Assembly: GCA_001599975.1 (NCBI GenBank)
Contig: BCIO01000003.1
Coordinates: 2,536,677-2,600,676, forward strand
Reading direction: 5' to 3'
DNA: 64,000 bases
Source: Cystobasidiopsis lactophilus
Taxonomy: Eukaryota; Basidiomycota; Agaricostilbomycetes; Agaricostilbales; Chionosphaeraceae
In this document: piece by piece, positions 1 to 64,000 of the stretch
Layout of the letters: each line of letters begins with the position of its first letter
How positions within the stretch are numbered: the stretch's first letter is position 1
Made by a program: the position numbers and the translations under genes
Notes under the pieces: model-generated
Told to the model about the DNA's origin: nothing
Seen by the model: only the letters and a program-made list of their open reading frames with translations
Databases searched by the model: none

Positions 1-2810
1 CGCGGTAGAGCTTGGACGAGAGGATGTTGTCCATCATACTGTGAACGGGAGAGCATTCAGGGGACACGCGAAGGGAAAGCAAGAAAACCGCGACTCACCC
101 GCCGGTGTTGCCAATGCGGAAGCAGCCAGGCTTGATGCCGCCAACAGTGGCAGGACCAATGATGATGACCTTCTTCTGCTGGGCGATGTTCAAGATCTCG
201 CGGGCGTGGCGCTCAGGGACACCCTCAGCGATCAACGCAATGGCGCGCAGCTGGGGGAACTGCAGGCACTCGAGTGTGGACGAGTAGACGGAGCGCGAGG
301 AGGCAAAGTTGACGAGCACGTCGGCCTCGGGGCACTTTTTGACCGCCTCGGGGATCGAGGTGTAGACGGGCAAGAGGGTCTCCTTGGTGCCCCAGTAGAA
401 CTTCTGGATGTGGTGGCCACCGAAGGGGTAGATCATGGCGGCGACCGAGGGTGTCGAGCGGCCGCAGGCGTAGTCGAAGTCGAGCATGCCCTGGATGGCG
501 CGGGGCTGGAGGCCGTACACGAGCGAGCGGGTGTTCTCGTCAAAAGGGCGGAACCACGGGCGCTCGGCGGCGCGGGTGTGGTCGAAGGAAACGATGCGGT
601 CGTGGCCGAGCTCGCGGGTCTGGGGCAGCGGGCTGGCAGGGGCCGACGGCGCTGGCGAAGTCGGGCGGGAAGGCATGGGGGTAGGGTTCAAGCTGGTGAC
701 GCCAGCCGGGATGCCCAAGGCAGAGCCGTTGGCCTGGGGCTTGCTGACGCCGAGCGCCAAAGGCACGCAGGCGGTGATGTGGTCTTCGGGGCCGAACACC
801 TGGATCTCGACGCCCAGGGTCTCGCCGAGCAGGCGCATGGCCTTGAGGCCCTCCTGGTAGTTGGGACCACCGCGGCGGACAAAGATGCGGACCTTGTGCA
901 GCGCCAAGCCTTGCTGGTATTGCTTGAGCGCTCGGATGATGCCTTTGAAAGTGGCAGCGACCTGTTCGTTGGGAGAAGAGTTCCATATGAGCTCACAGAA
1001 ATCGTAATGGAAGTGAGCTACGCACGTTGGTGAAGTTGGCAATGCCACCGCCGATGATGAGGATCTTGCCCTTCGGGTTCGGCTTGCCGCGGGTCATCAA
1101 GTCGACTGTCAAAGGCGGTCAGCTTGACTGAATCGACCCTGAGAGCGCAACCGAAAGCCTCACGGATGGTCTTGGCGTATTCGTACGTCTGGTTCTCGGT
1201 GGGCGCGCCGGAGTACTCGCCGTAGTTGGCGAGCTCATGCGCGAAGCCGTGGGCGGCAATGGCGTCGCTGTGAAGGAAACACAGCCACATAAGCACAGAG
1301 AGTGAGCAAAAGGAGGCAGCCCGACTCACGAGTAGACGACAGAGGCGCCGCCACCGGCGACCATGGTCCAAACCCGGCCCTCGGGGTTGAGGACGGTGAG
1401 CTTGAGCGAGGCGCCGGTGGAGCCGTCGAGCTTGGCGATGTAGGCTTCCTCCTTGGTCAGGTCACGGCCAAAAGGGGCAGGGAAGACCATAGGCGGGCCG
1501 CGGTCGGCCGACACCTTGGCACCAGCGGCAGCTGGGCTCGTCGAGGTGTCGCGGGCGATGGCCCACTTGGGGCCGCAGAGCGAGTCAGCGGTCTGGTCAA
1601 GCTTGGCAGCCATGTCGAGGAAGTAGATGGCGGGCTGCGCGCTGCCGACAGGGTCCATGCAGATGAGCGGGTTGATCTCGAGGTAAGCAAAGTGCAAGTC
1701 CGCGTAGACGTTGTAGAGGGCGATCAAGAAGTCGACCAGAGCCTGGTGCTTGACCGTGGGGACCTCCTTGAGCAGGGTGGAGGCGATGGCCTCGCGGGAA
1801 GGCAGATCGCCGCCGACGGGGACGAGCAGCTTGAGCGCCTTGGCGTCAACGTCGCCGACTTCGACACCGCCCTCATGGGTGAAGAGGATGATGTCGCCCT
1901 CGCGTACCGAGTTGATGCAGACGTAGTACTCGGTGTTGGAAGGGTGAGGGAGGAAGGGCTCGACAATGAAGTTGTGCAGCGTGCCGGTGATGCCATCAAC
2001 CTGTGCAGCCCCCAGCAGCTAGTCAGTCTCGTTCTCTACTCAACAGCAGTGGTGAAGACAACGCACAGTGACGGGCTTGCCAGCTCTGTATGAGGGCAAG
2101 AATGTCCGTGCACTTTTTCAGCACCGCGTGTCCATGAAATTTGGTCAAAGGCGGAGGCCGACGCACCGTTCCTCGATCCATTGCTTGGCCGCAGGCCAGT
2201 CAGCGTTGAGCAAGAGCAGGCCAGCCTTGCCACGGCGCTTGATCAATTGATCACTGACGGGTCAAACGCCAAAACTTTAAAATCCGAGAATAGCAGGACG
2301 CAATGTGAAGACAACGCACGGCTTGACGACGAGCTTGGTGTTGAAGACCCATTCAGGCAGCTTGCTGTCGGGCGTGATCGTGCCAGTCTCGGCATCCCAG
2401 GAAATCTGCTCGTCGCCGAAAGATTAGGGAGGTGATAAAGGTCGAGCATTGCAGAACGAGGCCAACCTGGGCAGTCTTGGGCACTGGCGCCTTGAAAGTG
2501 GGCGAGACGACGACGTTCTTGGAGTAGGCCGGCGCTCGCTCGAGCCAGTAGCCGAGGAGCTGCTTAGCGTCGACTGTTTGGGACCACGTCGGACAAATTT
2601 TGGTGAGCTCGGTTCAACAGCAGGACGCAGCAGAGCGAGCTGGGATTCACCTTCGTAGATTGCTATGCAATATAACAAGTTGGATTTAGCTCGGCTAAGC
2701 CGGACACAAGCCAGGAGGGAGCATACGCTTGGTAGCTGCAGCATCATCGCAGCGCCGAGCGATCTGTCAATGCGAGTCCCCAGGAGCTCCGAATTGGCCC
2801 ACTCACACAT
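1..2810 (-). CDS. ACL1: ATP-citrate lyase, N-terminal ~60% (runs off left edge)
   Basis: Cytosolic enzyme cleaving citrate with ATP and CoA to acetyl-CoA and oxaloacetate, the acetyl source for lipid and sterol synthesis. Read leftward. The first exon is only four bases (ATG plus T at 2810-2807); splicing gives [19 protein letters not shown], close to the usual start of the family. Recognisable blocks follow in order: [66 protein letters not shown] and [20 protein letters not shown]; after one more intron (about 41-96) the window ends in [12 protein letters not shown]. At least eight introns; one lies at 962-1025. The citrate-synthase-like C-terminal half and the phospho-histidine site lie outside. 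The ATP-grasp to CoA-ligase order shows the fused single-chain form. Family assignment is very secure; small exon joints are by eye. Confidence 0.95.
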
Positions 2811-3478
2811 CCTTCACGCGATTGAAGCCTCGTCGGGTGCAGACAAGGAGCGAAACAGAGATCAGGGGAGCTTGGGTATCGCCCTCTATGCCCAAGTTGA
2901 GCTCAACGCGATTTTGCAGGCGAGTCCCCAAAATGGGCGCGGCCCTTCTTGAGGCTTGCCAGCAAAGTGCTGGTTCCCAGGTGTCGGCATGCCTTCAAGC
3001 TTTTGCGCGGGGATTGGCCACCAAAGCGTCATTTTCGCAGGATGATGAGCAAGTGGTGATCTGGTAGTCCACTAAAGGGAGGAGAAGGGCTCATTGCCGG
3101 CTGCGCTTAAAGGTTCAATCCCGGGGGCCCGCGAACGCCCGGGGTGTGCATTCTGATTTCCCGCGACCCAAAATGTATGTAGTGGTGTTTGATGATTCGT
3201 TATACTATCCCATGAAGAAGAAAAGCCCAGAGAAAGAGAAGGGAGAAGGAAGTTTTATACAGCTTTTGATTTTTTTCGGAAGACGTCGGGCGGAGGACTG
3301 TAATCGCGCCCGCAGAGAAAGTGGTGGAACAACGAGGGGTGTAGGGCAATTATGCGCAAGAGAGGGAAGAAACGATGCCTGTGAGACCGCTCAGCCAGAA
3401 TTCAAAGCATGAATGGAGGAGGGAAGATGCTCACAGGGCACAAAAATGTGAAGTGGAAATGAGTGAAGCGGCGAGAAA
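2811..3478. other. Intergenic, upstream of ATP-citrate lyase and downstream of OLE1
   Basis: No convincing gene. It holds a GC-rich patch at 3120-3144 with two CCCGGG palindromes about 12 bases apart and a short purine-rich run near 3215-3260. It must contain the ATP-citrate lyase promoter and the OLE1 3' end. Confidence 0.5.
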
Positions 3479-5271
3479 TCAAGGCTTGGCGGGGACGAAT
3501 CCGGGCTTGAGAGCCTCAACCTCCATGCCGCCGTCGAGGACGCCGACGCGCATCATGCTGAAACAGCTGTAAGCTTCGAAATCCGCTTAAGACGGTCAAA
3601 AATGGACGTACGACAGCAGGTTGTGGGCAGCATTGGAGTGGTCGTACACACCGCCATTGAATGCAGTGGTTGCGTCCTTGCCCAAGCGATGCTTGATGAC
3701 GCCCCAGCCGCCTGGGTGCGTCTCGATGAAGTCGGTGACGTCGTGGATCTGCGCGGATTTCTTTCAATCTCGGATCCTCACCATCTGGATAGCTACAGAG
3801 CAACGCACGAATCCACCGACGGCGATGAGGTTGCGGCCGGCGGTCTTGTGGAGCTTTTGGACTGCGAGTCGGAATCCCAATTGAGAACTTTTTTCAAATC
3901 TCTGCGACGACGATGCCAGCTCACATTCGTCCCAGTTGACAACGGGCAGGTCGTTGGAGTCCTTTGGCCATTTGATGGTCTGACCCTCTTGCTGGAGCGC
4001 CTTGAGCTTCATGCTGCGAAAATGACGAGATGACATTTTCAACGACTGCGGTCCAAAAAAAGCCCATGTTTGAAGACCTTACTTGTAGACACCCTTCTTG
4101 ACTTCATTGTCCGGGAAGGTCTTGAGCTCCGAGGCGAGGCCGAGCAGGTAGCACACCTCGATCAGGCGGCGGGTCGGGTCGTACTGGTACCACTTGATGG
4201 CGTTTCGGTAGTCCGACGGGAATTGGCTGCGAGACACTATCAACAACAAGTCCTGAAGGACTAGAGGAGAGAGCGAGCTCACTGGTGGAAGTTGTGGTAG
4301 CCTTCGCCGTTGGTGACGAGGGCGGTGATGAAGTGGTCCCTGGGGGTGTGCTTGTCGTCAAAGGGCGAGTCGCCTAGCCAGTGGGCCAGCGAGTTGACGC
4401 AAAAGGTCGAGTGGTGGACGAAGAGGAGGCGGGCGGCGCCGGCGTAGAAGAAGCCGCCCTTCCAGTCGCCCCACCCGAGGCCGGCGACCATGGTGGGCAA
4501 GATGAAGCCCATGCCGATGATCAAGGGCTTGTACCAGCGGTGCTGCCATTGGACCACGGGGGACGAGTCGAGGTCGGACACGTCAGCGTAGCCAATCTTG
4601 CGCCGGGGCTTGAAGAGCATCCAGCCGACGTGAGAGTACCAGAAGCCCTTGTGGGCCGAGTACGGGTCGAGCTCGGTGTCGGTGTAGCGGTGATGGGCGC
4701 GGTGGCCTCGGGACCACCAGCGGATGGAGCCCTCGACGGCGCCGGAGCCGGCGATGGCGAGGACGTACTGGAGCAGCGGGGACGCGTTGTAGCAGCGGTG
4801 GGCCCAGTAGCGGTGGTAGCCGGCGGTGATGCCGAGGCCGGTGAAGAAGTAGTAGAGGATCGACCAGGCGGCCGTGTACCGGTTCAGGGGCACGTAGAGG
4901 CAGCCGTACAGGGTGAGGAGGGGGACGATGGTGAGGGCCAAGAAGGACACCCATTGGATGTTCTTGTGCATGTTGCTCCAGGTGATGGGCGGCAACGGCT
5001 TCTCCCTAGCCAAAGTCTGTTTCCCACGCAACGGCACGAACGAGTCAGAAATTTTTTGATGATGTGGCAAGATTGGGTTCCGGGATTTTTATGCCCCTCA
5101 CCTTTTGGACGTAGCTGTCGTCAATGTCCTGCGCCCGGAAGGTCAGCCTAGGCACTGGGAGTGTTATCCGAGAGGGAAACAACGCACGGTGTCGACGCAG
5201 GTCGTGGATCCCTCATCCTCGGAGTAAGGCGAGGGCAAGCGCTCCTTCTTGGAGGACAGCAGCGAGGCCAT
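3479..5271 (-). CDS. OLE1: Delta-9 acyl-CoA desaturase with C-terminal cytochrome b5 domain
   Basis: ER-membrane stearoyl-CoA 9-desaturase that puts the first double bond into palmitoyl/stearoyl-CoA. Start ATG at 5269-5271 gives [20 protein letters not shown]. Hydrophobic segments flank the three iron-binding histidine boxes: [15 protein letters not shown] and, split by an intron near 4226-4282, GEGYHNFHH followed by [17 protein letters not shown]. The last exons encode a cytochrome b5 domain with the haem motif THPGGWG and the second haem histidine region [10 protein letters not shown]; it supplies electrons in cis, as in yeast Ole1. The protein ends in GFVPAKP at 3479. Seven or so introns of about 40-65 bases. 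It follows ATP-citrate lyase on the same strand, so two lipogenic steps are neighbours. Confidence 0.96.
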
Positions 5272-5922
5272 CTTGGTGCTGATGCGGTCCGGGGGTATGG
5301 TCTATCGAAACTCTAGTAGCGGGTAGCAGGAATGGGGTGGGCTCGCTCTACGCAATGCAGAAGCGGCGGTGATGGGAGCTCTCCAAGAGCCAACGGGCCC
5401 AACTGGAGTTCGGAACTCGTTGGGGGTCAGGTGATTTTTACCTAAGCTCGATCACTTGGCTGTCCAACGAACACGTCCCCTTGACGTGGTTAACAGAATT
5501 CCTTATTGAGGCTAGTCGAGATGTCGCTGGAGCAGGAGATGCGTTCAAGGCTTCATGCTCGTCCTCGCCGCGCATCCCCCGGCCGCCCCAGTCCTCGCTA
5601 CTCAAGCACTCGCGTGAATCTAAACAAGGATGCACTTGCCAGTCCGAATGCCAATCCAACGCCGCCGCCCACAACTCATCGCTGGGCGAGGGTCCGATGA
5701 GAGGGAACTAGCAAGCGGCTTGTTGGGGAGCAGCGACGAGCGAGAGACGGCCAGCGATGTGGTTTGACAAGTCAGTTCTGCCTTTGTGTGCTGCTTAGAC
5801 TTGGGGGCTGACCTGCCGCGCGGCGCACACAGCTGCTGCTTGTTCGCTCCTTTGAAGCGTGAGGCTTCTGGCTTGGCCACTGGCTTGTAGCTGACCCAGG
5901 CGCTGTGCTCCACAGACGGAGC
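5272..5922. other. Divergent intergenic region / possible 5' exons of the membrane-protein gene
   Basis: Lies between the OLE1 start and the next rightward gene. An ATG at 5757 followed by a mini-exon at 5833-5858 could be spliced in frame to the membrane protein that starts at 5923, so its N-terminus may lie here. Nothing else recognisable. Confidence 0.4.
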
Positions 5923-6935
5923 TATGGCTCTCGTGATCTTCATTTGCCTCTATTCGATTGGCTTTAGCGTGTGGATGTAGTGCGTTTCGCTTCCCCCTTG
6001 TTTTGCCAACCTCAGAAAGGCTCAAATGGCCTGCGCGCCTCGCACAGTCTGCAAGGACGCTACCTATGGTTCGGTGTCTACGAGCCCGCCCTCTTCGCCG
6101 TCGTCTCCGCCGTGGTGGCCTTCAATTGCGTGGTCAACTTCATTGGCTACTCCAGGGTAAGTCGTTTTGTTCTTGTTGTGCCACTTTGCCATAAAGCTCA
6201 TAGGATGCCGGAACAGAACTCGGGCTTGGTCTGCAGGGTTGAAACATACATCTGGCCCGTCCGTGAGTAGACAGATCCCTGCGTTCTTTGGACTGGCAGA
6301 TGGTGAACTTGGACCTCATCCAGTGCTCGTCGTCGGCGCCATCCGGGCCATCCTCATGCTGTACGACCTGGTGAGTGGTGGACCTCTTTACCCCAGCGTC
6401 CCTCGGCCGCAAGCTGACTGGGTCTACCACCTCAGAACAAGAATTCGCACATCATAGAGTGAGTTCTTACTCAACCTTACTCTAGTTTCGGCTGTTTCCA
6501 GGCTTGAAGCGCTGACGTACGCCACTCGCAGGTGGGAATGCGCCACTCATCAATATTTCAACTCGACCTTGTTCAACCGCACGGCCATCGAAGCCTTCTC
6601 GGGAGGCCCAGCCAACGACAGCCTCCAAGACTCGCCCTTCGACTGGTCTGACTTTGGCTTTGGCGCCTCCCAGAACAACTCGGTCATGCCGCGCGTCTGG
6701 TGCCGGACGTCCAACCACGGCCTCTTGATCGCCTTTGGTGCCGGCATCGCCATCGACTTGGCCCTCCAGCTCTACGCTTACTTCTTGGATTGGCGCTACG
6801 TCCGGCGCCTCTTCCACGAATACCAAAAGGTCCAGGCCGCCGCGGCCAAAGGTGAGGTCCCTCGTCATTCATCTTTGAGAGGCACGCGCTCAGTCGCTTT
6901 TTTGGGACGCCACAGCTGCTGGAGGTCCCGCTTGA
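5923..6935 (+). CDS. Small multi-pass membrane protein, unknown function
   Basis: Not a family I recognise. Five or six exons; splicing gives MALVIFICLYSIGFSVWILQ (first membrane segment), then GRYLWFGVYEPALFAVVSAV continuing into a second membrane segment, then WPVLLVVGAIRAILMLYDL, a hydrophilic loop with possible N-glycosylation sites (FNST, FNRT, ANDS), and a last membrane segment around FGAGIAIDLALQLYAYFLDW before a charged tail (RRLFHEYQKVQAAAAK). The final intron joins to a short exon ending at 6933-6935. Divergent from OLE1. An upstream ATG at 5757 joined through a mini-exon at 5833-5858 is an alternative start. Confidence 0.6.
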
Positions 6936-7586
6936 CGCCTCGATGACCTGCGGCTTTGGACGCTATTACCCTTTCTCTTGGCTTTACGACCCCCTACGCT
7001 TTCTTCCTCTTCGCCTTCCCGCGCCCGCGCGCGCATGCACACAAGATACCCGCCTCCACAAATCGGTCGTTTCCACCTCTCCATTTTCAGTGCCTTTCGT
7101 CTTTCGTCTTTCTCCGACCGCCATCTTTGGGCGCCGCCTTCCAATTGTAACAAGCAAGCGAAGTCAGCAAGGCATACCATCGGGTCTCTTATCAGGGTGC
7201 ATCTTCATACGCAAGAACGGGTTGCCTTCTGCAGGCATTGCACGGAAGCTATTTCCGAATCGTTTTGCAACTTTCGCAGCCTCTGCGTCTTTGCCCACCA
7301 AGCTGCTATGAGACTGAATCTGCTCCGAAAAATTCAGACTCGGTCGAAAGAGACCACTTGTGCCCGCGAACTGGGAGGTGGCGCCGCTGCAGATCCCTTT
7401 CCCGCTTTCCTCTCTCGCTCGGCCAAATCGACCCTTCTCTTGGTCCGTCTTCGATATGCTACTTGAACAAGGGAAATAGTCTGACTGGACAGGAATGCAG
7501 AGTCTACAACCAGGAGCATTTCGAATCAGACGGGTTGAGCGGCGTTGAGCTGGTTGGCCCTTTCAAGAGCAGACTTCGCAACAGCA
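6936..7586. other. Intergenic, pyrimidine-rich stretch
   Basis: No gene seen. It is rich in C/T runs (for example around 6990-7140), as is common in fungal promoters, and leads into the first F-box-like copy. Confidence 0.45.
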
Positions 7587-8782
7587 ATGGCGCCCACTTT
7601 GGCCGACCTTCCCGAAGAGATCAAGCTCAAGATTTTTCAGCTCGTCAATGACGCCAGGCCAATCACGACATCGTTCTACCCCTACCTCTTTCTCTCCAAG
7701 TCTCTGCAACATGCCACCTCTTTGGCCCTCTATTCGTCCGTTGGCTGTCCGTCTGTTGCCGATGCCCACCCATACTACCATGGTCTTCTGGACAAGCTTT
7801 CGTCCAGTCCTCGGCTTCGGCCCTTGGTTTACGACGTCAAAATGGTTGGAGGGACGACTGCCACACCAGAGCACACGGGCAAAACTCAGTTCTGTCTAGC
7901 CTCTGCGAGGCAGCTGGTGAGATCTTTCGCCTGCATAAGCGAAAGCTGCCGCTCATTTGTTTCAACCAGCTTTACCTGTGTTCCGCGTTGCGCACTTTCC
8001 GATTCTTGGCGGACACGTCCAACGACACAATGAAGACGCTTCTTGGGGTTCTTCGCTTGCTCCCCGATACCATTTCCGAGGTCGGGGTGATGAGCACCAA
8101 AGTCGGAGTCGCGGTCGCAGGTCAAGGCATATTTCCCGTGGATTTCGTCTACCACCTATCGATTGGCCGGCCGCGCCTCCGCGATATCTACCTAAGCGGT
8201 CTTCGTATCGAGATGGCAGCCCGATCAGAGAGGGTTTCGCTCGACGCCCTCCAACCTGCCGCCTAGCTGGACTTGCGCCTGACCAACTGTCGCTTCAACA
8301 TCGGAGTCGACTTCACCGCCTTGCTCTGTCGGACCTATCGTCTCAATTTGTCAGGCCACGCAACGCACCACGATCTTCCGAGAGTCTCCACGCCCCTCGA
8401 AGGCCTTTCAATCGTTGTATTAGACGCAGGCCCTGCGGTGCTCAGCGCCACCGCCGGTGGGGCACTAATTGGCTTTTTGCAAGTCCTGCCGAATTTGGAG
8501 CGCCTCGAAATGCCAGTCTACAGATCTGCGTTGCCGATTATAGTGGGTGCCGTCTTTAGCATTTTGGCCCCCTTCGAACGACTCTCGGCTATGGTCTTGG
8601 GCACCTGTTTCATGGACACCGGCATCCCTAGCATTGGTATTCAGCTCGCCACTGGCCAGTTCCGCTCTTTGAGGAGCTTGACTTTCCGCACCGCCAATCA
8701 AGAGCCGGTGCTTCTTACTTCAAGTTTGGCAGATGGCATGTTGGCTTTGGGAAAAGCCGATATTGCGTTCAAGATGGTTTGA
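7587..8782 (+). pseudogene. F-box-like family copy 1, interrupted by one in-frame stop
   Basis: First member of the tandem F-box-like family. It starts MAPTLADLPEEIKLKIFQLV, the same LPEE/LPFE F-box-type opening as the intact copies at 15843, 17640 and 19467. An intron at 7917-7969 joins SARQL to LYLCSALRTFRF, matching the VRQLFLLCPG region of the paralogues. The spliced frame is then open except for one TAG at 8264-8266, where the paralogues have AGQL or ARQY; a CAG to TAG change would explain it. The frame continues cleanly after the stop to LGKADIAFKMV, the same kind of end as AGVTVTMV in copy 3. The stop makes it a recent pseudogene, a truncated protein, or a read-through candidate. Confidence 0.75.
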
Positions 8783-9981
8783 CGGACAACGTGTTAGGTC
8801 ATTGTGTAGTCGGAGCGGTGGACCAACAGGCTTAGCAAGAGGTTTGCGGTCCGTCGGGGATCGTTTCCTTCCTTTGTGGACGTGACTTGAAGTCTTCCGA
8901 AGAGATGACCGTGTACGTGTCAGGCTCTTTTTGTCGAGGCTACCTGCTAACAGACCACGGCTGCAGGCCTCTCGCTGTTTCCGAATGCAGTCAGGAGCCG
9001 CCACGCCCCTTGGAGCCACCTGGCTCTCGCGATGCAGCGGAGTCGAACGCCTCTTGCAGAACGATCAAGAGAAGTGGAACCAAGGAAGAAGAAGGCTCGT
9101 GATCGTCTGTTGCCTCCGATAGGCCTGGATGGGTGGCAACTAGCTTCAAGCAACGGGCGGAGGACAAGGACATTGCTGAAATGGGAGCACCGCTGCTAGT
9201 TTGAGGGATAGGAGAGGTGTCATTCTCAAAGCGCGAAGGGCTTCATTTGCCACTTGCAAGGGTTTGTCACTGTGGTGGCGGCGGGGCACCGTGCGCACTT
9301 TCTTTGCCACTCTTGTCCCAGCTTGGCCAACTCCACATCTTACACACGTCTTTTCAGTTGAATGAGCCCTATGGTTAAACCAGGATCCTGTCCCTGCTTG
9401 ACTGCGGCGCTCATTTGCCTTCCAGCGCCGAGCGCGCCGTCGCCGAAGGTGTGCTTTCGATGTCTCCTCCGCAAACCTCTCTATGCCCTAGCATCGGACG
9501 CATTTAGGTCCATGCTGATATCTTTTCGTCTTGCTGGGGCCTGCCTATGAGACCCACAAAGCCTCGGACATTGTTGCCGACCGCTCGCTTTCTTTGCGCA
9601 TGAAATTCGGCGGAGTCTGTCTGATCGCTTGTTCTGTCTACATGTCCTTGCTATCGGGTGCGGTCACCTTGCATCCGATCTAGAAACCAGGCGCCAACAT
9701 GGCAGAGCTCGGAGCCGCTGCTCGGCTCGGTCAGGCTCCCCAGCCCTGCTCGGCCTGACCCATTCACCCTTCGCGGCTCCCAGGGCCATGCGATCACTGC
9801 AGTCGCGTGCAGATCAGCTTCAGTTTGCTAATGCTGCCACGCTGCCCTTCGCTTGGCGCTTCCCAGTTGCTACCGAAAATGCAGCCGCTCAGTGACGTCG
9901 AACCTTAAATTTGCTCCTGTTTGCTCCTTGCCCAACAAAGCCCCCAGCCTTTGCCCTCCAAACCTTTCAAGGAATCATCCT
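8783..9981. other. Intergenic, 1.2 kb upstream of the ABC transporter
   Basis: No gene seen in either strand; only short, composition-driven open frames. It should contain the transporter promoter. An in-frame ATG at 9853 lies here but I prefer 9982. Confidence 0.45.
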
Positions 9982-12900
9982 ATGTCGCTGGTGGGCAACT
10001 TCGTGGGCAATGCGGACCGCCAACACCTGCATGGGGCTCCTGCCGCCGGCTCGTTCCAGCGACCTCGCGAAGACTGGGAGAATGTCGCTTCTCGGCCCAA
10101 GAAGCCAAGTGGACTGTCTCGTCACTCGAGTGAAGAGACTTTGACAAGCGAAGACACGACGAACAGCGCCGAAATCACGCGCATCGCTCGACGATTCACC
10201 GAGAGTCAAGCCTACAGTGGTCCTTTTGACGCAAAGAACAGCGGAACCGAGCTCGATCCGCATAGCCCTCAGTTCAATGCCCGAGCTTGGGTGAAGTCTC
10301 TCTTGTCGTTGGCTTCCCAGGACAAGACCAAGTATCCTCAGCGCACGTCAGGCCTAGCATTTCGCCACCTATCGGTCCACGGCTATGGCACGGATGCCGA
10401 CTTCCAGCCCACTGTTGGAAATTTCGCCTTTCAGCTGTACGGCGCCGCACAAGATGTGCTTGGGCGTGGCCAGCGGAAGGTGCAGATCCTTCACAACTTT
10501 GACGGTAAACTTGTTTCCTGGTCAGTCTTTCCTGAATCCAAAGACTTACTCTTCTGTAGGTATTGTGGAGTCGGGAGAAGTCAGTGATATCGTGTTGTGG
10601 TCACAGCGGTCTGAGATTGTCAGCAGATGCTCGTTGTTCTTGGACCTCCAGGCTCGGGCTCCTCCACCTTGCTCAAGACCATCTCTGGCGAAACAAACGG
10701 CATTCATCTGTCTGAGAACAGCTATCTGAACTACCAAGGTGAGCTGAAACTCTTGACGCGCCGGCGGCAAAGGCTGAGCGCCGTCAAAAGGCGTCGATGC
10801 CAAGCAAATGCACACTCGCTTCAAGGGCGACGCAATCTGTGAGTGCCCCTCACGACGCAGATGGAAGCTCTATTTGACATCCCACAGACACTGCGGAGGT
10901 CGACGAACACTTTCCTCAGCTGACGGTCAAAGACACCTTGACCTTTGCGGCGCGGGCTCGCCAACACCGCGCCACCCCGGAAGGAGTCAAGAAGCACGAT
11001 GTCAGCGATCACCTTCGCGACGTCGTTATGGCTGTGTTTGGAATCAGCCACACCGCCAATACCCGAGTCGGCAACGACTTCGTGCGTGGCGTGTCTGGAG
11101 GCGAGCGCAAGAGGGTGACGATCAGCGAAGCGGCGCTGTCTGGTGCACCTCTACAATGCTGGGACAATAGCACGCGTGGACTGGACTCGGCCAACTCCAT
11201 CGAGTTCTGCAAAACTTTGCGCACTTCGGTCAGTGGCTGCTGCTTGCGAAACGCTCTTCAGCTCACCTGCTGTTTAGACTGACCTGGTCGGTTCGGCCGC
11301 TGTGGTGGCCATCTACCAAGCACCTCAAGCCGCTTACGACTTCTTCGACAAGGTCATACTTCTGTATGAAGGCCGCCAAATTTTCTTCGGCAAAACGACA
11401 GATGCAAAACAGTTCTTTGTCGACATGGGATTCCACTGCCCCGACCGCCAGACTGTACCAGATTTCCTCACTTCTCTTACCAGCCCTGGTGAGAGGCGGG
11501 CCAAGGAAGGCTTCGAGCACCGGGTTCCCAGCACGCCAGACGAGTTCGCCAGGGCTTGGAACGAAAGCCCCCAATTCGCTGCCCTTCAAGCAGAGTTGGA
11601 CGCCTACGACCAGACTTTCAAACTTGGCGGCGAGCACCTAGCCCAGTTCAAGACTTCGGTCAAGGCCCAAAAGGCCAAGCACGCTCGGGCCAAGTCGCCA
11701 TACACCCTGTCGTTTTGGGGTCAAGTTCAGCTTTGCACCTGGAGAGGCTTCTTGCGCTTGAAGTCTGACCCTTCCCTTACCGCCACGCAGCTTTTTGGCA
11801 ACACAGCGATGGCTCTCATCGTCTCGAGCGTGTTTTTCAACTTGGCACCGGACACGGCCAGCTTTTATCAGCGTGGCGCGTTGATCTTTTTCTCCATCCT
11901 CCTCAATGCTTTCGCATCGGCTCTCGAGATCTTGACTCTTTACGCGCAACGCCCAATCGTCGAGAAGCACGCTCGCTACGCCTTCTATCACCCCGCGGCC
12001 GAAGCGATTGCTTCCATGGTCACGGACTTGCCTTACAAGACTGTCAACGCCATCCTCTTCAATCTCATTATCTACTTCATGACCAACCTACGACGAGAAC
12101 CGGGCGCCTTCTTCTTCTTTCTCCTCGTCAGCTTTTTGCTCACCCTCACCATGTCCATGATCTTTCGCACCATCGGAGCTGCTTCACGCACTCTGAGTCA
12201 AGCCCTCGCCCCAGCGGCCGTCCTCATCCTGGCGCTTGTCATCTACACCGGTTTCGCTATCCCAACCCGAAACATGCTGGGCTGGAGCCGCTGGATCAAT
12301 TGGTGCGAACGCTTGGGCTTGCTACGTTACACTTTTCTGACTGTTGTGCAGGCTTGACCCGATCGCCTTTGGATTCGAAGCATTGATGGTCAACGAGTTC
12401 CACGGTCGAGGTCAGTCGTTTGCCTGTCGGCTGTCTCTGCCCGAAGAGAGATTAACTGTTCTTGCAGACTTCGCTTGCTCCGCATTTGTACCGACTGGAC
12501 CGGGCTACAATGCTGTCGGAAGCGACAACCGCGTCTGCTCCACGGTGGGCTCCGTGCTCGGCGCCGCTTTCGTCAATGGCGACTCTTACATCAACACCTC
12601 CTACGACTACTACCACTCGCACAAATGGAGAAACGTCGGTATCATCATCGCCTTCTTGGTCGCCTTTCTTGCCGCCTATGTCACCGCTAGCGAATTCATC
12701 TCAGCCAAGAAGAGCAAGGGCGAAGTGCTCGTGTTCCCTCGTGGCCAGCTTCCTGCACCTACGAAGGCTGACGATGTCGAATCTGGATCGAACGAGAAGA
12801 CTGCGGTTGCGGCTGAAAAGGCCGATGCTATCATTGAGAAGCAGACTGCCGTCTTCCACTGGTCGGATGTTTGCTACGACATCAAGATCAAGGGCGAAGG

Positions 12901-15381
12901 TCGTCGCATTCTGGACCACGTCGATGGGTGAGCGTCGCTTTCGTCATCGGAGGATGCTCGCTGAAAGGCCTTGCCGACTCTCAGTTGGGTGAAGCCTGGC
13001 ACGCTTACTGCCCTGATGGGCAGCAGTGGAGCGGGCAAGACCACTCTGTTAGACGTTCTCGCTACTCGAGTCACCATGGGCGTCGTCACTGGCGAGATGA
13101 TGGTCGACGGGCAACAGCGAGACGCCAGCTTCTCTCGCAAGACCGGCTACGTCCAACAGCAGGACCTTCACTTGCAGACGTCCACTGTCCGAGAAGCACT
13201 GCGCTTCAGTGCGCTGTTGCGCCAGCCAGCCCATGTTCCGAAGCAGGAAAAGCTGGACTATGTAGAGCAGATCATCGAGCTCTTGGAGATGCAAGCCTAT
13301 GCAAACGCGGTGGTTGGTGTTCCTGGTGAAGGCCTCAACGTGGAGCAGAGAAAGCGACTGACAATCGTTCGTGCTTTTGTCTCCGTCCTTATCGAGCTCA
13401 GCTCACGCTCCCGAAGGGTGTCGAATTGGTTGCCAAACCGGAACTGCTCCTGTTTCTGGATGAGCCGACCAGGTTAGTGCCCTCGATTGCAAGACCTCGC
13501 CGCAGACTTAACAGTTGCTTTGCTTGCAGTGGACTTGACAGCCAGACGTCGTGGAGCATCTTAGACTTGCTGGTCAAGCTCAAGGATAACGGGCAGGCCA
13601 TCTTGTGCACCATTCACCAGCCTTCGGCCATGTTGTTTCAGCGATTCGACTCGCTTCTGTTCTTGGCAAAAGGTGGCAGAACAACCTACTACGGACCTAT
13701 TGGCGAGAACTCCTCCACCTTGATCAAGTATTTCGAGGGCAATGGTGCTCCCGAGTGCCCAGCCAGCGAGAAGTGCGTGTTTCGTTCGGCCGCCTTTTTT
13801 GGTGCTCAATGATCGTGCAGCCCGGCCGAATGGATTCTACAAGTCATTGGGGCCGCACCGGGCTCCTCTACCGACAAAGACTGGCCCCAAATCTGGCGCG
13901 ACAGCCCGGAGCACAGGGCGGTCAAAGACGAGCTCGAGCGAATGAAGCGAGAGTCATCCTCCAAATCTGCGTCGGCTTTGACCCACGAAGACAAGACTCA
14001 ATTCAACGAGTTTGCAGCCCCGTTCTGGGTCCAGTTTGCTGCAGTGTGCCAGCGCGTGGCGCAGCAATTGTGGCGTACTCCTTCTTACATCGTGCGTTTG
14101 CCAAAGCCTAATTCTCTAACCATGATCTGAGACGTCTTCCAGTACTCCAAAACGGTTCTTTGCGTCGCTTCAGCCCTATTCATTGGCTTCTCCTTCTTCA
14201 AAGCTGGGACCTCCCAGCAAGGCTTGCAGAATCAGGTGCGTTATTTCGCTCGTGGCCTTCTGACGACCTGAACGTGCAAGCAGATGTTCGCTGTGTTTAT
14301 GCTCATGACCATCTTTGGTCAACTTGTCCAGCAAATGATGTAAGTTCAAGGTTGCCCTAGCCTACAGAGTCTGACTGTTCGCGCAGGCCACATTTTGTCA
14401 CTCAGCGGTCTCTCTACGAAGTTCGCGAACGGCCTTCCCGCACTTATTCTTGGTGAATATAGCTATCCATGCCGTAGCGACTAAGACTCACTCGGTGCTG
14501 CACAGGCTTGTCTTCATCATCTCCAACATCTTAGTGGAGCTGCCTTGGAACTCGTTGATGGCCGTCCTGATCTTCTTCTGCTGGTACTATCCAATTGGTA
14601 TGCTCTCTAACTTTCACGAATAGCGAAGACACGCTGACATTGAGATTGAAGGACTCTACGAAAACGCGATCCCGACGGATGCCGTTCACGAGCGTGGCGC
14701 ACTAATGTTCCTGCTGATCTGGAGCTTCCTCCTCTTCACCTCGACCTTCTGCCACGCCGTCATCGCGGGCATCTCGACTGCCGAGACTGGAGGCAATATC
14801 GCCAACCTCATGTTCTCCCTCTGCCTAATTTTCTGCGGCGTCCTCGCTTCGCCAACGACTCTGCCTGGCTTTTGGATCTTCATGTACCGCGTTTCTCCTT
14901 TTACCTATTTGATCGATGGCATGCTCGCGACTGGCCTGGCGAATACGTGAGTCTTTGTCAACGTCTAGAGGCGAGGAACAGCCAACAATCTGACCACGGA
15001 TCGCTGCAGCAATGTCGTCTGTGCAAGCGTCGAACTCCTCACCTTTCAACCTGCCAGTGGCCAAACCTGTGGCCAATACATGCAAGAGTACATCACCGCC
15101 GTTGGCGGCTATCTCATGAACGAAGCGGCAACGTCCGACTGCCAGTTCTGTTCTTCGTCTTCTACCAACACCTTTTTGACCGGCGTGTCTTCAAGTTACA
15201 GCCTTCGATGGCGCAGTGCGTTTTTCTCCTTGAAGAGATGCGCGAGATCTACGCTGACAGACACTTGTGAAATTCAGACCTCGGCATCATGTTCGCCTAC
15301 ATCGCCTTCAACATTGCCGCCGCCATCACCATCTACTACCTTGTCCGCGTCCCCAAGAACAAGAAGTCTAAGAAGGAGTAG
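9982..15381 (+). CDS. PDR-type full-size ABC transporter (ABCG, drug/lipid efflux)
   Basis: Plasma-membrane ATP-driven exporter of the fungal pleiotropic drug resistance family (Pdr5/Cdr1 type), arranged NBD-TMD-NBD-TMD. Starts [17 protein letters not shown]1: P-loop [13 protein letters not shown] near 10645, [18 protein letters not shown], signature [11 protein letters not shown], degenerate Walker [14 protein letters not shown], and Tyr in place of the H-loop His ([14 protein letters not shown]). TMD1 spans about 11700-12680 (for example [12 protein letters not shown]-like and [13 protein letters not shown] segments). NBD2: canonical [15 protein letters not shown] near 13025, divergent signature [11 protein letters not shown], Walker [16 protein letters not shown] and H-loop [18 protein letters not shown]2 ends in [14 protein letters not shown] and a lysine-rich tail. 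About fifteen short introns. NBD1 degeneracy is normal for this family. The substrate cannot be told from sequence. Confidence 0.93.
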
Positions 15382-15842
15382 CCGCCTTCTCCCCTCGACT
15401 TGGCCAGCCCTTTCCCACTCTTTGACCCGGTTCCCTTCACGACTTCTCGTCTTCCCAAATGAACACTTTCCACTGTTGTTTTAGATCCTAATCATCACAT
15501 ATAGAGCCTCACTAGACCGCACTTCATAGACTAATGCTCACGTTTGTTGCTTCGGTGGCAAAATTCTCCCAATGCCTTCCAAAATAAATCGCTGCCCTGC
15601 CTTTCGTCGCGGTGGTTGTGGCACTCAAATCCTCAACAAATGAGCCTGATGAAGACTGCGCGCCTAATGTCACCACTTGCGACGCGGGAAATCCCGTCCA
15701 GCCTTTGTTTGGCGGCGAGCTGGCTCTTCCACCGCCAGCCATTCAGCCGTCCTCTTCCGCCGTCCAGGGCCGCCAAATGCACTGTTTAGGAGCGCTACGA
15801 CCGCCTCTGCCAGCGTAGGACGTCCCAGGATTTGACCAAGCC
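15382..15842. other. Intergenic between transporter and F-box-like copy 2
   Basis: No gene seen; transporter 3' end and promoter of the next gene. Confidence 0.45.
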
Positions 15843-17021
15843 ATGGCGCCTGTCGGCCTCACCGACCTCCCGGAGGAGTTGCTTGTGAACGTCTTCACGC
15901 TCGTCCATCAAAGCTGCCAGCATTCAAAGGGATTCTACCCCAACCTCTTCCTCTGCTCCGCCCTCCGACAGGCCACTACGACCGCGCTCTACTCCTCAAT
16001 CGCCAATAACGATCTTCTGAACCCAAGTCCGTTTTACAACAAGCTCCTCCACAGGCTCGTCACGAGCCCTCATTTGCGCTCACTTGTCCGTGAAGTACGA
16101 ATGGTGCACTGGCGGGATCGGAAACGGATAAGGGAACTCGGCGGGCAAGCGGCGAGGGAGCAGCAAGCGGCGCTTGAAGATGTGGAGACCCATTCTCGAG
16201 TGGCGACTGTGCGCCAGCTATTCCTCCTCTGCCCCGGCATCACTCTCTTCCACATCTCGATGGATTTCGACGAGGACACCTTTCCAGAGCTGATCGGAGC
16301 GCTGACGCTGCTTCCTCAAAACATTGAAAGCCTGCTGATTGCCGCCTCCCATCAATCATATGAAGGCAACTCCGTACTCCCGGCCAACCTTTTCTACGAG
16401 CTGTCCTTGTCACGCCCACGTTTGAGGGATGTGCAGCTGGTAGGGATATTGATCATGGCCGATGTTCCTGTGCCCCATCCACAAGTCGCTGGACAACTTA
16501 ATCTGGTACTTCGACACTCGTATTTCAATGACGACGTGGATTCCGCCGCCCTCTTCTCGCGACTTCAGTCATTCACTATGAATGGGGAAGGCCTGCAGAA
16601 CAACGACATACCGACTGCGCATTCGCCGATCCCCAGGCTTTCAAAAGTTAGCCTGCCCGTCTCGTTTTCGCTAAACAGGGTTGAAACCCCGTTGCAAAAC
16701 TTCTTACTCAACCTTCCTAATCTTGAACGTTTCGACCTTCTCCCTCCTCACCCGGGAGACGATCCTCTGCTCAATCGCAATCTCATCTCCAGTTTGGCCA
16801 TGTACCCTCAGCGACTGCGTACCCTCTCCTGTTGCGCCAGTCATGGTTGCGAGGCCATACTCGCTGTCAACGAAGCCCTAGCTGAAGGCGGATTCCAAGC
16901 CCTGAAGTTTCTGGAACTGGATGTAACCGTCGACCCGGAGGCCGCGTTGACCTTGACTACTCAGCTCTGGAATGGTATTGGCAATCTGGAGAAGGCTGGG
17001 ATCAAAGTCACGGTGGTTTGA
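15843..17021 (+). CDS. F-box-like/LRR-like protein, family copy 2 (392 aa)
   Basis: Single-exon protein opening with MAPVGLTDLPEELLVNVFTL, the hydrophobic LP-E-L pattern of an F-box, followed by FYPNLFLCSALRQATTTALY, as expected for the helix after the box. The rest is built of loosely repeated leucine-rich stretches (FLLNLPNLERFDLL, LRDVQLVGILIM), so a leucine-rich-repeat-like substrate-binding region is likely. It ends NLEKAGIKVTVV. F-box proteins usually link substrates to SCF ubiquitin ligases through Skp1; that role is inferred. Copies 3 and 4 follow on the same strand at about 1.8-kb intervals, which indicates local duplication. Confidence 0.8.
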   Translation: MAPVGLTDLPEELLVNVFTLVHQSCQHSKGFYPNLFLCSALRQATTTALYSSIANNDLLNPSPFYNKLLHRLVTSPHLRSLVREVRMVHWRDRKRIRELGGQAAREQQAALEDVETHSRVATVRQLFLLCPGITLFHISMDFDEDTFPELIGALTLLPQNIESLLIAASHQSYEGNSVLPANLFYELSLSRPRLRDVQLVGILIMADVPVPHPQVAGQLNLVLRHSYFNDDVDSAALFSRLQSFTMNGEGLQNNDIPTAHSPIPRLSKVSLPVSFSLNRVETPLQNFLLNLPNLERFDLLPPHPGDDPLLNRNLISSLAMYPQRLRTLSCCASHGCEAILAVNEALAEGGFQALKFLELDVTVDPEAALTLTTQLWNGIGNLEKAGIKVTVV

Positions 17022-17639
17022 TGGAGGCAAAGAGACTTGGCGCCGGCGGGGAGGCAAGGCGTCTGGAGGGCGAGTGGCGGTCAGGGTTGGTTGGGCGAAC
17101 GGATTGGCCATTCCACCTCTCAATCGCGCTTCAAAACCCTCTTGGAGTGGATCTGATGACGCGTTCTATGTATGTCCGGTCTGCCACGCCTACGTGGGAT
17201 GCTGAAATAGTTTGCCACACAGCGATGCGCTGGATCAATTTGCTCGCCGTCTACGAAGAGGCACAAGTCCTTCGTCTCTGGCGCTACGTGATGGGCACGT
17301 AGACATGTGGGCCAGGGAAGGTGGTCGGAGCGAGCGGATGGGGCAACAGATGGCGGCGCATCGCATGCTTATCACTCGGGCAGCAGGTGGCCAGGCCTAT
17401 GGCCGAACGGCCGGAGCTCTCGCTTGGCTTGTACCTTCATCGCTTGATGATGACCAAATGAACCCACCAGTGCACTCATCGAGGCACTCGCAAAGTCGCG
17501 AGGCACGACTCTCCGAGTGAGCTCTTGACCGGCTTCCACCGAGTCCCTAGCCGCAAGTCGCCCACACGCAGCCAAGAATCCACCGTCCACTGGCATCTTT
17601 GCAGCCTCTGTAGCTTCAGCACCAGCCCCTGGTCGAGCC
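17022..17639. other. Intergenic between F-box-like copies 2 and 3
   Basis: No gene seen; several short open frames with no protein-like character. Confidence 0.45.
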
Positions 17640-18803
17640 ATGGCGCCCGTCAGCCTCACCGACCTTCCCTTCGAGCTTCAATTGCAAATCTTTGAAGATG
17701 TCAGCCGCAGTTGTGGCCATTCAAAGCAGTTCTACCCCAACCTCTTCCTGTGCTCCAAGCTTCGACAGGCCGCAACGCACGCTCTGTACACCTCTGTCGC
17801 TTGCGAGGAGCCCGGGGACACGTCCGTCTTTTATGATGGCTTGGTCAACAGACTTGTTTGGAGCCCGCACCTGCGCCCGCGCGTCCGGGCACTTCGCATG
17901 CACCACTGGCGCGACGAAATATTCGACAGAGTCCACACAGATGAAGCGAGAGAGTGGCAGGAGAAGGTGGACGAGGCACAGGACCGGAGTATATTGTCGG
18001 CCGTTCGTCAGTTCTTCTTCCTCTGCCCCGGCCTCACCTTCTTCGACCTTTGCATGTCTCTGGACGAGCCAGGTGGTGAAGCGTTGATGGGCGCGCTCAC
18101 TCTGCTTCCAATAAGCATTGAGACGGTCAAGATCGCTTCATGCACACCTGATCTGGCCGGACTTCCTGTCAACTTTTTCTACGACCTGTCCTTGACCCAC
18201 CCGCACTTGAAGGATGTCGAGGTCAACGGGTTCTTGATCGAGAATCCTCTTCCGGTCCAAGATCCACAGCCAGCTCGACAGTACCGTCTTGCGCTCCTCC
18301 ATTGCACATACCTCGACGGCACCGATCTCAGCACCCTCCTTCTAAGAGCTCATTCGTTTTGTTTCACCGTTGACGAGCTTTTTCCGGAGAGCCTGCCCGT
18401 CATAACAAGACCGATCACGTCTGTCTCGAAAATTACCTTCCACACCTTTCTCCGCCTGCCCGTGCAAGCCCAACGTCCACTGCGCTTACTCTTCCTCAAC
18501 CTTCCGAATCTCCGGCACTTCGGGCTGTTCTCCGATCCTTTCTATGGCGCTCATCTACATCCTAAGCTTGTGTCAAGTTTGGCCACCCATTCTCCCCAGC
18601 TAGATACCGTCTCTTTCAGCTTGTCGCTCGCCGACCCTGCGTTGAGCCATGTCCAGCAGGCCGTCTCTGGAGGCGAGCTGCGGTCCTTGAAGCGACTCTT
18701 CCTGGTTGGCGGGATCGAACAGCGCCCGCTGATCATGACCCAAGAGCTGGTGGATGGCATAGTAGCGCTAGGCAAGGCTGGTGTGACAGTTACGATGGTG
18801 TGA
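17640..18803 (+). CDS. F-box-like/LRR-like protein, family copy 3 (387 aa)
   Basis: Single exon. Opens MAPVSLTDLPFELQLQIFED and shares FYPNLFLCSKLRQAATHALY with copy 2, so the two are the closest pair. Leucine-rich segments such as LLFLNLPNLRHFGLF and LSLTHPHLKDVEVNGFLI recur at the same places as in copy 2, and it ends LGKAGVTVTMV. The first part is best conserved and the middle varies, as expected if the N-terminus binds a common partner (Skp1, inferred) and the remainder binds diverse targets. Start sits in GAGCCATGG, a good fungal context. Confidence 0.8.
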   Translation: MAPVSLTDLPFELQLQIFEDVSRSCGHSKQFYPNLFLCSKLRQAATHALYTSVACEEPGDTSVFYDGLVNRLVWSPHLRPRVRALRMHHWRDEIFDRVHTDEAREWQEKVDEAQDRSILSAVRQFFFLCPGLTFFDLCMSLDEPGGEALMGALTLLPISIETVKIASCTPDLAGLPVNFFYDLSLTHPHLKDVEVNGFLIENPLPVQDPQPARQYRLALLHCTYLDGTDLSTLLLRAHSFCFTVDELFPESLPVITRPITSVSKITFHTFLRLPVQAQRPLRLLFLNLPNLRHFGLFSDPFYGAHLHPKLVSSLATHSPQLDTVSFSLSLADPALSHVQQAVSGGELRSLKRLFLVGGIEQRPLIMTQELVDGIVALGKAGVTVTMV

Positions 18804-19466
18804 TGGCGGGCAAGTGGTTTTGGCAGGGCCAGTAAGGGGAGGACGGTGTTAGAAGTCAGCACGGGGCCAACAGCCGGACCGCATAGCTCATGCTCCCTTC
18901 AACCTCGGTCAAAACGCATTCGCTTGTCTGCATGATCACATCCATGTGAGTGCGAGTGGCTCTATCCGCTACAGGAGACACGAAGCTGAAGGTGATTATC
19001 CACCTACCAGGACTATGCTGCCCTGATGTCGTGCTGGCGCCGCTTTTGCGCTTGGTCTTGTGGCACTGGTTGATGCGAAGGAACAGATGCAGCCTAGGTG
19101 GAGGCGGAAAGAGAAACATGCGCGGGGCAAGATGCAAAGCGCTGGCCTAGAGAAGCGGGCAAGTCGGCGACGGCCGTACCGCAGGAAATCGGCACACTCG
19201 CCCCCCTGATAGCTCCATGAGAGGCAAGCGTTGGCAAGCGGTCTGGAGGGTCATGGAATGTCTGGCCGGCATTTTCGTAACTGCCATCAATGTCACTCGG
19301 ATATGCTGCCGCGCTCAAGGGACTTGTTTTGCGGAATTGCTTCTGAGCGTTGCTGTCTGAGCTCCGTGAATCATTTACCTAGACCACTTGTTGCGCCTGG
19401 CTGCACTGACCCCTTTTGCCACCAACTTTGGCCTCGAAGTACTCTTCGAGTTTTGCACCGTCGACC
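18804..19466. other. Intergenic between F-box-like copies 3 and 4
   Basis: No gene seen. Ends in the good start context CGACCATGG of copy 4. Confidence 0.45.
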
Positions 19467-20597
19467 ATGGCGGCCTCCTTGATCAATCTACCCTCAGAGA
19501 TTCAGGCCAAGATCTTTCGCATCGTCAGCATGGAAACGTGGAAAACAAGCGCCTTCCTCCCCAACCTATTCCTTTGCAGAGCTCTACGGGATGCCACCCA
19601 ACTTGCTCTCTATTCAAGCATCGTTTCATCCCCCTGGCGACAGCCCTACACCTTCTTTACCGGCTTGATCGAGAGATTGGACAAGCATCCTCGCCTCGCC
19701 GCCCATATTCATCTGCTCAGTCTGGGCTCCGGTCACTTTTCTTTCGACGAAGGGACAGTTCCTTTCTGTCTCCTTGCATCTCGCTATTTTTTCAGACACT
19801 GCTCTGCTTTAACTTCGTTTCGATTTGCGGCAAATCTGACGGAAGAGGCGACAGCAACAGCGCTCTTGGACGTCCTACAATGTCTTCCTATCACCGTCCA
19901 ATCTCTTGGCGTCAGTCACATTGGGTCCCTGCCCGCCCCTTCGATTTCGCTCGACTTTTTTATAAATTTGGCGGCAACCCATTCTGGTCTGAGGGACATG
20001 TGCCTGTCGAAGCTGTGCCTCATCGAAGAAGATGGTTCCCAAAAAGTCGGTAGAGCTGGCCTTTTTCTTCTGCTCATCGAATGCCACTATCCGGGAGAAG
20101 ATTACGCTGGCATTTTCTGCAATACTCAACGATTGTGGCTAACAATCGCCGACCGCACGGCGATCCCGACCAGCTCTGTAAGATCTGGGCGCTTGCGGGA
20201 TCTACACGTTGTTGGGAATAAGGACCAATGGGAACTTGATGGAGAGGACCTACAAAGGCTCGAAAGTCTCACGCATGGCTTGCCTGGGCTTGTCTCTATC
20301 GACATCAGGGCGTACGAGCTCGGAGACATAGAAGAAGCTCGAGCTCTTTTTCATTACCTGGCCACCTACCACCCCTGCCTCGAAAGACTTCGCATGCGGT
20401 ACAGCTTCATCACTTGCGTCATTGCCTGGATATCTGAAGCCATCTCGCAAAATAAATTGTCGTCTCTCAACTGCGTGTCGTTCGAAAGGGCGGCCTCCCA
20501 CAAGAAAGCGGTGGATCTGGAAGAGACGTTCTTGGACGCAATCGCTTCGCTTGCACGTGCGGGAATCAAAATCGAGATTGAAGACCCAAAGCAATAG
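19467..20597 (+). CDS. F-box-like/LRR-like protein, family copy 4 (376 aa)
   Basis: Single exon, the most divergent intact member. Opens MAASLINLPSEIQAKIFRIV and keeps FLPNLFLCRALRDATQLALY. The middle has leucine-rich elements (LLDVLQCLPITVQSLGV, THSGLRDMCLSKLCLIE) and a C-terminus AGIKIEIEDPKQ in place of the VTVV/VTMV ending. I chose the ATG at 19467 rather than an in-frame ATG at 19416 because the sibling proteins begin at this point and its context CGACCATGG is better. Confidence 0.78.
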   Translation: MAASLINLPSEIQAKIFRIVSMETWKTSAFLPNLFLCRALRDATQLALYSSIVSSPWRQPYTFFTGLIERLDKHPRLAAHIHLLSLGSGHFSFDEGTVPFCLLASRYFFRHCSALTSFRFAANLTEEATATALLDVLQCLPITVQSLGVSHIGSLPAPSISLDFFINLAATHSGLRDMCLSKLCLIEEDGSQKVGRAGLFLLLIECHYPGEDYAGIFCNTQRLWLTIADRTAIPTSSVRSGRLRDLHVVGNKDQWELDGEDLQRLESLTHGLPGLVSIDIRAYELGDIEEARALFHYLATYHPCLERLRMRYSFITCVIAWISEAISQNKLSSLNCVSFERAASHKKAVDLEETFLDAIASLARAGIKIEIEDPKQ

Positions 20598-20863
20598 CGG
20601 GGTGCCAAAGTCTGCAAAGTCCATGCGCACGCAGGGTGAGGTGGGTTGCGCTGCCACTCCAATAGCATCGATTTTACTAACATTTTGCTTAGAGGGCACA
20701 TGGAGGGGAGTGGTGGCGGGCGCGAAAGCTGTCCGACCCCGATGCCCGCAACTTGCCACGCTAAACACAGCCTTCTGTCAGGTCGGTCAAGCTTCTTCTA
20801 TGTCAGGAAGCCTGTCTGAAATTAGCTACATAGTTAACGTTAATGAAGATTTGAGCCTAGTGC

Positions 20864-20986
20864 ATGGTCAAAGGAGACTTTCTGTTCTCTCAAGTCCTCT
20901 CGTTTCAAGTGAGCGCCCCGGACGTGGACCTAGGGCAAGAGTTGCTGGAAGAAGCTGGTGTCAAGGTCACCGTCTTGGAGGCTTAG
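20864..20986 (+). pseudogene. C-terminal relic of a fifth F-box-like copy
   Basis: A 40-residue open frame reading MVKGDFLFSQVLSFQVSAPD then VDLGQELLEEAGVKVTVLEA and stop. It lines up with the last 45 residues of copy 2 (GGFQALKFLELDVTVDPEA through NLEKAGIKVTVV), same strand and immediately downstream of copy 4. No N-terminal part is visible upstream. It is best read as the tail of a deleted copy; resemblance is by eye over a short stretch. Confidence 0.5.
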
Positions 20987-21486
20987 TCGCTTGGAGCGTG
21001 CAATCAGGGATTTGGGGAATTCGGGCGTGTAAGGCAATGGGGAGATTTGGGACTCGCAAAGGCTGCACCCGACATGGACAAGGTACTGTCTGCTCTCTTC
21101 ATCATCAAGTCATCAGCGCTGAAGCTTCAAAACTTATCAGGGCTTCAACTGGCGGAGAAAGATGGGCGGCTGTACCGCTGTGCGGGTCCGCAGGAGGCAA
21201 AGCGAAGAGTTGTGCGGGGTGGAAAGTGGGAAACCGGAGAGGTTTGGATTCTTTCTGAGAAGGTCAGCTCGCTCTCTTCCTCAGCCGACCTCTATCTGAC
21301 AGTGATGACAGTTGGCGGAGGTTGCAGTGGCAATAGCAAGGGCAGGTTCAGCTGGACGGGCGAAGGCCTCTTGGGCAAGCGAGCGAGATGGACGGCTTCA
21401 GGCCCTTCAGGGATGCTTCGAATGACCTAGAGAAGGCACTCGAGCGCCTTTTGCGGCAGACCGCGATTTGCCACCTGGGGCCCACC
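20987..21486. other. Intergenic before the Dsc3 gene
   Basis: A rightward open frame from about 21074 (MDKVLSALFIIKSSALKLQN...) runs through much of it but lacks a recognised domain and overlaps the Dsc3 leader, so I do not call it as a gene. An in-frame upstream ATG of Dsc3 lies at 21388. Confidence 0.35.
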
Positions 21487-22614
21487 ATGCACGAGAGGAG
21501 CCCCTTGAACCGCGTTCGCCAAATGCCCCCGGGCTCGTCTGAATACACTTCGATCCCAGTCGAGGATGAGGACGACCAGCTCAACAGCCCGCCCCTGTCG
21601 GCCAAAGCTAAGGGCAAGCAGCGGGCCACGTCCAGTTCGACTCGACCCCCAAAGCCAGTGCCGGCGCCCGAGTCGGTCGTGTTTGTCAATATCCGCTTTG
21701 CGACTTCTGTGCCCGACTTGCTAGGCCTCAGATTAACCGCTCAGCTGTCTGTGCGCGACCTCAAGAAGCAGGTGCGGCCCGCTTCTGTTGCAATGGCCGA
21801 AGCAATGTTGTGACGAATGGGACGCAGATCGTCCAGCAGCGCCCGGCGCTCGAGAACAAGCGGCTCAGGCTGATCTACTTTGGTCGAATGCTCACGGATG
21901 GCATCTACGTCGAGCCTTGGCTGAGCGCCATCCTCGAGCGGCAGGCCAAGCAGAGGGAGAACGCCTCGCTGTTTCAAGTCGCCCAGGCCGGTGTCGAGGC
22001 CGTCGTCAAAGCTGCGTCGAATGGCCTAGAGGAGGGGGAGGAGAGCGGCAAGCTGCCGGGCAAGAGCGCAGAGACGGCCGTGTGGATCAATTGCTCCATT
22101 GGCGAGCAGATCGAGCCCGTCGCCCCATTGCCCGAGGAGGCGGCTGCTGCCACTGCTTCTGAAGAGGTGCGTCCAGTCTTCCATTGCAGTCTTTGCAATG
22201 ACTGACAGTCGACAAATCGCACAGGAACCGACAGCGCCGCCGCAGGTGCTCAGGGGCTTCGACCGCCTCCGAGAGGCCGGCTTCAGCGAGGACGACGTGG
22301 CGTCCATGCGGGCTCAGTTTCAGTCCCGCTTGCCCGACGCACATCTAGAGCATGGCAATGTGCTAGGGGACGAGGATGAGCACGCCCGGGCATTGGAGGA
22401 CCAGTGGATGGAAGGCCTCAACGCCTCGTCGCTCGAATCCTCCACCTCGAACGAGTACATGACCTTGCTCAAAGGCGTCTGCTTGGGCTTCTTCTTCCCA
22501 CTGGTGCCCTTGTTCTTCTTTCGCACGCCCTTGTTCTCCAAGCAGCTCCAGATGGGCATCGTCGCCGGCACCATGTTCAACCTTGGCTTTGGCACTGTCC
22601 GGTTGTTTTCCTGA
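21487..22614 (+). CDS. DSC3: Dsc3-like subunit of the Golgi Dsc E3 ubiquitin ligase (UBL + DUF2407 C-terminal)
   Basis: Ubiquitin-like-domain subunit of the Dsc complex, which in fungi ubiquitinates Golgi/endosomal membrane proteins and activates SREBP-type sterol regulators. After a low-complexity leader the ubiquitin-like domain runs VFVNIRFATSVPDLLGLRLT, then across an intron at about 21772 to QQRPALENKRLRLIYFGRML. The second half contains GFDRLREAGFSEDDVASMRA, a feature of the C-terminal DUF2407 module, and ends with two predicted membrane helices (GVCLGFFFPLVPLFFFR and MGIVAGTMFNLGFGTVRLF). Start 21487 lies in CCCACCATG; an in-frame ATG at 21388 is possible. Two introns. Confidence 0.85.
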
Positions 22615-22862
22615 CCGGCACTTCATTTTGCAAATGGGTAAGGGACTCTACTATGCTTGCTCTTGCCTGGGCTGAAACTTGGTGGTGACTTAGAGGAATC
22701 GTTCCATCGAGCACGAAGTGATTACCGCCATGCCTGATTACTCTCAAGATGCTCGGTAGAGCTTCGTGTAATCGCTGAGAGAGGAATGCTGGCCACAGCA
22801 GGCAGCAGGGAGAGCGGTGTGGAGAAGACGTATGAAGGATCACCCCGCGGCACCGCTTTCGA

Positions 22863-23737
22863 ATGGCCAAACTGTCCTTGGATCGCGACCACCATGCCCA
22901 CGTTTGGGAAGCGCTTCATCTACTCCCCTCAAACGGTGGTCAGCTTGGAAGACTGGGTGGAGTTGCTCATTTGTGCGCCAAGCCTGTTTGCGGTGCTTGC
23001 CAAGCGTCGCGGTTGCTGATGATGCTTGGGCCCGCAGTCGTGGTGGATTCGCTCAAAAGAGCAGCTCTCGACTACATCGACCAGTTCATGCGCGGCTGCC
23101 CTCGTTGTGCCAAAAAAGCGGCCCAAGTGTTTCGCCCGACCTGCCCTTCGCATCGGGGCAAGGACCGTTTCTTCCGGATGTACCTCGATTTCCTCCAAGA
23201 CCTGATCGACGACGGCTTGATCCCCATCAAGGATGCGGCCGGCAACCCGGACAAAGCTTCCCGAGCGCTTGAGGCCCTCGAGCACCTGCTCGCCAACCAG
23301 CCGCTCATTGCCGCCCTCTTCGCCCACCTCTTTCGCAACTTTCCCCTCTCGCCCATTTACACGCTGCTGAACGATGGTTGTGGGCTGGACGTGAGCCGAA
23401 GGGAGGGAGCGGACCAAGACTTTCGGCTGGAAGAGCGGGCCGTCAGGCGCTCCCAGTCGTATGCCAAGATGCTGGACTTTGTCAGTCTGGGCTTCAATGC
23501 CGTGGTGGCCGACGAAGGATGGCTGGTGCGCTTTGCCTTTCCTCCGTTTCCTTCCTGGTCTTGATTTGTTCTCTCCAGCTGGCTGCCAATGTGATGGCAC
23601 TGTCGGCCAATTACTCGGATTGCCGGAACATCCGTTTGGAAGAGCTGTGTCGGTGTGAGTAGTGGCATTTGGGACTCTAGAGCGAGCGGTGATCTGATGG
23701 TGGCCAAACAGCGGGCCGGAAGCTCTATCTGGACTGA
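22863..23737 (+). CDS. Hypothetical protein with cysteine pairs
   Basis: Not recognised. Long open frame from 22863 (MAKLSLDRDHHAHVWEALHL) with cysteines in LCAKPVC, RGCPRC and RPTCPSH that could bind zinc, then a helical, leucine-rich stretch (MYLDFLQDLIDDGLIPIKD, LEALEHLLANQPLIAALFAH). An intron at about 23527-23579 joins ADEGWL to LAANVMALSANYSDC. The last joint uses a GTGAGT donor at about 23655 and gives the end GRKLYLD with stop at 23735-23737; without it the protein would stop at 23662. A further intron around 22997-23037 is optional, since the frame is open through it. Confidence 0.5.
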
Positions 23738-24082
23738 ACTGAACCAACCTATGTCCTTGTATTTATGCATCATAGGGCTGTTGGCTGTGCAAAGTACAGA
23801 TGCACCACGTTTGCCTCTTAGGGCTTGCTGAGGTCCATTTCGCGCCCCGGGCCACTGAGTCTTGGCCTCGCGCGGTCATCGTCGACAAGCTCCAGCGCTG
23901 TGCAACGCTCGTCTGCCTCTCGCTCTTACATTCTTCATATCACTTCCGCAGTCTCTCGCCGTTTGCCCTCTCCGAGAGCTCAAGACGCACCCTCCTTCTG
24001 GCGCTCAATTTCGGCGCCAAAACTGCAAATGCAGCGCGCCGGATCCTCCTAACCGCACTTGTGTAACATTCAAAGCCAAGCC
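23738..24082. other. Intergenic before the MYND tandem
   Basis: No gene seen; likely promoter of MYND copy 1. Confidence 0.45.
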
Positions 24083-25322
24083 ATGCCTCTCCAGGTGGTG
24101 TTCCAAGACATTGCGGCCGACGAGGTAGTCACCCTCCAGGGAATGAAGCCCAGCACCGTCGACACAGAATACTTCATAGTGCCTTCCAAGGACTGTGAAC
24201 GACTCAAACTCCCCGAGTACGAGGACATCCTTCAGCACTGCTATGGTATGTATCACCGTTTCGCGATTTCATTGAACGCAGGGCACTGATGCAAGAGGGA
24301 AGGCCGATTTGACGCCGACCTGCCCGTAAAAGGGTTGTTCACGGCCTCCATGTCGACGTGCTGTGCGATTATCATACATTGCGAAGCAACCGGCCGATTC
24401 GCTTTTGCCCATACCCCTCCAAACTTTGCCCTCGAACCCTTTTTCGACCAGCTGCAGTACGTCACCTCCGGCAGGCAAGGCGGCCGCCGCAAGGTGTCTT
24501 GTCTCATCATCAAGGGTCTGGCTTACCAAGACATGCACTCCAAGCCCAAGAACGCTTACGGTTCCGCCGAGGCCTACTCGCACTTCGAGTACCTGGCCCA
24601 GCAGCTCGGCGTGGTCTCCGAGTACAAGCTGGCCGTGGACTTTGAAGTGCAGCACTTCGTCGAATGTGCCTCTCTGGGCGCGGTGTCGCTGGACAAGGAT
24701 GGCACGGTCAGCATATTTCGCGTCGGCTGCCCTTTGGCCAATATCCAGCCCGACGCCACCGGCTTCCTCTTTGATGCTCACGCCGGCCACAGATACACCG
24801 ACCATCGCATCCTTTACCCCCGTTATGTCGCCCTCGCTGGTTTTGCTATGAACGTGGAGGCCAAGCAATATCCGACTTTCCTCACTTGGGACAATACGTG
24901 CTACTGCTCAGCGCCACCTGTGCCCACGCCACTCCGCGAGTATATGCGTGCACTAAAGCTGGGACTGTTAGATGCAGAGATCATCGAGCTCATGCGCGCC
25001 CATGCCGACAGCGTCGGCCGCTGTCTCGTCAACGCGGAGGCCTTCGTCGACGAGCGCTTTCACTATGTCCTCAAGTTCCTCAAAATGACCTGTGACAAGG
25101 ACCACAAGGTCTGTGATCGAAGGCATTGCGTCTCTCAGGGCTTGCTTTTCTGCTCGGCTTGCTCTGGTGGGTTGCACTTCTCATCGCTTCTCTACATGTG
25201 TTGTGTTGAGGACTAGCCCAGGCGCTTCTTACTGCGGACCCGTCCATCAAGCAGAAGACTGGGGAGCCCATCGTGAGTTCTGCATGGCGCACAGGGATCG
25301 CTTGGTGGAGGAAGACGAATAG
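24083..25322 (+). CDS. MYND zinc-finger protein, tandem copy 1
   Basis: Three exons. Exon 1 is MPLQVVFQDIAADEVVTLQG to LQHCYG; exon 2 carries an unrecognised globular region with CEATGRFAFAHTPPNFALEP and VSLDKDGTVSIFRV; the last intron (GTGGGT...CAG, ending about 25218) splits the zinc finger. The C-terminus reads CDRRHCVSQGLLFCSAC then GASYCGPVHQAEDWGAHREF and C, the C-C-C-C-YC-HQ-W-H-C spacing of a MYND finger. MYND fingers bind proline-rich partner peptides; here the finger is at the very end and no SET or other catalytic domain is visible. Copies 2 and 3 follow on the same strand. Confidence 0.8.
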
Positions 25323-25857
25323 GTTGTGGCGCGTCAGGCCAGAAAAAGAGGCAATAGATGCTGTCGCTTAGGGCTTGGTCTACTTGTAGTGTGCCACAGT
25401 CCGTGCCCAAGCTTTTTGCAAGTCTTAGTCCACCCACTTTTTGCCACCGGTCCTGCTCAAAATCAATCTGACGGCCCCTGTCGTCGCGTCTTTCCCTCCA
25501 GCCATTCAGCGGAGGTAATGCCTTTTCTGTGTCCCCTTCGCGTCACTTTATGGCTGTGCTTGCGATGCCTTGCGGAGAGCCTTTCCCTCCCCGATTGGGA
25601 TTTGGAGCGCGACTCGGCTCGAAATGGGAGCGCCCGAAGAAGTCAGGCCTCTGTCGTTCGATTGGCCTGATGGGCCCCCTTGTTGACCTCATTCAATGCT
25701 TTCACATGTGATCTTACAATGCCAGTGACAGAGGAGCTGCAAATCTGCTTCGTGCCGTGACAGGCTTCCATCCGAAGAAAGCCCTCCTCCTCGCTCTCTG
25801 TCTTGTCTGTCAGCAGCCTCTTTCTGGACCCTGCACACTCGCAATAACGCCAGCTAT
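25323..25857. other. Intergenic between MYND copies 1 and 2
   Basis: No gene seen. Confidence 0.45.
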
Positions 25858-27131
25858 ATGTCTTTGAGAGTGGAGACCAGGACGCTTGCGAAGGAGGAGA
25901 TCCTCGACGTTGGAGCTGTCGGCGCCATTTCCCGAGCAAAGCATGTTTACGTCAAAGATGATCAACCTTTCGCCAATCGCAAGGAGATCTTCAAGTTCTG
26001 CTATGGCGAGCTCTCAGATGAAGACGCAAAGTACCCGGCTGACGAGGGGAACAGGCCGCATGGACCCACTTCGTTCAGACTGCCCTGGCTTCTTCATCAC
26101 CAAACTCCCGTATTACGCCTTGTACGACGTTCGCTTTCTGATTTAGCAAGAAGCATGCTCAAGATGAAAGCTTTCAGCGTCATCCGTTGCGAACAAACTG
26201 GTCGTTCAACCCTTTCGAACCTCGCCTACCCTTGCCCGAGCGAATACTTCTACGAGCAGCTGAACTACGTCATTGGAAGTGACTGCGACCGCCAAACCAT
26301 CGTCCAGATTCTGGCCATCAAAGGCTCGGCGCATGTTTCTAGCGAGCTGGTGAAAGCAGGCACTTTGAATGGCGCGGATCGTAGATTATTCCAAGATCTT
26401 CACGCGAGCATCGCCTTCATCAAACAAACGCAACCCGATTTTGACATCCAGCTGCAAGTCCACGCCCAGCCTCTTCCTCTTGGAGCCTTGCTGTTGGACG
26501 CCGACGGATTGATCACCATTTTGCGCCTCCTCGATCCGGTTCCCACTCCCTTACAGCCTCCTACTGCCGCCACGCTGCTGGGTGTTACAGAAGAGTTCAA
26601 AGCACACGCCAAATACTACACCCTGGCCGCTCAATTTCTGCTGACTGGGACGTTCACCGCATGCGCCCTGCGCCGCCTGCCGCCCTTGATGCTTCAATTC
26701 GACAACAGCACGCTTCGACATCCCCCTCAGATCCCTTCTAGCTGCAGAGAGCTCATGCGGGCAGTGAAGCTGGGCCGGTCCGAAACCGAGATCTTGGAGC
26801 TCATCCGAGCTGTTCCAGAGGCCAAGGAGGCTTTGACGATGTTTCCAACGCAGCAAGCAGACAAGATGCACATTGCTCTTTATGGAATTTTGCTGCTGGC
26901 GTGCAACATCAAGAGTCGAGTTTGTGACTGCCAAGGGTGCCTCAACTCTGGGCGCCAATTTTGCTCGGGCTGCTCGGGTATGTCTTCCTCTCGCTTATCT
27001 TCCTTTAGTGGAGCTTATGGTCTCTCACAGGAGCATCGTACTGTGGGAAGGAGTGTCAAGCCAAGGACTGGGCGCTGGGAGGGCACCGCGAGTTTTGCCA
27101 GGCTCATCTCGTCAAGAGGGCTGCCACCTGA
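25858..27131 (+). CDS. MYND zinc-finger protein, tandem copy 2
   Basis: Starts MSLRVETRTLAKEEILDVGA. The first intron of the sibling genes lies after the CYG triad; here the frame is open through the corresponding position (about 26005-26160), so that intron may be lost or retained. Shared positions with copies 1 and 3 include FSVIRCEQTGRSTLSNLAYP, LLLDADGLITILRL and SSCRELMRAVKLGRSETEIL. The C-terminal MYND finger, split by an intron at about 26976-27030, reads CDCQGCLNSGRQFCSGCSG then ASYCGKECQAKDWALGGHRE and FC. Two extra residues sit between the Trp and the His compared with copies 1 and 3. Function unknown. Confidence 0.78.
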
Positions 27132-27480
27132 AGCGCGCCATCGGTTCATTTCTTGTACCTTAGTACTGCAAAACAACGGGATATCCTCTGTACCACTACT
27201 TAGACCGGCTTTCCTGATACCGCCGCCACTTTTGTCAATTTGAGTTCAAGTTGAAACCGCACTTTGTTCCCTCGCTTGCGGCCTCGACGAAGACTCTGCT
27301 CCTGATTTGTCTGTCTTAGGCTGAATTCTGCTGGATCAAGGAGGCAGCAAGGCACTCAACGTCCTGGCCTCGCGCCCTCGCGCAGCCCTCCTTCTCTCGT
27401 GTCTCTGATTGCTGCCGCCCCTTTCCGAGATTGTGTTCTTCCACAGCGCTACACTTTCTTGCGTATCAACGACGAGAGTT
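27132..27480. other. Intergenic between MYND copies 2 and 3
   Basis: No gene seen. Confidence 0.45.
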
Positions 27481-28704
27481 ATGCCTTTGCGGATCGTATA
27501 CAAGACTCTCGCCAAAGGAGACGTCTACGTGCCTCGCCCAACCGGGCCCAGGCCAGATCTCGCCGGCAGCTTTGAGCGCATTCCGTTGCATGTTGTCGCC
27601 AATGACAACAGCATTTTTTCCGGATATTGTGAAATTCTGAACGCGGGATGCGGTATGTAGTTTTGGCCAAGATCTTACAATCTCGCTCACTCCTCTTGAC
27701 TAGCCCACCTTGACCCTTCCGTTGACCGAAAGGGCGCTCTCGCCAGCAATATCAGCGCCGCTAACGCTGTCATAATGAGCTGCGAGGAAACTGGCCGCCT
27801 TACCGTCTGCGTGGCCCCTCCCGGAGCAGAGAAAGAAGCGTTTCTGGAGCAACTCGCCTTCGTGGCCGACGGCGACCGCCCACCCGGCTCCTCGCATCGA
27901 ACTGTCGAGGCCCTGATATTCAAGGGAGCATTGCACAGCGACCCCACGTGGCAGTCTATCTTTGAAGACGCCTCCAAGAGGATCGAGACCGTCATCCGCA
28001 AAGGAGCAGAGGCGATCGGCCCAGAGACTCTGGCCATTCAGATTAAGGTCGCCGATCACCCTCCCCCTTTAGCTGTCGTCTTCTTGGACGCGGACGGCAC
28101 CATCACCATCCCTCAACTGGCCGGGGATGCGCTGCCCGAGGTCGACATTGCCACCGACCTTCCTGTTCTCTTCAATCTCAACGCTCCGCGCGACGATACA
28201 TTCGCCTTTGCGGCTCGTCACGCCTTGCTCAACATTTATGCAACGTCGGTGGAGGCCCGCGGACACCCGGTGCCTCTCCTTTTTGACCACGGCGTTTATC
28301 AGCTCCCACCCCCCATCCCCGACGGCCTTCGTGAACTCATGCGCGCGACCAGGCTCAAGCACATCATTCCAGAAGACCTCAAGATAGCCAGGCAAACTCT
28401 TCGTGCCAACTTTGGCGAGAACAGCGAGGACAACATCGAGGCGCGACTGCAAGTGATCCTGCAGCAAGTGGTTCCCAATTGCGATTCCAACACGAAGACC
28501 AGCGACGTCCGTGGCTGCATTTGTCGAGGCTCTCTGTTCTGCCAGGGCTGCTTAGGTTCGATTGTTCATTGAAGCACCGTTCCCGCCACCTGATTCGAAC
28601 TTCCTACAGGAGCTTCATACTGCCATTCCAAGCATCAAAAGGAGGACTGGGCCATTCACAAATCTTTTTGCAGGTCCCACCGAACCAAGAAAGGGCAGGC
28701 TTGA
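27481..28704 (+). CDS. MYND zinc-finger protein, tandem copy 3
   Basis: Three exons with the same intron positions as copy 1. Exon 1 MPLRIVYKTLAKGDVYVPRP to LNAGCG; exon 2 opens AHLDPSVDRKGALASN and holds MSCEETGRLTVCVAPPG, VVFLDADGTITIPQL and DGLRELMRATRLKHIIPEDL, all shared with its siblings; exon 3 completes the finger CICRGSLFCQGCLG / ASYCHSKHQKEDWAIHKSFC. The repeated FLDADGTI/SLDKDGTV element marks a conserved strand-turn-strand in the unknown domain. The stop is at 28702-28704. Confidence 0.8.
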
Positions 28705-28933
28705 GGGCGGGAGTGAAGGTTGAGAGGTACATCAAAGCGGGCACAAACGTTCCACTCGTCCTCAATAGCTGGAATCGATCTCTCCTCGTGCCATAAGCAA
28801 GGCTGAAACCCACATTTTGAGCGATCTTTTGGCCGCCGCCACCCGTCGCTCTTTAGCTCAAACTTCAACGGCCGTCCTGAGGAATCTCCTTCTCGCTTCT
28901 TTGTCCAGAACCGTCTAAATCAGTGCTTGAAAA

Positions 28934-30389
28934 ATGGTGAGTGCCAGATCTTTCGACAAAGAGCGAAGCTCATTCGCTTGTTGGGCAGGCTGGGGCCGGC
29001 CTTTTGGGGATGCCTGTCTCCATCTTGGAGGAGATCTTTAGCATCGCTGCCACCCGCCAGATCCCCGACGACGAGGACGAGGACAGGATAGGTCCCGCAG
29101 ACCTGTTCTACACCCAGCGACTTGACATCAACCTCTCGCAACCTTACGCCCCAGATACCCTTCCGCTGCAGCTCATCTGCAAATCTTTGACGGAAGTGGC
29201 CCGGCGTGCAATTTGGCACACGCTCCTTGTTTGGATTAGCGCCACGGACGATCAAGAGACGCTGCAACTGCTGTCGCGCGGCGGTCTGCCTTGGGTGACC
29301 TCAAGGCTTGCTGGGCTGGATTGGACCACGACCGAGCGCTACACTCGCGTTCTGCATGTCTACATTGCCTTTGGCGTTGACAATACAGTCTCCACCCGCC
29401 AGCTGCTAAAGAACAAAAGCTTGGTCGCCATGGCGCGGACTCTCAGCTCGCTGGTGCGGCGCCTGGACAACGTCAAGGAGACGCAACTCATCCTTCAATC
29501 GTACTTTCTGCGGCACTGCCTGCAGTTCTTCGACTTCTGGGCCCAAGAAAAGACAGCATCGTTCTACATTGAAGCGGCGGTCCAGGGTGTTGTACGACCA
29601 GGACCCGCCTTGCCCGTCTTTGGGCCTCAGCTGCTTCAAGCGTCTCTCAACGTAAATCTCGAGAGCTTGCCGCTGCACTTGTTGCCTCCCACGCTAGAAA
29701 CGAGGCGCGACCCGATCGATCTCTCCGTTTTCGCATCTCTTGACGCCGTTGTGACCATTCGGTTCGCCCACGATATCCCGCCGCTCGACATCAGTTTGTA
29801 TCATACTTCGAATCTAGTCGATCTGCACATGTCGTGCAGCTTGGTGGTCGCCGCCTCGGTCGACCTGCTCCGTCTTTTGTTGTCGCACGCTGACCGCCTC
29901 ACCACCCTGGTCATCGATTGCCCAGACTCGGAGACAATGGAGCAGTTTCCGTTTGAAGTCCTCCGTTGTATCTCGAGCGATCAGCTAGAGGAAGTCGCAC
30001 TGCCTCTCGGCCCGCCCGATGCTATTCCCAGCCAGGTCTTCGACAGCGGTCTGGAAACGCTCCGGCTCTTGATTCCGTCATGTGACGACGCCATCTTCCA
30101 GCGTGTTCACGGTCTGCTGGAGCGACTACCGATGTGGCTTAAAGAGCTCAAGCTGCAAGTGGTCAACTCGCAAGAGGCCCATCGCTCGACGGAGGAGCTG
30201 GAACTGGAGTGGCAAGGCCAACAGGCCCTGTTTGACAAATGGGGTGTAACACCAACGGATTTTTTGATCTTGGATGCAAGCTCATGGCTGAAGCAGTGGG
30301 GGTGGTGGTATCCAAAGAAGGAAAGCGATTGGGAGGAGGAGGAGGAGGAGGAGGAGGAGGAGGAGGAAACGGCCCACCCTATCAAATGA
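28934..30389 (+). CDS. F-box-like protein with acidic C-terminal tail
   Basis: Exon 1 is the ATG alone (28934-28936), followed by an intron at 28937-28988; splicing gives MAGAGLLGMPVSILEEIFSI, an F-box-type opening, with LPLQLICKSLTEVARRAIWH completing the box. The remainder is leucine-rich and probably helical/LRR-like (LLRLLLSHADRLTTLVIDCP, LERLPMWLKELKLQVV). The end is a run of about thirteen glutamates encoded by a GGA repeat (30331-30369), then TAHPIK. It is a different branch from the 15-20 kb F-box family. Ubiquitin-ligase adaptor role is inferred. Confidence 0.72.
30331..30369 (+). repeat. GAG/GGA microsatellite coding poly-Glu
   Basis: A nearly pure trinucleotide repeat inside the coding region, encoding the acidic tail of the F-box-like protein. 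Length is likely to vary between strains. Confidence 0.85.
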
Positions 30390-31611
30390 CCAGACTTTGG
30401 TGAGTCCAAGTATCTGCTGTCCGTCCTTTATCTCACCCACGCTTGATTTGATCCAGCACAAGCGTCAAATCTTCCAGTCGCTGTTCCCGACCTTTGCCTC
30501 GGATGTCTCTGGTCTGGGGTTCTTGAGAAGCTTTCGCGCGTCTTCCTTTGCATTGTACCGAGCAATACATCGACCTTATCAACGGAGCGTCATTGCGAGC
30601 GTACCACATCTCGCCATATGGCCACGATTCGCGGGACTCGGAGAGCTGAGAGGGCCTCTTTAGCTCTCCCGACCATCTTTCAAGCAACTACATACGATTC
30701 TTCATAAGATCTGGAGGGGTCTTGATCTTGTTCCCAAATGGCGGGCTTCTGCCGACGCTCGCATTGCTTTCGAGGTCGAGCTAGATTCTCAGTGGCAGCC
30801 CAGGGGTCCCTAGCTCGTCAGGGATGCCCGGACCCACCTTTTCTGCCTCTCTTCTTCTGCCTACCAGACGTACTCCGTCTTCCAATCTTCCAACCTTCTA
30901 GAGGCTATTAGCAAACAGCCCAGAATAGACGGCGGCAGCGATCATCAGCCTTACCCAACTTGGCTCGCTTCTGATTTCTCGTTGCCACAGCACGATTTAT
31001 GACACAAGGCGCCCATGAATGAGCAATGCCGAGGAAATTCCCCGCGAATTTCCAAGATGCGTCCTCCACTCAGAGTTCAATGTCGTTTCAGATGGGCTCC
31101 TCTCGAGCCTTCTCCAGAGCCCACTGTGACCCCTGGAACTTGTCTCATGTCTCTAACTACGTTCTCAAGTATCGTCACTGTCTGAGAACGCCTTCTCGTC
31201 TCTCATGCCTTGGATGCTCCTAAGAACTTTCAGAAGGCGTCTTCCACTCAAACGTCGACTTCCTCTCAAAAGTGTCCGTCTCAAGCCTTCTCCAGAGCCC
31301 ACTGTGACCCCTGAAACTTGTCTCATGTCTCTAAGTACGTTCTCCAATATCGTCACTGTCTGAGAAGGCCTTCTCGTCCTTCATGCCTCGGGCGCCTTGA
31401 CTCTGTCGCGGGTGTTTTCCCGTTTTCCCCTTCTCCTCTTCAATCACATGACATGCAAGACCCAGGGTATAAGAAGGCCAAGGGAACTCTTGTACCTCTT
31501 CAGACAAGACCAGAGCCCAGCGAGATCTCTTTGCTATACATTATCGGTCTCACGTCACCGGAGCCTCTCCAACTTCTCTCCTCGAAACAGCGAACCAACG
31601 ACCCAGCAACC
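30390..31611. other. Intergenic, 1.2 kb, with a diverged direct repeat
   Basis: No gene called. It contains a tandem pair of about 110-base repeats (see next entry) and, at its right end, the leader of the 56-residue small ORF. Confidence 0.45.
31101..31389. repeat. Two-copy direct repeat, ~178-base period
   Basis: The segment 31101-31211 recurs at 31279-31389 with a handful of substitutions; both contain GCCTTCTCCAGAGCCCACTG, ACTTGTCTCATGTCTCTAA and ATCGTCACTGTCTGAGAA. No open frame is shared. It may be a non-coding RNA or regulatory duplication, or simple slippage. Confidence 0.75.
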
Positions 31612-31782
31612 ATGACCACGTCTCCGGCAGATGGGCACAATCTCGCGTGGAACAGGGATCCCGGCTACCTGCAGGCTCACTTCCGCAGCGCCTGGTATCC
31701 CGTTTACTCGGACGCGGGCGGCCACTACATTTGGTACAACCACTATCAATACCACATCACCATGCTCAACTTCACCGGCTGA
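31612..31782 (+). CDS. Conserved 56-residue small protein, copy A
   Basis: Begins MTTSPADGHNLAWNRDPGYL and ends YHITMLNFTG. Forty-four of 56 positions are identical to copy B at 33099, without indels, while flanking duplicated DNA has many gaps. Rich in aromatic residues (Trp, Tyr, His), no signal peptide or membrane segment. Function unknown. The start context is AACCATGACC in both copies. Confidence 0.6.
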   Translation: MTTSPADGHNLAWNRDPGYLQAHFRSAWYPVYSDAGGHYIWYNHYQYHITMLNFTG

Positions 31783-33098
31783 AATAGCGCCACAGAAGGG
31801 TACGCCGGGAGCTGACTTTCATCTGGCCAACGCTCTTCTGACATTATCCCGTAGCTGGCTGCAGGATCTCCAAATCCAAGAGGGGACGCCTTTTTTGACC
31901 CGGCCCGAATACCTTCTGCCTGACCTTGAATGCACTTGTTTCCTTCTTGACCCCTGTTTTTTGCCACCTTGCCCCCCTCGACGAACATTCTTCGCATCTG
32001 CCGCCTTTCTTTTTCTTCCCTCTTGTGTGCCCTTACTGAGTTCTAAGCTTGGCCCGCATCCGCTGAGTAAAATCCCCTGGTTCAATGAGCGAGCGCGGCC
32101 ATCGACCTTCCGACTGTGCCGTTTTCTTGTGCTTGAAGTAGATCCATGAGCCGCGCGAATTGATCAGTCTTATGCAGTTCAATGTGCAATTTGAGAGCGA
32201 CAAATGAGCCCGCACAAACCGCGAGTCTGATATTCGCCACCTGCCTGTGCTGATCGGGCTTCCGCGGCGCCTGAACTCGCCCAGCCAAGAAGTCAAGATG
32301 CTCGCGCGCCGGTCGCTGATGTGCTGTTGCTTCTTGTCCATCCTATGCCGTCGGACTCCATCTGCAAATGCTGCCTCGGCGGCGTCGTCTTCCGAGGCGC
32401 GGCATCATCCGTCTATGGAATGCGGAAGACCTTTACTTGAAGCCGGCCACTCTCAACCTTTTCCTGTCTGCTACCGAGTGCCTTCCTCCCTGCCATTGCG
32501 CGTGTTAGTCGCTCCGAAGACGAGTAGTGCCTTCATCCTGTCTTCTCCTTCAAATGCGTACTTTGGCGGAAGATTTCTCGTCCCCTTGCTGCCCAATCCC
32601 TGACTTGACGGCCTGTTCCCCTTCCATTTCCAACTGCGATCGTCTTCTCCAAGAGCAGCTCACGAAGGCGGACACTGGCCCGAACATTTCAAAGCCATCC
32701 TGCTGCGGTTTCCCCCAGAACTCGCCTCACCGCGGCCGCTTCTAGAGGAGGGGTCTCACCTTCACTCGCCCAGGTCTCTTCCATCGTTCTGTGACACGCT
32801 CTCGACCTGCACTCTCTTCGGCTCGCGGCCTCAAGAAGCCATATATCCTCTTGGCATGCCTCGTCACCCCCTCAAAGCTCCGGGATGAGTCGGGTCGAAA
32901 TCCGCGCGCGGACGACCTATGTCCTTCGTTACAGGACTCTGCGCCGCGGGAGGGTCAATGTCTGTTCTAAACAGGACTCCGTGGAGCCCGCTGTCCTGGA
33001 ATTTGCAAATTGGCGGCCTTTACATTTTCTTGCTCTCTGTCTTACAACCAAGGCCCACCCTTACCCCCCAACAAGCGAACGCACTCAAGCCAACCACC
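31783..33098. repeat. Duplicated segment, copy A downstream part, with truncated bL19m 5' end
   Basis: From about 31784 to 32400 this matches 33270-33890 (for example TAGCTGGCTGCAGGATCTCC in both, and the AAACCGCGAGTCT element near 32216 and 33717). At 32298 it carries ATGCTCGCGCGCCGGTCGCT, the counterpart of the bL19m start at 33810, but similarity ends within about 40 bases and no bL19m body follows. The rest, to 33098, shows nothing recognisable apart from the leader of copy B. Confidence 0.65.
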
Positions 33099-33269
33099 AT
33101 GACCACGTCTCCGGCCGACGCGCACAACCTCCCATGGAACAGGGACCCCGGCTACCTGCAGGCCGAATTCCGCGACGCCTGGTATCCCGTTTATGAGGAC
33201 AGCCATGGCCACTACATCTGGTACCACCACTTTAAATACCACATCACCCTGCTCAACTACACCGGCTGA
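33099..33269 (+). CDS. Conserved 56-residue small protein, copy B
   Basis: Begins MTTSPADAHNLPWNRDPGYL and ends YHITLLNYTG. Differences from copy A are mostly conservative (Tyr/Phe, Met/Leu, Gln/Lys) and there is no length change, which suggests selection on the protein. It lies about 540 bases upstream of bL19m on the same strand, and the duplication copied both together. Confidence 0.6.
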   Translation: MTTSPADAHNLPWNRDPGYLQAEFRDAWYPVYEDSHGHYIWYHHFKYHITLLNYTG

Positions 33270-33809
33270 AGTAGCGCCACAGACGGGTACGCCGGGAGCT
33301 GGACTTTTCATTCTGGCCAAACGCTCTTCTGACATTATCCTGTAGCTGGCTGCAGGATCTCCAAATCCAACAGGGAGAGACTTGGGTAACCCGGCCTGAA
33401 TGTACCTTCTGCCTGACTTTGGACTGGCATTTGATTTTCCTTCTTGACCTTGCCCCGGCCTCGACGATTATTCTTCGCATCTGCCGCCTTTCTTTTTGGT
33501 CTTATTTCCTGCCCCTTTTCTGTGTTCATTTACTAAACTTGAGCCTAACATCAGCTTGAGTTGAAGTCCCGGAAGGTCAGGGTAGAGCAGAGCGAGCGCG
33601 GCCGTCCGGACCTCCCACCCGTCCGCCGTCTTCTATGCTTGAAGGCAATCCACGAGGTCCAGCGCGTTCTTAAGTCTTATTACGTGCGACTTGAGATCAA
33701 CAAGTGAGCCCCGCCAAACCGCGAGTCTCTTCATAATTCGCCACCCTGCCGGCGCCCGTGACCCTCCTTCCGCGCCGCTTGAGCTCGCTCCAGCCCAAAA
33801 ACTGACAAG
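33270..33809. other. Intergenic, bL19m promoter (copy B of the duplicated segment)
   Basis: No gene seen. Homologous to 31783-32297. Contains the presumed promoter of the intact bL19m gene. Confidence 0.5.
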
Positions 33810-34639
33810 ATGCTCGCCCGGCGCTCTCGCTGCTTCTCGTCCCTCCCTCCTCGTCGAGCTCCAAGCACCGACCTCGAACCAGTCGCAGCTGCAGGTGAGC
33901 GCCGCGCGCACACAAACCCGCGCTCCAAAAATTTATAAAATGTGTCGCAGCCTACCCATTCAGCAGCAACGTCCTCCCTTTACCCTCTATCCCTCGCTCA
34001 CCAGTTCAGAAGGCTTTGTTACAACGGATCAACGAGCACCTCCTCCTCACCTCTCCCAACGTCGCCCACTTGTTCTCCCGACGCAACCCCGGCCGAGTCC
34101 TCATCGGCTCCTTACTCTCTGTCTCCACTTACAACCCAACCCGAACTGCACTAACCACCTTCTCAGGGCAATTAATAGCCGTCAAACGTTCGGGCCCAGA
34201 TACGTCGTTCACACTTCGAGCGGTGGTGGCTAGGACAGGCGTGGAAGTCCGGTTTGCAGCGGGGTCCAATTTGATCCATGAGGTCAAAGTGCTCGCGAAG
34301 GCCAATAGAGCTAAACCGGCAGATGCGAGAGAGAGGGAAGGAAGGAGGCCGGATCGGTTGAGGCGCTTCAAGTTTGTTCTCCCTCTCCCTCTTCTCTTCT
34401 CTCTCTTTATGCTGATTGAGGTTGGGGGGTAATGCAGGAGGGCTAAGTTGTATTATCTTCGACACAAACCAGAACGCCTGGCCTCGCCCGCTGGAGCGAT
34501 GAAGTTCCAAGAGGCGAAAGAACGCAGGTTGCTATTGGCCGCGAAGGAGGAGGCGGAGGTGGGGGAGTTGGAGGGACCTAAGACTGTGGTGGTCGTAAAG
34601 GGGAAGGGGAAGAAGGGAGGGAAGAAGGGGAAGAAATGA
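33810..34639 (+). CDS. IMG1: Mitochondrial large-subunit ribosomal protein bL19m
   Basis: Component of the mitochondrial 54S ribosomal subunit. Exon 1 gives the import leader MLARRSRCFSSLPPRRAP; introns at about 33895-33949 and 34372-34438. The ribosomal L19 core follows: FSRRNPGRVLIGSLLSVS, FSGQLIAVKRSGPDTSFTLR, VVARTGVEVRFAAGSNLI and, across the last intron, KRAKLYYLRHKPERL. The lysine-rich end (GKGKKGGKKGKK) is an extension. Gene symbol follows yeast IMG1 (bL19m). Confidence 0.88.
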
Positions 34640-34762
34640 TGGGTTTGTGATTGGGGAGGAGGGAGGAGAGAGGAGAGAGGAGGTGCGGCTGCCCTTTTTG
34701 ACTTTTTAGCTCATGTAGAGTAGGAGCTGAGCTGCGAGATGACCGCACAGGTGTATGAGCGC

Positions 34763-35577
34763 ATGAAACTGGCGAGATGATCAAAGGGCAATGCGTGCGT
34801 CGAGGCGATTGTGGTGTGGCGGGGGTGGTGGTGAGCTCGGCTTTTTTCCCAATTTGCCACTTCGCGGTGGCTGAGGATGGGTTGAGCTCACAGTGAGGAG
34901 TCATTAGAAGAGCGTAAGGCCTCCTCTTTACCGCAGCTCCCTCTCGTCTCGTCGAGCTGATGTGCTTGAGAGCCTTTCAGTGTCGACGAGGACATGTAAG
35001 GCCCGGTCCCACCACTAGCACTCATAGTGTGCTAAACAGGTGGGATCGTCTTACAGCACACACGAGCGAGCAGCACGCGGATTGGACCATGCTCGAATGC
35101 GACGAGGTGGCGAGCGGGACACGGGTGGGTTTCCCTTTCACCTCAAGTCCGCCGGGGACTGAGCATTGAGCCTACTGCCCACAGCCTGTTATGGAAAGGT
35201 TCGTGCCTAGCCACTTCTAGCCTCCTCTTCGGAAGCTGACGTCTTCGTCGCACCAACAGCCTCGGCTCAGGAAGCAAATGTTCACGGCAAAGAGGACGGA
35301 TGCGGTAGGCTTGGAGTCTCACAGCTATCAGCAACCGTACCTGATCCTCTTTTCGTAATCCGCCTACAGCCTCATTCTCATCGGCTCTCGCTTGGAAGAT
35401 CTCGGACTCTGGGATAGGTGGGACAATTTGCTTACCTTCAGCTCGTTTCAACAGGCTAAGAAGCAGGCGTTTCACAGCCGGCAATAGAGCTACTAAATGC
35501 TTAACTAAATTCACCGAGCGCAAGAGGGATCACCACCGTGCAAGTGTCAACAAGCGAAAGAGGCAGAGCAGAGGTAC
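34763..35577 (+). pseudogene. Repeat unit 1 of the mini-exon array, decayed
   Basis: Corresponds to the ATG-led exon of unit 2 (ATGAAACTGGCGAGATGA here has an early stop). Later exons are still protein-like: HTSEQHADWTMLECDEVASG, then PVMES, a short basic exon, and LILIGSRLEDLGLWD followed by SFQQAKKQAFHSRQ and stop. The exon after SFQQAKKQ is shorter than in unit 2 and out of step with it. Confidence 0.4.
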
Positions 35578-35649
35578 TGTTCCCTCCCATACTTTAGCTC
35601 CCACATTTTAGAGCTAACACCTTCGTGAGCGGTACAGAAGTCCGGCATC

Positions 35650-36459
35650 ATGAAATGGGCGAGGCTTGATTTGGCAGAGCAATGCGCTGTCGAGGCGACT
35701 TGGTGGCTTGAGGTGGTGTGGTGAGCTCGGCTTTTTCCCAATTTGCCACTTCGCGGTGGCTGAGCATGGCTTTGAAGTCACAGTGAGGAGTCATTAGAAG
35801 AGCGTGAGGCCTTCTCTCTACCGCAGCTCTTTCTCTCAAGAGAGCTCAAATTGTGGTGGGCCTTGCAGAGTCGGCGAGGACAGGTAAGGCCCGGTCCCAC
35901 CCCTAGCACTCATCGTGTGCTAAATCCGGATAGATCGATCTTACAGCACACACGAGCGAGTACCACGCGGATTGGACCATGCTCAAATGCGACGAGGTGG
36001 CGGGGCTGGATGCTGGTGGGTTTCCTTTCACCTCAAGTCCGCCGGGGACTGAGCGTTGAGAGTAACTGCCCACAGTTCTTATGAAAAGGTTAGTGCCAAT
36101 CCACTTCTAGCTTCCTCGTCGGAAGCTAAGATCTTTTCTTTGCCGCACGAACAGCTCGGCAAAGGTCACTAATGTGGTAGGCTTGGAATCTCACATCTAT
36201 CAGAACATGTACCTGATTCCATCTTTAAACTCCACCTACAGCCTCATTTCAATCGGCTCTCGCTTGGAAGCTTTCGGACTTTGGGATCGGTGAGACACTT
36301 TGCCTATCTTCAGCTCGTTCCAACAAGCTAAGAGGCAGGCAATGGTTTCACAGGCGGCAATAGAGCGACTACATCCTTTCGCCAAGTTCACCGAGCGCAA
36401 GAGGGATCACCACCACTACCACCCAAGTGTTAGGCGAAAGAGGCAGAGCAGAGGTACTG
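35650..36459 (+). CDS. Repeat unit 2 of the mini-exon array; frame continues into unit 3
   Basis: Starts MKWARLDLAEQCAVEATWWL. Splicing at GTGAGCTCGG and the following short exon gives CEESLEEPLSLKRAQIVVGL, then HTSEYHADWTMLKCDEVAGL. The last exon, read as SFQQAKRQAMVSQAAIERLH and FTERKRDHHHYHPSVRRKRQ, does not stop at the unit end but runs on into the MKWRK exon of unit 3 (36305-36601 open). The joint around 36161-36245 does not keep a clean frame in my reading. Gene model uncertain; protein unknown. Confidence 0.35.
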
Positions 36460-36530
36460 TTCCCTCCCCGTACTTTAGCTCACACATTTTAGAGCTCAAT
36501 GCCTGGTGCTCGGTACAGACGTCCGGCATC

Positions 36531-37357
36531 ATGAAATGGAGGAAGATTGACTTGGCAGAGCAATGCGTGTCGAGGCGACTTGGTGGCGTGAGGTGGTGGT
36601 GGTGAGCTCGGCTTTCCCAATTTGCCCCTTCACGGTGGCTTAGGATGGTTTGTCGACTCACAGCGAGGAGTCCTTTAAAGAGCGTGAGGCTCTTCTTCGC
36701 ACCTCAGCTCCCTCTCGTCTCGTCGAGCTCACCTGTTTGGAAGCCTTTCAGTGTCGACGAGGACAGGTAAGGCCCCTATCTTCCCCTTAGCACTCATCGT
36801 GTGCTAAACCGAATTGATCGATCTTACAGCACACACGAGCGAGCACCACGCGAGATTGGACCATATTCGAATGCGAGGCGATGGCGGGGCTGGATGCTGG
36901 TGGTTTCCTTTCACCTCGAGTCCGCCGGGGACTGAGCATTGAGCCTACTGCCCACAGCTTCTTATGGAAACGTGCGTGCCAATCCTCCCTAGCTACCGTC
37001 TCAGGAAGCTGATAAGTTTCTGGTTGCACGAACAGGCTCGGCTCAGGAAGCAAATGCTCAAAGCAAATGGGACTAATGTGGTAGGCTTGGAATCTCACAG
37101 TCATCAGAACACGTACCTGATACGCTCTTTGTGATCCGCCTACAGCTTCTTCTTCATCGGCTCTCGCTTTGAGGACTTTGGACTTTGGGATCGATGAGAC
37201 ACTTTGCCTACCTTCAGCTCATTTCAACAAGCTAATACATCCGCATTGGCTTCACAGCCGACAATAGAGCTGTTACATCCTCCACCGGAACCACCGAGCG
37301 CAAGAGGGTTCACCACCGCTACGCAAGTGTTAGGCGAAAGATGCGGCGAAGAGGTGC
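36531..37357 (+). pseudogene. Repeat unit 3 of the mini-exon array, partly decayed
   Basis: Opens MKWRKIDLAEQCVSRRLGGV, joined to CEESFKEPPSRLVELTCLEA and on to DWTIFECEAMAGLDA. Two length changes in the adjacent exons (two bases and one base longer than in unit 2 by my count) add up to three. The exon LFFIGSRFEDFGLWD-like is present near 37146-37190, but its GT donor reads GATGAG instead of GGTGAG, so normal splicing there looks lost. Confidence 0.35.
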
Positions 37358-37472
37358 GCTGGGCCCTTTACCTCATAGCTCATGTAGTGTAGAGCTGAGA
37401 CTGAAAAGGGCGGTACAGGCCGTGTGGTGGAGTGAAACTGGCGAGCGACTTAGCAGAGCAATGCGTGTTCTG

Positions 37473-38220
37473 ATGATGAAGAGCGGTGGTGTGGCGAAGT
37501 GGTGAGCTCGGCTTTTACAACTGCCACTTCACGGTAGCTATATGGTTTGAGCGAATTCACAGTAAAGAGTCATCAGAAGAGCGTGAGGCCTTCTCCCTCT
37601 CCCAGCTCTTACTCTTGACAGGGCTCAGCTTGTCGGAGAACCTTGCAGACTTGACGAGGACAGGTAAGGCCCGGTCCCACCCCTAGCACTTATAGTGTGC
37701 TAATGCCGATAGTTGATCTTACAGCACACACGAACAAGAACCACTCGATCTAAAGCATGCTCTCAGTGGAGAGGAGGTGGCGAGCGGGACACGGGTGGGT
37801 TCTTTTCACCCCAAGTCCGCCGGGGACTCAGTATTGATTGTCCTGCCCACAGCTTGTTATGGAAAAGGTTCGTGCCAATCCACTTCTAGCCTCCTCGTCG
37901 GAAGCTTAGTCTGTTTCGGTGCGAACAGCTCGGCCCATGGAAGTCCTCAACTATCAAGCCAGATCGGACCAGGTAGGCTCGAATTCCGCCACCGTTAGAG
38001 CATGCCTCTGAACAGCTGCTTTCGGTCTACAGTCTCCTCTTTGTCGGCTCTCGTGTCTTGCTCAGAAAATTTGGGGTCGGTGAGTGGTCTTGCCATTGCT
38101 CAAGCTCATCTGGAGCTTACTGGTCTCCCTGAAACTCACAGCAGACAGCTCCAGAGAGTGCGCTCGCTCAAGCCTTTCTTGGTCGCTGTACGGCTGCAAA
38201 GACTTAGGGCCCTTCAATGA
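37473..38220 (+). CDS. Repeat unit 4 of the mini-exon array; openest gene model (~132 aa)
   Basis: Unknown protein. With the conserved donor and acceptor sites the frame is open from ATG 37473 to TGA 38218-38220: MMKSGGVAKCKESSEEPLTL, DRAQLVGEPCRLDEDSTHEQ, HALSGEEVASGTRLVMEK, LGPWKSSTIKPDRT, LLFVGSRVLLRKFGV and a basic end FLVAVRLQRLRALQ. Seven exons, introns about 24-70 bases. Relative to unit 2 one exon is one base longer and the next effectively two longer, so the frame is restored. Whether this is its own gene or the last module of a longer one is open. Confidence 0.4.
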
Positions 38221-38433
38221 ATCTTGAGAACCGGCTTCGTTGCAGCCATTGGGACTGCTCTCTCTGAGTATGAGATGCATCTGAGAGCTACGTTGTACCC
38301 CCGCATTCCATCATGGCCACGAAAATGTAAGCCAAACATGGTGGCGTTGCCATCATAACAAAAGGCTGCACAACCTTTTTGAGCCGAGGTGGGAGCCGCC
38401 AGCTGAGAGCCCCTTCTTTGCTACGACGACCAC

Positions 38434-39040
38434 ATGCGCGACGATACCTTGGAGAAAACCTTACGCTTGCTCAAATCTTTGGGAGCGCCGGAAGACATTT
38501 GGCCGGCCTCGCCCCTGCCTCCTGGAAGGCCTCCAGCACAGCCGAGGTGGAATGCGATTCTCGAGGTGAGACTTGGCTCCTCCGGCTTTGTGTGCTTCTC
38601 TGGCGTGGATTCAGGCTGTGGCTTTGCTTTCAGGGCTTGGACGAGGTGCATCGGGCAATACAGACGGACTTCGTGCTGATATCGAAGTCACGGGCCGAGG
38701 ACAGTCTTATCATCGCGCGGGCGGCTTCCGGTGGCTTGAATAGCAGGTGAGGTCCACTTAATCAGCTGCTGTCATTGTAATGGACCTGACAGAGAGCGTG
38801 CAGCGATAATCCGGCGCTCTGGCGTTGGATCAGGTCCAAAGCAGCAGAGCTCGCCGGTGCGCTGCTCTCCTTCTTCCCTCCACGGGCACCTGCTCCTCAC
38901 TGAGGCATTGCATGGCTGTCATTACAGAACTCATGTTGACTGGAGCTCCGTTCCCTGTAGGCCGCTTCAGCCCTTCTCACATTTCCCAGTCGCTCGCTAA
39001 CCACATTGCATCCGCAGACACAACAGAAGCTCAAGGATGA
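38434..39040 (+). CDS. Hypothetical small helical protein (~130 aa)
   Basis: Not recognised. MRDDTLEKTLRLLKSLGAPE opens a first exon ending NAILE; introns at about 38569-38634, 38748-38794 and 38837-38928 give GLDEVHRAIQTDFVLISKSR, AEDSLIIARAASGGLNS, RERAAIIRRSGVGS and ELMLTGAPFPVGRFSPSHIS, ending ASADTTEAQG. All four joints use GT...AG and keep frame. Short and charged, it could be a subunit of a larger complex, but I have no family evidence. Confidence 0.5.
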
Positions 39041-39427
39041 CTAGCGGCGCTGGAAGACCTTGCTCGACTACAAGCGCAGCTTTCACACCGATAGGAAGCT
39101 CGCTGCCCGCCAAAGCCAAAAGAGTCCTGGCGGTTTGTTTTCGGGCAGTTGGGTTTTCGTGGGTTCCTTGAGCGACAAAGCCGCTGTGATAGGGCCCCTC
39201 TTTCAAGGGCTCTTCGCTGATTCTGCTTCCGCCCAGCCTCATGCAGAAGAGGCTATAGGCAGCCAAGTTGTAAAACGTCCGTCATCTTGTGCAAGCGCAC
39301 ATTTTCATACATTGCAAATGGGACTATGAAGCCGAGGAACATCCTGCCCAGTCTCCTGCTGATACTCCCGTCTTTCTTTATCTCACTGCACACCGTTGAG
39401 TTGAAATGGGACCATAAAAGGGGCGCT
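39041..39427. other. Intergenic, convergent 3' region
   Basis: No gene seen between the two converging genes. Confidence 0.45.
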
Positions 39428-40213
39428 TCAAGGACAAGCGGGAAACTGAACGTGTGCTGCCCCACTACCTGGCGTGTTGGTCCTAACAGGCGCGCAGCCA
39501 CCATATTGCCAATTGCGATCGCCTCCGTCAGTGTTGTGGTAAAAATCACCTGGCCAATCAACGGACAATTAGACCAAAGATGAAGCCAGCCCAAGCAGAG
39601 AGATGAGCATCCTTACCAGTAACGAAGACAAAGATGTCGTAGTCTTTGCTACTCAAATCCAAGATCCCAAGGTCGTTGACAGTGACGCGCTGAGGCAGAA
39701 ATGAGCCACCGCTTGCAAAAATAAAACAACAAACAACTCACTTTCGTGAAATATTGCGAAGCATCCAAGGATGAGACGGTCAAGATGTTCCGGTTGTCAT
39801 TATCGTGAGCGCTGACGACAACCTGTGGGGAAGGATCAGTCATGTGTTGGCTCTTCGACAAACAACTTGCGTTGAATCTGGGATAATTCTGTCGAAGCAT
39901 GGCCACGATGCCCTCGGTGAAGCCAGCCTCCCTCTTTGAAAATGTAGATCATTAGAAAGGCACATTCCCTGTGAAGATCATGAGTGGCTCACATCGGCAT
40001 CGTCGGAATTGAGTAGGTTGTCGTCCAGATAATTGTCAATGAGGCCGTCGCTAGTTCGGCCCTTCGCTCTAAGAAGCGCAGAAGAATGGCAGCAGCGACA
40101 ACGAACAGAGTGGCTGGATTGCCAAGAGATGGAGTGTCTCTGGCAAGCAGAGGCAAAGCAAGCAAAGAGCGGCATATCGAGAACCAAACGAGAGCCGATC
40201 CAAAGAACTTCAT
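39428..40213 (-). CDS. Small secreted protein with DGG..NW motif (~167 aa)
   Basis: Leftward. The signal peptide is clear: MKFFGSALVWFSICRSLLAL then PLLARDTPSLG. Spliced exons give TSDGLIDNYLDDNLLNSDDA, REAGFTEGIVAMLRQNYPRF, VVVSAHDNDNRNILTVSSLD, RVTVNDLGILDLSSKDYDIF and a final exon with DFYHNTDGGDRNWQYGGCAP ending HVQFPACP. The DGG-x2-NW-x-YGG element resembles the GDGGWxNWAF end of small secreted fungal proteins; that comparison is from memory. One intron (39823-39870) appears to be GC-AG with donor GCAAGT. Function unknown; extracellular by the leader. Confidence 0.6.
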
Positions 40214-41009
40214 GGCTGGTGATGGTGTTGGGGCAAGAACGAGAAGAGGCAGTACAAGTGCACTTTCTATCGACGTAAGAAAGTCCCGCCTCGTTGGTAG
40301 AAGTCTTGCTGCAAGAGGCTCCGAAGCGGTGCAAACGCCAGCGCGTCACTCGGCTTGCCTGCTGGCGGACGCCGTCGGCCTTGCTCAAGTCATGGACACT
40401 TGATTCACAAAGAGCAAGTCGATGAGCCAGGGAAGCGATCGATTGGTCACAGCCCATTCGGGTTGTTCAAAGAGCATTGCATCCGGCCAAGTGTCCACAC
40501 CAGGGTTTCTTTTGAGTTGAACCGCCTCCATGTGTCCATGTCTCACATGTGCTGCGCTTCCTAGAGACAAGAGGCGACAAGTCGAACAGCGAATTGTGGT
40601 CGAGGAATCACGGAAGACTTCAAGAGGAGTTGGGAGGGGCCATTCTGCAACTCGCACCCTCTCGAACTTGGCTAGCAACCGACGTCTTTATTCACAACAA
40701 AGACTTTTAACGACGAAGCAGACCAGGCAATCAGGCGAGCTTGGCGTTAGGCTGGCGGCAGCGGTTCAACTTCAAAAGTTGCGGTCGCCACCGGCGCCAG
40801 CGCCGGATGATTGCTTCTCAAAATCCCAAATTGATCTCCTCAAGGCATGACGCGGATACACGACCTTAGGCGGCAATCGGCACCTCTCAAGGCTTACAAC
40901 CAGCAAATGTACACTCAAACAGTGTCAGCGGGGGAAGAAGCGTTTCGCGAGCTTTTCGAACGGCTATGAGACGGATCATAGATGTCCATGCACATGCGGG
41001 GATAAGCCT
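40214..41009. other. Intergenic, ~0.8 kb
   Basis: Promoter side of the secreted-protein gene and 3' side of the dehydrogenase. A rightward open frame at about 40530-40850 lacks protein-like character. Nothing else seen. Confidence 0.4.
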
Positions 41010-42323
41010 TCACAAAGTGACGACAATCTTGGCGGCTGACACGCCTTTGGGTAGATCCTGGATACCCTGCGGAAGCGCCTCCAACCCGTGGCCAATGACT
41101 TTGGGCTTGGGCAGAGCGATCAGAGTGCCAGCAGCCAGTGCTTCGGTCATGGACGCCCAGAAGTCGTGCATCACTTTGGGATTGGGTGGCCCTGCTGTAG
41201 AGATGGCCATCCGGTGATCAGCCACTATAGGCCTGGTAGAAAGTGAGAAAGCACACACGGAAAGCAGCAATCACATTACTCTGCGTGAGCTGTGGTGTCA
41301 TTGGATCGATGCAAGTGGCCACTTTGCCACCGCCGGAATACGACTCCACAATGTCAGCGACCGCATGGATCGTCACGCCCCGTTCGCCCTGACCAATGAG
41401 GGCGCCCGCCAGGTCGGCTTTGTTCTCTCTCAGAGATGCCAGAATATCGGCTGCCACTGAAGGATGCTTGTAGTCGAACACATACGACGCGCCGATCGCT
41501 TTTGCCATGCCAAAATTGGCCGGTGAAGCTGGCAACAACTTCGGTCCCAATCCTCACAAAGAAAATGTAGAGCTTACCAGTGGCATAGATTGTGGCGCCA
41601 GCAGCCCTGAGTAGCTGGACTGCCATTGAGCCCACACTGCTGGACGAGCCCCACACGAGCACGCTCTTGCCCTTGAGCTTGTCGCCAACGAATGGAGCAG
41701 ACACTCCAAGGAATTCAACCCCGCCGAATGCCGTCTTGGCCGCAGAGGGAAAGACTGCGCCCTCCTCCAGCGACATGAAATCCGGCAACTTGACGGTTTG
41801 AGTGGGCAGGTAGACCTGGTGAGTCTGAAAGCAGCCGTGCTGGGGTTTCATGCTAACAACGGGACCCGTGGGCGTGATTGCGAAGTCGACTTTTGACGTC
41901 GAGCAGACGCGGTCGCCGACCTTGAAAGCGGTCACTTCTGAACCGACACGCTCAACAACGCCTGCCGCATCCAGTCCCAACCTAAAGTAAGTGGCCTTGA
42001 GCTGGAAATTGTGTAGGTGGTTAAGTACTTGCATACACGTAGGGGTAGGACTCGATCTTGAACATGGCAGAGTTTACAGCAAAGTCGGCGATGCTGTCAA
42101 TCAAATTGAGACGGTGCCACGGCCTTCGCGTGGCGCATACTCACTTCAAAGCGACCGCCCTGTTGCGCACGAGTATTTCATCATCTTCAATCGGCCACAG
42201 TTCGATGGTCACGACTTCAAGCTTGTCTGGTCCGCCACCCGAAGTTCAGAAACCAGAAAGTCTCGCGAGCTCGAAAAGGCACCAACTGCCATCCTGCAAA
42301 TACAACGCGCTGGCTTTGTCCAT
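41010..42323 (-). CDS. Medium-chain dehydrogenase/reductase (quinone-oxidoreductase / enoyl-reductase type)
   Basis: NAD(P)H-dependent oxidoreductase of the MDR superfamily. Starts MDKASALYLQDG, joined by introns to NKLEVVTIELWPIEDDEILV, IADFAVNSAMFKIESYPYV, LGLDAAGVVERVGSEVTAF and KVGDRVCS (the GroES-like half). The nucleotide-binding half shows SVLVWGSSSSVGSMAVQLLR, a Gly/Ser-rich variant of the usual GxGxxG turn, then ANFGMAKAIGASYVFDYKHP and, after the last intron, LIALPKPKVIGHGLEALPQG and the end AAKIVVTL. No zinc-binding cysteines at the usual catalytic place, so a zinc-free toxD/quinone-reductase-like enzyme is likely. Substrate unknown. Confidence 0.85.
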
Positions 42324-43333
42324 CTTGGTGGTCAGACTTGAAGCTACAGAGTGCCTCCCATAATAGAGCTCGGGCACCTGAGGCCGCACGCCGTGCCGAA
42401 CCCTCGGGTATCGAAGCCCCAGGCGCTAAGGATTCGAAGGACACCGATCCATCACGCAATCACGAGCAAGTACAGAGGCCCCAAGGGCGTTGGATGAGGC
42501 ACTAGAGCGGAAGAGCGATCTAGAGCAAAATGAGAGAAAGCATGGCGGCCCTCCGGGCCAGGGCTTGCGCTGAATCCCTGCCACGTATCGCATGTGATTC
42601 AATGCCCAATAAAAACAGGTAGCAAGCCACACAATAAGCGGCAGGCATTTATTTGAAGTCGCCGCCGCGAGCCTGAGCGAGTAGGCTGAGTTTGCTCAGC
42701 TGCCAGAGGCTGAGGAAGATGAGCTCGAGGCCTCACTTCGTCGCCCTTCAACTTGCGCAAGTTGCAAATATCGCGGCAATAACAGAGTCGTGCAAGCAAG
42801 ACGCGTGGGTTTAAGTTCATTGGGCGGAACTCGCTACATAGATCGCAACCAGGCTTCAGGCCTTCAGAATCGGCGGTTGCTCTCCAAGCCGCTCGCTTTT
42901 GGATGGCTCATCATCTGCCAAGCAAGGAAATCATTCTGAGGCATAGCGTATGGGTTTCCACTTAGAAGCGTTGAATCGACGGCGACAGAAGCCTGAAGAT
43001 CTGAGGCCTAAGGTAGTATTCCACAACCCTGCCCTGTAAACGTGAGAAACGTAATCTCGTCTAAACCCGCAAATGAAGTGCCAGAGAGGTATCGAAAATG
43101 TGATGGTAAGAGGAGAAAGTGCCGGATATCAAAGTGAAGGGAAACTGAAAATGGTGTGAAATGGAATCAAAAGGCGCAAAGGGAATCTGTTGTTTTTTGA
43201 GAGACGAATGTGAGCGAGAGATAACCGCTAAGGCTTGAAGTTCGTAGGAAGAGCCTGGAGGCGAATGCCAAAGTACGACTCGATACTTGAGCGCAACATG
43301 AGAAACAGCGCCCAAAGACGAGTGATATCGGGC
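42324..43333. other. Intergenic, 1.0 kb
   Basis: No gene supported. Short frames on both strands are composition-driven. Contains the dehydrogenase promoter and the 3' end of the DEAD-box-like gene. Confidence 0.45.
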
Positions 43334-45921
43334 TTACTTGCGCAACTTGTCAATGTCCTCTTCCGTGCACACGCAGCTGACAACAGAGCCAGGTCTGCCG
43401 TAGTTGGGCGCAGCAGCGAGGTTGGCTTGGTGGCAGTAGACTGATAGACGCTGACAATTAGCATCTTGTCAGGCTCTGGGAAAGTTTAAGCACGACTAAC
43501 GCTCAGGTGTCGGCGCGTCAAACAAAACAACCAACGGGACTTGGAAGATGTCGTTCAAGGTGCGGGACAGGCTGTCGTGGATCACCAGGACCTTCTTCCA
43601 GCTGCCGCTGCTCTTGGCGGGAGAGCGGAACCTGGCCAGAACCGAGTCTCGAGCATGGGTACCAAGATCTGGCGTCTGTTCACTCGATGAGAATAGTACC
43701 ATGTCACATATGGAGGAGGCAGCTGACCAGGGCGTGAATCTCCAGGTTGCGTGCAGCCAACTTGTACGAAATAGCGTCGACCGCATCCATGGTGACACAG
43801 TACACGACCGCTTGCGCGAACTCGGTGTCTTCCATGAGATCCGAAACCGCCTCGAGCTGGAAGCGAAATCAGCGCTGGCTCAATCCGGGACAACAAGCAA
43901 AAGTCACCTTCCAGCCCTCAGGACTCGACTGCCTGTTCGAGGCTCCTTGACCTCGGTTGGCGATGGCCACATACAGGAAATGGTGCTTGAGGCCTTGCAG
44001 GGCTGCATCGAGGGTGCCTGGAGGCATCAAGGCGTGAACCGAGTTGGGGTCGCCCATGGTCGTGCTGCTGGTGCCTGCTTTCCTGACCAAGACGCGCACA
44101 GGTTCTTTGAGACCCAGATTGGACGCAAACTCGAGGAGCTCCGAAGCGATGACCTGGCCAAAAATTGCTGTCTGGCGGCCTGAAGGCGGGCGATTGTCAC
44201 CAAAGGGGTCAAAGCCACGAGATCCAGGGGTGGGAGAGGGCTTGGGTACCATGCGCATCAAGTTGGAGAGCATTTCGAGCTGATTGGCCGCCACGATGAC
44301 GTCCGCTTCATCCACGATGAGCAGCTTGAGGGCCCCATCTTGAGCCACCACCCTCAAAGCCAAGAGATCAAGGACGGCCTGTGCGGTGCCCACCACAACG
44401 TGTGGACGGTTGCGAGCCAGCATGCTCTGGTCGTCGGGCATCACCCGAGTGGCCACAGCAACGCAGCGGATGCCAACGGGTGCGCCCAAATCGTGTATCA
44501 GGGACTGAGCATAAGTGGCTCGCTCGACAGTCGCTGTGACAACCAGGACAGAAATGCCGCCGTTCAAGGATGGGGCGACCATGGAGGTGTGGACAGCCGC
44601 AAGGGAGTACGACAATGTTGCTTCGAAGGCTGTGCTCACTTGCACGACCACATCTTCGCGAGTTGACAGCATGCAGGGAAGCGACTTGAGCTGAAGTTTT
44701 GTTGGTAGCGTAAGGTCGGGCACGCTCAAGAATGCTTGGTAAAGGCTCGAGGAGATGAGGGCGCCCACTGTTGCCCATTTCATTCTTGCTTCCGAAACGG
44801 TTCGAGCAACTGGAGCAATGCTGGCGATCGATCGTTGATCGGAGCTGTATCGGTTGGACGAGGAGTAGCTTGGCCGTTGTTGCGATGATGCGTAGCTGGT
44901 TTGCTGATCGTAAGCGGGGCGTGCTTGTTGGAGCTGCTGTTGTGGAGACTGCGCCCGTCCGCCTGTAGTGGCCTGATCAAGCGTCGTGGAAAGAGGGCCA
45001 GGCGTCTGGAGAGCGCGAGAAGCGTGCGAATTCGCCATCAAGCCTGAGACCAACGAGGACAGGCTAGACATCTGCGTCGAAAGTTGCAGGATAGCATGGC
45101 TCTGGTCTTCAGATTTGACTTGAGAAGTCGAGGCTTCCGGTGCACCGGGTGCCGCGCCGCCAGCACTAGAGCTCAAGACAGACGGGGTCGGACTGAAAAC
45201 GTTGGCTGGCTGTTGACGCTGAGCGCCTGCCCCGACGCAATCTCACGGTCAACGCCTGATATACTACAGATATATTGGAGAGCACTCGGACGTACGAAGG
45301 AGGAAGTCGACATCGGTGCGCAAGTTTTGTAACTCCGCCGTCACATTGCGCAAAGGGAAAAGCTATCGCACAAGGATATCAGCGGAAGGCTGGCAGCATC
45401 AAGTCACATGGGGCCGTACAGAGAGCTCCAGCCTGATAAGACGGTCCAGCAAGTCCTGCATGAACGGGGAGGTGGCCTCGACTTGGGCGTCGGCATTGGC
45501 AACCTCCTTTCGTTCCTGACTGGCCAAGGGCACAAATGCCTCAGCGTTGAAGTTCAAGGACTTCAATTCGACCGCCGGAGAAGAGGCGTGGGATTCAGGG
45601 GCCGGGAAGTCGTTGACGGAGAGGGCGTCTTCGTGAGGCGTCGGGGCCGTCTCGAAGCTGGCATAAGAAGAGGCTTCACGCTGGCTTGCCGACACAACGA
45701 TAGGCGCATGATGGACAACGCCTTTGGTCTCTCCCTCGCAATACCGGCCGTCGCTGCTGAAGAAGCCCCCCTTGGAGTTTGAAAGTGATAAGCTCAAGTG
45801 AGCTCCCAGCCTTCACGACAAAGAACTGCCTTCAGGGACTGACCTTGGCAGTCACATCTAGAGCACCTGATCCGAACGTCTGCTCGTCATCCACACTGCT
45901 GGACGAAGTCGGAGTTTGCAT
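43334..45921 (-). CDS. DEAD-box-like protein with degenerate P-loop (eIF4A-like pseudohelicase?)
   Basis: Leftward. The C-terminal half is built like an eIF4A-type helicase: PTKLQLKSLPCMLSTREDVV (Q-motif region), IVDEADVIVAANQLEMLSNL (DEAD box kept), FGQVIASELLEFASNLGLKE, DTEFAQAVVYCVTMDAVDAI, SRTLNDIFQVPLVVLFDAP and APNYGRPGSVVSCVCTEEDI before stop at 43334. Where eIF4A has AQSGTGKT this protein has VQVSTAFEAT, so the ATP-binding lysine is missing; GTPGR is GTAQA. A long Ser/Gln-rich N-terminal extension contains FMQDLLDRLIRLELS and AELQNLRTDVDFLLR (coiled-coil-like), joined by a GTACGT donor at about 45294. The first joint and ATG (45919-45921, MQTPTSSSSVDD) are the least certain part; ATG 45311-45313 is an alternative start. 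Confidence 0.6.
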
Positions 45922-46132
45922 GAGGAAACAAGCCTCGAAGGGCCAGAGGGACGTTGAGGCAGATAGCAGCGCCTGGGACAGGCTTTGTGCGATGCCTGGA
46001 GCGTACGGAGTACTCAGGCGGGCTCCATCGAGGACTGCACACAGCGTATCGGGCGTCTCTGTGGTCGTTCTCGACACAGTCAGATCACAAAGTTTTAGGG
46101 GTCTATTCGTTTCCCGCTTGCTTGCGGTGCCA

Positions 46133-48906
46133 CTAGGGGATCGATATTTCACTGATCTTCACGCTAGTATCTTCGCTTGCACTAGCCAGAGTCAGCTGAT
46201 GGTCGCTGCAAAGGGCTGGCGCGAACGAAAGGCAGTTGACAGCCGCACCGTGGGCAAGCCTTTGGTAGGCCTCAGTCGAAGCTACAGCGGAAATTCGAAC
46301 AACTCACTCCTTCTTAAATCGAACCAGCAGGTTATTTGAAGCTTCAGAGACGGTGTAAATGCTGACGTCGCCGGTTTCTGTGCCGATAGCGAGGTGCCCT
46401 TGATGGCTGGCCACCGCGGTGACTGCCGCCTGCAGGACAATTGTCTGGCGCAGGTCCCAAACAGTTTCCCGCAGGCTCCATATCTTAACCTGGCCCTGAA
46501 TTTCAGCGCTGGCTCCCATCAATAGAGAGATGGGCTCTCACAGTCTTGTCTCTTGAGCCAGTGGCAAAGCACGAGTCCGAAAGCCAAGTAGCATCCCAAA
46601 TGACTCTGGCGTGGGCCTTGGAAAGAAGAGCGCTGGGTTTGTATCCTTCTGCTGATCGTTCAAAGAGGTGCCAGCTGCGGTCTCGTCCGACCGTCAAAAT
46701 GAACTCGTCATTTGGCGAAAACGCGATTTTCGTCACGGCAAGCGTGTGGCCGAAGAGGGGTATGCCCGTACGCTGGGCTGTTCGAGTGTCACGCAGATGG
46801 ACCGTGGCATAGTCTGCGGAAGTTGCTTTGCTGGAGCTGGCAAATAAAGCGCCGGAGTTGGAGGTGGCCAAGCACCGTAGCTCGTAGCCGTGGCCGTACA
46901 GTTTGTCATATCTGGCCATAGACTGAGCAGGCAACAAAGAGCGAAAAAATCCGGCCTACTCAGGCCACAAGGTGGCTCCCATGAGCTCTTCTTCGACGGG
47001 CGGCCGCTGCTTGGTCCGAGCTGCATCTGGGGGCACGCCAATCAGGCTCTCCTCTTGCGCGCCAGACGTAGTCGAGCGGTTAGAAAGTCCAAGCGGCGGG
47101 ACGATGGCCGGCAGGGGGCGCGTCGAGGATGCAGGCAGCTCGATTTGACAAACGTCCAACACCGTTTCGACAAAGTTGCTCGGCGCCTCAAACAGCCGAA
47201 TGATAGTCTCATCGGCCCCAGATGCAAATTTTAGGCCCAGCTGCGTATCAAGAACGGCGAGAGCGTAGATGTCGTGGCCGTGGACTTGCGGGCGAGCAAT
47301 CTCGTGCCAAGATTCGATGTGCTTCTCGGTCAAAGTTCGTTTCCAGCGGCCATGCACACGCGTCGTGCGATCCAGACTGAACAAAAAGACATAAGGGGCG
47401 CGCTCTAATCCGCGAAGGGAATGCTCACCTGCCAGACAAAAGCCAATCCCCTCGAGCTTGCCAGGCCAAGCTCTGCACACTTTTAGTGTGCCCGCTGATG
47501 CCCACGCCAGGACGCCAAAATTGGCCATCCTCTTTCCATAGGTGGAGTGACCCTGCCCAGTCGCTTGCTACGACAGCCTTATCGGTCATAGTCCACAGGG
47601 CGCCAAAAAAACCCAGGCCGGCTGGCCCGCCAAAGTCGCCTAGGCGCCGTGCGTTCACCCATAGCGCTTCGTTGTGCCTCCAGATCATAAGGGACCGGTC
47701 AGCAGACGCGCTCAAAAGCCGCGGCCACCCGTCGGCATCATGTTCAGACGACCAATGCAGGTCTGTCACCCAGCCTTCGTGGCCAACGAGAACAGCTTCG
47801 GAATTAAACGAGTAGCTGCGCTGCGATGTTTCAGTGTAAACGCATTCCTGGGCCACAATTGACTAACTTGTTTCCGTTCGGGAATGTCAGGCCGTGGGAC
47901 TTAGTCGTAAGGCCAACGTCAGAGTCCAACAGATCCACGTCTGGTTGTTTTACTGCCGATACCGAAGCAGACAGTCTCCAAAGCCGAATGTTACTGTCTT
48001 GACCAGAAGATGCCAGGAGTAAGTCTTGGCTCGTCGGTGGCGAGAAGGTAAGAGCCCGGATCCAGTCGGAATGGCCCTCCAAAAGCGTAGCCAAGGTAAT
48101 CTGGACCGTCTTCAGGAGAAACTTGAAGGGGAAAAGCCACGAGCGGCGCTTACTTGGGTCGCATCGCAAGTAAATATTTGGATTTTTGAGTCGGTGCACG
48201 CCAGGGCGATGACCAGATCTTGCCAAGACACAGGAGCAATAAGCTCCAGATTTCGATCCCATAAAGAAGTCCACACACCTCCAGAGGTAGGCGTATATGC
48301 AGCTGCTAGGGCGAGTGGCAGACGAGATTGCAAAGAGATGCCATGCAAGAGAATAAGGTTCTCGGCTGCGGCATCTAAGCCTCATGCGCTGCACCAGAAG
48401 GCGTATTCACTCACATGAAGGATGATACGACCAGACTTTAAGCATAGAATCGCTTGCGCAGGATAGGATTAAGAAGTGGCCGCTGGCAGCTGGATCCTCC
48501 AAGCAAGCCAACGCAGCAATCGACCCTTCATGTGCTTGAATTTGCGAGGCACAAAGCCATGCAGTCTTGCTGGAGGCTTCCGACCACACAGAGAGGACCC
48601 CAGCGGCGTCTCCGGCGACGAAAATGGCAGGCGACCCTTGCGTCTGCCCAAACCGCACGCTGGTCACATTGGCCTGGTGTGCGTTCAGAGTTCCAACAAC
48701 GCCTCTAGAGCATTCGTCCTAAAGGGCGGCTAAGCTCCGTCCGAAGCCATTTGCATGCATGCGAAATTTCTCACGGCCACATCCCAAAGGCACACCAAAG
48801 CGCCGGCCGCATAGACGACGAGGCCGTCGGGCCTGGCATCAGAGATAGAGCTAGCTTTCCTTGCGCCGGCGCTGATGTACTTGTTTGAAACGCTGGCAGT
48901 TGTCAT
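46133..48906 (-). CDS. ELP2: Elongator complex subunit ELP2 (WD40 protein)
   Basis: WD40 scaffold of the Elongator core (Elp1-2-3), which modifies wobble uridines in tRNA. Starts MTTASVSNKYISAGARKASS then GLVVYAAGALVCLWDVA. Successive WD40 repeats are visible: SVRFGQTQGSPAIFVAGDAA, GHSDWIRALTFSPPTSQDLL, GHEGWVTDLHWSSEHDADGW with ASADRSLMIWR, ISGHTKSVQSLAWQARGDWL, LYGHGYELRCLATSNSGALF, FGHTLAVTKIAFSPNDEFIL with TVGRDRSWHLFE, and AHARVIWDATWLSDSCFATG with SRDKTVRAHLS. The last exon gives AHGAAVNCLSFAPALCSDHQ, ASASEDTSVKISEISIP and stop at 46133. I could not find a joint near 46310 that keeps frame perfectly. An in-frame ATG at 49018-49020 would overlap ATG10. Confidence 0.9.
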
Positions 48907-48995
48907 GAAGCTATCGCTCGGTTCATCGTGGTGTGTGCTTTCCAAGAGGGAATCTCTTCCCGCGCCCACCACTCGCAGGAACGCGATGTGCTTCG
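48907..48995. promoter_or_regulatory. Short divergent promoter shared by ELP2 and ATG10
   Basis: Only about 89 bases separate the two start codons, read in opposite directions, so both promoters must overlap in this stretch or lie inside the 5' coding sequence of the other gene. No TATA box seen. Confidence 0.45.
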
Positions 48996-49720
48996 ATGGC
49001 GTTTGCAGATAGGACGGCATTCAAGCAAGCCTGTCTTGCATGGCTTAATGAGGCTGCGAGGCCTGTCGCGTCTCAAATGCCACTGGGATCGCATTTGGCG
49101 ACTCAAGGCTGGTCTTGGGAGGAACATCCGGTACGTTGCATCGTGTTAATAATGCACGTCCTTCGAACTAATGCAAACGGCGAAGACGGTGGCAAACTAT
49201 GGGTTTCTGTCAAAACATGTCAGCCGCCGTGCCTCACAGCGTCCACAATCGCCCAGCGACGAGCTGATCAGCGAAGGAATCGAAGAGGTCTTAGACGATG
49301 CCCAAGTCGATGGACTGGGGGAACCGGCGACCATCAAAGTCGATTTGTTCATCACTTTTTCGCCGACTTACCTTGTACCTGTGCTCTTTTTCGCGGGATA
49401 TGACCAATGTGAGCCAACCGCCTCATACACCCAACCGAGCTCAGCGTTAGGACTCCCCAGCCGGCGTCAATCTGCCTTTAGACCAGCTCGCTCGATCCGA
49501 CGTGTTCTTAGGCGGGACGGCGCGGGAGGTGCATGGAGCCAGCGACGGTCCGACGCCGATTGTGTCGCAAGGAGAGCACCCGGTCACCGGGAAGCCGTGC
49601 TACTTCCTGCATCCGTGCGAAACGCAAGCAATGTTGCAAGAAGTTGGGGACGGCAGGGCAGAAACCACTTTGGCCACATGGGTGATGCTTGCGGGATCCA
49701 AGGTAAACTTGAGGGGGTGA
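48996..49720 (+). CDS. ATG10: Autophagy E2-like enzyme ATG10
   Basis: E2-like enzyme that transfers the ubiquitin-like Atg12 to Atg5 in autophagosome formation. Three exons: MAFADRTAFKQACLAWLNEA to GWSWEEHP, then TVANYGFLSKHVSRRASQRP and TIKVDLFITFSPTYLVPVLF, then GVNLPLDQLARSDVFLGG. The catalytic block reads VSQGEHPVTGKPCYFLHPCE, with the family's HPC active-site cysteine at about 49616, and TTLATWVMLAGSKVNLRG ends the protein. About 185 residues, normal for the family. Divergent from ELP2. Confidence 0.88.
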
Positions 49721-50240
49721 GGGACGGGGCAGTGGCAACAAGAAGGAAAGAAGGAAAGAAAAGAATGCAACGATGTAGGGCGCAAAGGAAGGCATCAGAC
49801 CGTAGACACATGTAGGCATTGTCTTGGGCAGAGCAACGCTTCCACCAAGAAAGTGGAAGCACCCGTGCCTTCGACTAACTAAAGCCATGCATATTGATCT
49901 AGAAGTCATCATTTAAAGCCTGGTGGAGGAAAGGGACGGGAAATCCAATCGGAGGTCGAAAGGTCAATGCAGAGGCAAGTCAAGGAGCAGGCAGCTGATG
50001 CATTACACGTTACGAGGCGGCGAGCTATGTTGAGAGTTTTGACTGGCACCAGGCAGAAAACGGGAGACAAGGGGGCGGAGCAGGTCAAGGTGTTTTTGGC
50101 CCGCCAAAATTTCATCTCTTTGGGAGCATTGCAAATGTGGTAGGCAAAATGAAGAGCCAGGCTTGTCACACTGGCATTGGCAGCAGACTCTTACAAGAGT
50201 ACCGCAGCGCATTCCCAGAGAGAAACAGCCATTCTCAAGT
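49721..50240. other. Intergenic, convergent 3' region
   Basis: No gene seen; 3' regions of ATG10 and the zinc-ribbon gene. Confidence 0.45.
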
Positions 50241-51341
50241 TCATTGGAGCGTCCTCAAACTGCAGACGACCCGAGCAACGGCATCCGAAACGTCGCCGAT
50301 CGCCTTGGTGTCCAGCTGCGGCGCGGCATTCAACTGTTGCAGCTTAGCAGTAAGCTTTGCGAGCGAGACGCCCAAAGTGTCGCGTGCGTCTTGGATTAAG
50401 GTCTCGGCTGATCCAGAGCGCGATGCAGCTGGTGCTAATGAAGCCGACAGCGGAAGCTGAAACTTCCACTTCAGCAACAGACGATTCTTTTGGAAGAGGT
50501 GCGAGCTTACGCTAAGAACTGGGACCGCAGGGACTGTTTCCAACGCCCGTTTCTTGGATAGGGACGGAGAGGAGAGCACAGTCTCCTCTTCGTGCGGGCG
50601 TTTGACAGGAGGGACCGCTGGTGCCTTCTGAGCCTGGCTCCATGTCGTCCACGCCTCCATCTTTTGCGCGTCTTCCTCCTTGACAAACCAGTTTTGGCAT
50701 GAGACGCAAAACCGCCGTGGGTCCTCAGGCGTCTTGCGAGACCCGCGCTTGGAAGGGCCGGTATCCTCGGAGTCTTTCGTCGGCAAGGCCTTGGGGGCGC
50801 GCATCAACGGAATGCCATGGCACGTCGGTTGCGAGCACTGCTCGGCCAGCATCACCCAACCCTTGAGCAATTTGTCGCCAATTTCTTTGGAGGCTTTGTT
50901 GGACTGCTCTCGCCGACGAGCAGCAGCTGAAGATTCCTCTAAGCGTGCAGAGTCAGCAGCAGGTGGTGTTACAGCAGGCTGTGGGGCGGCAGGCTCGGGC
51001 TCAAAGTCACTGATGGAGGTCGGAGGTGAAGGAGGCATTTGCAGAAGGCTCTGCCTGGCTCTCGGTGGCACCACATTCTGAAGGACTGAAATAAGTCGGG
51101 AGTCAGGATCGTTTCGGCAGGCGAGGTGGTTATTATAACAAAAGGACCTACCCATTGGGAGCTGAAGGCCATCTGAGTGCTTGGGCTCTCCGTCGCACCG
51201 GGCACAGAACGAAATGTCGCCCTTCTGCATCAATGGGCATCCGGGGCAGCCCTCCTTGCCGCAGCTTGCTTCCAACATGGTCCAGCCCGCCAGCAAATAT
51301 TTCCCGAGCACAGCGCTGACATCGTCCAAGGAAGCCACCAT
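50241..51341 (-). CDS. Double zinc-ribbon protein, ZNRD2/p27 autoantigen family
   Basis: Leftward. Two copies of the family's signature: LLAGWTMLEASCGKEGCPGC with FCARCD, and LLKGWVMLAEQCSQPTCHGI with FCVSCQNWF. Each pairs a CxxxxC with a CxxC and should bind one zinc (Auto_anti-p27 family; the human protein is ZNRD2/SSSCA1). Start ATG at 51339-51341 (MVASLDDVSAVLGKYLLAGW) is chosen because no earlier in-frame ATG precedes the first ribbon. Introns at about 51089-51151 and 50459-50512. A long Pro/Ala/Ser linker separates the ribbons, and the C-terminus (LIQDARDTLGVSLAKLTAKL) is helical. Cellular role in fungi unclear. Confidence 0.82.
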   Translation of the reverse strand: MVASLDDVSAVLGKYLLAGWTMLEASCGKEGCPGCPLMQKGDISFCARCDGEPKHSDGLQLPMGRSFCYNNHLACRNDPDSRLISVLQNVVPPRARQSLLQMPPSPPTSISDFEPEPAAPQPAVTPPAADSARLEESSAAARRREQSNKASKEIGDKLLKGWVMLAEQCSQPTCHGIPLMRAPKALPTKDSEDTGPSKRGSRKTPEDPRRFCVSCQNWFVKEEDAQKMEAWTTWSQAQKAPAVPPVKRPHEEETVLSSPSLSKKRALETVPAVPVLSVSSHLFQKNRLLLKWKFQLPLSASLAPAASRSGSAETLIQDARDTLGVSLAKLTAKLQQLNAAPQLDTKAIGDVSDAVARVVCSLRTLQ

Positions 51342-51555
51342 TTCCTTGTTCGGGAATTTTGTTGGGAAGACAGCGCGCTCAAAAGGCTTCAGGTGTTGAG
51401 AGTCGACGTCCGAGACCAAAGAGCGTTTGCCAGAAGCATAGGCAGAAATTGGCCGACAATGCTGCAGAAAGCGTGACCTTCACGCCCGAACGCTTAAACC
51501 CTTTGTGGAGGCAACGGCGACTCGCTTTCAGGCTTTTGCGCTCTAGCAGTGCTTT

Positions 51556-54500
51556 ATGAGGATATGGCACCTCGTCTGGGTCATCGCCGCGCTCGCCGGC
51601 GCGACCTCTTCGAGCCCTTCCTACTCCAAGTGCGTGAGCAATGCTGCAGAGTTCTGCGGACTAGGCGCTGAGTCTAACTTGCACTAGTGAAAGGAAACGC
51701 CAAATGAGGTTTGTTGGGCGGACCTTCATCTCAGTGCAAGCTCGGGCTAAAGCGCGCCACTTCAGGGAGCTCGTTCGGAACACTTGGAATCACGCCTACT
51801 CAGCGTATATGAGAGTGGCGTTTCCATTAGACGAATTGCTCCCTATTTCTTGTAAAGGGCAGGGCCATGACCGACAGAATCCCTCCAACACTGCCGTGAA
51901 CGATGTTGATGGAGATTTCGCGCTCACACTGGTGGACGGTGCGCTCCGATATCATCTGGCCACTGGAAGCCCTTTTTCTGACCGATTTTGCAGCTCTGGA
52001 TACATTCGTGGTCATGGAGGACAAGCCTGGTTTCGAACACGGCGTCCGGCTCACTATCGAACACGTCCAGTTCAACCTGGACTCCAAAGTCCAAGTGTTC
52101 GAGGTCACCATTCGGATGCTTGGTGGACTGCTGTCAGCTCATATTTTCGCCACCGAGTCCAAATATGGATTTTACCTTCCTTGGTATCAAGGGGAGCTCT
52201 TGACCCTCGCGCGGGACCTAGGGCATCGAATGCTGCCTGCGTTTACGCATTCGGCCACTGGCATTCCTTACGCAAGAGTGCACCTCCAAACGGGAATTAT
52301 GAAGGGGGAGAACACGGAGACGTGTGCGGCCGCCGCAGGATCGCTGTTGCTCGAGTTTGCCACCTTGTCCCGGCTCACCGGCGAACCCGTCTTCGAGCAA
52401 GTGGCAAGGAAGGCTTTCTTTGGCCTCTGGAACCGGCGGTCAGATCTTGATCTGCTAGGCAACAGTATCAACATGGTGCGTCTTCTGCGCTGTGCGCGGT
52501 GGCGTGCGCCCTAATAACATTCTTTTAGCAAACGGGCAACTGGATACACCCCGTTTCGTACGCGGCAGACTCCTCGGGAGAGCATCTATCCTGACGAGCT
52601 TACCAGGAGCGTGGGAGCTGGCATCGATTCCATCTTCGAATACATGCTCAAATGTAAGTCCGCAGCCGACGATAGGGAACATGCTCAACCTCGAGCCAGG
52701 CTACATCATGCTCGGCGACCTCGAGTACTACCGGATCTTTGAAGACGCTTATGGCGCTGTCATGCGGTACATCAGGGCCTCAGAGGGGTTCTACGTGCGT
52801 TCGGCCGCTGAGTCAAGCCTCAGCAGTATGAGCTGACACCATTTCTACAGTATCGAGGTGTCCAAATGACTAGCGGCATGACTCAAAGCCACAGTATTGA
52901 CTCGCTATCGGCATTTTGGCCGGGTTTGCAAGTGCTCGCCGGCGACGTCGAATCGGCCATCAAGAGCCACTCGGTGTTTGCCAACATTTGGCGGCGCTAC
53001 TCTGGTCTGCCTGAAGTCTTTTCCATCATCCGAAGGGAAGCGGACAACCTCGCCTATCCAGTGAGTTCCTTCTCCGGGCAGAAGTGTTCGCGAGGTTCAC
53101 GCAGCGCTGCAGCTTCGGCCGGAGCTGGTCGAATCCACCTACTTCCTCTACCAAGCGACCAAAGATGATTCATATCTGGAGTTCGGCGAACGGATCGTGC
53201 AAGACATTGTCAATCGGACGCGGGTGCCGTGCGGGCTCGCTGGTATTTGGAATCTCCAGACGGGCGAACTAGAAAATAGGTGAGCTGTTTGTCAATCATT
53301 GGCCATCCTGTTTCACACTCACAGAGCTTTCACCAGAATGCACAGCTTCGCACTAAGCGAAACTTTGCGCTACGCATACCTCATATTGTGCGCTATCTTC
53401 CAAGGGCCCGAAGAGCAGCTGACGAGAGTTGCGCTTAGTGACGAACGCAACGCTCACGCATTGGACGACTCGAATGTCGTGTATACCACTGAAGGCCATT
53501 TGATTCCCCTCAATAAGCGATACCTCACTCCGACCAAATCTGTAACATCCCAGCAGCGCCTTGTTTGCGCCGCTTATCAACCCTCTCACACCGACAAGCA
53601 TTGGAGCCCTCTTGCCATGGGCATCCGGCACCGCACGGACAGCGACTACTCCCGGCTCTTGGCGGGCCTCGAGCTCGACGAAGAGCAAGCCATCCGCGAC
53701 GGCATCTTCTCCATCTACGGCTTTTGCGAGAAGCCCACTCACGAGGACTATGTTGGTGCTTGAAGCTCGCTCCAAAGCGAACGCCACCTGACCTTGGATC
53801 ACAGCTCATCGATGTCATCTTCAGCGAAAGCATTGACAAAGAGGACAGCTTTCCTTCGTTGGCGAAAGTTCAGCCTACCAAAGGCGGCCTGTTGGTCAAG
53901 TCCATCCGCAACCTGCGCGTCCAGCTCGTCCGGCGGCACAACCCCATGCGCTACGAGATCTCCAAAGTCGGCACCTACCGCGTCCACTCTGGCTCGGTCG
54001 TCTACTTCGCCGAACACCACCTCTTCCAGACCCCGGACGAAGACATTTCCACTTCTGTCCAGCTTCAATTCACCTCCTCCAGCGGTGCGGGCTTTGCCGT
54101 GCACGCCCAGACAGCGGCTTTCGGCCCGTCACCTCTAGCTCCCACCTCGGACATGGGCTTGAAAGACGTGATTCAAGTCGTCAGTCTATCAGCCAACCCT
54201 CAAGGCTGCGAACCTTACAGCCTCGTCCCACCTCTAACCCAACGCGCTGGCGAAGAACCTCGGCTGGTCGTCCTCCTCCGACGAGGGGCTTGCACTTTTG
54301 GCCAGAAAGTCCGGCTGGCGGCTCAAGCGGGGGCAAAAGGAGTTCTGGTGACCAACTCTGAAGAGGCCGTCTTCTCGCCTACGGGGGACGACGAGGCGTC
54401 GGAGCACGAGGGCTTGGTGCCGCTGCTGATGCTGACCAACTCGTCCGGCTCGACCGTGGAGCGCTTAACGGGCGAGGGGAGGGTGCTCATGAAGATCTCG

Positions 54501-54599
54501 CCTCTCTCCCACTCCGCTCAGACGGGAGTCAAGTCGGAGGCGGTCTTCACGATCAATGGCTTTCCGGTGGCCAATGCGAAAATGCATCCGCAGCCGTAA
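51556..54599 (+). CDS. MNL1: EDEM-type GH47 alpha-mannosidase with PA domain
   Basis: ER-lumenal glycoprotein quality-control enzyme trimming mannose from misfolded glycoproteins to send them to ERAD. Signal peptide MRIWHLVWVIAALAGATSSS. GH47 barrel: ELVRNTWNHAYSAYMRVAFP, DELLPISCKGQGHDRQNPSN, LVDALDTFVVMEDKPGFEHG, FEVTIRMLGGLLSAHIFATE, TCAAAAGSLLLEFATLSRLT, SVGAGIDSIFEYMLKC, GVQMTSGMTQSHSIDSLSAF, PELVESTYFLYQATKDDSYL and MHSFALSETLRYAYLIL followed by the family's TTEGHLIPL. The region after 53800 ends with a protease-associated domain (EEPRLVVLLRRGACTFGQKV, AQAGAKGVLVTNSEE). The combination is as in yeast Mnl1/Htm1 relatives and human EDEM3. About nine introns. No KDEL-type tail; it ends KMHPQP. 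Confidence 0.92.
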
Positions 54600-54716
54600 A
54601 CTTTTTCCTTGTACTTTCTAAAAGACCTTGCAATAATTCTTGCGCCCTTTACTCTAAAACGGATTGGATGACTCTAAGATTGTGAGATATAATTTGTTGC
54701 GAGAGGTGTTGTGCGA

Positions 54717-55555
54717 CTAGTCGTCGACGTGGATGAGAGCCCAGCTCGCCGCGTCCAGCTTGTCGGCGCCCTTGAGGAATGGGATGTCCTGTTGGTCCAA
54801 GGGTTTTGATGAGAAGTGATACGACTTCAAATGACAAGAAAGGCAACCAACGATGCAGAAGAGGTACTCGACGACGTTGCCGCCGCACTGCTTGACCAGC
54901 GAGCCGGCAGCGGAAGCCGAGCCTCCCGTAGCAATCAAGTCGTCCACTGTGAGCGGGCAATATCCGCGTCAGACGAACTGGTCTCGTCTTGGGGGTAAGG
55001 GCTAAAAATGGCGAGCTCACCAACGATGACATTCTCGCCGGGTTGGATGGCCGACTTTTGCATCTCCAGCACGTCCTGGCCGTACTCCTTGACGTAGGTG
55101 GCCTTGACGACCTCTCCCGGCATCTTGCCCGGCTTTCGAACAGGCACGAAGCCGGCGCCGATTCTCGCAGCAATCAGGGGGCCCAAGACGAAGCCGCGGG
55201 CGTCCAAGCCGACCACGACGTCGATCTTGTCGCTGCCTTTGGGCAAGAGGGTGGGGATGGTGATGGAGAAGATGTGGTTGAGGAAGGTGGTGATCAGAGT
55301 CTCGGCGTGCACAGGGTTTCGGAACAGGGCTGAATTTTCCCTTGCCTCCATTCAGCCCCGTTCTTTGCTTGGATGGCCAGGATGGGAGCTCACGAAAGAT
55401 GTCGAAGAACAGGATGCCTTTCTTAGGGAAGTCTTGCGTCTGTGCCGACCATCCGTTCTCTTGAACTTCTTTCGTCGAAAGTTCATGCAAGGTCCGCCAC
55501 GCACCTTGCCCAGCAGCGGCAGCAAGAAAGCAGCGACGGCCTCGTCTGATGACAT
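54717..55555 (-). CDS. APT1: Adenine phosphoribosyltransferase
   Basis: Purine salvage: adenine plus PRPP to AMP. Leftward; MSSDEAVAAFLLPLLGK opens, then the conserved TQDFPKKGILFFDIF, a helical exon with HIFSITIPTLLPKGSDKIDV, VVGLDARGFVLGPLIAARIG (the adenine pocket side), FVPVRKPGKMPGEVVKATYV, and the PRPP loop VIVVDDLIATGGSASAA formed across an intron at about 54949-55020. Ends KLDAASWALIHVDD. The joint between LLGK and the TQDFPKKG exon is the only uncertain one. Convergent with the mannosidase, divergent from the first thiolase. Confidence 0.93.
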
Positions 55556-55857
55556 GTCTTATGGGCTCGTTAAACAGCAGAGGCGACAAGAGGTCGTTGT
55601 CGGGACGCAAACGTGTTGAAATTCTTTATCGCTGCGGCTGAGGAAGTCACGTTTTTGCATTGAATTCATTTCAAGGCCCACGTTGAAAATGTTTGAAGGG
55701 TAGCATTGAAATTATTTCAACCGAGCATAAGGAAGCATTTGAACCCTTTTTTCTGCTGCCGAGCTTCCGCCTTTGCCCTTGAATGTGGGGTCGAAGATCT
55801 TCTTTCCTTCGGACCTTCAACTTGGACAGCGAAGCAACCCTGGCTGACAGCAACGAC
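55556..55857. promoter_or_regulatory. Divergent intergenic region, APT1 / thiolase A
   Basis: About 300 bases between the two start codons with a duplicated TTGAA-rich stretch (TTGAATTCATTTCAAGG near 55660 and GAAATTATTTCAACC near 55708). No gene. Confidence 0.4.
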
Positions 55858-57697
55858 ATGTCGAAGACGGCTTTGCGACGATTGGGCCAAGTCGTGAGTC
55901 GCCCTGGGTCACTCCAGCAATCTGCTTGTTTAGAATTGCTGACTCGTTTCGGATCCTCGCAGACGGCCAGCTTCTCGACTTCAGCTCGTTCCAGCGCCAA
56001 TGACATCTACATCGTCTCTGCTGTATGTTCCTGTCCCTAACCGATTGGTGGAAAGCCCCATGCAATGAGGGTTTGGCGTACAGTCTCGGACGGCGGTGGG
56101 AATGTTCAATGGCACGCTCAAGAGCGTCAAGGCGCCCCAGCTCGGCGTGGCCGCCATGACCCATGCGCTCAAGAAGGCCAACGTCAAGCCGGACCAGGTG
56201 GAGGAGGTCTACTTTGGCAATGTGCTCCAGGCGGGCGTGGGCCAGTCGCCGGCCAGGCAGGTCCTTCTTGGCTCCGGCTGCCCGGACTCGACGGAGGCTA
56301 CTACCATCAACAAGGTTCGTTGTTGCCTTGCTCTATTCAAATTGAATAATTGCCCAGAACCAGCGAACAGGTTTGCGCTTCGGGGATGAAGGCGATCATG
56401 ATGGCCGCCCAGACTATGCAGCAAGGCGACCGCGGCATCATGGTGGCCGGCGGCATGGAGAGCATGTCCAACACTCCGTGAGGCTTGCCCATTCTTTATC
56501 TCCCTTGTCCAAGGCTGAGATTCGGTCATTGGGAGCATGACAGTTACTATTTCGTGAGCTGGCATCCACTTTAGAGCAAGCTCTAGATCTGATCAATAGA
56601 CGCGCACAGCCTAGGAACGCAGGATATGGAAACCAAAACGCTCTGGATGGAGTGCTTTTCGATGCGCTGTGGGATGTGGGTCGGACTTTCACTTTCTGCT
56701 CTGGCTTGAGCTCGCCTTTGACCTTCTTTCCCCACAGCCGTACAACAAGTTCCCAATGGGCAACTGGTGCGTTTTCCTTCACCCTTGATATCCCGGAGAG
56801 ATATAGACAAAAGGTGGCTGCACAGCGCCGAAAACACGGCGGTGGAGCACAAAATCTCGCGGGAGGAGCAGGACGAGTACGCGATCGAGTCGTACCGCCG
56901 GGCGGCCGAAGCCTGGAAGTCGGGCGCGTTCGACGAGGAGATTGCGCCCATCACCATCAAGACGCGCAAGGGCGAGGTCGTGTTCAAGGAGGACGAGGAG
57001 TACAAGAACATCAAGCTCGACAAGGTCAAGACCCTGAAGCCCGTGTTCATCAAGACTGGCACGGTCACAGCTGCGAATGCTTCTTCCATCAAGTGGGTTT
57101 GATGCCTTACCTCTCAGCCGCTCTTCGGTTGAAGCAGCTTGATCTTCTCCACAGCGACGGCGCCTCCGCCGTTGTTCTCGCCACCCAAGCCAAAGTGGAC
57201 GAGCTCGGCCTGAAGCCACTGGCCCGCATCTTGGGCTTCGCAGACGCAGCGACCAAGCCCATCGACTTCCCGATCGCGCCCGCCTTGGCGATCCCCAAGG
57301 CTCTGGCCAAGGCCGGCGTCAAGACCGAGGACGTGGCCCGCTGGGAGATCAACGAGGCCTTCTCCTCTGTCGCGCTGGTCAACATCAAGTTGCTCAACTT
57401 GGACCCGGCAAAAGTCAATGTGGTGCGTTCTAGGTCCCCCGACTTTCGTTTTTCTTGCTTCGTTCTCACTCTGGGCTCATAGCTCGGTGGCGCTGTTGCT
57501 CTTGGCCATCCAGTAGGGAGCTCCGCGGTAGGTTTCTTCCAATTTCTCCAAATTTCAAACGGGAAGCTGACTTTGTGCTATCGCAGTCGAGAATCGTGGT
57601 CACTCTGGTGCATCAACTCAAGCCCGGCCAAATTGGTGTTGCCGGCATTTGCAATGGTGGCGGTGGAGCAAGCGCTATTGTCGTCGAGAGGCTGTAA
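55858..57697 (+). CDS. Acetyl-CoA acetyltransferase A, probable mitochondrial form
   Basis: Thiolase interconverting two acetyl-CoA and acetoacetyl-CoA. Leader [20 protein letters not shown] (Arg/Ser/Thr-rich, no acidic residue, consistent with mitochondrial import), then [20 protein letters not shown]. Active-site residues: Cys in [48 protein letters not shown], His in [11 protein letters not shown], and the second catalytic Cys in [11 protein letters not shown]. Eight or so short introns; the 3' exon ends IVVERL and stop at 57695. Its tandem neighbour at 58001 shares nearly the whole protein after the leader. Degradative acetoacetyl-CoA thiolysis is the likely role. Confidence 0.93.
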
Positions 57698-58000
57698 ATG
57701 CCACCATCATGGAGGGAGGTTGGCGCGAGCCTGGCCATCAACGCAAGCTATCGACGCCCAGGTCCGCGATGGTGTCCTAGCATTCCCGTATCCACTCACT
57801 TGCAAACGAGCCTATCGGTGGCGTTTGTTGACATTTGATGAATCAGCCAGGCCACAACTCGAGACGCGTCGATCTTCGACCCAGCTTGAGCGCTTCTCCT
57901 GCCCACACCACCAAGACGAGAGCCAGTTCTCTCATCGTAGACCATTGAAGTCACCAATAAGCTTTCAGCAACGCGCTCCCAACCCACCGCTCTTTCCAAA
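57698..58000. other. Intergenic between the two thiolases
   Basis: About 300 bases; no gene seen. Promoter of thiolase B. Confidence 0.45.
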
Positions 58001-59936
58001 ATGGTGCGTGGCTCGAGGTCCAACAAAAAAGCTCATTTAAAACGGCTCGAGCACTCCCTCCAGGCTGCCAACGGACATTCCAGCTTGAACGACGTTTACA
58101 TCGTCGGTGCTGTGAGCTGTCTCGAATAGCCAACGAGCCCAGAGAAGGCGCTGAACGAAAGCTCCCATTTTTGGGGTCGAAAAGTCGCGCACGGCTGTCG
58201 GATCCTTCAATGGCGCTTTGAAGACCGTCAAGGCTCCTCAGCTCGGCGTCGCGGCCGTCAAGCACGCCCTGGAGAAGGCCAACGTCAAGCCGGAGCTCGT
58301 CGAGGAGATCTTCTACGGCAATGTCCTCCAGGCTGGCGTGGGCCAGTCCCCTGCCCGCCAAGTCGCCATTGGCGCCGGCTGCTCCGAGTCCACTGAGGCC
58401 ACCACTGTCAACAAGGTTGGTGCTTTTACTCATTTTCTCACTGCGATTTGCTTGAGTAGTTCAACAGGTCTGCGCTTCTGGCATGAAAGCCATCATCATG
58501 GCCTCGCAATCGCTCAAGCTGGGCGACCGAGGTCTTATGGTCGCTGGTGGCATGGAGAGCATGTCTAACACTCCGTCTGCCTCCTCGTCTGCTCCACTTT
58601 CGTGTGTTTGCTGATTTCGAGTGCACCGCCTCAGTTACTACTTCGTGAGTTCCAGCGCCACTCTGCCTTTAGTCGGGCTTTGATTGAACTTGTTTTCAGC
58701 CTCGAAACGCTGGATACGGTCACCAGAACTCGCTGGACGGCGTTCTCCACGACGCTCTCTGGGATGTGAGTGGCCTAAACTTGTTTCGGGCGCATTGGTG
58801 TTGAATACCTTCCACAGCCTTACAACAACTTCGCGATGGGCAACTGGTAAGCATTCAAAAGATCCGACCACGGAATAAGCCAGTCTCACTCAAGCATCAG
58901 CGCCGAGTCCACCGCCACCAAGCACAACGTCACCCGCGAAGACCAAGACGACTACGCCATCGAGTCTTACCGCCGGGCCGCTGAAGCGTGGAAAGCGGGT
59001 GCATTTGATGCTGAGATTGCGCCCGTCTCTATCAAGGGCCGCGCGGGCGAAGTCATCTTCAAGGAGGACGAGGAGTACAAGAACTTGAAGCTCGAGAAGG
59101 TCAGGGGACTCCGACCTGTCTTCATCAAGGATGGCACCGTCACCGCTGCCAACGCTAGCTCCATCAAGTCCGTTTCTCCGCCTCTGTTCCTTCGCCCAGC
59201 TTTGCTCTAATTGTTTGGTTTGCCTTCAGCGATGGCGCCAGCGCTGTTGTTCTTGCCTCCAAGGCCAAGGTCGACGAGCTCGGTCTGAAGCCTTTGGCCC
59301 GCATCGTTGGTCAGTCGATTCTAAGCGCAAAATCAGGACGTGACTGAGTTTGACATGGCAGCCTACGCGGACGCGGCCACCACTCCCATCGACTTTCCCA
59401 TTGCACCCTCGCTGGCAATTCCCATTGCGCTGGAGAAGGCTGGTATCAAGAAGGAGGACGTCGCGCGCTGGGAAATCAACGAAGCTTTCAGGTGTGCTTC
59501 CTCGCTTTTCGACCAGCAGCCCGTTGCTTATCCATGTTGCTCCTCCCACAGCGCGGTGGCAGTCGCTAACACCAAGCTGCTGGGGCTGGACCCAGCCAAG
59601 GTCAACGTGGTGAGTGTTTTTGCCGGCCGCTCTGCATTCGCCACTAATCTCTTTCTCTGCGATTAGCTCGGTGGCGCTGTCGCTCTTGGTCACGCCGTGG
59701 GCAACTCGGGCGTAGGTTTCGCAAGACATGACGATCTTAATCGACGACAACTGACACGGATTTATTTGCAGTCGAGAATCGTGGTCACCCTCGTCCACCA
59801 GCTCAAAGCTGGCGAGTTTGGCGTTGCTGGAGTCTGCAACGGTGGTGCGTCAACACCCTTTCCACTGTCATCTCACGCTGATCACGAGACAAACTCAGGA
59901 GGAGGAGCGTCCGCCATTGTCATTGAGCGCCTCTAG
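58001..59936 (+). CDS. ERG10: Acetyl-CoA acetyltransferase B, probable cytosolic form
   Basis: Second thiolase. Exon 1 is ATG alone before a GTGCGT intron; splicing gives [20 protein letters not shown] with no targeting leader, so cytosolic and probably the first step of the mevalonate/sterol pathway (Erg10). Same core as copy [115 protein letters not shown] and [17 protein letters not shown]. The usual Pro after the catalytic His (GHP) is Ala here, while all catalytic residues remain. Roughly eleven introns. Assignment of compartment is inferred from the N-terminus only. Confidence 0.92.
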
Positions 59937-60315
59937 GTGTTTCCGGGTCTCCAGTAATACGTGCTTCCGATTCCGCTGCATTGAACCTCTCATCCTTTTC
60001 ACTATCATGCACATGGGTCCAGCTACGTGTTCAGACAGCGTCACGAGCCGGCATCTCTCCAAATCTCATTTCGTCAAGTTTGGCTGCCAAGGGTCGCCCT
60101 TGCAGATCCCGGACTCGGCCCCGCACAAGTTGGTCATTTGGTTTGCTTTGTGATGTCAGGACTGCGGGAGGGCGCGGGAAGGCGTATTCGTGACAAGTTT
60201 TTTGGCCAGAAGTTGTCATGACGTCTGTGACGGAGCTTGGCTGTGAGTTCCTTTAATCGCTTTAATCGCCTCTTCCTCTCACCAAACCATCTTCTAACAA
60301 ATTATTATCACCAAC
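59937..60315. other. Intergenic
   Basis: No gene seen; promoter of the hydrophilic protein, with an AT-rich leader (TTATTATCACC) before the start. Confidence 0.45.
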
Positions 60316-61054
60316 ATGGGCCTCTTCAACAAGCACGATAACACCCAGGTCCAGGGCCAAGGCCAATACGACGCTCCTATGGGCCAGGCTCCCCAGCAAG
60401 GCTCTTTCGGAAACAACAACGTTGCCTCCAACTACGAACAGCCCAAAGGCCTTCACACTACCGAGGGTGCCGGCCACAAGAGCGGCGGTTTGTTCCATCA
60501 TGACCAGCAGCAACAGCATCACCAACAGCAGCAGGCTTACCAGCAGCCTGGCGGCTTGACTGGCCAGCACCAGCAGCCCGGCTCCACGGGCGGCCTGACC
60601 GGTCACCACAACAATGCCAACACAGGCATGGGCTCGACCGGCCATCACAACACGCACACCACCGGTGCTGGTGTCGGTGCCGCCGGCGCCACTCGTAAGT
60701 TTCACTTCCACCACTAACCCGGACTGTCGCTAATAGCTTTGAATAGACACCAAGTCTCACGGTGGATTGGTCTCTGAAATCAAGGCCGAGGGACAGGCTC
60801 TTAAGCAGCAAATGCACGAGTGAGTTGCCACCTTCGTGCCTCAACCTCCTGTCTCATCTTCTCTACAGGCATGAGCAGCGCAAGAAGGAGGCCAAGACCA
60901 TTGCTCACCAGGAGCAGTTGGCTGCCGAGCAGAGGTACATTCACTTCGCTATCTTACCAAAGCCAGCACCTGACAATTTTCCCACAGAGTCGAGCAGGCC
61001 AAGAACGAGCTTAAGGCCGCCAAGGCTGCCGAAAAGGATGTCAGGAAATTGTAA
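60316..61054 (+). CDS. His/Gln/Gly-rich hydrophilic protein, possibly stress-related
   Basis: Not in a family I can name. Exon 1 is low complexity (MGLFNKHDNTQVQGQGQYDA, HHDQQQQHHQQQQAYQQPGG, GGLTGHHNNANTGMGSTGHH) and predicted disordered; later exons are short and helical with many charges (HTKSHGGLVSEIKAEGQALK, HEQRKKEAKTIAHQEQLAAE, VEQAKNELKAAKAAEKDVRK). Four exons, three introns. The composition resembles hydrophilin-type desiccation/stress proteins; that is inference only. Convergent with the glutathione transferase. Confidence 0.75.
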
Positions 61055-61265
61055 AGCTGTTTCCTGTTCAGCGGACAACAACGAGTCCAAACACGCTTCT
61101 TGTACCCATTCACGATTTTAACGACCCTTGTTCATAAAACTGAATTCTGCAAATACGGCTGCTTCTTACTTTAACAAGCCTTTTGCGCTTGGGCTTAGCG
61201 CATATCACATTCTGCCTTCACACCCTTACTGTATTGTCGCCCACAGTCTTGAACATTTTAAGCAG

Positions 61266-62400
61266 CTACTTCGCCTCTTCCTTCTTCTCTCCTTGGAGCG
61301 AAATGAACCAGTTTCTAGCCTCGTCTTCGTGCTTTTTGGCGTTGGCCAATCGGTGGGCGACCGGAGTGAACTCGGGCACCGAAAACCCTTTCATGGTGGC
61401 GTCGCGTGCCATGCACCTGGCCACCCAGGCGCTAACGTTGGGATAAGGCGCCAAGTCAATCCCCGCCCAGGGCCCGCATTCAACCTGTTTGCCCGCGGTC
61501 AGTTCTGCGCATGTCAAGAGGGGAAGTAATTTAGGCTGACCCATGGCATGGTCTTGATGTCGGCCAAGCTGTATTTGTCGCCCACCAGCCAGTCGTGCCC
61601 ATTCAACCGAGCCTCTAGCACCGAGTAGAGGCGGTTCGTTTCGTCTTGATATCGCTTCACGCCGTAGGGGATCTTCTCGGGAGCCTAGCATGCAACCCGG
61701 GTCAGCTGCCGGACCTGGTGTGTTACAAGCAGCAGAGCTCACATAGCGAAAGAAGTGATTGCTAGAGATTTGTATTCATAAGATGTTTAAACATTCGACT
61801 TGGAGAGCGACTTACGCTTGGCCTTGCATTGGACCGACTCTGCAAGCAATAGTCAGCCTCGTTAGAAACATGGAGCGACGATCTTACCCGCCATGGGCAA
61901 AGAACATCCATTGCTGGGGATCAACACGATAAGTAATGAGACTTCAAAGGTAGATCAGTATCATACAAGTTGCTCCGAGTAGAGATCAGGCTCAGCGACC
62001 GGATCAAAGGAGATCTTGTGGTCGGGATCGTAGTGGGCTGCCAGATAGAGAGCAATGGCGGAGGTTTCGAACACTTTGAATCCACCGCGTTTGTTGTCCA
62101 CAATCGCCGGGATGCGTCCGTTTGGGTTAACTGTGGCCACCGGGAATATAAGATCGGATTCCAGTCCTTCGAGCTCGACAAGCTTACTGTCCAAGAACCA
62201 AGGTTCTTTCTGCACGTTGCTTTGGATCTTGATGGGCACCGTCTCGTAGTCGACACCTGATCGAGGCCCAAGATCAGCGAATGCGGGTCTCTGGTGTGGC
62301 GGCTCAGCAGCCTACCAAGCTCTTCGAGCACGATCGATGCGACGTAGCCATTAGGAGTCGCTGCGGTCCATAAGGAAATGGTGGGCTTTTGTTCAGACAT
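61266..62400 (-). CDS. Glutathione S-transferase (Ure2/YfcG-like)
   Basis: Leftward. Thioredoxin-fold half: [67 protein letters not shown] and [20 protein letters not shown], which carries the glutathione-binding ES/TS turn. Helical half: [55 protein letters not shown] and [20 protein letters not shown]. The NPNG element and the ATPNG start are typical of the Ure2p/YfcG subgroup, which handles disulfides and peroxides. Five or six introns. Ends GEKKEEAK. Confidence 0.9.
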
Positions 62401-62634
62401 GGGAGGCGGAGAAGAAAGTGGCGCTCTGTCAGCAAGTCGCCGGAGGGTCGCAAAGGGCAGGCGGGCTCGGGGGAGTATACCAGCCTGTGTGTGGGCTTGT
62501 GAATAGTGAATTAAAAGGCAAAGCAGCGAGAGACAAACCAGGAGTGACGGAGGCGGAGCAACCAGAGCGGCAACTCGATCTCGCCACTGCTTGCTCCGGC
62601 CCGCGACTCACGGTAGCCTCAAGTGGCGCCAAAC

Positions 62635-64000
62635 ATGGCCAAAACGAAGAAGCGAAAGGGAACCACACAGGCGCAGAGCAGTCCAGTGCTTCCGCCGTTG
62701 CCTGCTCACCTCCCTCTTCTTCACACGGAGTGCCCGCTCGCCACACTGCCCACCGAGATCCTCACTTTGATCCTCTGCTTCCTGGACGAGCCCCAAGCTT
62801 TTTCTGTCACCAACCAAAAGATCCACGAGGTTCGACTTCGCCGCTGACCTTGCAAACCCTCAGACTGAACAGCTGTCAACCTGCCTGCAGATCGCGTCTG
62901 ACTTGACCATCCGCTCCAAATGGCTTCGTTTCAACTCGCTCAATGACTCCCACGCTCTTTTTCGTCTGTCGAAGAGGCCCAAAATGGCGACAGCAGAACT
63001 CGTTCGCCACATGCTCGGTAGCGCAGGGCTCGGCCAAAAACCGCATCGACATCTTCACCTCTTGCAAGTGATGGCAACCGTCTGGTTTCATCACTACAAT
63101 GGCACCAGGCTGTCGTACATGCCGTGGTCGGCGGCCAATCTGGGTGCTGTCTTGGGCGCAGGTGGAAGTGGCCAATGGAGAGGCGCAAACGTCGTGTTCA
63201 GCCTCTTGCTGGTGGAAACAGACTTGCGCTGGTACATGGCTGAAGAACTGTGGCCGACTTTGGAAGCGTTCAGGATCACGCCCGCGGTGACTCGCTCTCC
63301 CCTCCTTGTTGGCTGGTCGTCGGCGTCGGTTTTTTCTTACCTCTACGCCACGCCTACGCCCCTCAACCCTCACAGCATCGTCTCCTACATCTGCGACTAC
63401 GAAGTTGAAACCAACCCGAACTATATGATCCTGGAAACACTGTTGACGGTCGCCAAGCGGGCTCGACAACCCGCACCCTCGGCGTGGCGAGAAAACGACA
63501 TCCAGTTGCTCATGGACAGCTTCGAAAGCGGCTTTCTTTTATTCGACGGATTCAAGAATCCACTCTGGATCCTCCAGCTTTTTCTCTTTGGCCTTTGCCC
63601 GGAAGCGTTGATGGTGGCGCAAAAGGTGACGGCCTACGACTTTGGACGCGATGCATGTGGATACCTGATGACCAGGCTCTTCGGTTCTTTTGCTGTGGAC
63701 GCGCCCGAGCCGAGATTCGGCTTCTTTGATCGTTATCCGGACTTCGCGAGCACTGTCTTTGATGGCCTCGGAGCCTGCATTCGACTGGGCTGCGGCTTCT
63801 CGGTTCCACAAGAGCATGCTGTACGACTACTGGCTCTGGACCCTTTGCGGATCGCCCCCTTATGGCAGGACTTTCACAAGTCGGGACTACTGGGCTGCTC
63901 GTTCGTCGACATCTTCGTGCGCACCCTTTTCAGTCACTTTTCGGGAGCCAACTTCTTTCGATTTGGAGACACTTTGCTGGCCTCTGTCCAGTATCTAAAG
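62635..64000 (+). CDS. F-box-like protein, C-terminus beyond right edge
   Basis: MAKTKKRKGTTQAQSSPVLP is a basic leader, followed by the F-box-type LATLPTEILTLILCFLDEPQ and, across an intron at about 62831-62890, IASDLTIRSKWLRFNSLN. From 62891 the frame is open for more than 1.1 kb to the window end with no stop, reading SKRPKMATAELVRHMLG, LSYMPWSAANLGAVLGAGGS, LLVETDLRWYMAEELWPTLE and FGRDACGYLMTRLFGSFAVD. No second domain recognised. Divergent from the glutathione transferase (about 235 bases between starts). Partial at the C-terminus. Confidence 0.75.

Follow-up and report, generated by a model that had tools for sequence, protein, structure and literature searches.

On the plus strand of the window, a 64,000-nt stretch of the Cystobasidiopsis lactophilus genome, a chain of short predicted exons and introns recurs four times in a row. 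The locus raises the question of whether such an array is a gene, a satellite or something else, and what its introns have in common with those in the rest of the genome.

An array of four intron-dense units

A sequence-only reading had proposed four tandem units on one strand with a period of about 890 bases, which is borne out by anchors at 34831, 35721, 36602 and 37502, spaced 890, 881 and 900 nt apart. Each unit contains eight predicted introns of 58-68 nt that alternate with short exons (Table 1). Homology begins before the first full anchor, at the start of intron u1i0 (34683), which lies 44 nt past the stop codon of the L19-like gene that precedes the array. Between units, identity amounts to 0.61-0.84 in exons and 0.64-0.79 in introns, and one unit used as a whole-genome query recovered only the four array places among the best candidates scored. 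The proposed conservation of splice sites likewise holds, with GT..AG borders kept in 31 of the 32 introns and u3i7, which starts with AT, as the exception. The lost GT of u3i7 and the shortened exon 5 of unit 2 (22 nt vs 44-45 elsewhere) agree with the suggested tandem amplification with decay. Exon lengths had also been thought to keep the frame; the summed exon lengths (386, 370 and 391 nt in units 1, 2 and 3, respectively) support this for units 2 and 3, which differ by 21 nt, a multiple of three, but not for units 1 and 2, which differ by 16.

A short-period satellite was rejected (no array entry from Tandem Repeats Finder, whose period limit is 500), as was a known structured RNA (zero Rfam matches across the window at gathering scores). 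A low-scoring minus-strand model from the last round of gene finding (36704-40457) overlies the array and was disregarded. Judging from its sequence, the array appears to consist of a short transcription unit, dense in introns, that was duplicated in tandem to four copies; it would be transcribed and spliced.

Table 1. Units and predicted introns of the array. Introns are predicted from sequence; end pairs were counted in introns u1i0 to u4i7.
Feature	Position	Strand	Length (nt)	End pairs	Remarks
unit 1	34683..35573	+			introns u1i0-u1i7 and exons
unit 2	35574..36453	+			introns u1i8-u2i7 and exons
unit 3	36454..37353	+			introns u2i8-u3i7 and exons; u3i7 without GT
unit 4	37354..38225	+			introns u3i8-u4i7 and exons; most diverged; 3' end approximate
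end-paired intron u1i0	34683..34750	+	68	8	
end-paired intron u1i1	34831..34893	+	63	13	MFE -32.5
end-paired intron u1i2	34914..34980	+	67	6	
end-paired intron u1i3	34996..35056	+	61	7	
end-paired intron u1i4	35125..35184	+	60	6	
end-paired intron u1i5	35199..35259	+	61	7	
end-paired intron u1i6	35305..35369	+	65	6	
end-paired intron u1i7	35418..35477	+	60	7	
end-paired intron u1i8	35574..35637	+	64	10	
intron u2i1	35721..35783	+	63	4	
end-paired intron u2i2	35804..35868	+	65	11	
end-paired intron u2i3	35884..35946	+	63	7	
end-paired intron u2i4	36016..36075	+	60	6	
end-paired intron u2i5	36089..36154	+	66	7	
intron u2i6	36177..36241	+	65	5	
end-paired intron u2i7	36290..36353	+	64	7	
end-paired intron u2i8	36454..36518	+	65	6	
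end-paired intron u3i1	36602..36663	+	62	6	
end-paired intron u3i2	36684..36751	+	68	7	
end-paired intron u3i3	36767..36829	+	63	7	
intron u3i4	36900..36957	+	58	5	
intron u3i5	36972..37035	+	64	7	one mismatch at +3/-5; 5' end paired in different register in MFE fold
end-paired intron u3i6	37081..37145	+	65	6	
decayed intron u3i7	37194..37257	+	64	4	AT..AG; MFE fold not end-to-end
intron u3i8	37354..37418	+	65	4	
end-paired intron u4i1	37502..37562	+	61	8	without CTNA at 21-30
end-paired intron u4i2	37583..37648	+	66	6	
end-paired intron u4i3	37664..37724	+	61	7	
end-paired intron u4i4	37795..37852	+	58	6	
end-paired intron u4i5	37868..37928	+	61	10	
end-paired intron u4i6	37973..38032	+	60	10	
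end-paired intron u4i7	38080..38141	+	62	6	

Introns with paired ends in the array and across the genome

In the array introns, the bases of the 5' splice site are complementary to those directly upstream of the final AG. Pairing follows an exact register (G1:C-3, U2:A-4, +3:-5, +4:-6 and onward) that leaves the AG as a 2-nt 3' overhang, and minimum-energy folds pair G1 with -3 in 30 of the 32 introns. At least six end pairs, with one mismatch allowed, were present in 27/32 array introns, as compared to a mean of 10.4 and a maximum of 18 when arms were swapped among them (2000 trials) and to 65/417 among ordinary predicted introns 57-72 nt long. Similarly, strict stems of at least 5 pairs were found in 72% of array introns vs 27% with swapped arms, and the excess was confined to register 0 (z 6.1). 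The end pairs range from 4 to 13 and number at most seven in 25/32 introns, where a large internal loop usually comes next. A CTNA lies 21-30 nt from the 3' end in 31/32 array introns, against 203/417 ordinary predicted ones (57-72 nt). An intron's own arms pair no better than those of the equivalent intron in other units (6.9 vs 6.9), and between-unit evolution therefore shows little compensation: we counted 7 two-sided and 27 one-sided changes, 159 unchanged cases and 95 comparisons in which a pair is broken. The paired ends had gone unnoticed in the earlier reading.

The same design recurs throughout the genome, where intron ends covary. On both strands, GTTCGT..CGAACAG occurs 632 times and GTGCGT..CGCACAG 753 times, as opposed to 42 and 88 for the swapped arms (odds ratio 129, Fisher); these pattern counts include places counted on both strands (two twin pairs among the GTTCGT rows listed), and the swapped-arm counts likewise contain such twins. 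GTGAGT..CTCACAG was found 281 times vs 66 and 95 for its swaps (both strands; odds ratio 34, Fisher), which do not cover GTTCGT against GTGAGT, and GTGGGT..CCCACAG, compared only with its backwards control, 173 times vs 18. Chance palindromes were rejected, since the backwards GTTCGT pattern, likewise an inverted repeat and with identical bases, matched 41 times vs 632. A one-base shift of the register gave 37 genome matches, with 64 for the backwards control alongside. Together, swapped arms and slid registers rule out splice-site composition as the cause of pairing.

Pairing was also apparent in introns called by a gene finder trained on ORFs and splice motifs only, with pairing unused, that covered 314 kb of the 22.1 Mb and calls too many introns (its last round gave 980 outside the array). 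Those of 59-70 nt (n=326) had a z of 7.0 at register 0 and of -0.3 to 1.0 at five others, while introns of 45-52, 53-58 and 71-90 nt gave 0.2, -0.5 and 1.7. Strict stems of at least 7 pairs occurred in 28/980 vs 8.3 (max 15) with arms swapped. For 176 non-array introns of all lengths with long flanking frames, there was a weak excess (11.9% vs 7.0%, equalling the permutation maximum), and a structural scan of 264 kb, with 27 places outside the array vs 11 and 14 in two Markov controls, is too noisy alone. Among predicted GTTCG introns, a set that contains false introns, 10/52 paired at five or more of six positions vs 2.4 at random; a rule that pairing rescues weak donors was thereby weakly supported and set aside. 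A link of class introns to short exons was looked for and not found.

For the anatomy of the class, we compared 60 GTTCGT introns (the first 62 listed of the 632 matches, all on one contig, C1, minus 2 antisense twins). Their interiors share 0.566 identity vs 0.540 after shuffling. An inner stem exceeds the shuffled expectation (z 4.0), and past the searched arms, at positions 7-14, complementarity is modest (z 0-2.6). Pyrimidines make up 75-79% of positions 9-20 vs 58% in other introns. A MAFFT alignment and random subsets of class members gave misaligned stems. CTNA peaks 24-28 nt from the 3' end vs 16-21 in other introns and falls at 21-30 nt in 44/60, a location that is not exclusive to the end-paired class. 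Class introns are clustered in genes (14 adjacent pairs vs 2.5 expected, max 8), also when only introns of 57-72 nt are considered (45 same-gene pairs vs 20.8, max 42 in 2000 trials). The class comprises about 1,500 or more introns of ~58-70 nt each, clustered in the array.

Coding capacity, mobility and mode of removal

The longest frame of the spliced array chain, 156 codons, was matched by 135/1000 Markov shuffles and by 21/60 versions in which all introns were slid by 1-30 nt, and the coding log-odds are weak. The unit 1 frame (89 aa) had no Pfam match and no homologue among ~5.8 billion proteins in a search whose reach is limited to relatives with short exact words in common. These results do not support the previously suggested modular gene for an undescribed protein. 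Of the open stretch at 36305-36601 that had been read as a frame crossing between units, a frame from 36306 of 98 codons stands, but both other frames hold stops, and the stretch is unspliced DNA that covers part of one predicted intron (36290-36353) and all of another (36454-36518). Slight coding hints are retained in exon 6, where third-position changes make up 6/11 (units 1/3), 6/10 (units 2/3) and 2/7 (units 1/2), and in a TAG close to the start of exon 7 that is common to units 1-3. One might accordingly see the array as a young protein-coding gene family whose paired ends simply follow from a bias in the composition of splice sites, in line with the third-position lean in two of three unit comparisons, the shared TAG and a background of GTGAG/CTCAC pairing. 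Given frames at chance level, a unit 1 frame for which those searches gave no homologue, and swapped-arm counts and a register control that exclude composition, we consider this exceedingly improbable. The array is probably now mostly non-coding. The alternative that had been held out for this case, a non-coding satellite, does not fit either, because the array introns are members of a class that spans the genome and occurs in conserved genes.

These conserved genes include SNX4-like and XAP5-like genes. In silico removal of class introns restores a conserved protein in both: the spliced SNX4-like protein aligns to SNX7 across three class introns with one single-residue gap, and PX and XAP5 domains run through predicted class-intron junctions. 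The GT..AG borders and the putative branch site formed by CTNA near the 3' end are further U2-type features; a search for U1 yielded no match, with its controls equally silent. The genome-wide class consists of structure-defined, probably spliceosomal introns, whose splicing is predicted.

Introner families are defined by sequence similarity. If the end-paired introns were introner-like elements, they would be a mobile family that had spread across the genome, with ends that are terminal inverted repeats and pair, or once paired, for mobility and not for splicing. The inverted repeats themselves, the clustering in genes and the small number of arm types common genome-wide could be taken this way. 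PMC4457414 and PMC9860276 describe fungal introners as introns of a shared design that are numerous within a single genome, with inverted repeats in some families, and passages of the latter name the pezizomycotina as the introner-containing fungal group. Fungal introner-like elements and the sister introns of Hypoxylaceae carry end-to-end inverted repeats or hairpins (PMC8469720). The Hypoxylaceae sister introns and stwintrons are canonical and internally symmetrical, may fold end to end and have proliferated, and flanking tandem duplications are not reported for them. These (stw)introns number in the tens, resemble one another in sequence and have repeats of 45-55 nt, whereas the basidiomycete class counts ~1,500 or more, its interiors are unrelated, its arms measure ~6-10 bp and its register leaves an overhang of exactly 2 nt. 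Likeness among the end-paired introns is structural and not in sequence: similar-sequence copies at unrelated positions were found neither for the 60 of 632 GTTCGT introns nor for the unit DNA, which matches the array alone among the best candidates scored. With interiors hardly more alike than shuffled sequence, the introns are unlikely to stem from a recent transposon burst; in pure relics, arms would be expected to be lost at the rate of interiors, yet the ends stay matched genome-wide. Overall, we regard an introner origin of the pairing as unlikely, albeit the most serious competitor.

In another reading, the introns would be excised as in Euglenozoa, through a spliceosome-independent mechanism able to read their end pairing. 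The register, with its +4/-6 covariation, equals that of euglenid nonconventional introns, in which +4,+5,+6 pair with -6,-7,-8 (PMC4770533), and introns of two diplonemids are reported to be end-paired as well (PMC12621601); in all of these, RNA structure joins the intron ends. The euglenid and diplonemid introns have variable borders and an unknown removal mechanism, whereas the fungal introns have GT..AG (31/32 in the array; by construction in the genome patterns), CTNA in a narrow range (22-29 nt from the 3' end in 31/32 array introns) and pairing from G1 onward, which makes a spliceosome-free route very improbable here. Tentatively, the end-paired introns could be a convergent counterpart to the euglenozoan nonconventional introns that has kept normal GT..AG borders.

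Mirtrons are short introns with hairpin ends that fall on the splice sites, the AG protruding as a 2-nt overhang; they have long near-continuous stems and yield miRNAs. The array introns share the first of these traits (30/32 folds; register tests), the u1i1 fold (MFE -32.5) approaches a continuous hairpin and Piwi-domain genes were found in the genome, so excised hairpins might feed Dicer and Argonaute as a small-RNA source. But most array introns are short-stemmed, stems of up to seven end pairs are short for Dicer, and a mirtron class of this size would be unusual. We thus deem a small-RNA role even less probable than euglenozoan-like removal.

A fold that may aid splicing

As a whole, the data are, in our view, likely explained by a duplicated, intron-dense and mostly non-coding unit whose introns belong to a genome-wide end-paired class with a fold that would aid splicing. 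The sequences show the anatomy: the first 5-8 nt, comprising the 5' splice site, match the bases before the final AG in complementarity, the 5' arm is followed by a pyrimidine tract, an inner hairpin is often present, and the CTNA branch-like site is mostly found 22-29 nt from the 3' end. According to the proposal, the folded intron RNA, in the array and elsewhere, may bring both splice sites together and could be under selection for helping the ordinary spliceosome define or pair them, with the end pairing presumably opened upon U1 and U6 binding. That so many introns have complementary cut sites suggests that RNA folding helps define where end-paired introns are cut.

A gene finder that takes no account of pairing may overlook such introns or put them in the wrong place, along with the very short exons that can separate them. 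Should the proposal be true, it would offer a reporter-testable system for a question that is open in euglenids, namely how paired-end introns are recognized and removed, and, if the class is a convergent counterpart, could be a window on the conversion between intron types. It would also mean that, in a fungal genome, many introns are specified by RNA structure along their whole length and not by short splice-site motifs alone.

The tandem array and its coding potential

The window (C3:2536677-2600676, in a genome of 22.1 Mb and 8 contigs) carries one exon-intron chain four times, head to tail (anchors 34831, 35721, 36602 and 37502), and among the best-scoring candidates of a whole-genome search with one unit as query, no places beyond these copies appeared. 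With boundaries set by conserved motifs, the array comprises 32 introns of 58-68 nt, GT..AG in 31 cases, separated by exons of 13-100 nt. Exons are not better kept than introns (between-unit identity 0.61-0.84 and 0.64-0.79, respectively).

The sequence-only reading had rightly recognised a tandem array of four copies, yet gave the wrong reason for interest in it, namely a gene for an undescribed protein. Such a gene is not supported: the longest open frame in the spliced chain of 1,583 nt (156 codons) is not above chance, being reached in 135 of 1000 Markov shuffles and, when every intron was displaced by 1-30 nt, in 21 of 60 control versions; per-exon coding log-odds are near zero at best; and the 89-aa frame of unit 1 had neither a Pfam domain nor a homologue among ~5.8 billion proteins in a search by a shared-word-limited method. 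Judged by exon lengths, the frame open in unit 1 is broken in units 2-4. On the other hand, third-position changes in exon 6 (6/11, 6/10 and 2/7 in the comparisons of units 1-3) and a TAG early in exon 7, common to the same units, leave room for a putative ancestral small gene behind the array. Most likely, the array represents a tandem transcription unit that has decayed or does not code for protein. Since its first intron begins 44 nt 3' of the stop of a probably mitochondrial ribosomal protein L19-like gene on the same strand, it may be a 3' extension of that gene or a separate RNA.

Elsewhere in the window (see table), three adjacent open frames with motifs in common and a cysteine-rich end are apparently a tandem trio of paralogues. 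Three further adjacent frames are mutually alike and resemble F-box or leucine-rich-repeat proteins; the first had no Pfam match. Because about four Piwi-domain loci were found, part of the RNAi machinery is likely present in this genome.

Coordinates of features (C1, C2 and C4, contigs of the same genome; L011 and L026, other stretches with their own coordinates)
Feature	Location	Strand	Details
Three mutually alike open frames	window 15843-20597	+	
Three open frames, cysteine-rich end	window 24335-28572	+	
Ribosomal protein L19-like gene	window 33811-34639	+	PF01245, E 9.9e-11
Tandem array	window 34683-38225	+	four units; 3' end approximate
Piwi-domain locus	C4:140606-141525		
Piwi-domain locus	C4:543248-543964		
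Piwi-domain locus	C2:622712-623650		
Piwi-domain locus	C2:716120-717147		
GTGGGT..CCCACAG intron cluster	C1:135649-139208		five introns within 3.6 kb
End-paired intron cluster	C1:3462771-3463843		three introns within 1.1 kb
SNX4-like gene	L011:5807-7763		class introns 6379-6444, 6500-6564, 6653-6713
XAP5-like gene	L026:8122-8370	-	exons of just 24 and 17 nt inside conserved domain

Paired intron ends in the array and across the genome

In 30 of the 32 array introns, the minimum-energy fold runs end to end, with G1 paired to the third-last position (exceptions: the fifth intron of unit 3 and its decayed seventh, AT..AG), and an inner hairpin often terminates at a branch-like CTNA. At least 6 end pairs, one mismatch allowed, were found in 27/32 introns, compared with a mean of 10.4 and a maximum of 18 when the 3' arms were swapped among the 32 (2000 trials). 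This signal is confined to the G1/C-3 register (z 6.1; 1.1 and -0.9 at registers -1 and +1), and the arms vary by intron position yet match (examples are GTAGGC..GCCTAC, GTACTG..CGGTAC and GTTCGTGC..GTGCGAAC, the last including two wobble pairs). However, own arms pair no better than same-position arms of other units, and between-unit changes were 7 two-sided versus 27 one-sided, with a broken pair in 95 comparisons, so that the array alone is no proof of compensatory evolution; that case rests on the genome-wide arm table.

The decisive test of genome-wide pairing is the count of matched versus swapped arms over the whole genome, taken on both strands, some places being counted on both. Matched GTTCGT..CGAACAG occurs 632 times (backwards control 41) and GTGCGT..CGCACAG 753 times (9), as against 42 (25) for swapped GTTCGT..CGCACAG and 88 (27) for GTGCGT..CGAACAG (odds ratio 129, Fisher P ~7e-266). 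At the next position, matched GTGAGT..CTCACAG (281) exceeds swapped GTGAGT..CGCACAG (66) and GTGCGT..CTCACAG (95; odds ratio 34); GTGGGT..CCCACAG occurs 173 times (backwards control 18), while a one-base shift of the 3' arm (CGAACNAG) gave no excess (37, backwards control 64). Together, the four matched arm types come to 1,839 occurrences. Once both-strand twins are discounted, along with a background as large as the swapped or backwards counts, some 1,500 introns or more would have matched ends, the matches being taken as introns from their form, with few checked within genes.

Introns were also predicted over 314 kb with a simple gene finder whose training drew on ORFs and splice motifs and took no account of pairing. 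With strict pairing, the end stem reached 6 or more pairs in 49 of the 980 predicted non-array introns versus 21.5 with arms swapped (maximum 38), and 7 or more in 28 versus 8.3 (maximum 15). Among the 326 predicted introns of 59-70 nt, end complementarity exceeded swapped controls at register 0 (z 7.0), with no excess at five other registers (z -0.3 to 1.0); z was 0.2 at 45-52 nt, -0.5 at 53-58 nt and 1.7 at 71-90 nt. In 176 introns with long flanking frames, lengths pooled, at least 5 pairs were seen in 11.9% versus 7.0%, a weak excess that equals the permutation maximum. The idea that pairing simply makes up for weak donors is disfavoured by the predicted GTTCG introns, of which just 10 of 52 are strongly paired (2.4 expected).

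Anatomy, clustering and host genes of the class

GTTCGT-type introns (n=60) measure 63.7 +/- 4.4 nt, and their interiors share a pairwise identity of 0.566 versus 0.540 shuffled, with the strongest inner stem above shuffles (z 4.0) and a mean fold z-score of -1.8. Measured from the 3' end, CTNA is commonest at 24-28 nt in these 60 introns and at 24-29 nt in the array, versus 16-21 nt in other predicted introns; the pyrimidine share at positions 9-20 is 75-79% versus 58%. Class introns cluster, with 14 within-gene adjacent pairs versus 2.5 expected (maximum 8 in 2000 trials) and, with the comparison confined to introns of 57-72 nt, 45 pairs within the same gene versus 20.8 (maximum 42). Of the local clusters of this genome-wide class met in our analysis, the array is the densest. 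Besides, the larger cluster on C1 holds two similar-intron pairs with a spacing of ~2.64 kb, which points to a further tandem duplication of a gene containing end-paired introns, and the smaller one, with visibly similar interiors, is possibly a modular or duplicated gene.

Class introns also lie in conserved genes. In the spliced SNX4-like protein, a PX domain spans the first two intron junctions, and the alignment to SNX7 (3iq2) covers all three with one one-residue gap. Among the 120 listed of 598 matches, the named ones are basidiomycetes as far as recognised, with Cystobasidiomycetes sp., Cystobasidium minutum and Mixia osmundae among those ranked highest (50-56% identity); by these matches, the host is a basidiomycete, probably of the Pucciniomycotina. 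In the XAP5-like gene, two class introns flank the 24-nt exon; the XAP5 domain that contains them is matched as one stretch (E 5.4e-48); short exons between class introns are thus not array-specific.

Relation to known introns and probable selection on pairing

Introners are families defined by sequence. The class described here, with near-random interiors, is unlike them (PMC9860276, PMC4457414), and differs likewise from the sister introns of Hypoxylaceae, which are canonical and symmetrical but resemble one another in sequence as copies and carry repeats of 45-55 nt (PMC8469720). In euglenid nonconventional introns, positions +4, +5 and +6 pair with -6, -7 and -8 (PMC4770533); this conserved pairing has exactly the register of our class, whereas their borders are variable. 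Introns of two diplonemids have base-paired ends as here, yet lack GT..AG (PMC12621601). For S. cerevisiae, donor-acceptor dependencies were reported, in passages without paired intron ends (PMC12513839). No such basidiomycete class appeared among the matches listed from open-access PMC titles and abstract openings.

In summary, the splice-site ends are complementary and covary in one exact register, despite interiors diverged almost to randomness. As neutral inverted-repeat relics should lose their arms along with the interior, selection on pairing would be the most economical reading.
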